From Gammaproteobacteria bacterium RIFOXYD12_FULL_61_37 (GTDB taxonomy: Bacteria; Pseudomonadota; Gammaproteobacteria; Chromatiales; Chromatiaceae), in contig MGZB01000025.1 of assembly GCA_001801995.1 (NCBI GenBank), forward strand, positions 1 through 64,000: DNA of 64,000 nucleotides. Reading direction: 5' to 3'. Below are positions 1-64,000 of the stretch, one piece after another. The notes below the pieces were generated by a model. It ran no database searches, was not told the origin of the DNA, and was given only the letters and a program-made list of their open reading frames with translations. Position 1 is the stretch's first letter. Every line of letters starts with the position of its first letter. Both the position numbers and the translations under genes were made by a program.

Positions 1-91
<91 letters not shown>

Positions 92-160
92 TTATCTCCC
101 GGAAGATAGCTGTAACACTCAAAAACCAAAAAAGCGCGCCTGCGCACATCAATCTTGAAC

Positions 161-236
161 TGGAGCCCAGAAGCAGATTCGAACTGCCGACCTCACCCTT
201 ACCAAGGGTGTGCTCTACCAACTGAGCTATCTGGGC
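161..236 (-). tRNA. tRNA-Thr (GGT)
   Basis: The minus-strand sequence folds as a 76-nt cloverleaf with acceptor GCCCAGA pairing TCTGGGC, a GTTCGAATC T-loop, and encoded CCA. The anticodon loop TTGGTAA gives anticodon GGT (threonine). It sits between tRNA-Gly and tuf. Confidence 0.97.
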
Positions 237-272
237 GAAACCTTAAATCGCAGACTACTGGCGCCTGCACAT

Positions 273-346
273 TGGAGCGGGTGATGGGAATCGAACCCAC
301 GTATTCAGCTTGGAAGGCTGAAGTTCTACCATTGAACTACACCCGC
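273..346 (-). tRNA. tRNA-Gly (TCC)
   Basis: A 74-nt cloverleaf on the minus strand with acceptor GCGGGTG pairing CACCCGC, T-loop GTTCGATTC and encoded CCA. The anticodon loop carries TCC (glycine). It is the middle tRNA of the Tyr-Gly-Thr-tuf operon. Confidence 0.97.
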
Positions 347-544
347 GCTGAACTCTTAGCAGGACTTCCGCAATCCCACAAACTGCTCTCAACTTCGAAT
401 TGGTGGAGAGGGGAGGATTACTCCGGTCATCCTGCCCTCCGCCCTCCGGGCCGCCGCTTTGCGGCGTTCAAAATCACTCCCGGCGATTTTGTCGAACCTC
501 TAGCTCTCATCCTCCCCCTGCTTTTCACAGGAGAAAGGGCAACT

Positions 545-629
545 TGGTGGAGGGGGGAGGATTCGAACCTCCGAAGGCAGAGCCGACAGATTTACAGTCT
601 GTTCCCTTTGACCGCTCGGGAACCCCTCC
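545..629 (-). tRNA. tRNA-Tyr (GTA)
   Basis: An 85-nt class II tRNA with a long variable arm. The acceptor GGAGGGG pairs CCCCTCC, the discriminator is A and CCA is encoded. The anticodon loop CTGTAAA gives GTA (tyrosine). It is the promoter-proximal gene of the operon. The 198 bases between it and tRNA-Gly (347-544) contain GC-rich hairpin-like sequence and no gene I can support. Confidence 0.97.
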
Positions 630-642
630 GCGAAGGTCCGAT

Positions 643-671
643 ATTCTCGACACCAGAGGCACCTCTGTCAA
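643..671 (-). promoter_or_regulatory. Sigma70-type promoter of the tRNA-Tyr/Gly/Thr-tuf operon
   Basis: On the minus strand a perfect -35 TTGACA (671-666) is followed after 17 bases by GAGAAT (648-643), a fair -10. Transcription would start near 636, a few bases before tRNA-Tyr at 629, as expected for a stable-RNA operon. The downstream TCGGAC resembles a GC-rich discriminator but this was not tested. Confidence 0.7.
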
Positions 672-784
672 CCTCGGATTTAAAAAAACATCCATGACAC
701 CCCCTCGGGGATCGAATACGGCCCGCAAAAATGTGTCACAATTCCGCGCCTTGATGATTTGACCTTTGATTTCAGGAACAAGCG

Positions 785-2113
785 ATGAACGTCACCATAT
801 TCGGAAGCGGCTATGTGGGCCTGGTAACTGGGGCCTGCCTGGCGGAAGTCGGCAACAATGTCATGTGCGTGGACATCGATCCCGCCAAGATCGACCTCCT
901 CAACAACGGCGGCATACCTATATATGAGCCCGGCCTGGAGGAAATGGTGCATCGCAACCGCAAGACCGGGCGCCTCTCCTTCACCACGGACGCCAGGTTG
1001 GGCGTCGAGCACGGCCTGTTTCAATTCATCGCCGTGGGCACCCCGCCCGATGAAGACGGCTCCGCCGATCTGCAATATGTGCTGGCCGTCGCCCGCAGCA
1101 TCGCCGAGCACATGGGCGAATACAAAATCATCGTCGATAAATCGACCGTGCCCGTGGGCACCGCCGACAAGGTCAAGGCCGCCACCCAGGCTGTATTGGA
1201 CAGCCGCAACGCCAATCTGGAGTTCGATGTCGTCTCCAATCCCGAATTCCTGAAGGAAGGCGCCGCCCTCGACGACTTCATGCGACCGGACCGTATCGTC
1301 GTAGGCACCGACAACCCCCGCACCACCGCATTGCTGCGCGCCCTCTACACCCCCTTCAATCGCAACCATGACCGCTTGGTCGCCATGGACATCCGTTCTG
1401 CCGAGCTGACCAAATATGCCGCCAACGCCATGCTGGCCACCAAGATCAGCTTCATGAACGAACTCTCGCGCATCGCCGAGGCCGTCGGGGCCGATATCGA
1501 GCAGGTGCGCGTGGGCATTGGCTCAGATCCACGCATCGGCTACCACTTCATCTACCCCGGCTGCGGCTACGGCGGCTCCTGCTTCCCCAAGGACGTAAAA
1601 GCCCTGGCCCAAACCGCCAGGCAGAACCAAGTCGCTCCCGAACTGCTGGATGCCGTCGAGTCCGTCAACCAGGGACAAAAGCAGGTTCTATACAATAAAG
1701 TTAAAAACCACTTCGGGGACCTCAACGGCCGCACTTTTGCCGTCTGGGGCCTAGCATTCAAGCCCAATACCGACGACATGCGCGAGGCCTCCAGCCGGGT
1801 TCTGCTGGAAGAACTGTGGAATGCAGGGGCCAAGGTCAAGGCCTACGACCCCGTCGCCATGCATGAGACCCATCGTATCTACGGCGACCGCGCCGATCTC
1901 TGTCTGTGCGAATCGGCGGAAGATGCCTTGAAGGGGGCCGACGCCCTCATCATCGTCACCGAGTGGCAGGAGTTCAGAAGCCCCAACTTCCAGCGGATCA
2001 AGGCCAGCCTTAACCACCCCATCATCTTCGATGGCCGCAATATGTTTGAGCCGGCACAGCTACGCGACCAGGGCATCAGCTACCACGCGATCGGCCGCCC
2101 GCTGATGGCGTAG
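785..2113 (+). CDS. ugd: UDP-glucose 6-dehydrogenase
   Basis: Oxidises UDP-glucose to UDP-glucuronate with two NAD+, supplying precursors for exopolysaccharide or LPS sugars. The 442-residue length is normal for the family. An N-terminal Rossmann motif GSGYVG (residues 7-12) binds NAD, and the catalytic cysteine sits in YGGSCFPKD (Cys266). The C-terminal UDP-binding domain contains the typical [16 protein letters not shown] stretch. It stands alone: the tRNA operon is divergent on the left and a separate porin gene follows after 219 bases. A 9-bp hairpin (2098-2138) overlaps the stop region but lacks a U-tract, so I do not call it a terminator. Confidence 0.95.
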
Positions 2114-2332
2114 GGTCGCGACAGCCCCAATCAGCGGGTCTTGGTAATTAAGGGATTTATAACTTACTAACATAAGCCGATCTGATGAAAGGGGCCGCCG
2201 ATTCGATGAATGCCAACCGGCAATCCAATTGACATCGGTCAACCGCTTCCGGACAATCGATGCACCAACAAGTTCAGAACCCTTTGTCGTAACCCAAAAT
2301 CGCACAGGGCCGTGCCTTAGGAGATAGCCACT

Positions 2333-3559
2333 ATGAAGACTCGTATTCTCGTCACGGCCATAGCCACAGCCCTGGCAGCCGCACCCGCTTTTGCAACGAA
2401 TGGATATTTCGCGCACGGCTGGGGCGCAAAATCGGACGGCATGGCGGGGGCAGGTTCGGTACTCTCCAAGGAAGCCCTGGTGGGTGCATCAAATCCGGCC
2501 TCGCTGTCCTTGGCGGGTGACAGGGTCGATTTTGGTTTACAGCTTTTCAATCCCGACCGCAGCGCCACCGTTAACGGGGTTGATTACAGCCTTAACAAAG
2601 AGGAGTTGTTCGTAATCCCCGAATTCGGTTACAGCAAGCGCCTGAACGAGTTTGTAACCGCCGGCCTCCTCGTCTACGGTAACGGGGGGATGAATACCGA
2701 ATCCACCGCCAACATACCCAATTATTCACCCGCCGGAAGAAAAACGGGTGTCGATCTGAGCCAATTGTTCATTGCTCCAACCATATCCTGGGACATCAAC
2801 GATGCCAACAGCATTGGTGTCGCCCTGAACTTGGCGTACCAACGCATCAGCGTCTATGGACTGGATGGGTTTGCTGGCTTTACCCCCAGCAACTCCACCG
2901 CCTTCTTGACCGACCAGGGATACAGCGATTCCTTCGGAATTGGAGGCACCATCGGCTGGAAAGGCAAGGTAAACGACAAGCTCACCCTTGGCGCTTCCTA
3001 CCGCTCGCGCACTTACATGAGCGAATTCGAGGAGTACAAGGAACTGTTCGCGGAACAGGGCGATTTCGACATCCCGGCCAGCATCGATCTGGGACTCGCC
3101 TTCCGGGCCACCCCAGCCCTGAGCATCGCCTTCGACATCCAGCACATCTTTTACGGGGACGTGAAATCCATCGCCAACCCAAACAATATGAATGGCGCGA
3201 ATACCCAACTGGGCAACGACGACGGCAAGGGCTATGGCTGGGATGACATGACGGTCTTCAAGCTCGGCTTCGAATACCAGGCCAAGGACAACCTCGTGTT
3301 GCGCGCCGGGGTGAGTCACGGCGACCAGCCGATCGGCGCCGACGACACCAACTTCAACGTCACCGCGCCCGCCGTGGTCGAGGATCATCTTACCCTCGGC
3401 TTTACCTACACCCTCAAGGATGGCGACGAAGTTACTGGATACTATATGCATGCCTTCGACAACAGCATCAGCGGCTCAGGCACTGGCGGCGGAAACATGG
3501 CATCGCGGCTGCAACTGGAGGAAGACGCCATCGGCGTTACCTATAGCTGGAAAATCTGA
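2333..3559 (+). CDS. FadL/TodX-family outer membrane transport protein
   Basis: A predicted beta-barrel of 408 residues that would carry long-chain fatty acids or other hydrophobic compounds across the outer membrane. A Sec signal peptide (residues 1 to about 21, ending AFA) precedes the family's N-terminal hatch-like sequence TNGYFAHGWGAKSDGMAGAG, followed by ASNPA, which is characteristic of the OMPP1/FadL/TodX family. The remainder alternates polar and hydrophobic residues as a barrel should, and the chain ends in a hydrophobic strand (ITYSWKI-like ending). A strong terminator follows at once, so the gene is probably monocistronic. Substrate cannot be inferred. Confidence 0.88.
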   Translation: MKTRILVTAIATALAAAPAFATNGYFAHGWGAKSDGMAGAGSVLSKEALVGASNPASLSLAGDRVDFGLQLFNPDRSATVNGVDYSLNKEELFVIPEFGYSKRLNEFVTAGLLVYGNGGMNTESTANIPNYSPAGRKTGVDLSQLFIAPTISWDINDANSIGVALNLAYQRISVYGLDGFAGFTPSNSTAFLTDQGYSDSFGIGGTIGWKGKVNDKLTLGASYRSRTYMSEFEEYKELFAEQGDFDIPASIDLGLAFRATPALSIAFDIQHIFYGDVKSIANPNNMNGANTQLGNDDGKGYGWDDMTVFKLGFEYQAKDNLVLRAGVSHGDQPIGADDTNFNVTAPAVVEDHLTLGFTYTLKDGDEVTGYYMHAFDNSISGSGTGGGNMASRLQLEEDAIGVTYSWKI

Positions 3560-3575
3560 GCTAGACCCAGCATCG

Positions 3576-3602
3576 AAAAGCCGCCTTCGGGCGGCTTTTT
3601 TC
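3576..3602 (+). terminator. Rho-independent terminator after the FadL-type gene
   Basis: Stem AAGCCGCC, tetraloop TTCG, GGCGGCTT, then a run of T. It lies 17 bases after the porin stop and, being A-rich on the left side, could also stop transcripts from the convergent pth gene. Confidence 0.9.
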
Positions 3603-3626
3603 GTTTAGCCAGAACCCAGCACCCAT

Positions 3627-4202
3627 CTATCCATGCAACCGATTCATCACCGCCTCCTGCCCGCCCGCACAGATTCGCTCAAGATAGCCGGTGGCACTTT
3701 CCGCCCCCTGGATGATGGCGGCCGCATCCTCTTTTGATGGCTTGCTCAATACATAATCCACCACCTGATCCCGATTCCCCGGATGATCTATACCCATCCT
3801 CAGCCGCCAGAATTGATTCCCGCCCAATGCCGCGATGATGTCGCGCAGGCCGTTGTGCCCGCCGTGCCCTCCCCCCTTCTTTAACCGGACGGTCCCGGCG
3901 GGAAGATCCAGCTCATCATGGGCGACGAGGATATTCTCCGGTTTGATCTTGTAATAGCCCGCCAGGGCGGAAACGGACCGGCCGCTGTGATTCATGAAAG
4001 TCGCGGGTTTCAGCAACCAACACTCGGCCCCGCCGATCAGGATCTTGCAGACCTCGCCCTGGAACCGGCCCTCTGCCCGGAAGGTTCCACGATGGGCGCG
4101 GGCGATCTGATCCAGGAACCAAAAACCGGCGTTGTGCCGGGTGGCCTCGTATTTCGGCCCCGGATTACCCAGGCCCACAATCAATTGAATGAGATCGCTC
4201 AT
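3627..4202 (-). CDS. pth: Peptidyl-tRNA hydrolase
   Basis: Releases tRNA from peptidyl-tRNA that has dropped off ribosomes. The 191-residue product starts MSDLIQLIVGLGNPGPKYE and carries the family signatures GLGNPG, the catalytic-histidine segment TRHNAGF, the MNxSG motif (MNHSGRSV) and DELDLPAG, followed by a GGGHGGHNGL loop. I chose the ATG at 4202, preceded by GGAG, rather than the ATG at 4217, which lies directly in the U-tract of the rplY terminator and has no ribosome-binding site. The gene follows rplY in the usual prs-rplY-pth order; ychF, which commonly follows, is not here. Confidence 0.96.
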   Translation of the reverse strand: MSDLIQLIVGLGNPGPKYEATRHNAGFWFLDQIARAHRGTFRAEGRFQGEVCKILIGGAECWLLKPATFMNHSGRSVSALAGYYKIKPENILVAHDELDLPAGTVRLKKGGGHGGHNGLRDIIAALGGNQFWRLRMGIDHPGNRDQVVDYVLSKPSKEDAAAIIQGAESATGYLERICAGGQEAVMNRLHG

Positions 4203-4217
4203 TTTCTCCGGCCCCAT

Positions 4218-4251
4218 AAAAAAGCCCGCAATGGGTTGACCATTGCGGGCT
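4218..4251 (-). terminator. Terminator between rplY and pth
   Basis: On the minus strand a GC-rich stem (GCCCGCAATGG pairing CCATTGCGGGC, about 12 bp) with a TCAA-type loop is followed by six T. The U-tract ends just before the pth ribosome-binding site, so the structure should attenuate read-through from rplY into pth. Confidence 0.85.
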
Positions 4252-4270
4252 GATCGGGAAATGAATCCCC

Positions 4271-4855
4271 TTACTTGGCGCTGCGGCCGGCCAGAATGGC
4301 TACCACGGCATAGTTGTGCTGATCTCCCTTGGCGAGCGCGGGAAACTCGACGGACTCCGGCAGATTGAGGTCGGTGAGATGCAGGGTATGACCCAGATCC
4401 AGATCGGCCAGATCCACTGGGATGAATTCGGGCAGATCGGCGGGCCTGCACTCCACTTCCACGCTGGTCAGGTAGTAGGTAGCGGTGCCGCCGCGCTTGA
4501 CACCGGGGGAGACATCGTCATTGGCGAAGTGCAAGGGCACGGTCATGCGAATCTTGGTGTCGGCGGTAATCCGCAGGAAATCCACATGCAGCACGAAGGG
4601 ACGGGAAGGATGACGCTGCAAATCCTTCAATACCACTTTCTCTTCCGCGCCATCCAGGCTGAGGGTCAGGACGTGGGAATAGAAGGACTCGTGCTCCAGA
4701 TGCTTTTCCAACTCGGTATGAACGACGGCGATCATCTTGGGTTCGCTGTCACCACCATAAATGATGCCGGGGACAACGCCGTTATGACGCAGGCGGCGGC
4801 TCGCACCCTTACCCATGTCGGAACGGGACTGAGCATTAACGATAAAAGTCTCCAT
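4271..4855 (-). CDS. rplY: 50S ribosomal protein L25 (CTC-type, long form)
   Basis: Binds 5S rRNA in the large ribosomal subunit. The 194-residue product is the long general-stress CTC form: an N-terminal L25 domain (residues 1 to about 90, with FIVNAQSRSDMGKGASRRLR and the VDFLRI strand) and a C-terminal TL5/CTC beta domain (about 95-190). The chain ends near ILAGRSAK. It lies between prs and pth, its usual place in beta- and gammaproteobacteria, and is followed by its own terminator. The 147-base gap to prs contains a REP-like hairpin. Confidence 0.96.
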   Translation of the reverse strand: METFIVNAQSRSDMGKGASRRLRHNGVVPGIIYGGDSEPKMIAVVHTELEKHLEHESFYSHVLTLSLDGAEEKVVLKDLQRHPSRPFVLHVDFLRITADTKIRMTVPLHFANDDVSPGVKRGGTATYYLTSVEVECRPADLPEFIPVDLADLDLGHTLHLTDLNLPESVEFPALAKGDQHNYAVVAILAGRSAK

Positions 4856-4953
4856 GTGTAACTCCTAAAAGATTGTAGAGACGAAAAATCCACCCCGCCC
4901 CGCGACCAGGACATGGGTGGAACCAGAAAACAGCATATGGCGCATATAATTAA

Positions 4954-4980
4954 TCGTTCCCACGCGGAGCGCGGGAACGA
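4954..4980. repeat. REP-like hairpin, GTTCCCACGC family
   Basis: Imperfect inverted repeat with 12-bp arms TCGTTCCCACGC / GCGCGGGAACGA (one mismatch) around a GGA loop, in the prs-rplY gap. Diverged relatives occur at 36602-36622 and 57971-58000. Confidence 0.7.
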
Positions 4981-5002
4981 ATATTCAGGATTAAAATTCT
5001 CA

Positions 5003-5962
5003 CTAATCCACGAAAAGCGAGCTGACCGATTCGTTGTTGCTGATGCGGCGAATGGTTTCGGCCAGCATGTCGGCGATATTGAGCTGGCGGATCTTATCAC
5101 AGGCCCGCGCCTCGGGAGAGAGGCGTATGGAGTTGGTCACCACCAGCTCATCCAGTTGGGAATTCCTGATGTTGGCAAGGGCCGGCCCGGACAGCACCGC
5201 ATGGGTGCAATAGGCGACCACGCGCACGGCGCCGTGGTCTTTCAAGGCCTTGGCTGCTTTACAGAGGGTCCCGGCCGTATCGACCAGATCGTCCACCAGT
5301 ACGCAGCTCCGCCCATTCACGTCGCCGATGATATTCATGACCTTGGCCTCATTGGCCCTCGGCCGCCGCTTGTCGATGATGGCGAGATCGGCATCGTCCA
5401 GCCGTTTGGCCAGCGCCCTGGCGCGCACCACACCACCCACATCGGGAGAGACCACCATGGGCTGGCCGCTGGTATGACGCCAGACATCATGCAGCAGGAC
5501 CGGTGAGGAATAGACGTTGTCCACCGGGATATCGAAGAAACCCTGGATCTGATCCGCGTGGAGATCGACCGTGAGCACCCGGTCGGCCCCAGCGTGGTGG
5601 ATCATCTTAGCCACCATGCGCGCCGTTATCGGCACTCTGGCGGAGCGGGGGCGTCGGTCTTGCCGCGCATAACCGAAATAGGGGATGACGGCGGTGATGC
5701 GTCCGGCCGATGCCCAGCGCAGGGCGTCGATCATCACCAGCATTTCCATCAGGTTATCGTTGGTCGGCGCCGAGGTGGACTGCAACACGAAAACGTCGCG
5801 TCCGCGCACGTTCTCCTGGATCTCCACCATGACCTCGCCATCGCTGAACTGGCCGACGACGGCCTTGCCCAGCGCCAGATTGAGGCGGGCGACGACCTCA
5901 TCGGCCAATTCAGGATTGGAGTTCCCGGAGAAAACCATCATGCCGGAGGGTGGGACGACCAC
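5003..5962 (-). CDS. prs: Ribose-phosphate pyrophosphokinase
   Basis: Makes PRPP from ribose 5-phosphate and ATP for purine, pyrimidine, NAD, histidine and tryptophan synthesis. The product shows the [14 protein letters not shown]-terminus, the catalytic flexible loop [19 protein letters not shown] and the PRPP-binding loop [14 protein letters not shown] chose the GTG at 5962 (319 residues) because GAGGA lies 7 bases upstream; the nearer ATG at 5941 has no ribosome-binding site. The gene follows tRNA-Gln by 25 bases, so the two are probably cotranscribed. The longer open frame through the tRNA is not coding. Confidence 0.95.
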
Positions 5963-5987
5963 TGCGATTCCTCGAATAGGAGAAGGA

Positions 5988-6063
5988 TGGCTGGGGCGGT
6001 AGGAGTCGAACCTACGAATGCCGGAATCAAAATCCGGTGCCTTAACCACTTGGCCACGCCCCA
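5988..6063 (-). tRNA. tRNA-Gln (TTG)
   Basis: A 76-nt cloverleaf on the minus strand: acceptor TGGGGCG pairs CGCCCCA, discriminator G, CCA encoded. Anticodon stem CCGGA/TCCGG surrounds loop TTTTGAT, anticodon TTG. It sits between ispE and prs, a conserved position in this lineage. Confidence 0.97.
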
Positions 6064-6077
6064 TTAAATGCGATGTT

Positions 6078-6929
6078 CTACAACCATCTCCGCAAGGGAG
6101 ACTGGTTTACCCCGCGAGAGACAAAGGCGAAATAGCGTTCGCTTGCCGCCAGGCGGACCCGTTCCGCCTCGGCCCGGTCCTCGAACGCCGCGAAAACGCA
6201 GGAACCGGTCCCGGTCAATCTGGCCTCGGCGTGACCGGAGAGCCAGCGCATCGCCTGATCGACCTCGGGATATCGTTTACGAACCACAGGTTCGCAAACA
6301 TTGGAAATCTCGCCCGAAACAAAGTCGGCTATTTTGATAGGCTCGGCATCCCGTGTCAATTCCGGCGCCCGGAATACCGCTCCCGTATCCACATGGCAGC
6401 CGGGGTGGATCACCAGGTACCAGGGCTCGGGAAGCGGGATCGGCTCCAGCCTTTCACCCACTCCCTCGGCCCAGGCCGCTTGCCCCTTGACGAACACCGG
6501 CACGTCCGCGCCCAGGCTCAAACCAAGCCCTGCCAGATCGGCCTCAGACATACCCAAACCCCAGAGGCGATTCAAGGCGATCAGGACAGTCGCCGCATCG
6601 GAACTTCCCCCGCCGAGGCCGCCGCCCATGGGGATGCGCTTCTCGACCGAGATATTTACGCCGAGGCCGCAACCGGTTTCCCGCTGCAATAGCCGGGCGG
6701 CCCTCACCACCAGATCCGCTTCATCCGCGACGCCCTCCAGCTTGGAGAGCCGCCGGATCTGACCGTCCGTCCTGGGTTCGAACCAGAGACTGTCGCCGAA
6801 CTCAAGAAACTGAAAGACGGTTTGCAGCAGGTGGTAGCCGTCGGCACGCCTGCCGACGACACGCAACATCAAATTGAGCTTGGCAGGGGCCGGCCAGACT
6901 TGGGATTCAGTTGAGGACCTTGTAGTCAT
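6078..6929 (-). CDS. ispE: 4-diphosphocytidyl-2-C-methyl-D-erythritol kinase
   Basis: Phosphorylates CDP-methylerythritol in the MEP pathway of isoprenoid synthesis. The 283-residue protein has the GHMP-kinase layout: [21 protein letters not shown] at the N-terminus (substrate lysine in AKLN), the ATP-binding glycine loop [14 protein letters not shown] near residue 100, and the C-terminal [12 protein letters not shown] motif. Its start overlaps the end of lolB by 23 bases, indicating translational coupling, and tRNA-Gln and prs follow on the same strand. Confidence 0.96.
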
Positions 6930-7509
6930 CCAGAATCAGCTTCATCTTGACGCCCGCCTTGGACAGGTCGATCTTCGCCGGCATGTACTGCTTGTTGAAC
7001 TCGGTCCAGCGGCTGTAACGAATAACCCAGCCACCCTGGGCGATCTCGTCCACCGAGCCGTCCTTTCCCTTCACGATAGCCCCCTTGATGTCCGGGCTGG
7101 CCAGTCCATGAATCCAGTAGGGAAGCGCCTTGATGGGCATGGGGCCGCCGAAGTTCTTTTCCTGCCAGGTAGCCAGCTTTTCGCCGTCCACCATCTCACC
7201 CGTAGGGGCCCGAAGCTGCAAGACGTCGCCCGAACCGATGAATTCGGCCGCCTTGCTGCCGAAGGGACCCGCGATGCTGGCGTTGAAGCTCACGTCCTTT
7301 TGCACCCAGTTGAGGTTTCCATGCCAGCCTTCGTCCCCATGGATCACCCCGATCCTGCCGGCCATATTCCAGTGCTTGGGGACCTGGGCCGCCGTGACCG
7401 GCTTCGGCTTGGACGGCAAGGTAAACCAATCGACGAAGAAACAACCGCCCAACTGGGCCAGGACCGGCAGCAGCAGGGCAGCCCTAAGGAATCTCATAGA
7501 CCTGTTCAT
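6907..7509 (-). CDS. lolB: Outer-membrane lipoprotein receptor LolB
   Basis: Accepts lipoproteins from LolA and inserts them into the outer membrane. The 200-residue precursor starts MNRSMRFLRAALLLPVLA and has a lipobox ending LGGC, with the lipidated Cys at residue 23. The mature part shows the LolB pattern GRIGV...GNLNWVQ and a late GWVIRYSRW segment. The start ATG shares one base with the TGA of the upstream TPR gene (TGATG), so the two are translationally coupled. Identification rests on order (TPR-lolB-ispE-prs) plus these motifs; sequence in this family is weakly conserved. Confidence 0.92.
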   Translation of the reverse strand: MNRSMRFLRAALLLPVLAQLGGCFFVDWFTLPSKPKPVTAAQVPKHWNMAGRIGVIHGDEGWHGNLNWVQKDVSFNASIAGPFGSKAAEFIGSGDVLQLRAPTGEMVDGEKLATWQEKNFGGPMPIKALPYWIHGLASPDIKGAIVKGKDGSVDEIAQGGWVIRYSRWTEFNKQYMPAKIDLSKAGVKMKLILDDYKVLN

Positions 7510-9269
7510 CAGAATTTCACCCCAAACCGTTGCAGGGTCTTCAGCAAGACGCCGTTGTCGGTAAATTTGTCCCAGGCCTTCTTCCAGACCTGCATCGCCT
7601 CGTCCTTTTTGCCGGACGCCCAAAGCACCTCTCCCAGGTGCGCCGCTATCTCGGGATCATGCAACTTCTCGCCGGCCTTTTGCAAATAGCCGACGGCTTC
7701 ATCGAGGCGGCCGATCCGGTAATTCACCCAGCCCATGCTATCGAGAATCGCCGGGCTATCGGGTTTAAGCTCCAATGCCTGCTTGATGTAACCCATGGCC
7801 TCTTCCTGACGCCCGGTCAGGTCCGACAGAGTGTAACCCAGAGCGTTGAGCGCGTCGGCATGTTTGGGATTCTGTTTCAGAACCGCTTGCAGGTCCCGTT
7901 CGAGGATATCCAGCCGCCCCCGACTGGCCCCGTATAGGGCACGGGTATAGAGCAGGTCGATGTTGTCCGGGTTCACCCTCAAGGCATCCTCGAACAGCTT
8001 CCAGACATCCCCCTCGTCCGTGTTGGCCTCTTTCATCAGGGCGCTCTCCAGCACGAAGATTCTGATGGCATGCTCGGGCCAGCGCGAACGCGAGCTGCCC
8101 AGTTTTTCGCGCGCCTCCTTCAGGCGTCCGCTTGCGGACAGACGCTCGGCGATACGCAGCCTTGCCTCCAACTCGTAGTCCCCCTCGCCGACCTCTTCGT
8201 ACCACTTGATCGCGCCCTCGTTGTCTCCCTTCTCCTCGGCGATACGCCCGAGAAAATAGGCCGCCTCGTTCTTTTGCTGGGGGCTACCGAGCAGGGCGGT
8301 GAAGTGGCTCACCGACTCATCGTACCGCTTGAGCTGCAAGGCCAGAATGCCCAGGGCGTAACGCACATCATCCACCCCATGGCCCGTCCCTTGATCTCCA
8401 GCCTCCTTCCACAGCATCTGGAATTGCTGGTACGCCTCCTCGTGCTTCTCCGCCTGTACCAGAAACCGCGCATAGGTCAGACGGAGTTCCTTGTCATCCT
8501 GCGCCTCGGCAACCAATTGGCGCATGAGTTCCAACGAGGAATCCCGATGCCCCGCGAACCAGGAGATCTTGGCCTTCAGTATCCGCGCCTGGCGCCAGTC
8601 GGGCTTCAGGGCCACTGCCCTGGCGACGGCTTTCTCCGCCTGGGAGAAGGCCTTGAGTTCGGCCGCCAGAAGGGCGAGGGCATGCCAGGCCTCGGCCCTG
8701 GTTCGATTCGCCTTGACCAGATCGCGCATCAGGCCGAGGGCCTGTTTCGAATCCTGCGCCTTGCCGAGGGCGCGGACAGCCAGCAGGAATCCATCCTCCC
8801 CCTTGGCGTCGGCCACCTTGATCAGCTCCGCCAACTGGCGCCCTGCGTCATCGCGCTTGTTGACGTAAAGGGCGACTGCGACGGCGAACTGGCGGGCCTC
8901 CAGATTATTGGGGGCTCGTTGAATCCAATAGTTGACGGCGTCTTCCGCGCCCTGCTTTTCCTTGATGAACAGGGCGATCTTGGCGGAACGCTCGGCGACG
9001 GTCGTATCGCCCGAGAGGGCAGCCGCCTTCTGGTAATGATCGAAGGCGGTCTGTGCCTTGTCCCGGTGGGCGGCGATCTCTCCGGCCAGCAGATGGAAGG
9101 TCAGGTCCGGCGTCAGCTCCGTCCGCAAAGGGGCGGGGGTCTTATGGGGGCCATCGCCCTCGATCTTTCCCTGGACTGGCTCGGGCTCCGCGTCCAGCTC
9201 CCGGAAAGGCAAGGCGCATGCGGTAGTCAGAAACAGCAGCACGAGGGAAATGAGGAGTTGTCGCAACAT
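7509..9269 (-). CDS. TPR-repeat lipoprotein upstream of lolB
   Basis: A predicted periplasm-facing lipoprotein of 586 residues. It has a signal sequence MLRQLLISLVLLFLTTAC with a likely lipidated Cys18, then about 530 residues of helical tetratricopeptide repeats; typical TPR units are visible at the end (for example ALNALGYTLSDLTGRQEEAM and AILDSMGWVNYRIGRLDEAV). TPR proteins scaffold complexes, and this family is regularly encoded beside lolB, but its role is not established. I start at the ATG at 9269, where the signal peptide begins; an in-frame GTG at 9293 adds eight polar residues, and neither start has a clear ribosome-binding site. The stop is fused to the lolB start. Confidence 0.88.
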   Translation of the reverse strand: MLRQLLISLVLLFLTTACALPFRELDAEPEPVQGKIEGDGPHKTPAPLRTELTPDLTFHLLAGEIAAHRDKAQTAFDHYQKAAALSGDTTVAERSAKIALFIKEKQGAEDAVNYWIQRAPNNLEARQFAVAVALYVNKRDDAGRQLAELIKVADAKGEDGFLLAVRALGKAQDSKQALGLMRDLVKANRTRAEAWHALALLAAELKAFSQAEKAVARAVALKPDWRQARILKAKISWFAGHRDSSLELMRQLVAEAQDDKELRLTYARFLVQAEKHEEAYQQFQMLWKEAGDQGTGHGVDDVRYALGILALQLKRYDESVSHFTALLGSPQQKNEAAYFLGRIAEEKGDNEGAIKWYEEVGEGDYELEARLRIAERLSASGRLKEAREKLGSSRSRWPEHAIRIFVLESALMKEANTDEGDVWKLFEDALRVNPDNIDLLYTRALYGASRGRLDILERDLQAVLKQNPKHADALNALGYTLSDLTGRQEEAMGYIKQALELKPDSPAILDSMGWVNYRIGRLDEAVGYLQKAGEKLHDPEIAAHLGEVLWASGKKDEAMQVWKKAWDKFTDNGVLLKTLQRFGVKF

Positions 9270-9457
9270 CTGGGTCAAATTTTGTCCGTCCACCGATCAT
9301 TCGGAGCAGAGGCCTGAGTACCGCCTTGGCTGCGGCGAGACAGGGCAATCCCCTGTCATAATATGCTGGAACACCCGAGAGGGCGATCCTTCTTTGTAGC
9401 ATGAAATTGGGTATATTATCCCCCCATGACCACAGCCTCCCCGAACAGACCCAGTCG

Positions 9458-10723
9458 ATGAGCATCTACGCCCTCGGAGTCAACCACAAGACCGCGCCTG
9501 TCGAGATACGCGAGCGCCTGACCTTCGGCCCCGACATCATTGCCGAGGCCCTGATCAGCCTCGTCTCCCGCGACGATGTCTCCGAAGCCGTCATCCTCTC
9601 CACCTGCAACCGCACCGAGATCTATTGCGTCTGCAACCCCAGTGGCGACGAATTGAGCGCTTGGCTCGCCGGTTATCACGGCCTCGACCTCGCCGCCATC
9701 GAGGGATCGCTCTACCAGCTGCGGGACGAAGACGCCGTCGCCCACCTGCTGCGCGTGGCCAGCGGGCTCGACTCCATGGTCCTGGGAGAGCCCCAGATCC
9801 TCGGCCAGGTCAAGAGCGCCTTCCAGACCGCCCAGGACGCTGGCGTGGTCAGAAAGCTGTTGTGCCGTCTGTTCCAGCACTGCTTCTCCGTCGCCAAGCA
9901 AATCCGCACCGACACCGCCATCGGCAACAGCCCCGTCTCCGTCGCCTTCGCCGCCGTCAGCCTGGCCCGGCAGATCTTCGCCGACCTCTCCCAGCAGACC
10001 GCCCTGCTGATCGGCGCGGGCGAGACCATCGAACTGGCCGCGCGCCACCTGAGCCAGCACGGCATCGGCCGCATCCTGGTCGCCAACCGCACCCTGGAAC
10101 GGGCCCACAACCTGGCCATGGAATTCAACGGCTTCGCCATCGCCTTGACCGAGCTTCCCACCCACTTGCCCGAGGCCGACATCATCATCTCCTCCACGGC
10201 CAGCCCCCTGCCGATCCTGGGCAAGGGCGCGGTGGAAAGCGCCCTGAAGAAGCGCAAGCATCGCCCCATGTTCATGGTGGACATCGCCGTCCCCCGCGAC
10301 ATAGAGGCCGAGGTCGCCGAGCTGTCCGATGTCTACCTCTATACGGTGGACGACCTGGACGAAGTGATCCAGGAAAACCTCCGTTCCCGCCAGGAGGCCG
10401 CCGAGCAAGCCCAGGAGATCGTTGAACTCCAAACCAAGGAGTTCAGCGGCTGGCTCCGTTCCCTGCATGCGGTCGATGTCATCCTCGACTACCGCACCGC
10501 CGCCGAGCGCATGCGCGACGAGGTCTTGAAACGCGCCCAGCGCATGGTAGAGAACGGCAAGTCCGCCGACGAAGCGCTCAAATTCCTGGCCCACACCCTG
10601 ACCAACAAGCTGCTCCACACCCCCAGCTCCAACCTGCGCCAAGCCTGTTTCGACGGCCAGAGCGAACTGCTGGAGGCGGCCAACACCCTGTTCCAGGTGA
10701 AGCAGCCCCCGAAGGCTCCATGA
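9458..10723 (+). CDS. hemA: Glutamyl-tRNA reductase
   Basis: First step of C5 tetrapyrrole synthesis: reduces glutamyl-tRNA to glutamate-1-semialdehyde with NADPH. The 421-residue protein begins [19 protein letters not shown] and has the catalytic nucleophile Cys50 in [10 protein letters not shown], the [12 protein letters not shown] signature, an NADPH-binding [15 protein letters not shown] segment and a C-terminal dimerisation helix. I take the ATG at 9458, where homologues begin, over the in-frame ATG at 9401. Its TGA overlaps the prfA start (ATGA), a conserved hemA-prfA-prmC arrangement that ties haem supply to translation termination genes. Confidence 0.97.
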
Positions 10724-11805
10724 AATCTTCTTTACGCAACAAACTCGACCAGCTCCGCGAACGTCAAGAAGAGATCACCGCCCTCCTGCCCGACCCCGAG
10801 ATACAGCGGGACCAGGACCGGTTCCGCGACCTGACGCGGGAGTACGCCCAACTGGAACCGGTGGTGGCCTGCTTCAACGAATTTCTGACCACGGAAGCCG
10901 GCATCGCCGCCGCCCGCGAGATGCTGGCCGACCCGGAGATGGCCGATCTAGCGAAAGATGAGATCGCCGAGGGCGAGGCCCATTTGGAAGCGCTCCGGCC
11001 CCGGCTTCAGCAACTGCTGCTGCCCTCGGACCCCAACGACGGCAGGAACATATTCCTGGAAGTCCGCGCCGGGACCGGTGGCGCCGAGGCCGCGCTCTTC
11101 GCGGGCGATCTCTACCGCATGTACAGCCGCTATGCCGAATCACGGCGCTGGCAGGTGGAACTCATCAGCCATAGCGATGGTGAGCAGGGCGGATACAAGG
11201 AGGTCATCTGCCGCATCACCGGCCAGGGCGTCTATTCCCGGCTCAAGTTTGAATCCGGCGCCCACCGGGTGCAGCGCGTCCCCGATACCGAAGCCCAGGG
11301 GCGCATCCACACCTCCGCCTGCACCGTCGCCATACTGCCCGAGGCCGAGTCCATCGACCACATCGAGATCAATACCAACGATCTGCGCATCGACACCTTC
11401 CGGTCTTCCGGCGCGGGCGGTCAGCACGTCAACACCACCGACTCCGCCGTGCGCGTCACCCACCTGCCCAGCGGCATCGTGGTCGAGTGCCAGGACGAAC
11501 GCTCCCAGCACAAGAACAAGGCCCGCGCCCTCTCTCTGTTGCAGGCCAAGCTCCTGGCCGGCGCCCAGGCCCAGCAAGCCGACGAACAGGCCCAGGCCCG
11601 CCGCCTTCAGGTGGGCAGCGGCGACCGCTCCGAACGCATCCGCACCTATAACTTCCCCCAGAACCGCATGACCGACCACCGCGTCAACCTCACCCTCTAC
11701 AAGCTCGACGAGCTGATGGAAGGCGACCTGGACCCGGTCATAGATCCCCTGACCCAGGAATACCAGGCCGATCAACTGGCCGCTTTGGCCGATCGGGAGG
11801 ATTGA
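10720..11805 (+). CDS. prfA: Peptide chain release factor 1
   Basis: Reads UAA and UAG and triggers peptide release. The 361-residue protein has GGQ at 233-235 ([11 protein letters not shown]), the same numbering as the E. coli protein. The PxT codon-recognition tripeptide at 188-190 is PDT, so the variable middle residue is Asp. Start ATG overlaps the hemA stop by four bases. The GGQ glutamine should be the substrate of PrmC, encoded next. Confidence 0.97.
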
Positions 11806-11852
11806 CCCTTCCCGCAGGAGCGCCTTGCAGGCGCGATTCGCGGGATATCCCC

Positions 11853-12719
11853 ATGAACATCCGCGACGCATTGACCTGGAGTGGCAAATCATTGTCGGCA
11901 CTGGATGGGGGCTCCCCCCGCCTCGACGCGGAGATCCTGCTGGCCTTCGTCCTCGAAAAACCCCGCAGTCACCTCCACGCCTGGCCCGAGCGCGAGCTGC
12001 CTGATCGGGATGAACAGCGTTTCCGGGAGCTGATCGCGCAACGGCTGAACGGCAGGCCCCTGGCCTATATCACCGGGACGCGGGAATTCTGGTCCCTGGA
12101 GCTGGCAGTCAGCGAATCCGTCCTGATCCCGCGCCCCGAGACCGAATTGCTGGTCGAGCGGGCCTTGGAACTACTGCCGCCACAGCAGACTGCCCTCGTC
12201 GCCGACCTCGGCACCGGCAGCGGCGCCATCGCCGCCGCCGTCGCCAGCGAACGGCCTAACGCACGACTCATCGCCATCGATAACGCCCCCCCTGCCCTCG
12301 CCGTCGCCGAAGGCAATTTCCGCCGTCTGGGACTGGGCAACATCCAGGCGCGGCTAGGGCACTGGTGCGATGCCTTCCATGAATCCGAACGCTTCGACAT
12401 CATCCTCTCCAACCCCCCCTACATCGCCGAGACCGATCCCCATCTGGAACAGGGCGACCTGCCCGCCGAACCCCGCTCCGCCCTGGCGTCCGGCGCCGAT
12501 GGGCTCGACGCCATTCGCCTGATCCTGGCCTGCGCCCCGCCCTGGCTCAAACCCGATGGCTGGCTGCTGATCGAACACGGCTACGACCAGGGAGCTGCCG
12601 TCAGAGGGTTGTTCAGCCAAGCGGGGCTGGAGAAGGTCCAGACCCACCGGGATCTGGAAGGAAGGGAGCGGATGACCGAGGGACGGCTTCGTCACGGAAT
12701 TACGGTGACACTTTACTAA
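11853..12719 (+). CDS. prmC: Release factor glutamine methyltransferase
   Basis: N5-methylates the glutamine of the GGQ motif in RF1 and RF2. The 288-residue protein has an N-terminal helical release-factor-binding domain and a SAM methyltransferase fold with VADLGTGSGAIAAAVASE and the catalytic NPPY at 187-190. The ATG at 11853 is used because the family begins MxIRxAL; the 47-base gap after prfA also carries a small hairpin. The final eight codons (HGITVTLY then TAA) lie inside a 68-bp perfect palindrome, so the natural C-terminus has been replaced or completed by repeat sequence. Confidence 0.95.
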   Translation: MNIRDALTWSGKSLSALDGGSPRLDAEILLAFVLEKPRSHLHAWPERELPDRDEQRFRELIAQRLNGRPLAYITGTREFWSLELAVSESVLIPRPETELLVERALELLPPQQTALVADLGTGSGAIAAAVASERPNARLIAIDNAPPALAVAEGNFRRLGLGNIQARLGHWCDAFHESERFDIILSNPPYIAETDPHLEQGDLPAEPRSALASGADGLDAIRLILACAPPWLKPDGWLLIEHGYDQGAAVRGLFSQAGLEKVQTHRDLEGRERMTEGRLRHGITVTLY

Positions 12720-12763
12720 ATACACTTTATAAAGTGTATTTAGTAAAGTGTCACCGTAATTCC
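12696..12763. repeat. 68-bp perfect palindrome at the end of prmC
   Basis: Two 34-bp arms meet at the centre (12729/12730) with no loop or mismatch. The outer end reads GGAATTACGGTGACACTTTA and the centre TACACTTTATAAAGTGTA. It encodes the last residues and stop of prmC and then runs 44 bases into the gap before cysG. The TTACGGTGACAC-type ends remind me of REP/RAYT-associated sequences, but that link is recollection and unverified. No transposase is nearby. Confidence 0.95.
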
Positions 12764-12837
12764 CGCATTTGATGCCTCCGCAACCAGTGGTAGAGTTCAC
12801 CGCTTCGTTCCCAAACATCCAACTTTGAGCATCGTCC

Positions 12838-14259
12838 ATGGACTTTCTGCCTATCTTTCTCGATGTGAAAAACCGCCCCTGCCTCGTTGTCGGCGGCGGT
12901 GACGTGGCTTTGCGCAAGGTCTCCCTGCTGCGGCAGGCGGGAGCGCGGGTGCGGGTGGTGTCGCCCGAGCTGCACCCCTCCCTCGGACGAATGCTGGGAG
13001 ATGGCGAAATCAGCCATGTCGCCCGGAACTATCAGGCCAGCGACTTGGATGAATGCATCCTGGCGGTGGCCGCCACCGACGACGCGGCAACCAACCGCGC
13101 CGTGTCGGAGCAGGCCAAGTCCCTGCGCATCCCGGTCAATGTGGTCGATCAACCCAGACTGTGCAGCTTTATCGTCCCCTCCATCATCGACCGTTCCCCG
13201 GTGGTGGCGGCCGTCTCCACGGGCGGCGCCTCGCCGGTCCTGGCGCGGCTGATCCGCGCCCGGCTCGAAACCCTCATCCCCGCTGGCTACGGCCGCCTGG
13301 CCGAACTGGCCGCCCGTTTCCGTGACCGGGTGAAGGCCCGCTTCGCCAGCCCCACCGACCGCCGCCTTTTCTGGGATAACGTCCTCCAGGGCGGCGTGGC
13401 CGAGCGGGTCTTTTCCGGCCACATGGCGGAGGCCGACGCGGCCATGGAGCTGGCCTTGGGCCAGAATGCCCCAGACCAGGGCATGGGCGAGGTCTATCTG
13501 GTGGGCGGCGGCCCCGGTGACCCGGACCTGCTGACCTTTCGCGCCATGCGGCTGATGCAGCAGGCCGATGTGGTGGTCTACGACCGGCTGGTGGCAAAGG
13601 CAGTACTGGAGATGACAAGGCGCGATGCCGATCGCATCTATGTGGGCAAGGAGCGCAACAACCACGCCATGCGTCAGGAGGAGATCAACCGGCTGCTGGC
13701 CGATCTGGCCAAACAGGGCAAGCGGGTGTTGCGGCTCAAGGGGGGGGACCCCTTCATCTTCGGCCGGGGCGGCGAGGAGATCGACACCCTGGCCCAGGAG
13801 GGCATCCCCTTCCAGGTGGTCCCCGGCGTCACGGCGGCGGCCGGTTGCGCCTCCTATGCAGGGATCCCCCTCACCCACCGGGATTACGCCCAGTCGGTCA
13901 CCTTCGTCACCGGGCATCTCAAGGACGGCAGCATCAACCTCAACTGGCCGCAACTGGCCCAGCCCCACCAGACCGTCGTCTTCTACATGGGCCTGCACGG
14001 CCTGCCGGTCATCGCCGAGCAACTGGTCGCCCACGGCCTGCCGCCGGAGACCCCCGCCGCCTTGGTGGAACAGGGCACCACCCACCAGCAGAAGGTCTAC
14101 ACCGGCACCCTGGCCAGCCTGCCTTCGATCGTCGAGAAGGAAGACCCCAAACCCCCGACCCTGATCATCGTGGGCGAGGTGGTCCGGCTTCATGAAAAAC
14201 TGAGCTGGTTCAAGACCCCGGAAGCCTCCGGGCAGGGGGCTACTTCACCGGTGGACTAA
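12838..14259 (+). CDS. cysG: Siroheme synthase (multifunctional CysG)
   Basis: Makes sirohaem, the cofactor of sulfite and nitrite reductases, from uroporphyrinogen III. The 473-residue fusion has an N-terminal NAD-dependent precorrin-2 dehydrogenase/ferrochelatase (residues 1 to about 210; Rossmann [11 protein letters not shown] at 17-27) and a C-terminal SAM uroporphyrinogen methyltransferase (about 215-460) with [31 protein letters not shown] and VPGVTAAAG. The full fusion is typical of gammaproteobacteria. It follows prmC after the large palindrome and probably has its own promoter. Confidence 0.97.
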
Positions 14260-14408
14260 GAGGCTGTGAATCCCCCTTCCCTTGAGGGAGGGGGCGGGGG
14301 AAGCCGGTTCGACGATAAAATCACTGACCTATCCCTAGCCCATTTCGGTTAACATTTCCCCTTGCCGAGAGACGGCAGATACCACCCATCACCAAGGCCG
14401 AGAAGCCC

Positions 14409-15491
14409 ATGCCCGCAACCGCCGATATGCTCCGTGAGCTGGTGCCGCTGACCCGGCTCAACGAAGAAGCCCTGAATCAACTCGCCCAGCGGAGCATCCT
14501 GCTGGAGATGAAGCAGGGAGACCGTATCTTCGATATCGATAGCGAGGATGATTTCATCTATTACCTGCTCGACGGTCGGGTGCTGATGACCGACCGGGTG
14601 GGCGTGGAGACGCTGCTCAGCGCCGACAACCGCCAGGCGCGGTTTGCCTTCGGCAAGCTGAAGCCACGCCCGGCCGAGGCAGTGATCGATTCGCAAACCG
14701 CCCGCGTCCTGCTGGTCTATGAAAGTGAACTGGAACGCCTGATTACCTGGCACGAACAGCTCACCATTCACGAGGACAGCGCACTCTCCCTGCCAGACGT
14801 GAGCAGCAGCCTTCTGGTTTCCGAGCTGCAAATCGAGGACCCGCAGCTCAAGGACAACAATTGGATGTTGAGCCTGCTCCGCAGCCGGACCTTCTACCAG
14901 GTACCGCCGGAAAACGTGCAGAAGCTGGCGGAAAAAATGGAGCCCGTGCTCTACCCGGCCGGCGAGTCCGTGATCCGCCAGGGCGGGCCGGGCGACTGCT
15001 ACTACGTCATCCGCGAGGGGCAATGCCGCGTCCTCTGCAACGGGGTCGAGGTAGGCCGGCTGGGTCCCCTGGATGCCTTCGGCGAGGAGGCGCTTCTCTC
15101 CGGCGGGACACGCAACGCCACGGTGGAGATGATCACCGACGGGCTCCTGATGCAGCTTTCCAGGGAGAGCTTCAACGAGCTGCTGATCAAGCCGCTGGTA
15201 AAGCGCGCCTCCCTCGGCGAAGTGAAGAGCATGGCGCTGCAAGGGGCCATCCTCATCGACGTGCGCACCCGGCGGGAGTTCCTGGAACAACGGCTGGTGC
15301 GCTCCATCAACATCCCCCTCTTCGTATTGCGGGCGAAACTCCGCAAGCTGAAGCGCGACAAGACCTACATCATCTACTGCGACACCGGCACGCGCAGCTC
15401 GGCAGCTACCTTTCTGCTTGCACGGGAAGGTTACGACGCCTATCTCCTGGCCGACCCGCAACGGGCCTTCCAGATTATGGCCGCCAAATAA
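14409..15491 (+). CDS. Cyclic nucleotide-binding domain protein with C-terminal rhodanese domain
   Basis: A 360-residue soluble protein with three parts. Residues 1 to about 120 look like a degenerate CNB fold (MKQGDRIFDIDSEDDFIYYLLDGRV). Residues about 150-265 are a second, better CNB domain (YPAGESVIRQGGPGDCYYVIREGQ, then LGPLDAFGEEALLSGGTRNATVE). Residues about 270-358 are a rhodanese domain with an active-site-type loop IIYCDTGTRSS. The second CNB core has FGEEALL-x-RNATV where ligand-binding domains carry FGE-L-x-RxA, so nucleotide binding is possible. Such proteins are known only by domain; a link between a nucleotide signal and sulfane sulfur or redox chemistry is inference. The next gene starts 70 bases downstream on the same strand. 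Confidence 0.85.
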   Translation: MPATADMLRELVPLTRLNEEALNQLAQRSILLEMKQGDRIFDIDSEDDFIYYLLDGRVLMTDRVGVETLLSADNRQARFAFGKLKPRPAEAVIDSQTARVLLVYESELERLITWHEQLTIHEDSALSLPDVSSSLLVSELQIEDPQLKDNNWMLSLLRSRTFYQVPPENVQKLAEKMEPVLYPAGESVIRQGGPGDCYYVIREGQCRVLCNGVEVGRLGPLDAFGEEALLSGGTRNATVEMITDGLLMQLSRESFNELLIKPLVKRASLGEVKSMALQGAILIDVRTRREFLEQRLVRSINIPLFVLRAKLRKLKRDKTYIIYCDTGTRSSAATFLLAREGYDAYLLADPQRAFQIMAAK

Positions 15492-15560
15492 GGGTAAATC
15501 CGCCCCGGCTTTCATGGTCTAGACTTGGTGTGATTATCGGCCACCACGCGGGGACTAGAC

Positions 15561-18500
15561 ATGAACAGGGGCAACCGGATTTTTCAATCAATCAGCTTCA
15601 TCGCCTTTTTTCTCCTCCTCGTTTCTTCCCTGCCACAAGCCGCCAATGCCAAGAGCGACCGCTACGTCCCGCCGCAGTTGCAGCCCTGGGTCGATTGGGC
15701 GCTGAACTCGTCACCGGAACATACCTGCCCCTTCCTCCACAGCGGCGATGCCCGCCAGTGCGGCTGGCCCTCGGAGCTGGAACTGCGTCTGACGGCCTCG
15801 GGGGGTGAATTCAAGCAGCGTTGGAACCTCTACCAGGACGGCTGGATCGCCCTGCCCGGCGGCGAGGGCCAATGGCCGCAGCAAGTCACCTTGGCGAGCG
15901 GGCCGGTCCCGGTCACGGCCCACGAGGGCGCCCCGTCCCTGTGGCTCAAAGCGGGCGATTACCGGGTCAGCGGCCGTTTTCTCTGGGAGAGGCTGCCCGA
16001 GGCGCTGAGTATCCCCCGCGCCACCGGGCTGATTCGACTGGAGATCGAGGGGAAGCCGGTCCGCTTTCCCTACATCGATCCCAACAGCGGCCGGCTTTGG
16101 GTCCAGAGTCCCGGCCAAACACCCGCAGAGACGACCGAGGAGGACAGCCTGAATCTCCAGGTCTTCCGCCGCCTCACCGATGACCTGCCCCTCTGGATCG
16201 ACACCCATCTGAACCTCCAGGTCTCCGGCGCCCAGCGGGAGTTGTTGCTGGAGCATCCCCTGCTGAAGGAGAGCATCCCGGTGGAGGTGAACTCCCCGCT
16301 CCCCGCCCGACTGGAGCCGGACGGCAGGCTGCTGGTCCAGGCCCGACCGGGGCAGTGGTCCATCGACATCCGCGCCCGTTTCCCCGGCGAGCGCCTGGCC
16401 GTCACGGCCCCCGCCGAGTCCAAGGAGTGGCCGGCCGATGAGGTCTGGGCCTTCGAATCGCGCAATGCCCTGCGTCTGGTCGAGGTGAGCGGCGCGCCCC
16501 CGGTCGATCCGCGCCAGACCAACCTGCCCGACGCCTGGCAGTCCCTGCCCGCCTACCGGCTCAAGGCCGGCGAGTCGCTGAACTTCGCGGTGCGCAAGCG
16601 CGGCGACCCGGAACCCGAGCCCAACCGGCTGGAGATCCAGCGCCAGGCCTGGCTCGATTTCGATGGCGGGGGCTATACCCTCCGCGACCGGATCGGCGGC
16701 AAGCTGACCTCGGGCTGGCGGCTGGAGTCGCAGCCGGGGATGAAACTGGGCCGGGTGGTGCTGGACGGCCAGCCCCAGTTCATCACCCGCGCCGCCGGGG
16801 CCGATTCCGACGGGGTCGAGGTACGGCGCGGCGCGCTGGACCTGGTGGCCGACAGCCGCTGGGAGGCTGGCATCTCGCGACTCAACGCCGCCGGCTGGCG
16901 GGAGGACTTCGCCAAGGCCGGCATCGAGCTGCACCTGCCCCCCGGCTGGCGGGTCCTCTCCGTCTCGGGGGTGGACAACATCCCTGGCTCCTGGCTCCAG
17001 CAATGGACCCTGCTCGACATCTTCCTGGTGCTGCTCACCACCATCGCCATCGGCCGCCTCTGGGGCTGGGCCTGGGCGCCGCTGGCCCTCTTCACCCTGG
17101 CCATCCTTTGGCTGGAACCGGATGCGCCCCGTTTCGTCTGGCTCAACATCGTCGCCGCCACGGCCCTGTTGCGGGTCGCCCCCCCGTCGGGCCGGCTACA
17201 CTCATGGGTGCGGGGCTATCGTCTGATGAGCCTGGCCGCCCTGGTGCTGATCGGCCTCCCCTTCATCGTGCAGCAGGTCCGCGTCGGTCTCTATCCGCAA
17301 CTGGAGCGCCCCTGGCAGACAGCGACGGCACACCTGACCGGCAGCTCGGACGAAGGGGCGGCCTTGCCCGAGGGCGTCCCGCCGCCCAGACCGGCCTCTC
17401 CACCCATGGTAGCCATGGCTCCGGCCCCCATGCAGGAGATGAAGTCGGACGCCGCGGTGGAAATGGCCTTCCGCTCCAAGGCCATGGGCGAGCGGGCCAA
17501 CCGCCTCGCCAAGGCCGAAGTGGCGCCCCAATCTCAGATACTCACCGAGGTCGATCCCAACGCCTTGGTCCAGACCGGCCCCGGTGTGCCCGAGTGGCGC
17601 TGGCAATCCATTCGCCTGGGCTGGAACGGCCCGGTGCGGCAGGATCAGGAGGTCGGGCTGATCCTCCTCTCCCCCTGGCAGAACCTGACCCTGAACATCC
17701 TGCGCATCCTCTGTCTCCTGGCGCTGGCCGCCCGCCTGATCGGCCGGATCGAGCCCGGCGGCTGGTTCCCCGACTCCGGTACGGCGGCCACGGCCCTGCT
17801 GCTGTTCGCCATCGGGATCGCCCCGCCGGGTGCCGTTCAGGCCCAGGAGATCCCCTCGCCCGAACTGCTGGGGGAGCTGAAGGCCCGCCTGCTGGCGCCA
17901 CCCCAATGCGCCCCCGATTGCGCCGGGATCTCCAAGGCGGAGCTGGAGGCATCTCCCACGGCCCTGCAACTGCGGCTGGAGGTACTGGCCCAGGAGCGGA
18001 CGGCGGTGCCCCTGCCTGGTCATTCGCAGCACTGGCTGCCGACGCGGGTCAGCCTGGACGGCCAGCCGGCCCTGCTCTTCCGCAATGATGACGGCAACCT
18101 CTGGACCCTGCTGGAGCCGGGCGTCCACCAGATCACCCTGGAGGGCGAGCTGCCCGACAAGAACAGCGTCCAGATACCCCTTCCCCTGCGACCGCAGCGT
18201 CTGGATGCCAAAGCGACCGGCTGGACGGTCGAGGGGATCGAGGCGGACCAGGTCCCCAGCGGCCAGATCCAGTTGACCCGCGCCCGCGCTGCCACCCCGG
18301 CGGAGGCCTCCAGGGAGGGAGGCGGTAGGGCGAAGCAGGATGCCCGAGCCGAGGAGAAGGCAGACGAACTGGAACCCGCCCAATTGCCGCCCTTCGTGCT
18401 GCTGGAGCGGCGGCTATCCCTGGGACTGGACTGGACGGTGACGACCCGCGTCGAGCGCCTCTCCCCCCTCGGCACCGCCGCCCTGTTGCGTGTGCCCCTG

Positions 18501-19787
18501 CTGCCCGGCGAATCGGTCACCAGTCAAGGCATCAAGGTAGAAGGCAACCATGCCCTGGTGAATCTGGACGCAGGCGCTCAGGAGTTCAGTTGGGATTCGG
18601 TCCTGAAGAAGGGCGACATCCAACTGACCGCCGCCCGGCAGACCCAGTGGGTGGAGAGCTGGATCCTCGATGTAAGCCCCATCTGGCACATGGTGGCGGA
18701 AGGCATCCCCATGATCCACCACACCGGCGAGGGCAGCCGCTGGCAGCCCCAGTGGCGGCCCTGGCCCGGCGAGTCCGTCGCGCTGCATATCACCCGCCCC
18801 GAGGGGGTCGAGGGCAATACCCTGACCATCCAAAGCGCCGCCCTGGCGGTTGCCCCCGGCCAGCGGGCCACGGACGCCACCCTGCGCCTGCGGCTGGAAT
18901 CGAGCCAGGGAGGCCGGCACGGGCTGAAGCTGCCGCCGGAGGCCAAGCTGCAATCGGTCTCCATCGACGGCCGGGCGCAACCCATCCGGCAGCAGGGCGA
19001 CGCGGTCGATCTGCCCGTCCGGCCGGGCGTACAGAACATCGAACTCAACTGGCGTTCCGACGACGCCCTGGAGACCCTGTTCCGCACGCCCAGGGTCGAT
19101 CTGGGCGCCCCGGCGGTCAATGCCTCCCTTTCCGCCACCCTGGGCGCCGACCGCTGGGTGCTCCTCGTCGGCGGGCCGAGGATGGGGCCGGCCGTCCTCT
19201 TCTGGGGCATGCTGGTGGCCGTGGCCCTCGCCGCCTTGGTATTGGCCCGCGTCCCCGGCACCCCCTTGCGGCACTACCAATGGTTCCTGCTGGGGCTGGG
19301 CCTGACCCAGACGGACCTGCTGGTCCCGGTCATGGTCGTGGGCTGGCTGCTGGCCTTGGGTTATCGCGGACGGACGGCGCCCGGCGGCGACGCCACCCGC
19401 TTCAACGTCTTCCAGGCCCTGCTCGCCCTCTGGACCCTGGCCGCGTTGTTGGCGCTCTTCGGCTCCGTGCAGCAAGGCCTGCTGGGGCAGCCGGAGATGC
19501 TGGTCCAGGGCAACCAGTCCACCGCCTACCAATTGCAGTGGTACCAGGACCGCGTCGGCCAGTTCCACCCCCAGGCCTGGGTGTTCTCCCTTCCCATCCT
19601 CGCCTACCGCCTCGCCATGCTGGCCTGGGCCATGTGGCTGGCCTTCGCCCTGCTCGACTGGCTGCGCTGGGGCTGGCAGTGTTTCAGCAACGGCGGGCTT
19701 TGGATGAAGCTCGAAAAATGGCCCAAGGCCGGACGGAAGGGATGGACTACCCCCAAGGCGGCGGAAGATGAGGGCAATGCGGACTGA
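15561..19787 (+). CDS. Large exported membrane protein of unknown function, internally duplicated
   Basis: I do not recognise a named family for this 1408-residue protein. It has a signal peptide (residues 1 to about 30, ending ANA) and a beta-rich extracytoplasmic half (about 31-480). A transmembrane cluster follows (about 485-575), then a Pro/Ala/Met-rich linker (about 590-640) and a hydrophobic pair near 705-780 whose end (GIAPPGAVQAQE) resembles a second signal-peptide cleavage site. A second beta-rich region (about 785-1215) and a C-terminal membrane cluster (about 1220-1385) complete it. Both soluble regions begin with a two-cysteine segment, then LxLRL, a W-x-LPG/WLP segment, V-LDG-like strands and a G-I-L-G strand, suggesting duplication. 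A weak gene fusion is an alternative. Nearest same-strand neighbour upstream is the CNB-rhodanese gene. Confidence 0.85.
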   Translation: MNRGNRIFQSISFIAFFLLLVSSLPQAANAKSDRYVPPQLQPWVDWALNSSPEHTCPFLHSGDARQCGWPSELELRLTASGGEFKQRWNLYQDGWIALPGGEGQWPQQVTLASGPVPVTAHEGAPSLWLKAGDYRVSGRFLWERLPEALSIPRATGLIRLEIEGKPVRFPYIDPNSGRLWVQSPGQTPAETTEEDSLNLQVFRRLTDDLPLWIDTHLNLQVSGAQRELLLEHPLLKESIPVEVNSPLPARLEPDGRLLVQARPGQWSIDIRARFPGERLAVTAPAESKEWPADEVWAFESRNALRLVEVSGAPPVDPRQTNLPDAWQSLPAYRLKAGESLNFAVRKRGDPEPEPNRLEIQRQAWLDFDGGGYTLRDRIGGKLTSGWRLESQPGMKLGRVVLDGQPQFITRAAGADSDGVEVRRGALDLVADSRWEAGISRLNAAGWREDFAKAGIELHLPPGWRVLSVSGVDNIPGSWLQQWTLLDIFLVLLTTIAIGRLWGWAWAPLALFTLAILWLEPDAPRFVWLNIVAATALLRVAPPSGRLHSWVRGYRLMSLAALVLIGLPFIVQQVRVGLYPQLERPWQTATAHLTGSSDEGAALPEGVPPPRPASPPMVAMAPAPMQEMKSDAAVEMAFRSKAMGERANRLAKAEVAPQSQILTEVDPNALVQTGPGVPEWRWQSIRLGWNGPVRQDQEVGLILLSPWQNLTLNILRILCLLALAARLIGRIEPGGWFPDSGTAATALLLFAIGIAPPGAVQAQEIPSPELLGELKARLLAPPQCAPDCAGISKAELEASPTALQLRLEVLAQERTAVPLPGHSQHWLPTRVSLDGQPALLFRNDDGNLWTLLEPGVHQITLEGELPDKNSVQIPLPLRPQRLDAKATGWTVEGIEADQVPSGQIQLTRARAATPAEASREGGGRAKQDARAEEKADELEPAQLPPFVLLERRLSLGLDWTVTTRVERLSPLGTAALLRVPLLPGESVTSQGIKVEGNHALVNLDAGAQEFSWDSVLKKGDIQLTAARQTQWVESWILDVSPIWHMVAEGIPMIHHTGEGSRWQPQWRPWPGESVALHITRPEGVEGNTLTIQSAALAVAPGQRATDATLRLRLESSQGGRHGLKLPPEAKLQSVSIDGRAQPIRQQGDAVDLPVRPGVQNIELNWRSDDALETLFRTPRVDLGAPAVNASLSATLGADRWVLLVGGPRMGPAVLFWGMLVAVALAALVLARVPGTPLRHYQWFLLGLGLTQTDLLVPVMVVGWLLALGYRGRTAPGGDATRFNVFQALLALWTLAALLALFGSVQQGLLGQPEMLVQGNQSTAYQLQWYQDRVGQFHPQAWVFSLPILAYRLAMLAWAMWLAFALLDWLRWGWQCFSNGGLWMKLEKWPKAGRKGWTTPKAAEDEGNAD

Positions 19788-19806
19788 CCTGTATCCGAAA
19801 TACAAA

Positions 19807-19835
19807 CGCCGGACGGGCCAGGGACCCGTCCGGCG
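19807..19835 (-). terminator. GC-rich hairpin between the 1408-aa gene and the small secreted protein gene
   Basis: Perfect 11-bp arms CGCCGGACGGG / CCCGTCCGGCG with a 7-base loop. On the minus strand it is followed by TTTGTATTT, so it can end the transcript of the small gene at 19863-20117; on the plus strand there is no U-tract. Confidence 0.55.
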
Positions 19836-19862
19836 TGGAGCCATTAAACCCGGTGCTTGCCG

Positions 19863-20117
19863 TTACCAGCCATGCCTGTGGTCGTGGCGGTGGCCGTGCC
19901 GCCAGTCATCGCGCCAATAGGGGCCAACCCAATAGCAACGCCCGCGGTGAAATTCATAGCCCCTGCCGCACTCCCGCCATTCCCTATGCTGATGACGGGG
20001 TTCGGAGTAATCGCCCCGATAGCCGCCGTCACGGTCATAGGGCCGCGCCTCGGCCAACCCCGGCGTTACCAGCAATGTGGTGGAAAGGGCAATAGCAGCG
20101 AAAATTGATTTGATCAT
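19863..20117 (-). CDS. Small secreted His/Arg/Tyr-rich protein
   Basis: An 84-residue protein with a clear signal peptide (MIKSIFAAIALSTTLLVTPGLAEA, cleaved near residue 23). The short mature part is rich in Arg, His, Tyr, Asp and Gly, and ends in His/Asp repeats (RHGHRHDHRHGW). Two cysteines in the mature part (CGRGYEFHRGRC) could form a disulfide. The His-rich tail could bind metal ions, but no family assignment is possible. It is read divergently from tRNA-Ser, has a hairpin after its stop, and carries a four-fold 11-bp repeat upstream (20190-20233) that looks like a response-regulator site. Confidence 0.7.
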   Translation of the reverse strand: MIKSIFAAIALSTTLLVTPGLAEARPYDRDGGYRGDYSEPRHQHREWRECGRGYEFHRGRCYWVGPYWRDDWRHGHRHDHRHGW

Positions 20118-20189
20118 CTCTCTATATCCTCGGCGGAGTTCAGAAACGGACCTCCCGTTTCTTCAGGCTTCAATCTAGCCGAGGACCAC

Positions 20190-20233
20190 TTAACCGCCCC
20201 TGAACCGAAGCTGAACCGCAGTTGAACAGAGAA
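20190..20233. promoter_or_regulatory. Four 11-bp-phased TGAAC repeats, likely response-regulator operator
   Basis: TTAAC at 20190 and TGAAC at 20201, 20212 and 20223 recur exactly every 11 bases, three of them followed by CG. One-turn phased direct repeats are the usual layout of OmpR/PhoB-family binding sites. It lies 73-116 bases upstream of the ATG of the small secreted protein gene (20117, minus strand). A separate inverted repeat GAAACGG/CCGTTTC (20143-20161) sits between it and the start codon. Confidence 0.6.
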
Positions 20234-20364
20234 GGGTTTCTCCGCGAATCCTTATATCTTGATGCGTAAGCGCCAAGTTAACCCCATTGCCATAAAGTTA
20301 AGCGAACCTCTACGTGTTCTTTGCGGTTGAATCGGGGATTCAGGATTACTCGGCTCATCCCTGA

Positions 20365-20400
20365 TAAAGCAAAAGGCCCCTCGGGGGGCCTTTTGCTTTA
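20365..20400 (-). terminator. Terminator of tRNA-Ser
   Basis: Perfect 16-bp inverted repeat TAAAGCAAAAGGCCCC / GGGGCCTTTTGCTTTA with loop TCGG, immediately after the tRNA-Ser 3' end on the minus strand. The T-rich outer stem provides the U-tract in either direction. Confidence 0.92.
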
Positions 20401-20401
20401 T

Positions 20402-20489
20402 TGGCGGAGAGGGAGGGATTCGAACCCTCGATACGTTGCCGTATACACACTTTCCAGGCGTGCTCCTTCAGCCGCTCGGACACCTCTCC
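20402..20489 (-). tRNA. tRNA-Ser (GGA)
   Basis: An 88-nt class II tRNA on the minus strand with acceptor GGAGAGG pairing CCTCTCC, discriminator G and encoded CCA. It has a long variable arm, and anticodon loop CTGGAAA gives GGA (serine). A strong terminator follows directly. Confidence 0.97.
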
Positions 20490-20585
20490 AGATTTTGAAT
20501 TCCCGATTTCGGATTTGTCCCTCCGTCGGGAAGCCGCTTATCCTATGCGAGATCTCTCTAAAAAACAACCCAAGGGGCTTTCCCT

Positions 20586-21026
20586 ATGAACAAGATTCTA
20601 GCCTTGCTGCTGGCTCTGGCGACCCTGGGCGCCGAGGCCGCCATGTACAAGTGGACGGATGAGAACGGCAAGACGGTCTATTCGCAACAGCCCCCGCCAA
20701 CCGGGGAGGTGGAACGGGTGCGCACCGTGCCTACCCCGGAGCAGTCGGTCGAGGCGGCGCGAAAGAAGCTGCAAGAGCAGATGCAGCAGATCGAGGACCG
20801 CCGGGAGGATCGCGAGATCGCCAAGGACAAGGAGGATCAGGCGAGGTCCAAGGATGCCCTGGCGGGGCAAAATTGCGATCTGGCCCGGAAGAATCTGGAG
20901 GCGCTGAACGGCTCTCCGAATCGCCTGGCCAGGATGGCGGACGGGAGCTATAAGCGCCTCGCCCCGGCGGAGCGGCAACAGAAAATCGACGAGGCTACGA
21001 AGCAGGTCCGGGAGAATTGCCGGTAG
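20586..21026 (+). CDS. DUF4124-domain periplasmic protein
   Basis: A 146-residue exported protein with a signal peptide (MNKILALLLALATLGAEA) followed by the DUF4124 signature MYKWTDENGKTVYSQQPP. After that comes a long charged helix (about 55-105, rich in Arg, Glu, Lys and Gln) and a C-terminal helical segment with two Cys (NCD and ENCR). DUF4124 proteins are common in gamma- and betaproteobacteria and have no established function. It is convergent with lapD, whose stop is 12 bases away, so the two transcripts must overlap or stop very tightly. Confidence 0.9.
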   Translation: MNKILALLLALATLGAEAAMYKWTDENGKTVYSQQPPPTGEVERVRTVPTPEQSVEAARKKLQEQMQQIEDRREDREIAKDKEDQARSKDALAGQNCDLARKNLEALNGSPNRLARMADGSYKRLAPAERQQKIDEATKQVRENCR

Positions 21027-21038
21027 CTGGGCAGCTTC

Positions 21039-22985
21039 TCAGGCGGGCCTGCCCAGGAAATAGCCCTGACCGCCGTCCAGATTCAGGCCTTGCAGCCAGT
21101 TCCAGACCTCCTCGGATTCGATGGACTCGGCGATGACCTCGATATCCAGGCTATGGGCGATCTCCACCAGGGAGCGGATGTAGAATTCGTGGTCCTTGTC
21201 GCCCAGTTGACGCACAAAGCTGCCGTCGATCTTCAGGTAATCGACCTTCAGTGAATGGAGGTAGCTGAAGGAGGAGAAGCCGCGGCCAAAATGGTCGAGG
21301 GAGAAGCGGACGCCATAGGCGGCGAAGCGCTGGATGACATCCCTCAGCTCTTCCAGCAGGGTAATGGCGCCGTATTCGGGCAGTTCGAAGATGATGCGTC
21401 TGCTCATGGGGTTGGATTTGAGCGTGTCTTCCAGCCAGCGGACAAAGGTCAGCGAACCTATCGACATGGGCGACAAATTGATCGCCAAAGGGCCACCGCC
21501 CGGCGTTGCGTTCAGAAGGCCGATCGCTTCAAGGATCACCGCCTTATCGACATCCACAGCCATGCCGAAGCGCTCCACCATGGGCATAAAGCTGCCGGCG
21601 GTCAGCAGGGCGGCATCCCCCTCGCCCAGGCTGTCGTCGCGCAGCCGCACGAAGACCTCGCGGTGCATCTCGCCCTTGCCGCCGCAGGCGGTCACGGGCT
21701 GGGTATGCAACACCAGCTTGCGCCCGGCCAGAGCGCTCTCGATAAAATCCTTCCATTCGACGCCGGTGCGTATCTTGGCAGCACCCTCCGGCGCCAGCAG
21801 ATTCCAGGCGTTGGGTCCTTGCAACTGGGCCTTGCGCAGGGCCATGTCGGCCTTGGAGAGGAGTTCGGACGGGCTCTGTCCCGGCTCGAAATAGGCCACG
21901 CCCACATGGCCAACATCCATGATTGCAGCGCCATCCTCGCCGGTCAGGCGGCCCAGTCTCTCGGTCAGGCCCTTGGCCAGATCCTCCGCCTCGGAGCAGG
22001 AGACATCCTCCGCCAGCACGGCGAAATCGGCCCCGGCCAGATGGGCCAGGGTGTATTTGGGGTTCGCCTCGCCGATGGCTTGCAGGACCCTGGCGGTCTG
22101 ACACAGATAGGCATCGCCGGCGGGATAGCCGTGCCGGTCGTTGTAGGATTTGAAGTTCTTCAATTGGACCAGGAAGAGGGCGCCCTGGTGGAATTCCTCC
22201 TCCGAGGCGACCCGGTGCTCCAGGGTGTCGATGAAGTAACGGCGGTTGGCCAGTCCCGTGACCGGGTGCTGCAAGGCCTGTTCGCGGAAGCGGTTGGCCA
22301 TGGCTTCCAGATCCGCCAGCATGGTCTTGACCTTCTGTGTCATGCGGTTCATGGCGATGACGATGCTCCGCAGATCGGGCGTCTTAGGCAGATCCTCGAC
22401 CAGGGGAAACTCCCGGTTGCAGATGCTGTTGGCCTGCCATTCGACCGTCTTCAACGGCTTCAGAACCACCCGCAACAAACCGATGGCGGCGGCCCCCAGT
22501 GCCAGGGTACTGACCAGGAACCACCAGAAGGTATCGACCGCGCTGTTCCACAACTGGAGATAGGCAAAGCCGGGATGGCTCACCACGAGCACCCGCCCGG
22601 CCTGCTGCCAGCCGGCCATGACGAAGGCTTCGCCCACCGGCGGGTCGAGGGAGATGGCCTTGACGAACCAGCCGGGCACCCCTTCGATGCCCTGGGCGAG
22701 CTTGCGCTCCACCAGCGCCTTGCCGTTCGCGTCCTCGACGATCAGGCTGCGATAGAAACCGCTGTCGAAGATGGCATCCACCATGGAAGTCACCGACGCC
22801 ACGTCGTTGCCTGCCATGTGTGAGGTGATGGACAGTCCCAGGGAGGTGGCCGCATCTTGGCCGTGGGACTCCAGTTGGGTTTGCAGATAGGCCCGGGTGT
22901 TGGTCAGGCTGATCGAGAAGGACCCCAGAAACACCGTCGTCATGAGGGCCAGAATCAGCAATACCAGTTGTCTTGTTAAGGTCAT
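21039..22985 (-). CDS. lapD: LapD-type c-di-GMP receptor (degenerate GGDEF-EAL)
   Basis: An inner-membrane receptor that binds cytoplasmic c-di-GMP and sequesters the periplasmic protease LapG, so that a surface adhesin is kept. The 648 residues run: TM helix (6-28), LapD/MoxY-type periplasmic domain (about 30-150), second TM (about 155-175), HAMP, GGDEF-like domain and EAL-like domain. Both active sites are degraded: AGADF replaces GGDEF, and the EAL position reads EVF (about residue 443, in HREVFVRLRD). The protein should therefore be a sensor with no enzyme activity. A GGGGGGA ribosome-binding site precedes the ATG. The partner lapG lies 318 bases upstream on the same strand. Confidence 0.92.
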   Translation of the reverse strand: MTLTRQLVLLILALMTTVFLGSFSISLTNTRAYLQTQLESHGQDAATSLGLSITSHMAGNDVASVTSMVDAIFDSGFYRSLIVEDANGKALVERKLAQGIEGVPGWFVKAISLDPPVGEAFVMAGWQQAGRVLVVSHPGFAYLQLWNSAVDTFWWFLVSTLALGAAAIGLLRVVLKPLKTVEWQANSICNREFPLVEDLPKTPDLRSIVIAMNRMTQKVKTMLADLEAMANRFREQALQHPVTGLANRRYFIDTLEHRVASEEEFHQGALFLVQLKNFKSYNDRHGYPAGDAYLCQTARVLQAIGEANPKYTLAHLAGADFAVLAEDVSCSEAEDLAKGLTERLGRLTGEDGAAIMDVGHVGVAYFEPGQSPSELLSKADMALRKAQLQGPNAWNLLAPEGAAKIRTGVEWKDFIESALAGRKLVLHTQPVTACGGKGEMHREVFVRLRDDSLGEGDAALLTAGSFMPMVERFGMAVDVDKAVILEAIGLLNATPGGGPLAINLSPMSIGSLTFVRWLEDTLKSNPMSRRIIFELPEYGAITLLEELRDVIQRFAAYGVRFSLDHFGRGFSSFSYLHSLKVDYLKIDGSFVRQLGDKDHEFYIRSLVEIAHSLDIEVIAESIESEEVWNWLQGLNLDGGQGYFLGRPA

Positions 22986-23055
22986 ATATCCCCCCGTTAA
23001 TCGTCAAAACCGCGAAGCCCTCGTTCGTCCCCTCTCCCTCTGAGAGAGGGTTAGG

Positions 23056-23242
23056 CTGAGAGGCTATGAAAATATCCCCCGCCTACTGCGAACGTCCCTG
23101 GATGCGGTGGGCGGCGTTGCGAAGACCACAATATCGGGTCATGTAGTCTCGCTACACTCCCAGATACTGTGGCCCTCGCGCCTTGCCCACCACACCCAGC
23201 GCCGCTCTCGCTACGGCGGGGGATATTTTCACAGCCTCTGAG
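23056..23242. repeat. 187-bp inverted-repeat element between lapG and lapD
   Basis: Arms at 23056-23083 and 23215-23242 match at 26 of 28 positions (shared core CCCCCGCC and AAAATATC). The interior also tends to pair with itself (CCACAATATCGGG against CCCAGATACTGTGG). It has no coding capacity and looks like a MITE-like or palindromic intergenic element. The rest of the 318-base gap (22986-23303) holds a CCCTCTCCCTC/GAGAGAGGG hairpin near 23030-23050 and the end of a GGGGCG-rich inverted repeat (about 23251-23298); I see no gene in it. Confidence 0.8.
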
Positions 23243-23303
23243 GGGGCAATCATGGGGCGCGGCGCATTCATCTTCCAGGATGGCCTGCCTCGCCCCATGA
23301 TCC

Positions 23304-24065
23304 TCAGCGTCCGCTTTTCAGCTTGCTTTTTACGTCCTGCCAACGGCTCAGGCGGGTGGAGGAACCGGCGCTCTGGCTGCCGCCCCTCCCTTTGGACACC
23401 CACAAGCCGCTACCGTTGAAACTATAGATGGGCAAAAGGTCCTGCCGCGCGGAGGCGCCTAAGACCTGCCGGTTCAGATTATCCAGAATCAGCGGCTCCG
23501 CATCCGGCGTCGAGTAATAGGTAAGCACCATGTGGGCCTGGTTCAACGTCAGTGCCTTGACGTAGGTAATCCTCAACTTCTCGTCCGGCACACCCAATTC
23601 CAGCAAGGTCAGATACTTGGTAATGGCGTAATCCTCGCAATCGGCGCCGTTGGTGCCCAGCATCTCCAAAGGCGTCGCCCAGTAATCCGGCTGGCCCCAG
23701 TGCCGGTCGTCGGAAATGTAGCGGATTTGGTTGAAGAAGTTGTTCACCAAAGCCAACTTTTCCCGCTCATCGGCCCCGCCGCTACTCTTGATCAACCGCT
23801 GCCAGGCCGTTACCCGCTTCATGGCATCCTCGCCATACCGGGCGCCCACGCCCTGGATCTCCTCCGGGGAGAGCAGCACCCCCGTCGTTCCCTCCGCGCC
23901 GAGACCGATGCCGAGCACACATAAAATGCAGACCAAACCCGCCCTTGCCGCCCGTGGGATGCGAAATAAATCCTCTCGATGAAGGGGTAGGAGTCTCACT
24001 CTGTCAATTCCCGCCTTGTCCGGCTGACTTGCTTGCTTTCCGTGGGCCGCCATGGCCGTATACAA
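23304..24065 (-). CDS. lapG: LapG-type periplasmic cysteine protease
   Basis: A bacterial transglutaminase-like cysteine peptidase that cleaves the N-terminus of a large surface adhesin when LapD lets go of it. The catalytic triad is visible as Cys143 (GADCEDYAI), His178 (QAHMVL) and Asp195 (ILDNL). A hydrophobic export segment spans about residues 40-57 (RAGLVCILCVLGIGLGAEG). The 253-residue ATG form (24065) has an unusually long polar N-terminus; a GTG at 23999 would give a more ordinary signal peptide, so the start is uncertain. The adhesin substrate (LapA/BapA type) is not in this window. Confidence 0.9.
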   Translation of the reverse strand: MYTAMAAHGKQASQPDKAGIDRVRLLPLHREDLFRIPRAARAGLVCILCVLGIGLGAEGTTGVLLSPEEIQGVGARYGEDAMKRVTAWQRLIKSSGGADEREKLALVNNFFNQIRYISDDRHWGQPDYWATPLEMLGTNGADCEDYAITKYLTLLELGVPDEKLRITYVKALTLNQAHMVLTYYSTPDAEPLILDNLNRQVLGASARQDLLPIYSFNGSGLWVSKGRGGSQSAGSSTRLSRWQDVKSKLKSGR

Positions 24066-24232
24066 TGCCCGCTTGATTCACCCGGCCCCGCTTCGCCATG
24101 AATATCTGGGGATCGGTAGACCGGCGTCCCATGGCCCTTCAGGCCATTTTCAGCGGTCCTTGGGATAAGGACGCGGGCGGCGGGGCGTTTGAACTGGGAC
24201 AATTATTAGCAGAATCTCGACCTTAAAGACAC

Positions 24233-25960
24233 ATGCGCACCTCTCAATTTCCCCTTAGTACCCTGAAAGAAACCCCCTCCGACGCCGAGGTCATCAGCCA
24301 TCAACTGATGCTGCGGGCCGGCATGATCCGAAAGCTGGCCGCCGGGCTCTATACCTGGCTGCCGCTGGGACTGCGCGTATTGCGCAAGGTGGAGCGCATC
24401 GTGCGCGAAGAAATGGACCGGGCGGGGGCGCTGGAGGTGCTGATGCCCTCGGTGCAGCCGGCCGAGCTGTGGCAGGAATCGGGCCGCTGGGAGCACTACG
24501 GCCCGGAGCTGTTGCGCTTCAAGGATCGCCACGCCCGCGACTTCTGCTACGGTCCCACCCACGAAGAGATCATCACCGAACTGGCCCGTAACGAACTGCG
24601 AAGCTACAAGCAGTTGCCGGTCAACTACTACCAGATCCAGACCAAGTTCCGCGACGAGATCCGGCCGCGCTTCGGCGTCATGCGGGCGCGCGAGTTCCTG
24701 ATGAAGGACGCCTACTCCTTCCATCTGGAGCAGACCTCCCTGCAAGAGACCTACGACCTGATGCACCGGACCTACAGCCGCATCTTCAGCCGCTGCGGCC
24801 TCGATTTCCGTGCCGTCGCCGCCGATACCGGCAGCATCGGCGGCAGCGCCTCCCATGAATTCCATGTGCTGGCCGATTCCGGCGAGGACGCCATCGCCTT
24901 CTCCAGCGCCAGCGACTACGCCGCCAACGTGGAGCTGGCCGAGGCCCTGCCCGCAACCAGCGAGCGCCCCGCCCCCTCACAGGCCATGCGCCTGGCCGAT
25001 ACCCCCAACGTCAGGACCATTCAGGAACTGGTCGAACAGTTCCAGCAACCCATTGAGCAGACGGTCAAGACCCTGGTGGTCGCCGCAGCCGAAGAGATGG
25101 ACTTCGACCTGGTGGCCCTGCTGGTGCGCGGTGACCACGAACTGAACGCCATCAAGGCGGAGAAGCTGCCCCAAGTGGCCTCGCCCCTGCGCTTTGCCGA
25201 CGAGACAGAGATCCGCGCCGCCGTCGGCGCCGGTCCCGGCTCCCTGGGTCCGGTCAACCTGACTATTCCGGTCATCGCCGATCGCAGCGTGGCGGTCATG
25301 GCCGATTTCAGCGCCGGCGCCAACCAAGACGGCAAGCACCTCTTCGGCATCAATTGGGAACGGGATCTACCTCTGCCCGCCGTCGCCGACATTCGCAACG
25401 TGCGCGAGGGCGATCCGAGCCCGGATGGCCAGGGGACCCTGACCATTGCGCGCGGCATCGAGGTCGGCCACATCTTCCAGTTGGGCAAGAAATACAGCGA
25501 GGCCATGAAGGCCAGCGTACTCGACGAGCAGGGCCGCGCCGTCACCATGACCATGGGCTGCTACGGCATCGGCGTGTCGCGCGTGGTGGCCGCCGCCGTC
25601 GAACAGAACAATGACGGCCAGGGCATCCTCTGGCCGGCCGCCCTCGCCCCCTTCCATGTGGCCCTGGTGCCCATGAAGCTGTACAAGTCCCACCGGGTGC
25701 GCGAAGCCGCCGAGGCCCTCCAGGCGGAACTGGAGGCCGCAGGGATCGAGGTGCTGCTGGACGACCGCGATACCCGCCCCGGTATCTCCTTCGCCGACAT
25801 GGAGCTGATCGGCATCCCCCATCGGCTTGTCATTGGCGAAAAGGGACTGGACGATGGCATGATTGAATACCGTGGCCGCCGGGATACGGAAAACCGCTTC
25901 ATCGAGCGGGATCGCATCCTCGATTTCCTTAAAGACCAACTTCAAGAGGCGATGGGCTAA
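24233..25960 (+). CDS. proS: Prolyl-tRNA synthetase, bacterial type with editing domain
   Basis: Charges tRNA-Pro. The 575-residue length and layout are those of the bacterial form. The class II catalytic core shows [22 protein letters not shown] (motif 1 region), [28 protein letters not shown] (motif 2) and [11 protein letters not shown] (motif 3). An inserted INS editing domain (about 225-400) would clear mischarged alanine, and a C-terminal anticodon-binding domain follows (about 475-570). It is followed by fabA after only 4 bases, so the two are probably one transcript, an uncommon pairing. Confidence 0.97.
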
Positions 25961-25964
25961 CCCT

Positions 25965-26483
25965 ATGTTTGAGAAAAAATCCTCCTACGACAAGGACGAT
26001 CTGCTGGCCTGCGGTCGCGGCGAGCTGTTCGGCCCCGGCAACGCCCAGCTCCCCATCCCCAACATGCTGATGATGGACCGCATCCTCCACATCTCCGACG
26101 AGGGCGGCGCCCACGGCAAGGGCGAGATCAAGGCCGAACTGGATATCAATCCCGATCTTTGGTTCTTCGGCTGCCACTTCCCCGGCGACCCGGTCATGCC
26201 CGGCTGCCTGGGCCTGGACGCCATGTGGCAGATGGTCGGATTCTACCTGGCCTGGATCGGCAATCCCGGCCACGGCCGCGCCCTGGGCGTGGGCGAGGTC
26301 AAATTCACCGGCCAGGTCCTCCCCACCGCCGGTAAGGTCAGCTACCAGATCGACATCAAGCGGGTGATCGCCCGCAAACTGGTGCTGGGCATCGCCGAAG
26401 GCTCGCTCCTGGTCGATGGCCGCGAGATCTACACCGCCAAGGACCTGCGCGTCGGCCTTTTCACCTCGACTGAGGGTTTCTGA
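25965..26483 (+). CDS. fabA: 3-hydroxydecanoyl-ACP dehydratase/isomerase
   Basis: Dehydrates 3-hydroxydecanoyl-ACP and isomerises the product to cis-3-decenoyl-ACP, the branch point of anaerobic unsaturated fatty acid synthesis. The 172-residue hot-dog protein equals the E. coli length. Catalytic His71 lies in [14 protein letters not shown] and Asp85 in [10 protein letters not shown] start at the ATG at 25965, 5 bases after the proS stop; an upstream in-frame ATG lies deep in proS. The partner fabB is not in the window. Confidence 0.97.
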
Positions 26484-26618
26484 CCGCCGGGACGGGGCTA
26501 CCTGTCCCAGGGGCGGCCCATCAGGAATCTCTTATTTTCCGCCACCTTCGTCATGTATTGATTTACCTTCCTTCTAATGTAAACATCAGAAGATATCAGA
26601 AGAAAATCTAGGACTGCC

Positions 26619-27434
26619 GTGGCGCCACTCGACAACCTGCCGCCGGGAACCCTGCGAATCTTGCAGATTACCGACACCCACCTCTACGCCGGACCGGATG
26701 GAACGCTGCTGGGGCTGAATACCCTGGCCAGCTTCACCGATGTCATGCGTCAGGCGCTGTCCGAGGCGGGCAAAGTGGATCTCATTCTGGCAACGGGCGA
26801 CCTGGTCCACGACGCCTCGCCGGAAGGCTATCAGGTAGCGGCCGATATGTTTTCCGGGGCCGGTTGCCCCGTCTACTGCATTCCAGGCAACCATGACATC
26901 CCCAAAGTCATGGAAAAGCACGTCGTTCGCGGCAAGGTTTCCACCCCCTTCGCGGCTCGCCATGGCAACTGGTTGCTGGTCATGATGAATTCGATCCTGC
27001 TCAAAAGCGAGGGGGGACACTTCACCCTGGATGAGCTGAAACGGCTGAAACAAGCGCTGAACGAAAACCCTGACGCCCACGTCATGATCTGCATGCACCA
27101 TCAGCCTGTCCCCGTCGGCAGCGCCTGGATGGACAGCATGCAGGTGGACAACGCCGGGAAATTCTTTCAGGTCATCGACAAATTCGACAACATCCGCTGC
27201 CTGCTCTGGGGCCACGTCCACCAGACCTTCGACGCGGAACGCAACGGCGTCAGGCTGCTGGCCACCCCATCCACCTGCATCCAATTCACGCCCTGCCAGG
27301 ACAACTTCGGCATCGACAACGTACCGCCTGGATACCGCTGGATCGGCCTGCTGCCCGACGGCTGCATCGAAACCGGCGTGAAACGTCTGCCCGCCGTGCC
27401 ACCCGGCATCGATTTCGGCTCTTTCGGCTACTGA
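26619..27434 (+). CDS. cpdA: 3',5'-cyclic AMP phosphodiesterase (Icc/CpdA family)
   Basis: A calcineurin-like metallophosphoesterase expected to hydrolyse cAMP. The 271 residues contain the full metal-binding set: ITDTHLY, ATGDLVHD, PGNHD, MHHQPV and WGHVHQTF. The C-terminal TPSTCIQFTP segment is typical of CpdA. Translation begins with GTG; no strong ribosome-binding site is visible. The gap to fabA (135 bases) is AT-richer than the surroundings and probably holds the promoter. Lowering cAMP would fit with the cyclic-nucleotide-binding protein at 14409, but this is only inference. Confidence 0.92.
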   Translation: MAPLDNLPPGTLRILQITDTHLYAGPDGTLLGLNTLASFTDVMRQALSEAGKVDLILATGDLVHDASPEGYQVAADMFSGAGCPVYCIPGNHDIPKVMEKHVVRGKVSTPFAARHGNWLLVMMNSILLKSEGGHFTLDELKRLKQALNENPDAHVMICMHHQPVPVGSAWMDSMQVDNAGKFFQVIDKFDNIRCLLWGHVHQTFDAERNGVRLLATPSTCIQFTPCQDNFGIDNVPPGYRWIGLLPDGCIETGVKRLPAVPPGIDFGSFGY

Positions 27435-27441
27435 GGGGCTT

Positions 27442-27714
27442 TCAGGCGATCCCGAAGCCCGCCACCGGCCCTTCCGGTATTGTCTCGCAATCGACCGAGG
27501 TCACTTCCGCCGCCGGGGGGCCTTGCCACAACCAATCCTTCAAGCGCTCGACGCTGACCGGTTCGCCGCAGGCGATCACCTCCACCCGGCCATCCCGCAG
27601 ATTGGCCGCCGAACCCGTTATCCCCAGCTCTTCGGCCTTGCGGCGGGTGGAATCCCGGAACCACACGCCCTGCACCCTGCCGGACACCAGACAACGCACA
27701 CAGATCCTCGCCAC
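27442..27714 (-). CDS. Acylphosphatase
   Basis: A small (90-residue) enzyme that hydrolyses acyl phosphates. Active-site residues are visible: Arg20 in GRVQGVWFRD and Asn38 in the SAANLRDGRVEV segment, with the family's second glycine-containing signature slightly altered (GSAAN where GWVRN is usual). I use the GTG at 27714 because GGAGG lies 6 bases upstream; the longer ATG form begins in non-conserved sequence. It is convergent with cpdA, their stops only 7 bases apart. Confidence 0.92.
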   Translation of the reverse strand: MARICVRCLVSGRVQGVWFRDSTRRKAEELGITGSAANLRDGRVEVIACGEPVSVERLKDWLWQGPPAAEVTSVDCETIPEGPVAGFGIA

Positions 27715-27799
27715 GTATGACCTCCAGGAAGAATTGACCCAGGGCATAAAGACGTCCATGACCCATGCCCTTTAGGCGCGAAAAGGTTAGGCTAAGCGG

Positions 27800-28888
27800 A
27801 TGTCTCCAACCCCAGCGGAAACCATGGCGAACCAGGAGCGCCCAAATACCCTGCTGATAGTGCTGATCGGCTACCTTTGCCTGATCGCCTTGGGCAGCCT
27901 TTACCCGCTGTGGGACTGGCGCCCCCTGTCGTCCTGGTCGCCGGCCTTTCTCTCGGAACCCTTGCCACGCTACATCACCCGCACCGATGTCACCACCAAT
28001 CTGCTGATCTACATCCCGCTCGGCTATTTGCTGGCCCTGAATCTGGGGCAGCCCCACTGGCGCAATCTGGCCATCATTCCGGCGGTCCTGCTGGGCCTGG
28101 CCTTCAGCCTTACCATGGAAAGCCTGCAACTGCTGCTGCCGGCCCGCTTCGCCTCGAATCTGGATATTTTCCTGAACGGGCTGGGGACCTTCATCGGCGG
28201 CCTGCTCTCCCTGCACCATGGGCGCTGGCTGCGCGGCGGCAAGCGCCTGGCCCGCTGGCGCCATGACTGGTTCCAGGCAGGGTCCCGCGCCGATCTGGGA
28301 CTGTGGCTGCTGCTGCTTTGGGCCTTCAGCCAGCTCTCCCTGCGCCCCTTGCCGGGGGCCGGCTGGCTGAAACTGCACCTGCGGCCCATGGACGTGCCGC
28401 CGAGCAGCCTGGATCAAATCAATCCCGACTGGCTGCTGGCGGTCTCGGTCGAAATCGTCGCCGTCGGCGCCTTCATGACCTGCCTGCTGCGGCCCGGCCG
28501 CTATGCCGCCGCACTGTTGCTGCTGTTCATCTCCGCCTTCATGCTCAAGCTGCTGGCGGCTACCCTGCTGTTGAAGTTGAGCGTCGCGGGGGGGGTGCTA
28601 TCGCTGGAGACGGTCCTGGCCTTCGTGATCGCCCTTTGGCTGCTGTTGCTCTATCCGGTCTCCCGGCGTCGGCGGGAGGTGGCCTTGTTCACTCTGGCCG
28701 GCATCATCCTCTGGCGCCTGTTTTCCGTGGAATCGCCCATCCTGCCTGAAAGAAGCGTCCTGAACCTGGTCGGCATGGCCTCCCTAGTCGCCGCCTTCTG
28801 GCCCTGGCTGGCCCTGGGATTGCTGCTCTGGCCGGAGAGAGGCGCTCCTCCGACACCCTTGCCCGACAGCGACGAGCTGGACGATTAG
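27800..28888 (+). CDS. VanZ-like membrane protein
   Basis: A polytopic membrane protein of 362 residues with about nine hydrophobic segments. The N-terminal half carries the VanZ-family pattern: an N-terminal helix, TNLLIYIPLGYLLA (about 65-78), and SLTMESLQLLLP before SNLDIFLNGLGTFIGGLL. The C-terminal half (about 160-350) is further helices without a recognisable domain. VanZ itself contributes to teicoplanin resistance in enterococci; chromosomal relatives in Gram-negatives have no known role. A bidirectional hairpin overlaps its stop codon. Confidence 0.85.
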   Translation: MSPTPAETMANQERPNTLLIVLIGYLCLIALGSLYPLWDWRPLSSWSPAFLSEPLPRYITRTDVTTNLLIYIPLGYLLALNLGQPHWRNLAIIPAVLLGLAFSLTMESLQLLLPARFASNLDIFLNGLGTFIGGLLSLHHGRWLRGGKRLARWRHDWFQAGSRADLGLWLLLLWAFSQLSLRPLPGAGWLKLHLRPMDVPPSSLDQINPDWLLAVSVEIVAVGAFMTCLLRPGRYAAALLLLFISAFMLKLLAATLLLKLSVAGGVLSLETVLAFVIALWLLLLYPVSRRRREVALFTLAGIILWRLFSVESPILPERSVLNLVGMASLVAAFWPWLALGLLLWPERGAPPTPLPDSDELDD

Positions 28889-28935
28889 GGTCTGTCCGGG
28901 AATAACATGGACAGGCCCTTAGTTTTTGTTTTTAT
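28888..28935 (+). terminator. Terminator of the VanZ-like gene, U-tract inside the convergent gene
   Basis: Stem GGGTCTGTCC / GGACAGGCCC (9 of 10 pairs, 11-base loop) starts at the last base of the VanZ stop codon and ends just before the stop codon of the convergent thioredoxin gene. The T-rich run (TTAGTTTTTGTTTTTATGG) is the last codons of that gene, which encode HKNKN. Confidence 0.75.
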
Positions 28936-29398
28936 GGCCCTCGATAAACGCTTCCAGCTCCACGGCGGTGATGGTCCCCACCTGCCAGGCGGCTACCTGG
29001 CCGTCGGGAGCGACCAGGAAGGAGGTCGGCATGCCGGGGACGTTGCCCAGTTCGGTGCGGGCCTTCGGGCCGCTGAGCAGCACCGGATAGCTGATGAACT
29101 GTTCGCTGACGAAGTTCCGTAGGGCATCGGGGCTGATCTGTTCCAGGTTGACACCTAGCACCACCGCGTCCTTGTCCTTGTGGTTATTGTGGAATATCTC
29201 CAGTTCCGGCATCTCTTCCAGGCAGGGAGGGCACCAGGTGGCCCAGTAATTGACCACCACCCACTTGCCGCGATAGTCGGAAAGTTTGTGCGATTTACCT
29301 TCGGTATCCTGCAATTCAAAATCGATGGCCACCGCTTGCGCGAAAAAGGCCGTTGATAGCAGTACCAATGCTACCGACATGCTGCGAATCAGTTTCAT
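28919..29398 (-). CDS. TlpA/ResA-like periplasmic thiol-disulfide oxidoreductase
   Basis: An exported thioredoxin-fold protein of 159 residues with a signal peptide (about 1-23, ending AQA). The active site WATWCPPC gives Cys56 and Cys59, and a later cis-proline region reads GMPTSFLVAPDG. Proteins of this class keep cysteines of c-type cytochromes or other periplasmic proteins reduced. Many haem proteins are encoded in the nos cluster of this window, but no direct genomic link is present. Its last five codons form the U-tract of the neighbouring terminator. Confidence 0.9.
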   Translation of the reverse strand: MKLIRSMSVALVLLSTAFFAQAVAIDFELQDTEGKSHKLSDYRGKWVVVNYWATWCPPCLEEMPELEIFHNNHKDKDAVVLGVNLEQISPDALRNFVSEQFISYPVLLSGPKARTELGNVPGMPTSFLVAPDGQVAAWQVGTITAVELEAFIEGHKNKN

Positions 29399-29547
29399 CT
29401 GCGCCCCTTCATACCTTGCTGATCGGCCGAACGGCCACGTTTTCCGGATTTTTGTGAGATTATTCCGATTTGCGCGGGTCCCCTTCTCACAGTGGGATCT
29501 ATGGTCTTAAATGGTATGAGCTTTAACCACTGGAATAAACGTCTGAA

Positions 29548-31146
29548 ATGGATGAGATAAGGGATAAAAAAATTTGGCTGACGGTTCCCGCCACCAACGA
29601 CAAGCCCGATCCGAAAATCATCACCAACCCGGCCGCCCTTACCGAGTGGCTTGACTATTTGCCCAATATCGACCTTGAGGGGATGATCGCCAGGACATCC
29701 AAGGCGCTGGCCGGTTTGAACCGGCATCCCGAAAGTCTAACCCAGCTTCCCTCGCTGCTTCAGTGTTTTCAAAAGGCCTTCGATGATCCCTTCGACCTGC
29801 ACGTCGTGGGGCGGGGACTGCGCGGCGAGGTCGGGACCGGCCGCCGGTCCGCCGCCCTACTGAACGGTTTTCTGGAATTCAACCGGGAGCTGTCCTTCGG
29901 CTACAGCCGGTTGCTCAACGACCGGGGAGAGACCCTCAAGCGCGCCGATCTCATCAACGCCCTCAGCCTCGCCATGGAAAGCCACGAGCGGGACATCCTC
30001 TTCTCCTACGAAAGGTATCAGAAGGTTACACCCCGTTCCCGGCTGGAGTTGTACCGGCTTTTTCTGATCGCGGAAGAGCATGGTGTGGTGAACGAGGCCA
30101 GCGAGATTTCCGGCTTTCCGCCCGCCGTCATACTCAACCGGGTGCTGCTGCTGAACCTGGCCGATCCCTATTGTCTGCCCCTGCAAGCCCTCTGGTCCAC
30201 CCATGGCTACCTCATCAAACATGCGCCCATGGCCTCGCTCGGCACCGAGCCCGGATCGGGCATATTGCTGGACATTCAGGGCAGCGTCTCGCCCAGGCTC
30301 ATCGCCGACATGTCCCCCTCCCTTTTCGACTCCCGGCGTTACCGCTACCTGGATACGCGCCTTCTGTGCGAGGCGACCCGGCGCCATGTATCCGTAGCCA
30401 TCAAGGACCCCGCGAAACTGCCTAGGTGCCTGGAACAACTGGACAAACTCATTGCCCTGCACCTGCTGCGGCAATGGCATAGAAACTGGAGCACTCCATC
30501 CCCCCGCCTGGCGCAGCGCCAGGAGAAACACAACAAGGTCGCGATAACCTTCGGGCTCAAGGCCCTGCATCACTACCTCTCGAAGGGCGCCTTGACCGCC
30601 GATGGCACCGCCACGGATTCCCTTGAGGATGAAGTCATCCTGGAAGGGGGCTCCATTTACCAGTCAACCACCCATATGGAGGAATTCCCGCTCCATCTGT
30701 GGCGCCTGTTCAATCTGAGCGAGAAGGGGGCAGGCCTCATCGAGGACGAAGACAACAGCACCTGTTCCCAGGTGGGCCAATTGGCGCTGATGTCCATCGA
30801 CAATCCATCCAATGGCCTGAAACCCATGATGGCCGGCGTAATCCGCCGCCGGATGGAAGATGAACCCCACAAAAACGAAATCGGCATCGAGTTTCTCAAG
30901 GGACAACTGCACCCCCTGGAGGTCAAACCGCTGTTCATGGAAGCGAGCGACCCGCCCGACTTTTCTCCCGCCCTGATCGTCGATCAACAGGACGCCCCTG
31001 CCCTGCTGATCACCTTGCGCGGCTACTTCAAACCAAACCGCGCCCTGATCCTGCGCAACCACAGCCAAAGCCGGCGCGTCCGGGCCGCCAACCTGACCGA
31101 ATCGACCCGCTACTTCGACCTCTTCTCCTTCACCGTGGGTGACTGA
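29548..31146 (+). CDS. Conserved-looking protein of unknown function
   Basis: I do not recognise this 532-residue protein. It has no signal peptide or membrane segment. Residues 1 to about 330 look mainly helical, with a motif-like run LTEWLDYLPNIDLEGMIART near 30. Residues about 340-530 alternate strands and end SRRVRAANLTESTRYFDLFSF, somewhat like the tail of a PilZ-type or other beta-barrel domain, but I cannot confirm the RxxxR...DxSxxG signature. Coding character is sound: normal codon use and no overlapping competitor. It is divergent from the thioredoxin gene and is followed 45 bases later by wrbA. Confidence 0.75.
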   Translation: MDEIRDKKIWLTVPATNDKPDPKIITNPAALTEWLDYLPNIDLEGMIARTSKALAGLNRHPESLTQLPSLLQCFQKAFDDPFDLHVVGRGLRGEVGTGRRSAALLNGFLEFNRELSFGYSRLLNDRGETLKRADLINALSLAMESHERDILFSYERYQKVTPRSRLELYRLFLIAEEHGVVNEASEISGFPPAVILNRVLLLNLADPYCLPLQALWSTHGYLIKHAPMASLGTEPGSGILLDIQGSVSPRLIADMSPSLFDSRRYRYLDTRLLCEATRRHVSVAIKDPAKLPRCLEQLDKLIALHLLRQWHRNWSTPSPRLAQRQEKHNKVAITFGLKALHHYLSKGALTADGTATDSLEDEVILEGGSIYQSTTHMEEFPLHLWRLFNLSEKGAGLIEDEDNSTCSQVGQLALMSIDNPSNGLKPMMAGVIRRRMEDEPHKNEIGIEFLKGQLHPLEVKPLFMEASDPPDFSPALIVDQQDAPALLITLRGYFKPNRALILRNHSQSRRVRAANLTESTRYFDLFSFTVGD

Positions 31147-31782
<636 letters not shown>

Positions 31783-31945
31783 ATCTAAATTCATCGTTTA
31801 ACCGCAAAGGGCGCGAAGGAACGCAAAGAACACAGGGGATTACCTGCGTTTTACCCTTCACCCGGAAGCTGAACTCCTGCGGGGATAGGCCAGTGATTTT
31901 CTTTGCGTTCTTCGCGACCTTTGCGGTTGAAAGGCGGTTTTTAGG
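31783..31945. repeat. MITE-like inverted-repeat element, copy 1
   Basis: Fills the whole gap between the wrbA stop and the next ATG. The left end reads CTAAATTCATCGTTTAACCG and continues AAAGGGCGCGAAGG; the right end is the reverse complement with scattered mismatches, ending TTGCGGTTGAAAGGCGGTTT then TTAGG. The central ~70 bases (31840-31905) differ from the other copies. No gene inside, although one strand is open in frame. Confidence 0.9.
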
Positions 31946-32308
31946 ATGAACCGGGCCGCAATCTCCGGCAGGATCGCCCTCCCCGCCTACTTCCTGCTGC
32001 TGGGGCTGCTCTTCCTCTGGGTGGTCGCCTTCCAGCCGCCCCTGCACTGGCCGCGCCCGATCCTGTTGCTGACCCTGGTACTGCCCCTGGCCCTGCCCGT
32101 GCGCGGGGTGCTGCACGACAGGCCGCGCGCCTGGTTCACCGCCGTCTTCCTCAGCTTGATCTATGCCCTGCACGGGGCGGCGGAGATCTATGTGGCCCCC
32201 CTCGCCTCCGCCCTGCCCTACGCCGAACTGGGCCTGGCCCTGCTGCTCTTCTTCAGCGCCGTTCTGCACCTGTGCTGGTCGTCCCAAGCGGAGACCCCCG
32301 CGCCGTGA
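31946..32308 (+). CDS. DUF2069-type small membrane protein
   Basis: A 120-residue protein with four predicted membrane helices (about 10-28, 40-52, 64-82 and 90-108). The composition and the ALHGAAEIY segment before the last helix fit the DUF2069 family, which is typically encoded between wrbA and hda. Function is unknown. Its stop overlaps the hda start (GTGA), so translation is coupled. Its start codon directly abuts a MITE-like element, which therefore supplies the leader and ribosome-binding region (TTTTTAGG before ATG). Confidence 0.8.
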   Translation: MNRAAISGRIALPAYFLLLGLLFLWVVAFQPPLHWPRPILLLTLVLPLALPVRGVLHDRPRAWFTAVFLSLIYALHGAAEIYVAPLASALPYAELGLALLLFFSAVLHLCWSSQAETPAP

Positions 32309-33015
32309 CCCGGCAGTTGGCCCTGCCCCTGCGGCTGATCACTGATGCCGGCTTCGAGGATTTTATCCCCGGCGAGAACGGCGAGGCCGCCGCCGCCGTC
32401 AGAGCCGCCGCCGAAGCCGGGGGGGAACGGTTCCTTTCGCTCTGGGGCAGCGAGGGCTGCGGCAAGAGCCACCTGTTGCAGGCCGCCTGCCGGCTGGCGG
32501 ACCACCTCGGCCAAGCCGCCTTCTATCTAAGCCCCAAGTCCACCCCACTACCCGGCCCCGAACTGCTGCAAGGGCTGGAGATGCTGGACCTGGTGGCCAT
32601 CGACGACATCGATACCTTGGCCGGCCAGCCCGCGTGGGAAGAGGCGCTCTATCAACTCTACAACGCCATCCGCCAGCAAAATGGACGCCTGCTCGCCGCC
32701 TTCCGCCCCCCCCTGGCGCAACTGCCCCTGAGCCTGCCAGACCTCAAATCCCGCCTGGGCTGGGGTCCCTCCTACCGCCTGCACCCCTTGAGCGACAGCG
32801 ACAAGGGGCATGTCCTGCAAAGGGCCGCATCCCAACGGGGCCTCAGCCTCCCCGGCGATACCCTCAACTACCTGCTCACCCACTACAGCCGCGACCTGCC
32901 CCGGCTGCTCGACCTGCTCGACCAGTTGGACCAAGCCTCCCTGGAGGCGCAACGGCGCCTCACGCTGCCCTTTGTGCGGCAGTGGCTCAAGGACCGGTCC
33001 GAGGCCGATTCCTGA
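32305..33015 (+). CDS. hda: DnaA regulatory inactivator Hda
   Basis: With the beta clamp, Hda stimulates ATP hydrolysis by DnaA and prevents re-initiation of replication. The 236-residue AAA+ protein starts at GTG 32305 and carries the clamp-binding motif QLALPL at residues 4-9, a Walker A GSEGCGKS at 48-55 and a Walker B LVAIDDIDTL. The family's arginine-rich C-terminal SRDLPRLLDLLDQLD segment follows. The GTG overlaps the TGA of the upstream gene. Confidence 0.94.
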   Translation: MTRQLALPLRLITDAGFEDFIPGENGEAAAAVRAAAEAGGERFLSLWGSEGCGKSHLLQAACRLADHLGQAAFYLSPKSTPLPGPELLQGLEMLDLVAIDDIDTLAGQPAWEEALYQLYNAIRQQNGRLLAAFRPPLAQLPLSLPDLKSRLGWGPSYRLHPLSDSDKGHVLQRAASQRGLSLPGDTLNYLLTHYSRDLPRLLDLLDQLDQASLEAQRRLTLPFVRQWLKDRSEADS

Positions 33016-33239
33016 CCGCCAAAAAAGAAAATCCCCACCGGACCTTTGACGCTACACTCTCAGATGACGGCCTGAGAAAGGCTGAACCCTAAAAGACTGC
33101 ATGGACGCAGGCGTCAGAAGTAACCTACAAGAAACAAAAACCCTTATAAAATCAGCAGGTCGAGCGTGCGGCCTCGATTTGCAGGAAGTAATCTCACCGA
33201 GAGAATGCATGTGAGCGACATGGGTGGAATGGAAAGGCC

Positions 33240-36200
33240 ATGACTAGGAAGAAACCCTCTGCCGGGCAACCGGATCAGCCGGCCAAACCGGCAACCCTAT
33301 CCCCGGAGCCTGCCGAGGAAACGACTGTTTCCGCTCCCGGCCCGGCCAAGGGCTTCCCGATCGTCGGCATCGGCGCTTCGGCCGGAGGGTTGGCTGCGTT
33401 CGAGGCCTTTTTCTCCACATTGCCCGCCGAGGCCGGTAACGAAATGGCCTTCGTGCTGGTGCAACACCTCTCCCCCGACCACAAGAGCCTGCTTTCCGAC
33501 CTGCTCCGGCGCCACACCCGCATGCAGATCCATGAGGTCGAAGACGGCATGCAGGTCCAGCCCGGCCGCGCCTACATCATCCCGCCCAACCGGGACATGG
33601 CCCTGATCGGCGGCGGCCTGCAATTACTGGAACCCTCCTCGCCACGGGGCCAGCGGCTGCCCATCGACTTCTTTTTCCGCTCCCTGGCCCAGGACCAGCA
33701 CGAGCGCGCCATCTGCATCGTCCTCTCCGGCACCGGCAGTGACGGCACCCTGGGGATGCGGGCGATCAAGGGCGAAGGCGGCATGGTCATGGTGCAGGAG
33801 CCCGATTCCACCGAATACGACGGCATGCCCCGCAACGCCATCGCCACGGGCCTGGTGGACTATGTGTTGCCCCCGGACGAGATGGCGGCCCAGCTCATCG
33901 CCTACGTGGCCCACGCCTTCGGCAAGGGTGAACGCCTGCCCATCGCCCTGTTTCCCAAGGCAGAGGACGGGCTGAAAAAACTCTGTGTCCTGCTGCGCGA
34001 CCGGACCGGCCATGACTTCTCCCAGTACAAGGAGAACACCCTGGTGCGCCGGATCGAGCGCCGCATGGCCCTGCACCAGATCGAGCGCCCCGGCGACTAC
34101 CTGCGTTTCGTCCAGCAGAAACCGGGCGAACTCGATGCCCTGTTCCGCGACCTGCTCATCGGCGTCACCAACTTCTTCCGCGACCCCGAGGCCTTTGCCG
34201 CGCTGGAACAACGGATCATCCCGCGTCTGTTCGCCGTTAGGCCCTCCGGCGCCCCCATACGGGTCTGGGTCTGCGGCTGCTCCACCGGTGAGGAGGCCTA
34301 CTCCATCGCCATCCTGCTTCAGGAGTACCTGGAAACCTTGCGGCAGGCCTTCAAGGTGCAGGTGTTCGCCACCGACATCGATCCCCTGGCCATCGAGCGG
34401 GCGCGGAGCGGGATCTACCCCGCCAGCATCGCCGCCGACATCTCGCCCGAACGCCTGGCGCGCTTCTTCGTGCAGGACGCCAACGGCGGCAGCTACCGCA
34501 TCCAGAAGACCATCCGCGACCTGCTGGTATTCTCGGAGCAGGACCTGGTGAAGGACCCGCCCTTCTCCCGCCTGGACCTGATCAGTTGCCGCAACCTGCT
34601 GATCTACATGAACGGGGACCTGCAAAAGCGGCTCATCCCCCTGTTCCACTACGCCCTGAATCCCGGCGGATCGCTGTTCCTGGGGACCTCCGAGACCATC
34701 GGCGAATTCTCAAGCCTGTTCAGCGCCCTGGACCGCAAGTGGAAGCTCTACCGGCGCCAGGTGGAAACGCCCGGCACCGCCTACCCGTCCCTGGGCCACT
34801 ACGCGCCCCCGCCCCTCCAGGGCAGCGCCCCCTCTCCCCGCCCGATGTCCGCGAACGACCGCCTCAATCCCCGCGAGCTGACCGAGCAGACCCTGCTGGA
34901 GCACTACGCCCAGGCCGGGGTGCTCATCAACGGGCGCGGCGACATCCTCTACATCCACGGCCGCACCGGGCAATACCTGGAGCCCGCCGCCGGTAACGCG
35001 GGCATGAACATCCTCGGCATGGCGCGGGAAGGCCTGCGGCGTGACCTCTCCAGCGCCCTGCACCGGGTGGTGACGCTCAAGACGCCGGTCCGCTGCCCCG
35101 GCCTGCGGGTTCGCACCAACGGCTGCCATATCAGCGCCGACTTGGTCCTGCGTCCGCTGACGGCCGGGCCGGACAAGGCCCCGCCCGCCGATCTCTACCT
35201 CGTCATCCTGGAAACGAGGGCGGACGAACCGGAACGGCCCTCCCCGGACATCCCTGAGGCCGAGGCCCATTCCGACAGCGACCGGCGTATCGCCGCCCTG
35301 GAACTGGAGCTGAAGTCCAAGGAGGAGTACCTCCAATCCACCCTGGAAGAGATGGAAACCTCCAACGAGGAGCTCAAGTCCACCAACGAGGAGATGCAGT
35401 CGGTCAACGAAGAGCTGCAATCCACCAACGAGGAGCTGGAGACCTCCAAGGAAGAACTGCAATCGGTCAACGAGGAACTCGCCACGGTCAACGCCGAACT
35501 CCAGACCAAGCTGACCGATCTCTCCCGCGCCAACAACGACATGAACAACCTCATGGCGGGCACCGGCGTCGCCAGCCTGTTCGTGGATCTGCAACTGCGC
35601 ATCACCCGTTTCACCCCCGCCGCCACCCAGATCATCAACCTCATCCCCACCGACGTCGGCCGCCCGGTGGGACACATCGTCTCCAACCTGGAGGGCTACG
35701 ACCGCCTGATCGAGGACCTGCGGACGGTCCTGGACAATCTCTCCAGCCTGGAGACCGAGGTGCGCACCAAACAGGGCGCCTGGTATCTGATGCGCATCCG
35801 CCCCTACCGCACCCTGGAGAATGTCATCGAGGGGGCGGTCATCACCTTCATGGAGATCACCGAACGCAAGCGGATGGACCAGGCGTTGCAGCGCGCGAGC
35901 GCCCTCAACCAGCAATATCTCGATACCGTGCAGACCATCATGGTCGCCCTCAACCCCGAGGGCCGCATCGCCATGATCAACCGCCGGGGCTGCGAACTGC
36001 TCGGCTACCGGGAGGAGGAGGATCTGCGCGGACGCAACTGGTTCCAGACCTGCCTGCCCCAGCCGGAGGGTATGGAGAGGGTCTATCCTGTCTTTCAGCG
36101 GCTCATGGAGGGGGACCTGGAAACGGGCGAATACGTCGAGAACCCGGTCCTGTGCCGCGACGGCAGCCAGCGCCTGATCGCCTGGCACAATGCCCCGCTC

Positions 36201-36590
36201 CTTGATGGCGAGGGCGTGGCCATAGGCACGCTCTCCTCGGGCCAGGATGTCACCGACTTCCGGCGGGTGCGGGAAGAGGCCGACGACCTGGCCCGCTTCC
36301 CCGCCGAGAATCCCAATCCGGTGCTGCGCCTGTACGGGAACGGACAACTCTTCTACGCCAACCCCGCCAGCGAGGCCCTGCTGCGCGACTGGGACAGCGC
36401 CGTCGGCGGCCCCGCCCCGGAACCCTTGCGGGCAGCGGCCATAGAGGCATCGGCCTCGGGGGGCATCGGCACCCTGGAGCTGGAACAGGGCGACACCTGC
36501 TACGTCTTTTCCGTCGTCCCCGTCCCGTCACGGGGCTATGTCAACTTCTACGGCATGGACATCAGCCAGTACAGGAGGCGGAAAGCATGA
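33240..36590 (+). CDS. CheB-CheR fusion with coiled coil and PAS domains
   Basis: A 1116-residue signalling protein. Residues about 38-225 are a CheB methylesterase domain with the catalytic Ser47 (GASAGG), His76 (QHLSPDH) and Asp168 (GTGSDGT). About 235-500 is a CheR methyltransferase with VCGCSTGEEAYS and SCRNLLIYM. About 680-760 is a coiled coil of repeated (S/T)NEEL units. About 770-1110 holds three PAS-like modules. There is no response-regulator receiver and no kinase domain at the C-terminus. Such fusions occur in many environmental bacteria, sometimes as hybrid kinases; the methylated partner is not obvious because no MCP is in the window. The 224-base leader may hold the promoter. 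A short frame overlaps its stop (see the 7-bp repeat). Confidence 0.9.
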   Translation: MTRKKPSAGQPDQPAKPATLSPEPAEETTVSAPGPAKGFPIVGIGASAGGLAAFEAFFSTLPAEAGNEMAFVLVQHLSPDHKSLLSDLLRRHTRMQIHEVEDGMQVQPGRAYIIPPNRDMALIGGGLQLLEPSSPRGQRLPIDFFFRSLAQDQHERAICIVLSGTGSDGTLGMRAIKGEGGMVMVQEPDSTEYDGMPRNAIATGLVDYVLPPDEMAAQLIAYVAHAFGKGERLPIALFPKAEDGLKKLCVLLRDRTGHDFSQYKENTLVRRIERRMALHQIERPGDYLRFVQQKPGELDALFRDLLIGVTNFFRDPEAFAALEQRIIPRLFAVRPSGAPIRVWVCGCSTGEEAYSIAILLQEYLETLRQAFKVQVFATDIDPLAIERARSGIYPASIAADISPERLARFFVQDANGGSYRIQKTIRDLLVFSEQDLVKDPPFSRLDLISCRNLLIYMNGDLQKRLIPLFHYALNPGGSLFLGTSETIGEFSSLFSALDRKWKLYRRQVETPGTAYPSLGHYAPPPLQGSAPSPRPMSANDRLNPRELTEQTLLEHYAQAGVLINGRGDILYIHGRTGQYLEPAAGNAGMNILGMAREGLRRDLSSALHRVVTLKTPVRCPGLRVRTNGCHISADLVLRPLTAGPDKAPPADLYLVILETRADEPERPSPDIPEAEAHSDSDRRIAALELELKSKEEYLQSTLEEMETSNEELKSTNEEMQSVNEELQSTNEELETSKEELQSVNEELATVNAELQTKLTDLSRANNDMNNLMAGTGVASLFVDLQLRITRFTPAATQIINLIPTDVGRPVGHIVSNLEGYDRLIEDLRTVLDNLSSLETEVRTKQGAWYLMRIRPYRTLENVIEGAVITFMEITERKRMDQALQRASALNQQYLDTVQTIMVALNPEGRIAMINRRGCELLGYREEEDLRGRNWFQTCLPQPEGMERVYPVFQRLMEGDLETGEYVENPVLCRDGSQRLIAWHNAPLLDGEGVAIGTLSSGQDVTDFRRVREEADDLARFPAENPNPVLRLYGNGQLFYANPASEALLRDWDSAVGGPAPEPLRAAAIEASASGGIGTLELEQGDTCYVFSVVPVPSRGYVNFYGMDISQYRRRKA

Positions 36591-36601
36591 ACCGCCGCTT
36601 T

Positions 36602-36762
36602 GATCGTTCCCAGGCTCCGGCGCCCCGAAATCCGAGTTATGTAGGTTGGGCTTGGCGCGCATTTCCGTTGATTTCAAATCCCGGAGGCGCCGGTGCGCGC
36701 CTAGCCCAACAGACTGCGCGGCGGTGTCATGTTGGGCTTCGTACCTCAGCCCAACCTACGGG
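36602..36762. repeat. Repeat cluster after the CheB-CheR gene
   Basis: First a half copy of the GTTCCCA-type REP (36602-36622; about 21 bases match the reverse complement of the copy at 57979-57999). Then a perfect 12-bp inverted repeat GTAGGTTGGGCT (36641-36652) / AGCCCAACCTAC (36748-36759), with a second nested pair TAGCCCAAC / GTTGGGCT between. No gene can be supported. Confidence 0.8.
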
Positions 36763-36891
36763 CTCAGAACTCAGAACTCAGAACTCAGAACTCAGAACTC
36801 AGAACTCAGAACTCAGAACTCAGAACTCAGAACTCAGAACTCAGAACTCAGAACTCAGAACTCAGAACTCAGAACTCAGAACTCAGAACTC
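36763..36891. repeat. Heptanucleotide tandem repeat, 18 perfect copies of CTCAGAA
   Basis: Units start at 36763 and recur every 7 bases to 36888 without a mismatch, then a partial CTC. The array ends 27 bases before the start of the PAS-GGDEF-EAL gene. Because 7 is not a multiple of 3, each unit gained or lost changes frame; all three plus-strand frames through the array are free of stops, and 21 bases encode SELRTQN. Confidence 0.99.
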
Positions 36892-36917
36892 AAAAATAAT
36901 GCCAAGGGGATTGGGCT

Positions 36918-39201
36918 ATGTGCAATGGAATAAATGGAGACTGCAACCCCCGTGACGGGGCCGTTGCCAAAGAAGCACGTCAGAACCTGCGCGAGCGGGC
37001 GGAACAACTCCTCCAGGCGACGACGGCGACTGACCGGGAAGGCCGGAAGCTGCTCCACGAGCTGAGTGTCTATCAGATCGAGCTGGAGATGCAGAACGAG
37101 GAGCTGCGCCGGGCGCAAGAGGAGATTGAGGCCTCGCTGACGCGCTATCGGGAGCTGTTCGAGCTGGTGCCGGTGGGTTATCTCATCCTCGACAAGGGGA
37201 TGATCAAGGAGGCGAACCTCACCGCCGCCGAGCTGTTGCGAACCCCAAGGGTGGCGCTGGCGCAACGCCCGCTGTCTCAGTTCATCGCCTCCGAGCACCA
37301 GGATCTCTATTACCTCTGCTGCCAACGGCCGTTCGACAGTTGCCAGACCCGTTCCATCGAGCTGCAAATGGTACGGCCGGGCGGTGACAGGTTCTGGGCG
37401 CTGTTGAGCGGACTCCCGGCCCCCGGTGAAGAGACCTGCGCACCGGGCTGCCGCATCACCCTGACCGACATCAGCGAGCGTAAACTCGCCGAGGAGCAGC
37501 AGCGCATCGCCGCCGTGGCCTTCGAGTCCCGCGAGGGCATGCTGGTGACGGACACCAACGGCCATATCCTGCGCGTCAACCGCGCCTTCACCCAGGTCAC
37601 CGGCTACAGCCCCGAGGAGGCCGTTGGCAGAACCCCCGCCCTACTGCATTCGGGCCGCCACGACCCCGCCTTTTACCGCGCCATGTGGGAGGCGATCCGC
37701 CGTGAAGGCCATTGGGAGGGCCAGATCTGGAACCGGCGCAAGGGTGGCGAGATTTATCTGGAATGGCTCTCCATCTCTGCCGTGCGCGACCCGGCGGGCG
37801 GCGTCAGCCACTACCTGGCGGCCTTCTCCGACATCAGCGAACCCCGCGCGGCAGAGCGCAAGATGCTGGAGCTGGCCTTCTACGACCCGCTTACCGGCCT
37901 GCCCAACCGCCGCCTGTTGCTGGACCGGCTGCAACAGAGTGTCGTTTCCGCCGAACGCAACGGCCAGTACGGCGCCCTGCTGTTGCTCGACCTCGACCGC
38001 TTCAAGACCCTCAACGACAGCCTGGGCCACCCGGCGGGCGACCAGATCCTGATCGAAACCGCCCGGCGCCTGTCCGGCGCCCTGCGCGACACCGACACGG
38101 CGGCCCGAATCGGCGGCGACGAGTATGTGGTGGTGCTGGAAGACCTGGGCCCGGAAGAGATCGCTGCGGCGGCCTCCGCCGAGGCCATAGCGGAAAAACT
38201 GCGCGCCGCCCTGGAACCGCCCTTCGGTCTCAACGGCGAGAGCCGCCATATCAGCGCCTGTGTCGGCATCACCCTGTTTTGCAGCCGGGGCCAGGGAATG
38301 GAGTCGCTGCTGCAACAGGCCGAGCTGGCCATCTACCAGGCCAAGGAGGCGGGGCGCGACTGCGTCCGGTTCTATTGCGCCTCCATGCAGGAGGCCGTCG
38401 ATGCCCGCGCCGCGCTGGAAATTGGGTTACGCCGCGCCCTGGTCAAGGACGAACTGCTGCTCTTTTATCAGCCCCAGGTCGATGGCGACGGCCGCCTGAC
38501 CGGCGCCGAGGCCCTGCTGCGCTGGCAGCCGGCTGGACAGGGCATGGTCTCGCCGGCCGCCTTCATCCCTGCCGCCGAGGAAAATGGACTCATCATCCCC
38601 ATCGGCCGCTGGGTGCTGGAGACCGCCTGCCGCCGGCTCGCCCTCTGGGGCAAGGACCCGGCCACCCGCGACCTGCAACTGGCGGTCAACATCAGCGCCC
38701 GCCAGTTTCACCAGACCGATTTCGTCGCCCAGGTGCGCGGCGCGCTGGACCAGAGCGGGGCCGATCCCTCCCGGCTCAAGCTGGAGCTGACCGAGAGCCT
38801 GGTGGTGAGGGATATGAACCTGGTCATCCAGACCATGCGGGAACTCAGAAATATTGGCGTCGGCTTCTCCATGGACGATTTCGGCACCGGCTATTCCTCG
38901 CTGGCCTACCTCAAACGCCTGCCCCTGGATCAACTCAAGATCGACCAGTCCTTCGTGCGCGGCATCCCCGAGGACCCGGACGATTGCGCCATTGCCCAGG
39001 CCGTCATCGCCCTCGGCCGCAGCCTGCGGCTGCACGTCATCGCCGAGGGGGTGGAGACCGAGGACCAGCGCGTCTTCCTGACGCAACAGGGCTGCACCGC
39101 CTTCCAGGGCTATCTGTTCGGCCGTCCCGGCCTGCCCGATGTCATCGAGACGATGGCGCGGTCCCGCAACCTTTTCCCCCTTTCATCCCATGAGGTTTCC
39201 C

Positions 39202-39218
<17 letters not shown>
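36918..39218 (+). CDS. PAS-PAS-GGDEF-EAL c-di-GMP enzyme
   Basis: A 766-residue soluble sensor enzyme. An N-terminal helix ([20 protein letters not shown], near residue 40) is a common linker in these sensors. It precedes a PAS domain (about 70-185), a second PAS/PAC (about 190-310), a GGDEF domain with GGDEY at about 399-403, and an EAL domain with intact GAEALLRW (about 530) and the later [15 protein letters not shown] and EGVETE motifs. Both active sites look usable, so the protein could make or break c-di-GMP. GGDEY is an accepted variant of GGDEF. The ATG at 36918 lies 27 bases after the heptamer array, with AAGGGG upstream. Confidence 0.93.
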
Positions 39219-41063
<1,845 letters not shown>

Positions 41064-41067
<4 letters not shown>

Positions 41068-41088
41068 GCCGGCCTTCAGGCCGACCTA
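41064..41088. repeat. REP-like hairpin, GTAGGCCGGCC family
   Basis: Arms GTAGGCCGGCCT / AGGCCGACCTA around TC, lying between the convergent kinase and nadC genes; the stop codons of both genes are inside it. A near-identical unit is at 46354-46382 and a shorter relative at 52479-52501. Confidence 0.75.
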
Positions 41089-41943
41089 GCCGACAACGTC
41101 CAACAGGAACCGCATGGAGAGATCCACGGCGGTAAGGTCCTTGGTGATCCCGCCTACGGAGATGTCATCGACGCCGGTCTCGGCGATGGCGCGGACGGTC
41201 TCCAGGCTGACGCCGCCGGAGGCTTCGAGCCGGGCCTTGCCCCCGTTCAGGCGCACCGCCTCGCGCAATCCCTCCAGGGTGAAGTTGTCCAGCAGGATGC
41301 GCTTGGCGCCCGCTGTCAGAGCCTCGCGCAGTTCGTCGAGGTTTTCCACTTCCACTTCGATCTCGATGCCCGCGCCGAATTCGCCGAAGGCCCGTTCCAG
41401 GGCGGCGGTGATGGAGCCAGCGGCGGCGATGTGGTTTTCCTTGATCAGCACGGCGTCGAACAGGCCGATGCGGTGGTTGTGGCAACCACCGCAGGCGACG
41501 GCGTATTTCTGGGCCAGGCGCAATCCCGGCAGGGTCTTGCGCGTGTCCAGGATACGCACGCCGAGCCCGGCCACCGCCTTGGCGTACCGGGCCGCCAGGG
41601 TGGCCGTGCCGGAGAGGGTTTGCAGGAAATTGAGGGCGCTGCGCTCGCCGGTCAGGAGGGCGCGGCTGTTGCCGGAGAGCCGGCAGAGGATCTGGTCCGG
41701 CGCTGCTTCGTCACCGTCCGCCACGGCCCAGTCGATGCGGATGCCGGGGTCCAGGCGATGGAACACCTCGTCGAACCAGGCCGAACCGCAGATGACCGCC
41801 CATTGGCGGCAGACGACCCGGACTTCCGAGCGGGCATCGGCCGCCAGCAGGCAGGCCGTGAGATCGCCGCCGCCCACATCCTCCCGCAGGGCGCGTTCGA
41901 CATCCTCGCGGATGGATTCCAGCGGCGGCGGGCTTGTCTTCAT
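41086..41943 (-). CDS. nadC: Nicotinate-nucleotide pyrophosphorylase (carboxylating)
   Basis: Converts quinolinate and PRPP to nicotinate mononucleotide in de novo NAD synthesis. The 285-residue protein shows the QPRTase signatures [48 protein letters not shown] and the phosphate-binding [25 protein letters not shown]. The proper start is the ATG at 41943. The frame stays open for another 246 bases upstream only because a MITE-like element lies there, and its translation (for example [13 protein letters not shown]) must not be taken as N-terminus. Confidence 0.96.
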
Positions 41944-42109
41944 CCTAATTTCCTCATTTAACCGCAAAGAACGCGAAGGAACGCAAAGGAATTCATTGGC
42001 TTGTCTAGGTTCCGCCCCTGACCAGGAAGGTGGGGGCACAGACAAATGCATCGGAGGGGTTTCCTTAGCGTTCTTTGCGTCCTTTGCGGTTGATAAGAGG
42101 TTTTTAGGC
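41944..42109. repeat. MITE-like inverted-repeat element, copy 2
   Basis: Exactly fills the gap between the nadC start codon and the FKBP stop codon. The ends are CCTAATTTCCTCATTTAACCG and its partner GGTTGATAAGAGGTTTTTAGG. The inner ~70 bases are homologous, in reverse orientation, to those of copy 3 (51758-51923). Confidence 0.92.
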
Positions 42110-42454
42110 TCATTGGATGCCCAGCAGTTCCACCTCGAATACCAGGACGGCATTGGGGGGGATGACGCCGCCCGCGCCCCTGGCGCCATAACCGAGGTGG
42201 GGCGGGATGGTCAGGCGGCGGCTGCCGCCGACGCGCATACCTTCGACGCCCAGGTCCCAGCCCTTGATGACATGACCGCGTCCCAGCGGAAAATCGAAGG
42301 GGTCGTTGCGGTCGCGGGAGGAGTCGAACTTTTCGCCGTTTTCCAGCCAGCCCGTGTAATGCACGCTCACCCTCTGGCCCGATTCGGCCACATCACCCTC
42401 GCCCTGGGCCAAGTCCACATACTTCAAACCAGAATCCAGCATCATTTCGTTCAT
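42110..42454 (-). CDS. FKBP-type peptidyl-prolyl cis-trans isomerase
   Basis: A 114-residue single-domain FKBP. Key segments are [64 protein letters not shown] and [10 protein letters not shown]; these contain the usual active-site aromatics (Y of HYTG, W of KGWD, Y of LGYG, F of VFEVELL). No signal peptide, so cytoplasmic. Its stop abuts a MITE-like element and nadC follows on the same strand. Confidence 0.95.
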
Positions 42455-42559
42455 AGTCCTGTCCCGCCGTGAAAAAGGGCGATTTTCACACAGGATCGGA
42501 TTGGGGACAAAAGCAGAAAGGGGGGTAATTTCCGAGGGGAGCGCTCGCGGCTCCCCTTT

Positions 42560-44914
42560 TCAAAGGGAGGACTGAGCGCCTTCGGCCTCCGAGAGAACGT
42601 CTGCGCTGCGTTTCAGGGCCGCGACCATGGCGCTCATGGCGCGATCGACCAGGAGGGGCGGTTCGGTCTCTTTGATCAGGTTGATGCGGGATTCGCGCAG
42701 TCCCTGGGCAAATTCCGCGACGCGCATCTCCGCCGCCTTCATGCCTTGCCGGTTCACGAAGACACAGAGGTCGCTCATGCCGCTGCGCCAGGAGAGTTTG
42801 AGCCGGGAAACGGGGGCGCCGTCCACCGGTTTGAATTCAAACCAGCTACCTACTCTGGCCGTCTGGGCCAGCTCCTGATGCGGGTCATCGATGATCAGCA
42901 GGCTGGATTCCGCCGCCAGGCCGGATGAGTCCCCAGCCATCGCCTCGGCTTTGACGCCTCTTACCAGGGCCGAGATGCTCTCTTCCTGTATGGCCTGCTC
43001 GTTGGCCAGGGGGGGGCGGTCGATTTGCTTGGCCTGCTCATTGCGCAGGCAGGAGATGTGGGCAACCTGCAACTCTTTGAACAGGCTGGACATGCCTCGC
43101 TGGTCAAAGGAAATGGCGACCAGGTTGTCGCGCAGGTCCTTCAGGATGGCCGGAATTTCGGCCAGCATCCTCTTGCGGTCCAGGGGATCGGTCTTCGGCT
43201 GTACGCTCCAGACCACCCGGTCCACGACGCCCAGGACGAAATCCCATTGCTCGCTTTCAACGCCGTTGCGGAGGTAGACCAGGGAGACGACATCCCGCCA
43301 GGGGCCTTCGAGCAGTTTTTTGATGACTTCGGGCGCCACCACAGCGCCTGCCAGGCGTTCCCTGATCTCCTTGCCGGCCCGGCTACGCGCCTCTTCCAGC
43401 CGCTCCCGCCCCTTGTTGACCTGGGTCGCTCTCTCTTCGGCGGCGCTGAGCTTGCTGTCCTCGGCCGCCACGAAGCTGCTGAACCGCTGGGAGAGTTCTG
43501 CAAACAGGGAGGTATCGTCCTCGAAATCGTTGAGGATGCGTTGTACGACGGCTTCCACTTCGCGGTACAGGGGGTCTTTGGAGGGCTCGACCGTGGAATC
43601 CCACCGGGCCGCCGCCTGGGCCAGGTTATTGAGCAGCTTGCGCGCCGGATGTGTCTTCTTGGAGAAGAAGCTCTTGTCGAGCACGGCCACCTTGACCATG
43701 GGAATCTGCAAGCGGCTCAACAGGACCTTCATGTGGTCCGGCAAGGCGCTGTCTTCCAGAATGAAGTCGAAGAGCATGGAGATGATGTCGATCACCTCCT
43801 CTTCCTGCTTGCCGATCCCTTTGCGGGCGGAGCCACCCTGGCCGATGGAGAAGAATCTCAGCAGGTCCTTGCGGATATCGCTGAGCCGGGGAATCTCGTC
43901 ATAGCCGATATCGGCGCCACCGACCGCTTCCTGAATATTGCCCAGCGCCTCCAGCAGCTCTCGCGTATCCACCATCGGCAGCGTGGCCCCGCTGCGGTGG
44001 GGAACATGAGCGGCCTGAACATAGGAACGGGTGCCCAGCAGTTGCCGGATGTTGTCGTAAAGCTCGATGGAGGCGCCATCGAGTTCGTCCCCGGCCACTG
44101 CCCCGGAGCGGACATCGGTCAGGATGCTCTCGATCTCCTGCTCCTGCGCCACGCCTTTCTGCTCGCGCTGAATGGAGGGGGAGACGGGATTGCGCTTGAA
44201 CGTGTGGCTCAGTTTCGGCAGAACCCCGCCGCGTATGAACAGGGCGTTGATCTCGTCGTAGATGCCGCCCAGATAGGAGACCACCTCCTTCTCGAACAGC
44301 TTGTACACCACCAGTCTCATGTCGATGGGGACCTGAACCGTCCCCATGGATTCGCCGAAGCTCGCGCAAACCTTGGCAGGCGCGATCGGCAGATCTTTCT
44401 CGTCCAGATCGGCCCCATCCAGCTTCAGGAGATGGGCGACGCGCTCCTTGAAGGCGAACAGGTCGCGGCTGAACAGCCGTTCCCCCCGGCTGGCCATGGA
44501 GCCGATGGCCAGGGATTCCTCGAAGTCTTCCTCGCCGACGAGCGACAGCTCCTTTTCCATGGCATCGCCCAGCGCCCCGCCCTTTTGCGGGGGGCCTGCA
44601 CGCCAAAAGCTGTCATACCCGGCCAGGAGAGAACCGGCGAAATGGCTTCCCAAGTCGCCCCGCGCCTTGCGGAGTTCGCGCATGGCGGCAAAATAGTCCG
44701 ACTGTTTGGCATTGCTCTCCGACTTCTCGGCCATCTGGAAGAAGACATCGTCCAGTTTCTCGAACAGCCCCTGCACCATCTTGTTCAGGGCACCTTCGAC
44801 CAGCGTCCGGCCTTCACGGACCAGCCGGCGAGCGTTGTCGTCCAGCTCAATCAACTTGTCTGACCTGTTTTTTTCGGTACCGAAAAACGATACCACGTTG
44901 CTTGTCTGACCCAT
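42560..44914 (-). CDS. DUF1631-family protein
   Basis: A 784-residue cytoplasmic protein, largely helical with charged segments. It matches the architecture I know for DUF1631: a helical N-terminal half, a KxxLxxLQIPMVKVAVLDKSFF-like central stretch (about 420-450), and a C-terminal domain with WFEFKPVDGAPVSRLKLSWRS followed by CVFVNRQGMKA. That end recalls PilZ-like beta barrels seen at the end of this family. The function is unknown. I start at ATG 44914; a GTG three codons earlier is possible. An 18-bp palindrome TTTTTCGGTACCGAAAAA sits in the first codons (44870-44887). Confidence 0.85.
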   Translation of the reverse strand: MGQTSNVVSFFGTEKNRSDKLIELDDNARRLVREGRTLVEGALNKMVQGLFEKLDDVFFQMAEKSESNAKQSDYFAAMRELRKARGDLGSHFAGSLLAGYDSFWRAGPPQKGGALGDAMEKELSLVGEEDFEESLAIGSMASRGERLFSRDLFAFKERVAHLLKLDGADLDEKDLPIAPAKVCASFGESMGTVQVPIDMRLVVYKLFEKEVVSYLGGIYDEINALFIRGGVLPKLSHTFKRNPVSPSIQREQKGVAQEQEIESILTDVRSGAVAGDELDGASIELYDNIRQLLGTRSYVQAAHVPHRSGATLPMVDTRELLEALGNIQEAVGGADIGYDEIPRLSDIRKDLLRFFSIGQGGSARKGIGKQEEEVIDIISMLFDFILEDSALPDHMKVLLSRLQIPMVKVAVLDKSFFSKKTHPARKLLNNLAQAAARWDSTVEPSKDPLYREVEAVVQRILNDFEDDTSLFAELSQRFSSFVAAEDSKLSAAEERATQVNKGRERLEEARSRAGKEIRERLAGAVVAPEVIKKLLEGPWRDVVSLVYLRNGVESEQWDFVLGVVDRVVWSVQPKTDPLDRKRMLAEIPAILKDLRDNLVAISFDQRGMSSLFKELQVAHISCLRNEQAKQIDRPPLANEQAIQEESISALVRGVKAEAMAGDSSGLAAESSLLIIDDPHQELAQTARVGSWFEFKPVDGAPVSRLKLSWRSGMSDLCVFVNRQGMKAAEMRVAEFAQGLRESRINLIKETEPPLLVDRAMSAMVAALKRSADVLSEAEGAQSSL

Positions 44915-45202
44915 GGCTAACACCGTCGGGGGATGGTTGTCCTAGGTATAACTCTATGGCGTCTCGCCCACGAATTATGTGCGCCTCCTCACAAGAAGGA
45001 ATACCCATCGACCGGGACAGCGGACCGGCAAGGATAGGAGCCCCCCATGCCAGCCAAGTCCGATTATTGGAATTTGGCGCTATCATACTGATAAGTCATG
45101 TTTTACTGAGAATCCCCACTTTTTCTGGTACAACCATCGCTACCAGACCATAACAATCGATCCCATCTCAAGCGATTGAATCAAGTTTCCACCGGCACTT
45201 CC

Positions 45203-45526
45203 ATGATACCGTCTCCCTCACCCCACTCCACGGAGGGTGAGGTGGAAAACGCATCGATACGCGAAATTTTACGTCAAGAACAACCCCATCAGCGGAGAGA
45301 CAGCTTGCCAACCACAAGGCCCATTCAAAAATTCTTGGTGGCAATCGCCATCATCAGCTACCTGGCCGCCGTTGCGTGCGGGGTGGCACTGGTGTTCTTC
45401 GACGCCAAAATGACCAACCCGATCGCGGCGAGCTTCATGGCAAGCATCGTATTTTTCATCGGCGTCGGTGTCGTCCTGCAAGTGATCGGCACCGTCAACC
45501 TACCCAACCTTAGAGTGGAGCGATGA
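45203..45526 (+). CDS. Small protein with two membrane helices
   Basis: A 107-residue protein with a polar, Pro/Ser/Glu/Arg-rich N-terminal 45 residues and two C-terminal transmembrane helices (about 48-68 and 76-97). No family recognised. A TTG at 45176 would add nine residues; I prefer the ATG at 45203. The 3' end overlaps the convergent gene at 45500-45847 by 27 bases, so one of the two ends may be non-functional. The leader (44915-45202) is AT-richer than average and has no other gene. Confidence 0.5.
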   Translation: MIPSPSPHSTEGEVENASIREILRQEQPHQRRDSLPTTRPIQKFLVAIAIISYLAAVACGVALVFFDAKMTNPIAASFMASIVFFIGVGVVLQVIGTVNLPNLRVER

Positions 45527-45847
45527 TTGCACACGCTCCACCACATCTCTGGGGCATAGGTTTTCGTTGCCGCAGATCTTCTTCTCGGCGACGAGGCTGA
45601 GAATATTCTCCAGGCGCTGGCGCTGGCCTTCGTCCAGGATCAGATCCTGCCCTGACAGGTCACGAAAATGGACAAGGGATATCCGGTGCTTGGGTCCAGA
45701 GACTTCACATACAATCCATGCAATGCCCTTGAGCCCGGTCAGCTCGTCCTCGATGGGGACTTCCAACTGAAAACTGTCGGTGTCGCAATCGCCGCAATAG
45801 CGGCAACTTTCGCAATCAAGACGGACTTTTTCCTTGATCAGGGACAT
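45500..45847 (-). CDS. Small cysteine-rich protein of unknown function
   Basis: A 115-residue soluble protein beginning MSLIKEKVRLDCESCRYCGD. Four cysteines (CESCRYCGDC pattern) lie at the N-terminus, and two more are downstream (KICGN and ENLCPR). A metal or zinc knuckle is likely; no family is recognised. ATG 45847 is chosen because the cysteine motif follows at once; the longer frame from 45961 is unconvincing. It overlaps the convergent membrane gene by 27 bases. Confidence 0.55.
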   Translation of the reverse strand: MSLIKEKVRLDCESCRYCGDCDTDSFQLEVPIEDELTGLKGIAWIVCEVSGPKHRISLVHFRDLSGQDLILDEGQRQRLENILSLVAEKKICGNENLCPRDVVERVQSSLHSKVG

Positions 45848-45977
45848 AAGGCGCTCTCGGCTGTCTTGAGGGAAACCGGTACACCGGTCGGGCGATGTTG
45901 AAGAATACCAGAGTCGGGGTATTTGCCGCTGATTATGGTTGACGAAGAACCCCGCAATCACGGGGCGAGGAGGACCT

Positions 45978-46319
45978 ATGGCTCAGTTGGCGAACGCATT
46001 GAAGGCCTGGGGGGACAGGTCGTTCGCGCCTGTCCTCAAGCAGGAGATCGAGTCCCTGGGCGCGGATGCCTTGCGCTTGGACCGGGGGGCTTCCCAGACC
46101 GGCCATATCGACGAGGGGAGCATCTCCATCACGATGCTGAATGCCGCAGAAGACAGGCACCGCATTCGAGCCCGGATCGGCGTCTTTTTCGACGAAATTC
46201 TGGCCGGGTGCAGTTGCGGCGATGATCCAGCAACAACGAGCGCCTATTGCGAACTCGGGGTGACCATCGACAAGACAACGGCCGAGGCGGATTTCACCCT
46301 GTTGCCGGACGGGGAATAA
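45978..46319 (+). CDS. Conserved small protein, CSCGDDP motif
   Basis: A 113-residue protein with a strong GAGGAGG ribosome-binding site 4 bases before ATG 45978. The N-terminal helix (AQLANALKAWGDRSFAPVLKQEIES) is followed by alternating strands, and the notable motif is GCSCGDDP near residue 76. I recall similar uncharacterised proteins in Pseudomonas and relatives, with an N-terminal WG-x-F-LK-EI helix and a late CSC-DDP motif; function is unknown. The strong translation signal makes it more convincing than its two neighbours. Confidence 0.75.
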   Translation: MAQLANALKAWGDRSFAPVLKQEIESLGADALRLDRGASQTGHIDEGSISITMLNAAEDRHRIRARIGVFFDEILAGCSCGDDPATTSAYCELGVTIDKTTAEADFTLLPDGE

Positions 46320-46353
46320 ACCTGCTGTGAAAATAGCGAACCGGACGCTGGCG

Positions 46354-46382
46354 GGCAGGCCGGCCTGAAGGCCGACCTACCC
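46354..46382. repeat. REP-like hairpin, GTAGGCCGGCC family
   Basis: GGCAGGCCGGCCTGAAGGCC then GACCTACCC forms an imperfect hairpin between two convergent genes. It matches the unit at 41064-41088, also between convergent genes, and may act as a bidirectional transcript end. Confidence 0.75.
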
Positions 46383-46406
46383 CTTTTCATCTTCCGGGGC
46401 GGACGG

Positions 46407-48770
46407 TTAGCAAACACCCGTTGAATTCAGTTTCCCTTCCCCATCCACCCTGTCCTTCAACCACTGAAGGCATTCGCTCTCGGGCATGGGTTTCGAGTAG
46501 AGGAAGCCCTGGCCCTCGACGCAACTGCTGAAGTATAGAAACTCCTGCTGGGCCTCGTTTTCGATCCCTTCCGCAATGATGCTGAATCTCAGGCCCCGGC
46601 CGAGGCTGATGACGGCATTACAGATGGCGGTGTCGTCGCAGCTCATGGGCAGGCCGGAGATGAAGCTGCGGTCGATCTTGAGCCGGTCGATGGGCAGGCG
46701 TTTCAGGTAGGCCAGCGAGGAGAATCCGGTGCCGAAGTCGTCGATGGCCAGGCCGACTCCGAGGCCTCGCAATCCCTGCAAGATGCCGAGGGCATGTTCC
46801 GGCTTGTTCATGATGAAGTTTTCGGTGATCTCCAGCTCCAGCATTCCGGGGGCCAAGCCGGTCGCTTCGAGTACGGAGCTGACCGTCTTGACCAGGTTGC
46901 CGCGCTCGATCTGCGGACCGGCCACGTTGACCGAGATACGCGCGGGCGGCGCGCCCATGGCCTGCGAGCGCACAGACCAGGCGCAGGCCTCGCGCAAGGC
47001 CCACTCCCCCATGGGAATGATCAGGCCGGTCTCTTCGGCCATCGGAATGAACTCGTCGGGCAGAATCAGTCCCCTTTCCGGGTGATTCCAGCGCATCAAC
47101 GCCTCCCAGCCCACCAGGGTATTGCTCTCCAGGTCGAACTGCGGCTGGTAGTAAAGCTCCAGTTCGCTGTTCTCCAGGGCACTGCGCAGGCCGGATTCGA
47201 TCAGCAGCCGGTTCATGGCCCGTTCGCTCATCTCCTGTCGGTAGAAATGGAAATTGTCGCGGCCCTCTTCCTTGGCCTTGTACATGGCCACATCGGCGTG
47301 TTTCAGCAAGGTGGTGGCGTCCTCGCCGTCGTTGGGATGGAGGCTGATGCCGATGCTCGCCTTGACGACGACTTCATGCCCCAGCAGATGAAAGGGCCTT
47401 TCCAGGGCGTGCAGCAGTTTCCGGGCGACCGTCGCGGCCTCGTCCTCGTCCCGCAATCCCTCCAATACCATAGTGAACTCGTCGCCCCCCAGGCGGGCTA
47501 CCGTGTCGTCGCTACGCAGGCCTTGCTGAATCCGGACCGAGACCTCCTTGAGCAGTTCATCGCCGACCGGATGACCCAGGGAGTCGTTGATATTCTTGAA
47601 TCGGTCCAGATCCAGAAAAAGCACCGCCAATCCCGTCTGGTTGCGTCTGGCGTGGGCCAAGGCATGTTCCAGACGGTCGATGAACAGCAGCCGGTTGGGC
47701 AGCCGCGTCAAGGGGTCATGGTGCGCCAGGAATTCAAGCTGCTGATGAGATTGCTTGATCTGGCTGATGTCGCTGAAGACGGAGGTGTAGTGGGTGATGC
47801 TGCCGTCGCCGTTGCGGACGCAGGTGATGTTCTGCCAGGCGGGAAAGAGGCTGCCGTCCTTGCGCCGGTTCCAGATCTCCCCGTTCCACCGGCCCTGCTG
47901 GTCCAGGGACGTCCACATGGCGCGGTAATATTCGGCATCGTGGCGGCCCGATTTGAGGACACGGGGATTCCTGCCGGCCACCTCCTCCCAGGCATAGCCC
48001 GTGATCTCGGTGAAGGCGGGATTGACGGCGAGGATGCACCGCTCCGCGTCGGTCACCACAACCCCCTCCGAGGTATTGTCGAACAGCGCCGCCGCCAGTC
48101 GCTGCCGCTCCTCCGCCTCCTTGTGGGTGGTGATGTCGCGCACCATCCCCACCGTCCTGAGCGGCGTCCCTTTTTCATCGTAGAACGTCTTGCCGCTTCC
48201 ATGCACCCACTTGACCCGATCCCCAGCCAGCAGTAACCGGTGATCGATGGCGTATCCGGTCCGTTGCTCGACGGACTCGCCATGGGCCCGGCTCACGAGA
48301 TCCCGGTCGCCGGGGTGAATACAGTCCAGAAATGCCTCGTAGGATGCGCCGAACTCCCTGGGGTCCATCTCGAAGATACGAAAGACCTCGTCCGACCAGT
48401 GGAGCCGATTCTGGATCAGATCCAGCTCCCAACTGCCCACATGACTCAGTGCCTGCGCCTCGGCAAGCCGGGCCTCGCTCTGCCGGAGGGCTTCCAGGGC
48501 CTCGCCGCGCTCCAGCGCCAACTGCCTCATCCGCGTGGCGCGTCCCGCCACCGACAGCATGTAGGCCGCGATCAAGAGTGTCACCAGCAGCAACGCCACG
48601 GGCGTGAGATAGGCCGAGCCACGGTCATGCTGGAGATAGACCGCCAGGGCGACGGCCATGCCGAGCTGGAGGCTCAGGGAGATCGGCAGGAACCTGTCTT
48701 TCCAGGGAATACCCCGGCTCACGGGGGCCTCGGAGACAGGCATATTATCGGCGGGACCTTTGTCGTCCAT
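46407..48770 (-). CDS. Membrane-anchored PAS-GGDEF-EAL c-di-GMP enzyme
   Basis: A 787-residue inner-membrane protein: two N-terminal membrane helices (about 28-46 and 55-75), a PAS domain (about 105-215), a second PAS/PAC (about 220-345), a GGDEF domain with intact ARLGGDEF (about 427-431), and an EAL domain with GWEALMRW (about 556), [15 protein letters not shown] and AEGIENEAQ. Both domains look catalytically intact, so direction of activity cannot be predicted. Its gene starts 93 bases after the end of the FNR-family gene of the nos cluster, on the same strand, so read-through from that transcript is possible. Confidence 0.93.
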   Translation of the reverse strand: MDDKGPADNMPVSEAPVSRGIPWKDRFLPISLSLQLGMAVALAVYLQHDRGSAYLTPVALLLVTLLIAAYMLSVAGRATRMRQLALERGEALEALRQSEARLAEAQALSHVGSWELDLIQNRLHWSDEVFRIFEMDPREFGASYEAFLDCIHPGDRDLVSRAHGESVEQRTGYAIDHRLLLAGDRVKWVHGSGKTFYDEKGTPLRTVGMVRDITTHKEAEERQRLAAALFDNTSEGVVVTDAERCILAVNPAFTEITGYAWEEVAGRNPRVLKSGRHDAEYYRAMWTSLDQQGRWNGEIWNRRKDGSLFPAWQNITCVRNGDGSITHYTSVFSDISQIKQSHQQLEFLAHHDPLTRLPNRLLFIDRLEHALAHARRNQTGLAVLFLDLDRFKNINDSLGHPVGDELLKEVSVRIQQGLRSDDTVARLGGDEFTMVLEGLRDEDEAATVARKLLHALERPFHLLGHEVVVKASIGISLHPNDGEDATTLLKHADVAMYKAKEEGRDNFHFYRQEMSERAMNRLLIESGLRSALENSELELYYQPQFDLESNTLVGWEALMRWNHPERGLILPDEFIPMAEETGLIIPMGEWALREACAWSVRSQAMGAPPARISVNVAGPQIERGNLVKTVSSVLEATGLAPGMLELEITENFIMNKPEHALGILQGLRGLGVGLAIDDFGTGFSSLAYLKRLPIDRLKIDRSFISGLPMSCDDTAICNAVISLGRGLRFSIIAEGIENEAQQEFLYFSSCVEGQGFLYSKPMPESECLQWLKDRVDGEGKLNSTGVC

Positions 48771-48862
48771 GTGCTTATTCCACAGTCACTTGCAGCGTTT
48801 CCATTAAAGCGGCGAACAGTTTTACATTCTAGTCCGTCTCTGGTCCTTTTCAACTATTCGGA

Positions 48863-49615
48863 TTACCCCGCGTCCTGATCCAGCACGCCGGGGAAGGGCT
48901 CTGCCCGAAGCAGCCGGAAGGCGCGGACGCTGGTCTGGATATAGCCGGCGTCGTCGAGTTTTCTCAAGATGCGGCTGAGGGTCTCGGGGGTGATGGCCAG
49001 GTAGCTGGCCATGTCTTCCTTGGTCATGGGCAGGGGGATCTCGTCCTCGACCCCCGTGAGCCGGGCGCGGGAGCGCTCGGCGAAATCCTGGAGAAACCCC
49101 ATGACGCGCTGTTCGGTGGTGCGCTTGCGGACGTTGACCTGATGGATCGTATCGTTGCGCGCCCGCCGGTTCAGTACCTGGAACAGGCCGCGCGTCAGTT
49201 CGGGGTGTTTGGCGCAGAGGGTCTCCAGCTCGGCGGTGCGCAATTCGCAGATCCAGGCGGTCTCCAGGGCGATGGCGTCGTCGGTGTGGCTGTGCTCGCC
49301 TAGGGCCTCGACCCCGAAGAGATCGCCGCGCAGATAGAAGCCGGTGACCTGGAGGGCGCCGGTGCAGGTGGTGTATTCGGTCTTCACCGAGCCCGAGGTG
49401 ATGGCGTAGAGGGCGGAGAGGGGATCACCGGTCCGGTAGATGCGGTCGCCCGGCTGATAAGGCCCCCGGCAGCGGATGGTGCAGACCGCGTCCGGCAGTT
49501 GCTGCTCCTCGATACCGGTCTTTCTCAGGAGGTGCCGAAGGTCGCAGTTATGGCAGGCATGCTTCGCCTTGACGAGATGCAAACCCTGGCGGGACCTGGA
49601 CCCTGTTCGCTTCAC
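48863..49615 (-). CDS. FNR/CRP-family transcriptional regulator linked to nos genes
   Basis: A 250-residue regulator starting at GTG 49615. It has a CNB-like sensing domain (PYQPGDRIYRTGDPLSALYAI) and a C-terminal winged helix with MTKEDMASYLAITPETLSRIL. The recognition helix keeps E-xx-SR, as in E. coli FNR, so binding to TTGAT-type half sites is expected. Sensor cysteines are Cys21, Cys24 and Cys123 (AWICEL, aligned with Cys122 of FNR), but the position matching Cys29 is leucine; Cys45 and Cys49 lie nearby. The protein may sense oxygen with an altered cluster, or nitric oxide as DNR/NNR proteins do. It closes the nos cluster, 10 bases after the trihaem cytochrome. Confidence 0.88.
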   Translation of the reverse strand: MKRTGSRSRQGLHLVKAKHACHNCDLRHLLRKTGIEEQQLPDAVCTIRCRGPYQPGDRIYRTGDPLSALYAITSGSVKTEYTTCTGALQVTGFYLRGDLFGVEALGEHSHTDDAIALETAWICELRTAELETLCAKHPELTRGLFQVLNRRARNDTIHQVNVRKRTTEQRVMGFLQDFAERSRARLTGVEDEIPLPMTKEDMASYLAITPETLSRILRKLDDAGYIQTSVRAFRLLRAEPFPGVLDQDAG

Positions 49616-49624
49616 GGCTTGGCC

Positions 49625-50431
49625 CTAGGGTGAAATCGTTTCCCGGAGATCGGAGAGGGTTCGATGTACTCCGTGGCAGCGGGAGCAGAGGTTATAGCCC
49701 AGATGGCCCAGAAGCTTGCCTGTCTCCTCCTTGTCGCCCTTGGTCAGGGCGGTATCCAGCTCGGCCAGCTTCTCCTGGATGGCCGCGCCCAGGATGCGCT
49801 CCTTGGGATAGGCGTCCAGGTGGCATTGATCACAGGTCGCGCCCAAATCGAGGAGCTGTTGCTTGAGGGCGGAGGCGGCCGTCTTGGCCGGTTCCCAACG
49901 GCCGTCCTCGGCCCCGATCTTGATCCGGTTCACCTGGTTGGAAAGCCCCTCCATGGCCTTGCGGAATGGCTGCCCCTGAACTTGCAGGGGGCCGAAATCA
50001 GGTCCCCGCATCAGAAGGGCCGTGGCCGCCTGATGATCCAGATGACAGGAGTCGCAGCTCCGCCCCAGCTTGGTCAGGACGGACTTCACGGCGGCGAGGT
50101 CGCCGGCGGAGGCCGCCTGTTCGAGGCCGCCCAGGGCGTCGAGATCGGCCTCCACGCCCCACTCCGGGACCATCTCCGGGATCTGGCGGTAGGATTGGGC
50201 GTACTCCGCCACCCACTTCTTCACAAGCTCGCCCTCCCCTGCCCCGGCGTATTCCTCGATGGCCTGTTGCGAGCGGCGCAGGTTGAACATGGTATGCAGC
50301 CAGACCTGCCGCTTGTTGGCCGGTTTGTACCAGTGTTTGATGGATTCGGGCGGCGCCTCCAGGCCGGACGGTCCGGCGGCGGTGGCCAGGAGCGGCAAGA
50401 CGGCGAGGATCAGGAGGTATTTGGTTTTCAC
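49625..50431 (-). CDS. Exported trihaem c-type cytochrome of the nos cluster
   Basis: A 268-residue periplasmic protein with a signal peptide (KTKYLLILAVLPLLATAAG) and three CxxCH haem sites: CDSCH, CDQCH and CSRCH near the C-terminus. Between the haem motifs it is mostly helical, with an N-terminal segment (WLHTMFNLRRSQQAIEEYA) resembling those of cytochromes that bundle helices. It may pass electrons to NosZ or another periplasmic reductase. I start at GTG 50431; an upstream frame runs into the previous gene. It is not part of the nos gene set I know from Wolinella or Pseudomonas. Confidence 0.85.
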   Translation of the reverse strand: MKTKYLLILAVLPLLATAAGPSGLEAPPESIKHWYKPANKRQVWLHTMFNLRRSQQAIEEYAGAGEGELVKKWVAEYAQSYRQIPEMVPEWGVEADLDALGGLEQAASAGDLAAVKSVLTKLGRSCDSCHLDHQAATALLMRGPDFGPLQVQGQPFRKAMEGLSNQVNRIKIGAEDGRWEPAKTAASALKQQLLDLGATCDQCHLDAYPKERILGAAIQEKLAELDTALTKGDKEETGKLLGHLGYNLCSRCHGVHRTLSDLRETISP

Positions 50432-50453
50432 TGCCTTTATCCCAGAGCGGCGT

Positions 50454-50933
50454 CTACTTGAGGGTGTAAAAACGGAAGGGGGCGACCCAGAGCCCCCCGG
50501 GGGTCTCCACCATGACCCGCGCCTCCCAATCCATCCGCTTGCGCACACAGACGGGGATACGGGTGGTGCCCGCGAAACCTTGCCCGGCCACCGGTTTCAG
50601 CTCCGGCCGGTTGAAGCCCATGTTCATGCCGATACCAGCGAAATCGACCAGGACCTTGCGTGCCTGCAACCCCTCCAGTTCCACCTCGATCCGGATCGGC
50701 TCGATCAGGGGTATCTCCCTCGGCAGTATCCGGAACACGACCCCCTCGCCGCCGGGGAAGGTCAAACGACAGTCGCCCGCCCGCAGGTCGCAGGCAGGAT
50801 CAGGGGAAAGCGAATGGCTGATCTTTGGAAAGAGGATGGGCCAGGCGACATAGACGGCGCCGCCCGCCAGGATCGCCAAGGCCAGGACCAACAAGGGGCC
50901 GAGCCAGCGGGGGCCGGCGGTTGAACCCGTCAC
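50454..50933 (-). CDS. Small membrane-anchored protein in the nos operon
   Basis: A 159-residue protein with one N-terminal membrane helix (about 12-32) and a beta-rich periplasmic domain containing two Cys (PACDL...GDCRL) and a GIGMNMGFNR motif. I recall uncharacterised gammaproteobacterial proteins with this GMNMG pattern; the Met/Cys content would suit copper binding, but that is a guess. It begins with GTG overlapping the nosY stop (GTGA), so it is translated with the ABC permease and probably serves the same copper-site assembly. Confidence 0.72.
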   Translation of the reverse strand: MTGSTAGPRWLGPLLVLALAILAGGAVYVAWPILFPKISHSLSPDPACDLRAGDCRLTFPGGEGVVFRILPREIPLIEPIRIEVELEGLQARKVLVDFAGIGMNMGFNRPELKPVAGQGFAGTTRIPVCVRKRMDWEARVMVETPGGLWVAPFRFYTLK

Positions 50934-51757
50934 GGCAGATCACCCCTTCGAAACCATTGATAGCCGATCCAGGCCATCAGGGTTCCCAGCAACAGCGGGT
51001 AGGCCAAGGCATAGACCATGAAGCCCAGGTTACCGAAGTGGTCGAGGATCACATAGGCTGACGGCCCCAAGAGCACCAGTTGGGGATCGAACAGCATCAT
51101 GCCGGCCGTGCGGAAGACTTGCAGGGGATTGGCCAGGGCGATGCCGATGACCAGGTTCGGCGAGGCGTACTGCTGGACCATGACCCCCAGCAGGATGAGA
51201 TCGAGGAACAGCAAAAGCCCGAGCCAGATGACGAAGGCGGTGCCCTGGGCCACATCGACGCTGCGCGCCACCGAGGAGACCAGCATGCCGATGCCGAGGA
51301 AGCACCAGGTGAGCACCATCAGCAGGGCGCTGTAGTAGAGAAAGATCCGCCAGGGCAGCTCGACCCCGGTCAGCCCGCCCCAGAGCATGGCGCCCCCCAT
51401 GGCCAGGAGGACCGGGGTATAGACCATGACGAAGCGCCCGAGCATCTTGCCCCAGTACCAGGCCGAGAGTGAGACCGGCAGGGAAAGCAGATACTCGAAG
51501 ACCCCGCTCTCCCGGTCCCCGGAGAGGGAACGGACCGTGGTCACCAGCACGAAGACGGGCAAGATGGCCATGCTCAACTGGAGATAGGTCAACATCAGCC
51601 GTGACAGACCGGTGAAGCCCATGACGCGGGATTCGGTCAGCCCCAGGGCGAACAACAGCACCAGGATGCCGCCGAAGACGAAGGTATAGACGGCAAACCA
51701 GCGCGCCCGCAGGGATTCCAGGATGTCGGTCCAGGCCGTCAAAAAGAGATGGTTCAT
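50930..51757 (-). CDS. nosY: ABC-2 type permease NosY
   Basis: The membrane half of the NosFY transporter needed to assemble the copper sites of N2O reductase. The 275 residues show six hydrophobic segments and the ABC-2 pattern, with SLSGDRESGVFEYLLSLPVS after the second helix and a final YPLLLGTLMAWIGYQWFRRGD. It lies downstream of nosL with a MITE-like element in the 166-base gap. The ATG is immediately next to the element's CCTAAAAACCTC end, so the ribosome-binding site is supplied by repeat sequence. Confidence 0.92.
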   Translation of the reverse strand: MNHLFLTAWTDILESLRARWFAVYTFVFGGILVLLFALGLTESRVMGFTGLSRLMLTYLQLSMAILPVFVLVTTVRSLSGDRESGVFEYLLSLPVSLSAWYWGKMLGRFVMVYTPVLLAMGGAMLWGGLTGVELPWRIFLYYSALLMVLTWCFLGIGMLVSSVARSVDVAQGTAFVIWLGLLLFLDLILLGVMVQQYASPNLVIGIALANPLQVFRTAGMMLFDPQLVLLGPSAYVILDHFGNLGFMVYALAYPLLLGTLMAWIGYQWFRRGDLP

Positions 51758-51923
51758 CCTAAAAACCTCTGTTTAACCGCGAAGGACGCAAAGAACGCTA
51801 AGGAAAACAATCCGATGCCTTTGTCCATGCTCACCCCTTCCTGGTCAGGAACGAAACCTCGACAAGTCAATGAAATCCTTTGCGTTCCTTCGCGTCCTTT
51901 GCGGTTCAATGAGGAAATTAGGT
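51758..51923. repeat. MITE-like inverted-repeat element, copy 3, inside the nos operon
   Basis: Lies exactly between the nosY start codon and the nosL stop codon. The ends CCTAAAAACCTCTGTTTAACC and GGTTCAATGAGGAAATTAGG are inverted; the core is homologous to copy 2 in the opposite orientation. In the mRNA it would form a long hairpin separating nosL from nosY. Confidence 0.92.
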
Positions 51924-52532
51924 TCATGGTTGCTTGTTCTCCCGGATGCTGGGTAATTTGGCCTGCTCGGCGTCGGCTTTGGCATCCTGCGTCGCCCTAC
52001 CGCCTCCATCCCTGGAGGCGTTCTGCTCCAGGTGGGCGCCGTGGCTGTTGAACTTCTCCTCCTGCTGGTAGACCAAAGCCCTCGCCTGTTCGAAGTCGAG
52101 GGCATCCGGCAGGGGTTCGTCCTGGGCGCCCAGGCCATACTCCATGGGAGTGACCTTGCCCGGCACGTAATAGGCGGTGCGGGCATCGATCCATTCGCCG
52201 TCCCGGTGGTCGTTGACCCAGATCTCCACGCCGGGGGCCTCGCGCCACTCCTGCTGATCCAGCCAGATGATCGCACAGCCGATGTCGTCGAATTTATGGA
52301 CCTGACTGCGCCCGGCCGGATCGGGCGTGTAACGGATCTGGGCCGAGAAATTCCGCGCGCTCAGGACCATGCGGCAGCGTTCGCAGGCGTCCCGGTCCCA
52401 ACGCACATCGGCCGGCCCCGTCCCCGGCTCGCCGGAGCAGGCGGTGAGCAGGAAGATCAATGGCAAAAGGAGTACGGCTAGTCGCCCTAAAGGGCGACCT
52501 ACGGAGATGGGGCAAGGCATTGGTTCAACCAT
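51924..52532 (-). CDS. nosL: Copper-binding lipoprotein NosL
   Basis: An outer- or inner-membrane lipoprotein that donates copper to N2O reductase. The 202-residue precursor has a lipobox LLTAC with lipidated Cys32, and the copper-binding signature C-ER-C-R-M (Cys50, Cys53, Met55). The core continues AQIRYTPDP...KFDDIGCAIIWL and the DARTAYYVPGKVTPM segment typical of the family. I use ATG 52532, with AAGGA 8 bases upstream, overlapping the nosF stop. The signal peptide has an extra N-terminal stretch VGRPLGRLA encoded by a REP-like hairpin. The tail (about 150-202) is charged and low in conservation. Confidence 0.9.
   Translation of the reverse strand: MVEPMPCPISVGRPLGRLAVLLLPLIFLLTACSGEPGTGPADVRWDRDACERCRMVLSARNFSAQIRYTPDPAGRSQVHKFDDIGCAIIWLDQQEWREAPGVEIWVNDHRDGEWIDARTAYYVPGKVTPMEYGLGAQDEPLPDALDFEQARALVYQQEEKFNSHGAHLEQNASRDGGGRATQDAKADAEQAKLPSIRENKQP
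52479..52501. repeat. REP-like hairpin inside the nosL signal-peptide codons
   Basis: GTCGCCCT / AGGGCGAC with an AA spacer, plus outer TA / CTA. On the nosL strand it reads TAGGTCGCCCTTTAGGGCGA and encodes VGRPLGRL. It belongs to the GTAGG-C-GGCC hairpin family seen at 41064 and 46354, here in coding sequence. Confidence 0.75.
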
Positions 52533-53388
52533 GGCCCGCATCCTTCATTTCGAGGCCGGCCAGAAGCCCGGCGTAACGGGACAACATACCCAGGAACCGC
52601 AAGCGGTCGGGACCGGCCACGCTCCCCTCCCATTGCAGGCCGTCCGGCGCTGCGGTGAAACCCCACTGGCCGACGGCGCGGGCGAAGGCGGCCTCCGGTC
52701 GGTTGATGCGGACGCGGCAGGCGAGGCGGCTGTTCAGGTCCACATGGTCATCCACCTTGTCGTCCAGCACCACCTGGCCTTGGTCGAGCTCGATCACCCG
52801 GTTAACCAGGGTGGCCACCTCGTCCAGACGGTGGCTGGAGATGAGCATGACCGCCTCCTTGTCACGCTTTTCCGCCAGCAATTCGAAGAAGACCCCGCGC
52901 GCCTCCGGGTCCAGGTTGGCCGCCGGTTCGTCCATGATGAGCAGGCTGGTGTCCCTGCCCAGGGCTGCGGCAATGAGCAATTTTTGTTTCTGGCCGCCGG
53001 AGAGCCGGACGAAGGGCTGGTGGCGGTTCTGGTCGATGTTCAGGCCCAGGCGATGGGCCACGGCGACAATGCGGGCGGGATCGCTGCCGGCCACATCGGC
53101 GACGAAGCGCACCAACTGCCCCACCGGCATCTTCAGCGGCGGCGGCAGTTGCGGCACGAAGCCCACCAGACGCAGGACCTCGCAACGCTGCTTGCGCGGG
53201 CACTTTCCGTCCACGCGGATCTCGCCGCCGAAGTGGTATTCGCCCAGCAGGCAGCGGATCAGGGTGGTCTTGCCGGCCCCGTTGGAGCCGATCAGGGCCA
53301 CCCGACGGCCCGGCTCCAGCTCCAGATCGAGCCCCTGGATCACCTCGCGCTTGCCGAAGCCCTTGCGTAGCCCTTGGATACTGATCAT
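52525..53388 (-). CDS. nosF: ABC transporter ATPase NosF
   Basis: Energises the NosFY transporter for NosZ copper-site assembly. The 287-residue protein shows Walker A GSNGAGKTT, signature LSGGQKQKLL, Walker B LLIMDEPAANLD and H-loop ISSHRLDEV, followed by a C-terminal accessory region. The stop lies within the first codons of nosL, so translation is coupled. The cysteine-bearing CPRKQRCEVL after Walker A is unusual among ABC ATPases and could relate to metal binding, but this is only an observation. Confidence 0.94.
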   Translation of the reverse strand: MISIQGLRKGFGKREVIQGLDLELEPGRRVALIGSNGAGKTTLIRCLLGEYHFGGEIRVDGKCPRKQRCEVLRLVGFVPQLPPPLKMPVGQLVRFVADVAGSDPARIVAVAHRLGLNIDQNRHQPFVRLSGGQKQKLLIAAALGRDTSLLIMDEPAANLDPEARGVFFELLAEKRDKEAVMLISSHRLDEVATLVNRVIELDQGQVVLDDKVDDHVDLNSRLACRVRINRPEAAFARAVGQWGFTAAPDGLQWEGSVAGPDRLRFLGMLSRYAGLLAGLEMKDAGHG

Positions 53389-53435
53389 CTCGCTCGCTTC
53401 TCAAGTTTAGAGTTTGTAATTCTCGACATAGCCCT

Positions 53436-53470
53436 TGTAGGGTGGATAAGCGAAGCGCATCCACCCTACA
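53436..53470. repeat. Intergenic hairpin between nosF and nosH
   Basis: Perfect 12-bp arms TGTAGGGTGGAT / ATCCACCCTACA with an 11-base loop, of the kind often scattered in proteobacterial genomes. There is no U-tract on either side. It lies in a 108-base gap on the nos strand. Confidence 0.8.
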
Positions 53471-53496
53471 GGGACACCGTTTTTTTATCCCGGATC

Positions 53497-54474
53497 TTAT
53501 TGCAATTTCTTCAGGCCCAGGACCTCGAATTTAAGCGAACCCGTGGGGCAGGTGTCCACGCAGAGGCCGCAGCGGGTGCAGTCGGCCCCCACCGGGACAT
53601 CGACGGAAGTGGCGCGGCCCTTGATGGTCATGTCCAGGACATGGGGGACCATGCAGACCTTGCGGCAGTTGCCCTCGTGGTGGCAGTCCTTCAGGTTGTA
53701 CCTGACCCGCAGCGGGGAAATGCTGCCGACGAAACCATAGGTCAATCCAATGGGACAGACGTAGCGGCACCAGGCCCGGCGCGAGACGAAGATCTCGAAC
53801 AGCAGCAGGGTCACTACCCAGAGCAGAGCCAATCCGGGACCGTAGATCAGCGCCCGGCTGAGGATGCCGGTGGGGGAGATGGTCTCGAACACCGTATAGC
53901 CCGTGACCAGCGCCAGCAGGGCGAAGATGACGTAGAAGAGGGTGCGCGCCCCGCGATGGAAGGTCACCGGCTTGATCCACTTCTTCGCCTCCAGCTTCAG
54001 GTGCAGGGCCTCGGCCCATTCCGCCACCAAGTGATAGGGGCAGACCCAGGAGCAAAAGCTCCGCCCGCCCACCAGTATCCAGAGAATGAAGACGGTGACG
54101 GTGCCGATCAGCAGGTTCAGCACCACATGCTTGAAGGCCAGCATCACCTGCAAGGCGGAGTTGAGATCGGCCATGTGGAAACCGATGAAGCGCGAGGCGG
54201 TCAGCGCCCCCTCCAGCAGTTGCACGTCGAAGTAGTAGGAGACCACGAACAGCAGATTGACCAGAATCAGGGTGAGCCAGCGCCGCTTGCGCCAGAAGTG
54301 GCGGCGCTCCGACTGGTCGTGGGCCTCCGCGATGGCCCGCAGCTCCTCCTTGGTCTCCTTGCGGCCCCTTTTGAAGGTGTGGATCTCCCGCGCCTCCGGC
54401 GAATAGGCATCCGGCGCGGGCTTGCCCGGATCGATCCCGAGCATTTGCTTGATGGAAGCGGTGAAGTAACTCAT
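53497..54474 (-). CDS. nosH: Membrane ferredoxin-type protein NosH (NapH/MauN family)
   Basis: Part of a quinol-to-periplasm electron module. The 325-residue protein has four predicted membrane helices and two membrane CxxxCP-type motifs (SFCSWVCPYH and WCRYVCPIG). It also has cysteine clusters DCHHEGNCRKVC and DCTRCGLCVDTCPTG for two Fe-S centres. The correct start is ATG 54474 (MSYFTASIK), 4 bases after nosG. NapH-like proteins pair with NapG-like proteins, as here. This pair is a feature of clade II nos clusters and replaces NosR. Confidence 0.92.
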   Translation of the reverse strand: MSYFTASIKQMLGIDPGKPAPDAYSPEAREIHTFKRGRKETKEELRAIAEAHDQSERRHFWRKRRWLTLILVNLLFVVSYYFDVQLLEGALTASRFIGFHMADLNSALQVMLAFKHVVLNLLIGTVTVFILWILVGGRSFCSWVCPYHLVAEWAEALHLKLEAKKWIKPVTFHRGARTLFYVIFALLALVTGYTVFETISPTGILSRALIYGPGLALLWVVTLLLFEIFVSRRAWCRYVCPIGLTYGFVGSISPLRVRYNLKDCHHEGNCRKVCMVPHVLDMTIKGRATSVDVPVGADCTRCGLCVDTCPTGSLKFEVLGLKKLQ

Positions 54475-54478
54475 GTTT

Positions 54479-55330
54479 CTAACCTCGGCCCCGGCGGGTA
54501 TCGGCGGTCTCGTCCAGGACGATGACGATGGCCGGGGGCTCGGTGGGGCAGACCATCTCGCAGACGCCGCAGCCCACGCAGCCGTCATGCACCAGCGGCT
54601 GTTTGGCCTTACCCTTGCCCAGGGGCTCCAAAGAGATAGCCCGGTGCGGCGGGCATTGGTTCTTGTCACCCGAGGGGGGCTTGCCTGCCGCGCATTGACC
54701 GATGCGTATCTCGATGGGGCACTGGCGCAAGCAGAGGTCGCAGAGTTCCAGGTCGTAGGGGTGATCGGCGATGGGGACGGCCTTCCAGCGGTCCAGCTCC
54801 TCATAGCGCAACACCCCCTTGAAATCCGGCCCGCGCGCTTGGCCCTTGAAGCCCTTGCCCTGGATGGCGAGGCACTTCTCCGGCCGCGTCAGCCGGGCGA
54901 AACCCATGCGGGACTGGGCGGGGTAATTGATCTCATGGGTCAGGGCGCCGGTTGGACAGGCAAGTACGCATTGCAGGCCGTCGCAGGAGAAGTCGCAGGC
55001 CTGGGCGCGGGCCTCGATGAAGGGGGCGCCCAGACCGAAGCCCTCGTCGATGTCGGAGAGCTTGATGGCCTCGACCGGGCAGACCTGCACGCACTGGCCG
55101 CACTTGATGCAGGCGGCGAGGAAGTCGCGTTCGTTGAGATCGCCGTCGATCAGCGCCCCCGGCGGACGCAGACGCTTCATCTTGCCTTCGCCCACGGGGA
55201 TGTAGCCCAGCAGGCTGATCAGCAGAACACCGCCCGCCAGCGCCCCGGTACGCAGGAATTCCCGCCGGGTCTGCTCGCGCCGCTTGGGTGAAACGGGCGG
55301 TTGTTTCTTTTTGGTGTCTTCGGTGCTCAT
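54479..55330 (-). CDS. nosG: Four-cluster ferredoxin NosG (NapG family)
   Basis: An exported iron-sulfur protein of 283 residues. A twin-arginine signal TRREFLRTGALAGG (Arg22-Arg23) is followed by 4Fe-4S motifs CIKCGQCVQVCP, CDGLQCVLACP, CDLCLRQCP and CVGCGVCEMVCP. With NosH it should take electrons from the quinol pool. The start overlaps the nosD stop (ATGA), and nosH follows after 4 bases. NapG and NosG cannot be separated by sequence alone; the nos context decides. Confidence 0.93.
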   Translation of the reverse strand: MSTEDTKKKQPPVSPKRREQTRREFLRTGALAGGVLLISLLGYIPVGEGKMKRLRPPGALIDGDLNERDFLAACIKCGQCVQVCPVEAIKLSDIDEGFGLGAPFIEARAQACDFSCDGLQCVLACPTGALTHEINYPAQSRMGFARLTRPEKCLAIQGKGFKGQARGPDFKGVLRYEELDRWKAVPIADHPYDLELCDLCLRQCPIEIRIGQCAAGKPPSGDKNQCPPHRAISLEPLGKGKAKQPLVHDGCVGCGVCEMVCPTEPPAIVIVLDETADTRRGRG

Positions 55331-56670
55331 GGCTTGCCCATCGATTGTCTAAGCGTCTCCAGGGCGTCGAAAGCGGGCTTGGCGCCATCGGCACCCTTGG
55401 TCCCGGTCTCCTTGGTCACCAGGGATTGGCGGTGCAGCGCCTCGGCATTGCCCGCCAGCATCACCGGCCGCTCGTCCCGCAGCATCAGGTCCGGCGAGGT
55501 GAAAGGGGCCAGGCGTTCCAGGAAGTCGATCACCTCCAGCATCGGGCTCCCCTTGAAAAACTGGGCATCCTTCACATCCATCCAGAGCCGGTCCGCGTAG
55601 GCGTATTGCTCGTGGGGCCGGTCGCCGATACCGTCCTCGTCGCGGTCAAAGCCCTGGTACTCATCCCAGTGGTTTCCTCGCCAGTGGTTGCGCTTGGCGC
55701 TCTTGCCGCCGCTGACGGCCACCTGGGTGAGATTTCCCTTGAAGAGGTTGTCCTCGAAGACGTTGCCGGTCCAGTCGTTGAGGAAGTGGACGCCGATGGC
55801 ATTGTAGGCGACCAGGTTACGGCGGACGCGGTTGGTGGTCTCCGGCTGAAAGGGCGAAACGTCGAAATCGAGCCCCTTGGCGCAATAGAGGATCTCGTTG
55901 TTGTCGATGTCCACGTCGCTGGTTTCCTTGAAACCGATGCCGACCCCGGTGGCCCCGATGGCGCGGTGGACGCGGTTGCCGCGCACCTTGATGCCGTCGC
56001 TGTACATGATGTAGATGCCGACCGAGTTGTCGCGGAAGTCGTTGTCCTCCACCAGGTTGGTTTGAGAGTACATGAAGTGGAGCGAATAGCGACCACCGGT
56101 GGCCTTGTTGGCGCGGAGGACATTGTCGCGGGAATACCAGACCACGATGTCCCGCGAATTGATCACCTGGTTCTCTTCGATCTTGTTGTTGAAGCTGTAC
56201 CAAAGGCGAATGGCATCGCCTCGCACCCCCAGCTCCACGTCCTTGGAGGAGATATGGTTGCGGCGCACCAGATTGTTCTTGGACTGTTGCAGGTCGATGC
56301 CGAAGAGGCTGTTGTCGATGCGGTTGTCTTTGATGACGTTGAAATCGCCGCGCACCTGGATGCCCGCATCCAGGTCGTTGTGGGAGCTGCCAGAGTTGGT
56401 GAGACGAAGGTTCCTCACCGTGGCGCTGTCGGTGTCCAGCAGGAGCACCGTTCCCTTGCCGCCGCCATCGATGGTCACCTGGTTCTGGCCATCGAGCACC
56501 AGGGGCTTGTCGATGACCACCGGCCCGGCATAGACGCCGGGCGGCGGGATCAGGGTGCTGTTGGGTTCCGCCGCCTCTATCAACTTTTGCAGGGAAGGCA
56601 GCGCCTGCGCGTCCGCCCTGCCCCAGAGACAGAACAGCAGCAGCGGCAGAAGCGACAGGCGCGGGTTCAC
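55327..56670 (-). CDS. nosD: N2O reductase maturation protein NosD
   Basis: A periplasmic right-handed beta-helix protein that works with NosFY to build the NosZ copper sites. The 447-residue precursor has a signal peptide (ending RADA) and a long run of parallel-beta-helix (CASH-type) repeats rich in Asn: NSLFGIDLQQSKNNLVRRN, NSVGIYIMYSDGIKVRGNR, YCAKGLDFDVSPFQPETTN and similar. It is coupled by ATGA overlap to nosG and lies 4 bases after the upstream membrane protein gene. Confidence 0.94.
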   Translation of the reverse strand: MNPRLSLLPLLLFCLWGRADAQALPSLQKLIEAAEPNSTLIPPPGVYAGPVVIDKPLVLDGQNQVTIDGGGKGTVLLLDTDSATVRNLRLTNSGSSHNDLDAGIQVRGDFNVIKDNRIDNSLFGIDLQQSKNNLVRRNHISSKDVELGVRGDAIRLWYSFNNKIEENQVINSRDIVVWYSRDNVLRANKATGGRYSLHFMYSQTNLVEDNDFRDNSVGIYIMYSDGIKVRGNRVHRAIGATGVGIGFKETSDVDIDNNEILYCAKGLDFDVSPFQPETTNRVRRNLVAYNAIGVHFLNDWTGNVFEDNLFKGNLTQVAVSGGKSAKRNHWRGNHWDEYQGFDRDEDGIGDRPHEQYAYADRLWMDVKDAQFFKGSPMLEVIDFLERLAPFTSPDLMLRDERPVMLAGNAEALHRQSLVTKETGTKGADGAKPAFDALETLRQSMGKP

Positions 56671-56674
56671 GGGC

Positions 56675-57835
56675 TTACTCCACCTCTCCCCGGCGCAGTT
56701 CCTTGCGGCGGAGGATGCCCAGGGCGGCGGTCACCAGCGACAAGACCAGAATCATGCCGAATCCCCAATAGGGATAGGAGTGAGTGGCGAACTGGGCGAC
56801 CTTCCCCTGGCCGAAGACCGTGGGCATGAAGGGCTTGACGGTAAAGGCCCCCATGGCGTTCATGCTGTGTCCGTACCACCAGAGCCAGGCGGCATATTCG
56901 ATGATGAAGAACACCGGCAACGCGGCGGGTACGATAATCAGCAGCCAGTAGAGCAGACTGCCCGTCTTTCCAGCCCCGTAGATCAGCAGCAGCATGGCGC
57001 CGATGATGCCGAAGAAGACGATCTGAAAGGCCAGCCCCATCCCGGCCACCATGGGATCGATCTCGGCACGGTTGTTGAAATACCTGCCCAGGCTCTTGTC
57101 GTAGTGCCACAACATCACCTGGCTGTTGCTGCCATTCCAGGCCTCTGCCTTGCCGCCCTTGCGTTCCTGGTCCTTGTCGAAGGTAATGCGCAGGCTCTGG
57201 ATCAGGTTGCCCTTCGATTGCGACTCTTCGCTACTGGCCTGTTTCTGGCCGCTCTTGGCCAGTTCCGCCCTGAGCCGTTCGACGATGCCGCCGCCGATCT
57301 CGATCTCCTGATCCTTCTCGCCCGCCGCCTGGTCCATGGAGGTAATCAGTGCCTCCACATAGCCCTCGCTCTGGTACTTGAGACCGTCCTTGGCATAGAA
57401 GGTCAGGCCCATCCAGCCGATGATGAAACCGAAACCCAGGGTAAGGACGCCCTGCCGCAGCCGGGGCCGGTTACAGGCAAAGCCCAGCACCATGACCCCG
57501 AGCATGGAGACCAGGAAGGGCGACAGGGCGCGTTCGACCACGCCGCCCGCCGCGATGGGATACATGCCCACATAGTGGTTGATGGTGTCCATCTCGTGGA
57601 CGCAATCCAGGGCTTCCTTCTCGCTGATCTCGGCCTTCTCCACCTTCTTGCAGCCGTTGAAGACGCCGTTGAAGTGGAAATGGATGCGCACCCCGTCGGG
57701 GAAGGCCTCGGCTGGATAGTTGGGCGCGGTGAGCGATACCCACCAGATGGGGGCGTAGTAGATGACCGCCAGCAAGGCCACGGCGATCAAAGCAAAGCCC
57801 ATGGGAAGCAGGCTGTTAGGCCGGGCTTGGTTCAT
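56675..57835 (-). CDS. Multi-pass membrane protein at the NosB position
   Basis: A 386-residue protein with about six membrane helices and a soluble middle. One helix follows residue 10, others lie near 95-140 and 270-385, and a hydrophilic region spans about 145-260. Two Cys lie in the first extracytoplasmic loop (FNGCKKVEKAE and DCVHEMD). In clade II clusters such as that of Wolinella a membrane protein NosB sits between nosZ and nosD, and this gene has that place and topology, so I call it NosB-like by position; sequence recognition alone is weak. The start is ATG 57835, directly next to a MITE-like terminal sequence. Confidence 0.75.
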   Translation of the reverse strand: MNQARPNSLLPMGFALIAVALLAVIYYAPIWWVSLTAPNYPAEAFPDGVRIHFHFNGVFNGCKKVEKAEISEKEALDCVHEMDTINHYVGMYPIAAGGVVERALSPFLVSMLGVMVLGFACNRPRLRQGVLTLGFGFIIGWMGLTFYAKDGLKYQSEGYVEALITSMDQAAGEKDQEIEIGGGIVERLRAELAKSGQKQASSEESQSKGNLIQSLRITFDKDQERKGGKAEAWNGSNSQVMLWHYDKSLGRYFNNRAEIDPMVAGMGLAFQIVFFGIIGAMLLLIYGAGKTGSLLYWLLIIVPAALPVFFIIEYAAWLWWYGHSMNAMGAFTVKPFMPTVFGQGKVAQFATHSYPYWGFGMILVLSLVTAALGILRRKELRRGEVE

Positions 57836-58000
57836 CCTAAATTCCTCGTTTACTGCTGGGAAATCGTAGGATGCAGTGAGGCACGAACCGCATCGCTCGC
57901 GGAGTTGACCTCGACAGATGGGGTTCGCCAGGCTCACCGCATCCTACGTCAAATCACTAAAACTGATTGTCGATTTCCCACGCCGGAGCCTGGGAACGAT
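57836..58000. repeat. Composite intergenic repeats between cytochrome c and the NosB-like gene
   Basis: Three different elements in a row. First, a solo MITE-like end CCTAAATTCCTCGTTTA (57836-57852). Second, an inverted repeat CGTAGGATGC...GCATCCTACG with 18-bp arms (57865-57882 and 57931-57948; 16 of 18 match). Third, a GTTCCCA-type REP (57971-58000) related to the units at 4954 and 36602. No gene and no U-tract. Confidence 0.8.
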
Positions 58001-58008
58001 CAAATCGA

Positions 58009-58755
58009 TCAATAATCCGGGTTCTTGTAATCCTTGGAGGGAGCCAGGTCCTTCTTGGGAACAGGTATCCAACTGCCGTAGTTGATGACGTGTTTCATGT
58101 CGTCGTCGGTGAATTCCTTGATCTGCTTGACCATGTCCGGGTTGGCGTTGCGGCGCTTGCCGTCGCGGACCCACTGGAACTGCCGCAGGATGTACTCGTA
58201 ATGCTGGCCGTTGATGCGGGGGAAGAACTTGTCGTCGTCACCCAGGCCTTCCTCGCCATGGCACTTCACGCAGTTGTCGGCGTAGAGTTTCTTGCCCTTT
58301 TCGAACTCGGGGGTGCCGGGGCCCCAGGGTCCCTTGCCGTGGTCGGGATTCATGGGCAGCTTGGCAATGTAAGCGGTCACGTCGGCCACCAGTTGCGCCG
58401 GTGCAACCTCTCCGTGCTTGTAGCCCGCTGCGGCCATGATTTGATCGTCCAGGGCGAAGGGGTACATGGTGGGGTTGTCGCGGTTCTTTGCGCGGATATC
58501 GGCCAACTGCTTGATCAGGACATTGCGGTGCTGTCCGGACAGTTGGGGGAAGGTGCCGTCCTTCAGGCCCCAGCCTTCCAACAGGTGGCAGGCGGAGCAG
58601 ACTTCATAGACCGCGATGCCGCGGTCGCGGTCTGGTTTCAGCAGCATGGCCTCGTCCTTCTCGCCGCCGCCCTCGTTCCAGGCAGCCAGTGCGGGTGCGG
58701 AGAGGGCGAGGGCCATGGCGGCGATCAGTGCGTTCTTGCGAATTGGGAATTTCAT
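58009..58755 (-). CDS. Dihaem cytochrome c of the nos cluster
   Basis: A periplasmic 248-residue protein with a signal peptide (MKFPIRKNALIAAMALALSA...) and two CxxCH sites, CSACH (near 53) and CVKCH. The second half reads like a class I cytochrome with a late MKHVINYGSWI helix. This is the NosC2-type donor place in clade II clusters. The true start is ATG 58755. A perfect FNR-type palindrome lies 91 bases upstream (58846-58859), so it may have its own promoter inside the nos cluster. Confidence 0.9.
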   Translation of the reverse strand: MKFPIRKNALIAAMALALSAPALAAWNEGGGEKDEAMLLKPDRDRGIAVYEVCSACHLLEGWGLKDGTFPQLSGQHRNVLIKQLADIRAKNRDNPTMYPFALDDQIMAAAGYKHGEVAPAQLVADVTAYIAKLPMNPDHGKGPWGPGTPEFEKGKKLYADNCVKCHGEEGLGDDDKFFPRINGQHYEYILRQFQWVRDGKRRNANPDMVKQIKEFTDDDMKHVINYGSWIPVPKKDLAPSKDYKNPDY

Positions 58756-58845
58756 CGGTGCTATCTCGCATTCATTGAATAGGATTCGGCCCATCCCTCG
58801 ACGGACCTGTGGTTTGCAGGCTATCGCCCAGGGAGGGGCCGAACC

Positions 58846-58859
58846 TTGATTAGAATCAA
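58846..58859. promoter_or_regulatory. FNR-type palindrome TTGATTAGAATCAA
   Basis: A perfect TTGAT-N4-ATCAA match, the consensus for FNR-family regulators. It sits between the two cytochrome c genes, 91 bases before the dihaem cytochrome ATG and 16 bases after the upstream gene's stop on the minus strand. Confidence 0.8.
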
Positions 58860-58875
58860 GCCTTATCCGAGCGGG

Positions 58876-59193
58876 TTACTGGGTTGCCAGCCAGTCGGCG
58901 ATGGCCGCCATTTCCTCGTCGGAAACCAGGCCCATGACGCCCTTCATGGCAGCGGCTTGGCCGTTGGCGCGGGCGCCGCTCTTGATGTCCTTCATCTGTT
59001 GCAGTGCGTATCCGGCGCTCTGTCCCGCCAGCCGGGGATAGACGGGCAGGATGGGGGTCTTGGCGTCCTTGCCGTGGCAGGACCAGCAGGTCTTGGACTG
59101 GAAGAGCGCGGCGCCGTCCAGGGCCATGGCGTTGCTGCTCAGGGCCAGGGGGAGAATCAGCGCGACCGCGATGCTCAGGGTTTTGGATTTCAT
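58876..59193 (-). CDS. Monohaem class I cytochrome c of the nos cluster
   Basis: A 105-residue precursor with a signal peptide (ending AMA) and one haem site CWSCH. It then has the class I pattern LPVYPRLAGQSAGYALQQMKDIKSG and a likely axial Met in GVMGLVSDEEM, finishing IADWLATQ. It is placed directly after nosZ, where NosC1-type cytochromes are found in clade II clusters, and probably feeds electrons to CuA. Confidence 0.92.
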   Translation of the reverse strand: MKSKTLSIAVALILPLALSSNAMALDGAALFQSKTCWSCHGKDAKTPILPVYPRLAGQSAGYALQQMKDIKSGARANGQAAAMKGVMGLVSDEEMAAIADWLATQ

Positions 59194-59292
59194 GACAATA
59201 CCTCAAATATTCAATGGGTTCAGGTTCCAATACGGAAGAGGGGGCTCTAGGAGCCCCCTCAGTCTAGTCAGCGGTTGATGGGATCAACAGCT

Positions 59293-61602
59293 TTATTTCT
59301 TGACCTCGACAGCCCCGTTCTGGTCCAGGTGAGTCTTGGCACGCAGGCCCAGGTCGGCGGTCTTGACTTGGTACTGCCACCACTGGTTGGCCCAGAGCAT
59401 GGCGTTCTGCCAGTCCTGCTTGGCGGCGGCCTCTTCGGCCTTCTTCTTGGCCTCTGCCCCAAAACCAAGCTGCTCGACGGCATCTTCCACCAAGGCCCCT
59501 ACAGTCGGGAAGTCCTTGAAGTTACGCGCGGTGATGTAGGCCACCACCGAGTCGATAACGGCCTGGGTATCGACGTTGGTCTTTACCTGCTTGTCGTAGT
59601 CGGCCTGGGTGTAGGCTACGCCTTCCTGCATGGCGGCGGCTTCGGCCTTGTAGCCCTTCGGCTGCACCAGCAGATAGCCCTGCATTTCCAGATGAAGCGC
59701 GGAGCAGAACTCGGTGCAGTAGTAAGGGAAGACACCGGCCTTTTCAGCCACGAAGGTGGTGGAGGAGGTCTTGCCCGGCTCGACGGAGAGCTGGACGTTC
59801 TGTCCGTACATGGCGAAGCCGTGTACTTCGTCCTGCGCGCGTTCCATGTTGGTCAGGTGGATCTTGACCGTATCCCCTTCCTGGGCCTCGATGATCTCAG
59901 GGGTGATGTGGGAACGGATCAGGGTGCCGTAGACCTCCGTGGTGCACTTGCCAGCGGCGTCACAGGTGCGCTCGGTCTTCTCGCGGCCGGCGCGGGTGGC
60001 GAAGGCCGATTTGGCATTGGCACGGGAATCCCAGCCGGACTGGTAGCGCACTTCGGGCTTCAGCTTACTGGCTGCGATGGAGACCGCATAGTGGGGCTCG
60101 CCCAGGGGCAACGGCATGTCGTACAGCAGTTCCATCTTGTCGCCGCTGATGTCGATCAACTGGTGGTTCTGCGGATGCAGGGGACCCACCGGGTTGAAGC
60201 GGTCGATGGAGAGCTTGTTCAAGGCCACCAGGTACTTGCCGGCCGGGGTCTTGGTATCGCCTTCCATCGCCATCAGATGGCCGATGTTGTAGTGGATGTG
60301 GAGTTGATCCAGAACCTTGCCTTGGCAGTAGTCCCACTTGGTGACCATGGAGTCCACGTAGATGGAGGTGTAGGCCACGCAGGGCTTGGAGTCGTACTGG
60401 GTGTGCAGCGGACCCAGGCCAACCTGGACCTGCTTGTCCAGCGCGTCCTTGAGGGCGATGATCGGAAGGCCATAGGGGTCCTTACCCTCGAACTTCTTGT
60501 CCGCGATGGCCTTCTGGATCTTTTCGAAGCTGTAGACCCAGGTATGGCTGTCCAGCTTGCCGGAGACGATGATGCGGGTACCGTCCGGGGTCACGTCGGC
60601 GCCATGGGGGGACTTGGGCTCGGGGATCAGGTAGACCAAGCCTTCCTGAACGGCCTGCTCCATGGTGATCAGATACTGGCCCTTGATCTTTTTGACCTTA
60701 CCGGCCTTGACCAGCTCTTCAGCCTTCTTCCAGTTGGTCACATGGAGGAAGTCGGTATCCTTGGAGGAGCAACCGGCCTCGAAGGGAGGACGACCGCGCT
60801 CGATGCCGCCCACGTAGCGTTCGGAGCAGAAGGAGTTGGTGAAGCCCCAGCCGTAGGAGGGACCCTTACCGGCGTCGGAGAGGTCCTGGGAATAGGGCGG
60901 CAGCTCGAAGGTAAAGGAGTTTTCGGAATCGATGCGCCCCTTATCCTTGTCGAATTTCCAGTAGGTCACGCCGCCGCGGTACTTGTCGTTGAACTTCTCC
61001 AGCGGCACGAAATCATTCTCGAAGGGTGCTGCGTACTGCGCGGCATCCATGATGTATTCGCTGTTGGGGGTAAAGAAGGACCCGCCGTGAGAACTCTTGA
61101 AGAAGGGGTGGACCACGATCTGCTTGGTTTCGAAGTCGTGCAGGTCAATGATGGCGATGCGGGGGTTGGCCTTGTCGTTGATCGCCAGCCAGCGTCCATC
61201 GGTCACACCGTCGGTCTCGGAGATAGCCGGGTGGTGGGTATCGCCGTAGGTGATGTCCTTGCCGTTGATCTTGCCCTGGGCCAGTACAGCCTTGGACTCG
61301 TCGTCGAAGCCGTAACCCTGCCAGGGCTCGGGGGTAAAGACGCCGATGTACTTGAGGATGCGCATGGAGGGTATGCCATAGACGATCACCTGGCCGCTCT
61401 GGCCGCCGGAACTGAAGGTGATAAACTCGTCACGGCCCCCGGTGGGGGTATAGGTCTTGGCCGCGGCCAGGATGTCTTTCTCGGTCAGGCCACGGGCCTT
61501 CATGACTTCTTCGAGCTGCCCCTGGGCAAAGGCGCTGCTCGCCATGCCGGCGCTCAACGTCATGCCCACGAGAAGCGAAGTAATTCGCTTGGTTGTCTTC
61601 AT
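59293..61602 (-). CDS. nosZ: Nitrous oxide reductase, clade II (Sec-exported)
   Basis: Reduces N2O to N2 in the periplasm. The 769-residue precursor begins with a Sec-type leader lacking twin arginines (MKTTKRITSLLVGMTLSAGM...AFA). CuZ histidines are visible in DTHHPAISETDG, PKSPHGADVTPDG, GKLDSHTW, GPLHTQYD, HYNIGHLMAMEGD and LHPQNHQL. The CuA domain has C-TEF-C-SAL-H-LE-M (about 629-640), with a further His in DEVHGFAMYG. A C-terminal extension of about 115-120 residues without a CxxCH haem site follows CuA. Start ATG 61602 has GGGAGA upstream. Sec leader plus the cluster layout mark it as clade II. Confidence 0.96.
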   Translation of the reverse strand: MKTTKRITSLLVGMTLSAGMASSAFAQGQLEEVMKARGLTEKDILAAAKTYTPTGGRDEFITFSSGGQSGQVIVYGIPSMRILKYIGVFTPEPWQGYGFDDESKAVLAQGKINGKDITYGDTHHPAISETDGVTDGRWLAINDKANPRIAIIDLHDFETKQIVVHPFFKSSHGGSFFTPNSEYIMDAAQYAAPFENDFVPLEKFNDKYRGGVTYWKFDKDKGRIDSENSFTFELPPYSQDLSDAGKGPSYGWGFTNSFCSERYVGGIERGRPPFEAGCSSKDTDFLHVTNWKKAEELVKAGKVKKIKGQYLITMEQAVQEGLVYLIPEPKSPHGADVTPDGTRIIVSGKLDSHTWVYSFEKIQKAIADKKFEGKDPYGLPIIALKDALDKQVQVGLGPLHTQYDSKPCVAYTSIYVDSMVTKWDYCQGKVLDQLHIHYNIGHLMAMEGDTKTPAGKYLVALNKLSIDRFNPVGPLHPQNHQLIDISGDKMELLYDMPLPLGEPHYAVSIAASKLKPEVRYQSGWDSRANAKSAFATRAGREKTERTCDAAGKCTTEVYGTLIRSHITPEIIEAQEGDTVKIHLTNMERAQDEVHGFAMYGQNVQLSVEPGKTSSTTFVAEKAGVFPYYCTEFCSALHLEMQGYLLVQPKGYKAEAAAMQEGVAYTQADYDKQVKTNVDTQAVIDSVVAYITARNFKDFPTVGALVEDAVEQLGFGAEAKKKAEEAAAKQDWQNAMLWANQWWQYQVKTADLGLRAKTHLDQNGAVEVKK

Positions 61603-61668
61603 CGGAGGTCTCCCTTTGAGAGATAGAGGTGCCGAGACCACAGTCTAGGTTTGGCGGTATCTCCAACC

Positions 61669-61682
61669 TTGACTATTGTCAA
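61669..61682. promoter_or_regulatory. FNR/DNR-type palindrome upstream of nosZ
   Basis: TTGACTATTGTCAA is a perfect TTGAC-N4-GTCAA palindrome 67 bases before the nosZ ATG, in the nosZ/CWC-gene gap. One base per half site departs from the FNR consensus, as in many DNR/NNR-type sites. Confidence 0.75.
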
Positions 61683-61741
61683 AACCTGGGGGAGATGGCG
61701 CTTTGTGTGCGGGATATGACGTATTTTGGGTCTGAGACTTG

Positions 61742-61942
61742 ATGAATAAACCGGAACCCTCCCTCTGCCCCAGATGCGGCAAGGCCTTCGAATGCCACGC
61801 GGCCGTCCGGGGTGCCCGATGCTGGTGCTGCGATCTCCCCCCCGTTCCGCCGGAAAGGCTGAGGCAATGGGAAGGCAAGTGCCTTTGCCCCGCTTGCCTT
61901 CAGCTCTGTGATTTGGGCGAGACGGCCCGTCCGGGCGGGTAA
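61742..61942 (+). CDS. CWC-type cysteine-rich small protein
   Basis: A 66-residue protein with nine cysteines in the order CPRC, C, CWCC, CLCPAC and C. The CWC motif (RCWCCDLPPVPPERL) matches the small cysteine-rich CWC family known from proteobacteria, probably a zinc-binding protein of unknown role. It is divergent from nosZ and shares its upstream region with the nosZ palindrome. The ATG at 61742 is preferred to the TTG one codon earlier. Confidence 0.8.
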   Translation: MNKPEPSLCPRCGKAFECHAAVRGARCWCCDLPPVPPERLRQWEGKCLCPACLQLCDLGETARPGG

Positions 61943-61954
61943 CCCGGCCTTGAA

Positions 61955-62118
61955 CCTAAATCCTGCATTTAACCGCAAAGGACGCAAAGAACACGAAGAA
62001 AAACGATGGGTTGCGATCGTTCATTTACTCATCGATCCGGTTTGAGAAGACCTATGGGTAAGCTGTTGTATTCTTGGCGTACTTTGCGCCCTTTGCGGTT
62101 AGATTTGAGAAATTTAGG
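61955..62118. repeat. MITE-like inverted-repeat element, copy 4
   Basis: Lies between the CWC gene and the GTPase gene. Ends CCTAAATCCTGCATTTAACCG and GCGGTTAGATTTGAGAAATT then TAGG. The central ~70 bases differ from copies 1-3. It is followed by 28 bases with the AGAGGA ribosome-binding site of the next gene. Confidence 0.9.
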
Positions 62119-62146
62119 TTGAATATGACCAACAGAGGAAACCGCC

Positions 62147-63511
62147 GTGCCCACGCCGAAATCGAGAGAGCCCGTCCGTGTCCTCATCATGGGCGCTGCG
62201 GGGCGTGATTTTCACAACTTCAACCTCTGCTACCGGGACGATCCCCGTTACCAGGTAATCGCCTTTACCGCCGCCCAGATCCCGGAGATCGCCGGGCGGC
62301 GCTACCCGCCGGAGCTGGCGGGAGAGCGTTATCCGGACGGCATCCCCATCCTGGAGGAATCCGAGCTGGAAGAGATCTGCCGGGAACAGGCGGTGGACAA
62401 GGTCGTCCTGGCCTACAGCGACATCAGCCACGAGCAGGCAATGCACCAGGCCTCCATCGCCCTGGCGGCCGGGGCCGACTTCGAGATCCTGGGACCCCGG
62501 CGCACCATGCTCCATGCCGCCGTCCCCGTGATTGCCGTCTGCGCCGTGCGCACCGGCTGCGGAAAATCCCAGACCTGCCGCTGGCTATCCAAGCGGCTGA
62601 AGGCGCGGGGACTCAAAGTCGCCGTGATCCGCCACCCCATGCCCTACGGCGACCTGCGCCGCCAGGCCGTTCAGCGCTTCGCCGAGCGGGCCGACCTGAG
62701 GCGCGCCGATTGCACCATCGAGGAGCGGGAGGAGTACGAACCCCACCTGGCCCTCGGCAATGTCCTCTACGCCGGGGTCGATTACGCCGCGATTCTGAAG
62801 CGGGCCGAGGCGGAGGCCGACATCATTCTCTGGGACGGCGGCAACAACGACTTTCCCTTCATCCGCCCCGACCTCCACATCGTCCTGGCCGACCCCCTGC
62901 GGCCGGGCCACGAGACCAGCCACCATCCCGGCGAGGCCGTGCTGCGCATGGCCGATATCGCCCTGGTCGCCAAGACCAACTCCGCCGCCGACGCCGGTAT
63001 CCGCCAAGTCATCGACAACATCCGCCGCATCAATCCCCGCGCGGCCATCGTTCGCGGCGCCTCGCCCGTAGCGGTGGATAATCCAGCTCTGATCCGGGGC
63101 AAACGGGTGCTGGTGGTGGAGGACGGCCCCAGCATCACCCACGGCGGCATGGCCTATGGCGCGGGCTACATCGCCGCCACCCAGGCCGAGGCCGGAGAGA
63201 TCATCGACCCCAGGCCCTACGCCCTGGGCGAGATCGCCAAGATCTACGCCCAATACCCCCACATTGGTCCCGTGCTCCCGGCGGTGGGCTACCACCCCGC
63301 GCAACTCCAAGCCCTGGCCGACACCATCAACCGCGCCGGGGCGGACCTGGTCGTCTCCGGCACCCCCTGCGACCTGGCCGCCCTGATCGATATCAACAAG
63401 CCCCTGATCCAGGCCCGCTACGAATTCGCCGAACTGGGCGAGCCGGGCCTTGGGGCGCTGGTTGATGCGTTTCTGGAGGGAGAGTTCCACCCCTTAATAA
63501 AGCCGAGTTAG
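62147..63511 (+). CDS. Cyclic 2,3-diphosphoglycerate synthetase-like GTPase/ATPase
   Basis: A 454-residue cytoplasmic protein with an N-terminal Rossmann-like domain (VRVLIMGAAGRDFHNFN, 10-26) and a P-loop region AVRTGCGKSQTCR near 133-145. There is a switch-like segment DIILWDGGNNDFPFIRPD and a C-terminal part with SGTPCDLAALI. This order matches the family annotated as cyclic 2,3-diphosphoglycerate synthetase, known from thermophilic methanogens; bacterial members are of unknown substrate. The Walker A first glycine is alanine, so activity needs testing. Translation starts with GTG, with AGAGGA 7 bases upstream. It ends by overlapping the stop of the convergent racemase gene by 4 bases. Confidence 0.8.
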   Translation: MPTPKSREPVRVLIMGAAGRDFHNFNLCYRDDPRYQVIAFTAAQIPEIAGRRYPPELAGERYPDGIPILEESELEEICREQAVDKVVLAYSDISHEQAMHQASIALAAGADFEILGPRRTMLHAAVPVIAVCAVRTGCGKSQTCRWLSKRLKARGLKVAVIRHPMPYGDLRRQAVQRFAERADLRRADCTIEEREEYEPHLALGNVLYAGVDYAAILKRAEAEADIILWDGGNNDFPFIRPDLHIVLADPLRPGHETSHHPGEAVLRMADIALVAKTNSAADAGIRQVIDNIRRINPRAAIVRGASPVAVDNPALIRGKRVLVVEDGPSITHGGMAYGAGYIAATQAEAGEIIDPRPYALGEIAKIYAQYPHIGPVLPAVGYHPAQLQALADTINRAGADLVVSGTPCDLAALIDINKPLIQARYEFAELGEPGLGALVDAFLEGEFHPLIKPS

Positions 63512-64000
63512 TCGTCGCTGTTCATAAAGCCCCATTTCATGAATTGCCGTGATGATCGCGCCGAATCCCTACCGGCCCGTTCTTTCTTCACGTATTCCGA
63601 GGTCATGGCGGCCAGCAGGGCCGCGTAGTTGGGGTGGAAGTCCACCACCGTGCCGACCTTGATTTCCCCCTCCCCCGCCGCCGAGACATCCAGGACCAGG
63701 TAGTCGCTGCTGGCGCCGGTGATCCGCAAACGGGGATCGGCCGGCGTCAGGCCCTCCACGGCCACATCCTGGCGGCCCAGGTTGAGCAGGGCGCGCCAGC
63801 TCTCGCCGCCGTCTTCGACGGGAGGGACATGACCGAAGGCGTCCTCCCCCCGCTCGCCGAGGGGACTCGTGGGCTTGCGCTTCACCTCCAGCACCTCGGC
63901 GTGGAGCCGGAAGGCATCCTGGAAGGTGCCCGGCCAGGGGTGGCGGCGGGTGGTCTCCCGTCCCAAAAGGATCGCCTCGCCGATGCGGGCGTGGTTGACC
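63508..64000 (-). CDS. Alanine/ornithine racemase-family PLP enzyme (3' part, start beyond window)
   Basis: The last ~163 codons of a gene that continues past the right edge. The visible part includes VNHARIGEAILLGRETT, near the right edge, and then EVKRKP and RITGASSDYLVLDVSAAGE followed by NYAALLAAMTSEYVKKE, the pattern of the C-terminal half of PLP-dependent alanine/ornithine racemase-like proteins. The N-terminal PLP lysine lies outside the window. A tail of about 18 residues (AGRDSARSSRQFMKWGFM) extends past the usual end. It is convergent with the GTPase gene. Confidence 0.75.
   Translation of the reverse strand, partial: VNHARIGEAILLGRETTRRHPWPGTFQDAFRLHAEVLEVKRKPTSPLGERGEDAFGHVPPVEDGGESWRALLNLGRQDVAVEGLTPADPRLRITGASSDYLVLDVSAAGEGEIKVGTVVDFHPNYAALLAAMTSEYVKKERAGRDSARSSRQFMKWGFMNSDD

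Follow-up and report, generated by a model that had tools for sequence, protein, structure and literature searches.

We identified a Sec-type clade II nos operon of a Sedimenticolaceae-like gammaproteobacterium in the window (the whole stretch of 64,000 nucleotides that was analysed). The genes lie on the minus strand from 61602 to 48863, in the order nosZ, two cytochrome genes, nosB, nosD, nosG, nosH, nosF, nosL and nosY, followed by genes for a GMNMG protein, a trihaem cytochrome and an FNR-family regulator. An earlier note had described a one-strand clade II nos set with three extra genes, one of them a regulator, and every gene was confirmed at its coordinates. Overall, it is an ordinary gammaproteobacterial N2O-reduction cluster, a variant of an already known type. 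The joint reading that we consider rather probable is that of a clade II operon to which a general copper-delivery protein (GMNMG), a cytochrome of the denitrification island (trihaem) and an operon-tuning FNR-family protein have been added. The cluster is of a known kind, and two of its protein families are unnamed.

The nosZ gene (59293..61602) encodes a Sec-dependent clade II nitrous-oxide reductase with a PF18764 domain. NosZ scored 852 bits against the Sec-type model (TIGR04246) and 365 bits against the TAT-type model, the cut-off being 625 in both cases. Its reading frame is open upstream from 61641, but the gene more likely starts with the ATG at 61602. Next are a monohaem cytochrome c (c1, 58876..59193; PF00034, 44 bits) and a dihaem cytochrome c (c2, 58009..58758; PF00034, 63 bits, two stretches). 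The membrane protein at the nosB position (56675..57838) matched no Pfam or NCBIfam model, and was named from its position and from tblastn matches to the protein encoded at the corresponding place in relatives. Identity was 56-61% in 12 loci and 90% within the same genus, while locus L090 aligned in broken pieces (43-69%). The remaining core genes are nosD (55327..56670; TIGR04247, 401 bits, cut-off 300), nosG for a NapG-like ferredoxin-type protein (54479..55330; NF007012, 126 bits, under the model cut-off of 269; PF00037, 57 bits), the napH-like nosH (53497..54498; TIGR02163, 248 bits, cut-off 213), nosF for an ABC ATPase (52525..53388; PF00005, 86 bits), nosL for a copper chaperone (51924..52541; PF05573, 28 bits, cut-off 24) and nosY for an ABC-2 permease (50930..51757; PF12679, 74 bits). 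With NosH above and NosG below the respective cut-off, the pair was assigned as the NosG/NosH ferredoxin module. The roles of the core Nos proteins are known from other systems. By analogy with these, electrons would reach NosZ through NosG/H, NosB and the two cytochromes, and its copper site would be matured by NosDFY together with NosL.

The clade II cluster of Wolinella succinogenes has the order nosZ-B-D-G-C-C-H-F-Y-L. Both clusters contain a Sec-type NosZ, a protein at the NosB position (in the window a putative NosB), NosDFY, NosGH, NosL and two cytochromes, and NosR is missing from both; in a scan of ten proteins of the window cluster the best score against the NosR model was 27 bits (on NosH, cut-off 1000). 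The window differs from Wolinella in having the cytochromes before nosB, nosL before nosY and the GMNMG, trihaem and FNR genes at the cluster end. The differences in core order had been singled out earlier and are real, but they are not peculiar to this genome, because the order nosZ-cyt-cyt-B-D-G-H-F-L-Y was found in every one of the 16 loci of relatives in which nosZ and nosY are both present, and in three of the six other clade II nosZ genomes of the phylum sample (L264, L265 and L266). The idea of an unusual gene order was therefore rejected.

At the cluster end, a GTGA at 50930-50933 couples nosY to the GMNMG gene (50454..50933), as previously reported, so that the GMNMG start overlaps the nosY stop. 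The gaps to the trihaem gene (49625..50431) and the regulator gene (48863..49615) are 22 and 9 bp, which suggests one transcript. That the extra genes are accidental neighbours with no common function is very improbable in our view: GMNMG and trihaem each recur separately elsewhere, and the three extra genes were found together in a single genus, the second case being the one further genome of it that was searched (L058, on the same contig as L098), but the short gaps and the position of the GMNMG gene behind nosY in 16 of 25 genomes with a nosZ above the clade II cut-off, representing 15 genera, argue against chance.

An FNR/NNR-type box (TTGACTATTGTCAA, 61669..61682) is located 67-80 bp upstream of the nosZ ATG, and a second FNR-type box (TTGATTAGAATCAA, 58846..58859) upstream of c2. 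Promoter and terminator scans of the cluster were uninformative. Of 20 loci in relatives, 18 have an FNR-type box before nosZ according to a recount that took one nosZ gene per locus and left out L058 (upstream region of 247 bases); the first count had omitted upstream regions below 250 bases and may have counted fragments of the same gene separately. In that first count a box was present upstream of norC in 25/25 regions, at least six of which stem from the same contig counted twice. The regulator is a divergent FNR-family member in which one cluster cysteine is missing. Like the FNR proteins used for comparison, which we take to be those of Escherichia coli and Aliivibrio fischeri, it has a cNMP-binding domain and a Crp-type HTH domain, and in the alignment it keeps the recognition helix E-xx-SR (as PETLSR), presumably the FNR contact residues, and three of the four cluster cysteines. 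It differs from them in a leucine at the third N-terminal cysteine (numbering assumed from E. coli FNR), so that the four cysteines of the FNR oxygen sensor are not complete. The operon would be switched on via the boxes before nosZ and the second cytochrome gene, and the divergent FNR at the cluster end, for which the operon is a likely target, probably tunes it.

The GMNMG protein is predicted to consist of an N-terminal helix, which presumably anchors it in the membrane, and an Ig-like beta sandwich (model pLDDT 92.6). Six residues (C48, C55, M103, M105, C129 and M134) are invariant in 33 sequences. When these 33 members were searched against Pfam, no more than three isolated matches at chance level appeared (E 0.03-0.08), and no copper family was among them; a sequence search against solved structures gave two chance rows only. 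Foldseek returned a single row at E <0.001, a sulfite dehydrogenase with a TM-score of 0.34. Among the best VIA rows for the model are Helicobacter pylori CrdA with silver (Z 10.7, rmsd 2.4, 98 residues) and the copper proteins FetP/P19/FtrA; the CrdA match is tied with an unrelated DUF4785 sandwich (4kh9, Z 10.6) that, to our knowledge, is not a copper protein. Chain C of the cbb3-2 NOH complex 9g6b, which we take to be CcoH, matched with Z 8.3. The predicted protein would resemble CrdA/CopC-like and FixH/CcoH-like copper proteins in its Ig-like sandwich and loop methionines, and differs from the CrdA, CopC and FixH types in its N-terminal helix, its three invariant cysteines and the lack of a sequence family match. 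CrdA is reported to be without cysteine (PMC9182242). The best reading is that GMNMG is a candidate membrane-anchored periplasmic copper-delivery protein with a putative Cu(I) site formed by M-x-M, Cys and Met.

For the distribution statistics, 57 family genomes of 92 were used; any listed GMNMG match was counted as present, haem-d1 genes were called at 200 bits or more, and G002 and G010, which have nosZ-II fragments, were scored as having the gene. The earlier note had proposed GMNMG as an undescribed part of the N2O pathway, to be checked by co-occurrence with nosZ-II. The gene is present in 25/25 family genomes with nosZ-II (two of these being the fragments), and a NosZ-maturing role is plausible. 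It is not specific for N2O, however, since 24 of the 32 family genomes without nosZ-II carry it as well. SCO1/SenC and PCuAC, copper chaperones for CuA whose folds are unrelated to that of GMNMG, adjoin the GMNMG gene in about one third of the loci (SCO1 within 2.5 kb in 21/61; in one example the two neighbours were confirmed as PF02630 and PF04314). The window genome also has a SCO1-PCuAC pair at another place, without a GMNMG gene. At 29 of the 61 loci the gene lies beside neither nos nor SCO1/PCuAC, and inspection by eye of 12 of these revealed no common context. A quick tree with weak support, from which L224 was left out as too short, showed the nos-linked copies to be more clustered than in all but 2 of 500 shuffles, but a nos-specific clade was not found: 11 changes were needed (shuffled mean 15.1), at least two of them forced by well-supported branches. 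The full co-occurrence with nosZ-II, the overlap with nosY and the clustering on the tree would fit a dedicated maturation factor for CuA or CuZ of NosZ; given the carriers without nosZ-II and the lack of a single clade, we regard this as unlikely. We favour GMNMG as a protein of copper delivery in general that was recruited to nos and whose sandwich would hand Cu(I) to NosL, SCO1/PCuAC or NosZ, probably via the invariant M-x-M/Cys/Met set.

The trihaem cytochrome contains three CXXCH motifs, invariant in 22/22 aligned sequences, and its model consists of two cytochrome c'-like four-helix bundles. The cytochrome c' family PF01322 was matched in 22/22 members at E 0.001; in the window protein the match (44.6 bits, gathering cut-off 26.5) covers only profile positions 86-119. 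The resemblance to cytochrome c' lies in the four-helix bundle with CXXCH in the last helix, whereas three haems and two bundles instead of one haem and one bundle, and the match to the profile end only, set the protein apart. VIA rows to cytochromes c' reached Z 10.7-11.0, no better than other listed helical bundles. Foldseek gave no row at E <0.001, and the sequence search against solved structures returned the ends of cytochromes c' and b562, besides a few chance rows. The invariant residues H46, M48, M87, M160 and H256 could be sixth haem ligands, a role that would favour electron transfer over NO binding.

The genomic neighbourhood of the trihaem gene was examined in 80 named loci, kept from 217 stretches confirmed in one scan. 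Genes of the nir, nor or nap type lie within 4 kb in 54 of these, compared with 2 of 61 GMNMG loci, a loose control as this set includes genomes without denitrification genes. Within 4 kb of norC, the gene is divergent from it in 16 of 17 cases. Only three loci have nos nearby (nosZ, or nosL and nosY together). No nir, nor or nap gene was found within 10 kb in 24/80 loci (5/22 among relatives), and 19/80, nine of them spanning about 19-21 kb, contain no denitrification, EB_dh or SCO1 marker at all. In L169, a locus without nir or nor, a hemerythrin-like gene adjoins the trihaem gene (by eye). The NO producers and consumers among the neighbours, this hemerythrin-like gene and the cytochrome c' matches would suit a protein that binds and buffers NO via cytochrome c'-like haems, shielding NosZ and other metalloenzymes. 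The short Pfam match and the possible sixth ligands make this rather unlikely.

The trihaem protein had likewise been put forward as part of the N2O pathway. Of the 22 family genomes carrying its gene (G017, where it is split, counted as present; G005 and G056, weak or with stops, as absent), 17 have nosZ-II, fragments counted, and five do not, while 21 have haem-d1 genes. The latter were also found in all five strong carriers of the phylum sample; carrier G030 gave no haem-d1 match. Contig C16 of the window genome carries nirS-like, nirF/N-like and norB genes. Among family genomes with haem-d1, trihaem is present in 16/22 with nosZ-II versus 5/8 without (p=0.67, small numbers and little power), and among those with nosZ-II in 16/22 with haem-d1 versus 1/3 without (p=0.23, also with little power). 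The co-occurrence with nosZ-II therefore does not extend to a further link once haem-d1 genes are considered, and because the usual neighbours are nir and nor, the N2O-specific reading was not borne out and was set aside. That trihaem serves this lineage as a dedicated electron donor to NosZ is accordingly improbable: the gene does lie directly behind the GMNMG gene inside the nos cluster in both genomes of the genus, and about 2-3 kb upstream of nosZ in G037 and G017, relatives of other genera, but the donor role appears to be filled already by the two cytochromes of the cluster. We prefer trihaem as an exported cytochrome of the wider denitrification island that most likely carries electrons to the nitrite- and NO-reduction steps or buffers NO for them, and that would have been relocated behind nos in this genus.

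Among the papers listed in literature searches on nos, the trihaem cytochrome and copper chaperones, no description of the GMNMG or the trihaem family was found. As far as is known, N2O is removed biologically mainly by NosZ, which stops working if copper is not delivered to it; this makes a copper-protein candidate encoded behind nosY in many gammaproteobacteria worth testing. More tentatively, and with doubt outweighing confidence, trihaem might be an undescribed double-bundle periplasmic family of gammaproteobacterial nirS/nor islands that supplies a missing electron or NO carrier, and GMNMG an unnamed family that delivers copper to NosZ as well as to other cuproenzymes. A cytochrome family associated with nirS and nor in bacteria from sediments and in symbionts of animals would close a gap in how electrons or NO are moved in these denitrifiers; the carriers include Sedimenticola, Thiodiazotropha and the symbionts of Lamellibrachia and Escarpia.

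Running from 61602 to 48863 on the minus strand, the cluster opens with nosZ, which is followed by genes for a monohaem cytochrome c (c1, 58876-59193), a dihaem cytochrome c (c2, 58009-58758), a protein in the NosB position, NosD, G, H, F, L and Y, the GMNMG protein (50454-50933), a trihaem cytochrome (49625-50431) and an FNR-family protein; the host genome is assembled as 57 contigs totalling 3.47 Mb. The Sec-type model gives NosZ 852 bits, above its cut-off of 625, against 365 bits from the TAT-type model. A GTGA overlap joins the stop of nosY to the start of the GMNMG gene; the gap from GMNMG to the trihaem gene is 22 bp, and that from the trihaem gene to the FNR gene 9 bp. The nos cluster with extra genes described in an earlier note is confirmed. 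That note had also regarded the gene order as a departure from the Wolinella pattern. The order nosZ-cyt-cyt-B-D-G-H-F-L-Y is found in all 16 relatives' loci containing both nosZ and nosY (L058, L080-L092, L095, L096; an additional cytochrome is present in two) and, as far as visible, in five more cut by contig or stretch ends. In a phylum sample of 397 genomes, seven, including the host, have a nosZ above the clade II cut-off (nosZ-II); three of the other six show the same order (L264-L266), two have the cytochromes after nosH (L267, L268) and one agrees up to nosD, where the locus is cut (L263). As this order is ordinary, the Wolinella order is no standard that makes the cluster odd. Overall, this is a known type of cluster in a variant form, made interesting by two protein families unnamed in the libraries searched. 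The proposal that the extra proteins are parts of the N2O pathway is only partly supported in its N2O-specific form.

In the window, four MITE-like elements (31800-31928, 41960-42091, 51775-51906, 61971-62100) lie at intervals of 9.8-10.2 kb; their inverted arms read AACCGCAAAGGxCGCAAAG (8 arms found, 0.02 expected). One fills the nosL-nosY gap and another lies upstream of nosZ, where a divergent gene (62147-63511, plus strand) encodes a 454-aa protein with a weak LpxK-like match.

GMNMG matches occur in 55 of 92 relatives and in 31 of the 397 phylum genomes (12 at 69 bits or more). Within the family set (57 of the 92 relatives), GMNMG is present in 25/25 genomes with nosZ-II, counting two fragments, and in 24/32 without. 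It follows nosY in 16 of 25 relatives with nosZ above the cut-off, including the window's genome. Among 61 loci besides the window, nosY is near in 16, SCO1 in 21, PCuAC in 21, any of these in 32, and nosY together with SCO1 in seven; one SCO1 and one PCuAC neighbour were confirmed as PF02630 and PF04314. Contig C18 of the window's genome carries a SCO1 gene and an adjoining PCuAC-like gene, recognised by eye, with no GMNMG gene beside the pair. None of 33 members scanned against Pfam scored above chance. Invariant residues include C48, C55, M103, M105, C129 and M134, and the predicted structure (pLDDT 92.6) is a beta sandwich preceded by a long N-terminal helix. Its best VIA rows are Helicobacter pylori CrdA with silver (Z 10.7, rmsd 2.4, 98 residues), a DUF4785 protein (10.6), FetP/P19/FtrA copper proteins (8.2-10.1), chain C of a cbb3-2 NOH complex (8.3) and further sandwiches. 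CrdA is believed to bind Cu(I) by way of methionines (PMC9182242); PCuAC and SenC have been linked to the maturation of CuA in an oxidase, and NosL acts for CuZ (PMC6530538). Based on these neighbours, residues, fold matches and reports, GMNMG is best read as a copper-delivery protein. The copies linked to nos, 17 in all (that of the window, those of 15 further nosZ-II genomes and that of G025, in which nosZ was not found), require 11 changes on the tree; shuffling gave 15.1 on average, and 2 of 500 shuffles came out as low. Because they are only partly clustered and do not form one clade, delivery is best read as general rather than dedicated.

All 22 aligned trihaem members have the three CXXCH motifs in common, and each matches the cytochrome c' profile (the window's protein at positions 86-119 of 121). 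The predicted structure (pLDDT 82.3) contains two four-helix bundles, with no fold match better than those with other helical bundles. The gene occurs in 25 of 92 relatives (two doubtful, one split); broken copies in G017 (C145, 11283-12034, two pieces) and G056 (C2, 53138-53691, with stops) point to loss in some genomes. Carriers include Sedimenticola, Ca. Thiodiazotropha and tubeworm symbionts, and the nearest named contig (JAHJDE010000136.1) is from a marine gammaproteobacterial MAG; on these grounds the host appears Sedimenticolaceae-like. In the phylum sample, five of 397 genomes have the trihaem gene (at least 100 bits), and all five carry haem-d1 genes; their nosZ is above the clade II cut-off in three, below it at 486 bits in one, presumably clade I, and partial (135 bits) in one.

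Trihaem relatives are encoded on 217 stretches in genome_contigs. Among the best 80 of these, nir genes occur on 53, nor on 22, a CuA-type haem-copper oxidase gene, which we take to be sNOR-like, on five, nos on three (L098, from the window's genus, L156 and L176), and no marker on 19. Genes of nir, nor or nap lie within 4 kb in 54 of these 80 and, with some contigs shared between the two sets, in 16 of 22 loci from relatives; trihaem is divergent from norC in 16 of 17 cases with norC within 4 kb. In trihaem carriers (L065, L099-L177) a haem-d1 protein scores about 390 bits with PF02239 (NirS-like), other NirS-like matches scoring about 500, and often adjoins an EB_dh-domain gene, which is present in 38 of the best 80 loci. 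In L070 (which shares its contig with L140), L143, L150 and L151, trihaem lies near a CuA-type haem-copper oxidase pair, possibly an sNOR, with CtaA-like and SCO1 genes.

Across the family genomes, trihaem and haem-d1 genes are both present in 21, trihaem only in one, haem-d1 only in nine and neither in 26 (p=2e-7); the same counts for nosZ-II are 17, 5, 8 and 27 (p=9e-5), all association p-values being descriptive since the genomes are related. Within haem-d1-bearing genomes nosZ-II had no further effect (16, 5, 6, 3; p=0.67), and the converse test, of haem-d1 within nosZ-II genomes, was also a weak one (16, 1, 6, 2; p=0.23). Contig C16 of the window's genome carries nirS-like, nirF/N-like and norB genes. 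In G011 a single contig carries nosZ, haem-d1 genes, trihaem and norB in a span of 26 kb, and in G037 and G017 trihaem lies 2-3 kb from nosZ, layouts which suggest how it could have reached its place behind nos. That trihaem donates electrons to NosZ seems to us improbable; we rated this explanation slightly up, and the preferred reading slightly down, because trihaem lies close to nosZ in these two relatives and the stratified test has little power. We still lean towards the preferred reading, a clade II nos operon with GMNMG as general copper-delivery protein and trihaem as a denitrification-island carrier or NO-handling cytochrome.

Aligned with FNR proteins of solved structure, the FNR-family protein retains the E-xx-SR helix and all cluster cysteines but one: the third of the four is replaced by leucine, as in the nearest relative outside the genus. 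Identity is 91% in the same genus, no other relative exceeds 49%, and the window's genome encodes three further homologues (E<=1e-20). The window contains three TTGAY-N4-RTCAA boxes (0.14 expected), two of which belong to the nos cluster and precede nosZ and c2, respectively; if one mismatch is tolerated, the window count is within chance. The box before nosZ is present in 18 of 20 relatives' loci, and boxes occur upstream of norC in 25/25 and of trihaem in 11/101 regions, both including redundant contigs, compared to about 0.035 per 410 bp overall. We infer that the cluster's FNR binds these boxes. For clade II nos genes, control by an FNR-type regulator has been suggested in Nitrosophilus and reported in Wolinella (PMC11539149). 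Immediately downstream of the FNR gene, a PAS-GGDEF-EAL c-di-GMP protein is encoded (46407-48770, minus strand).
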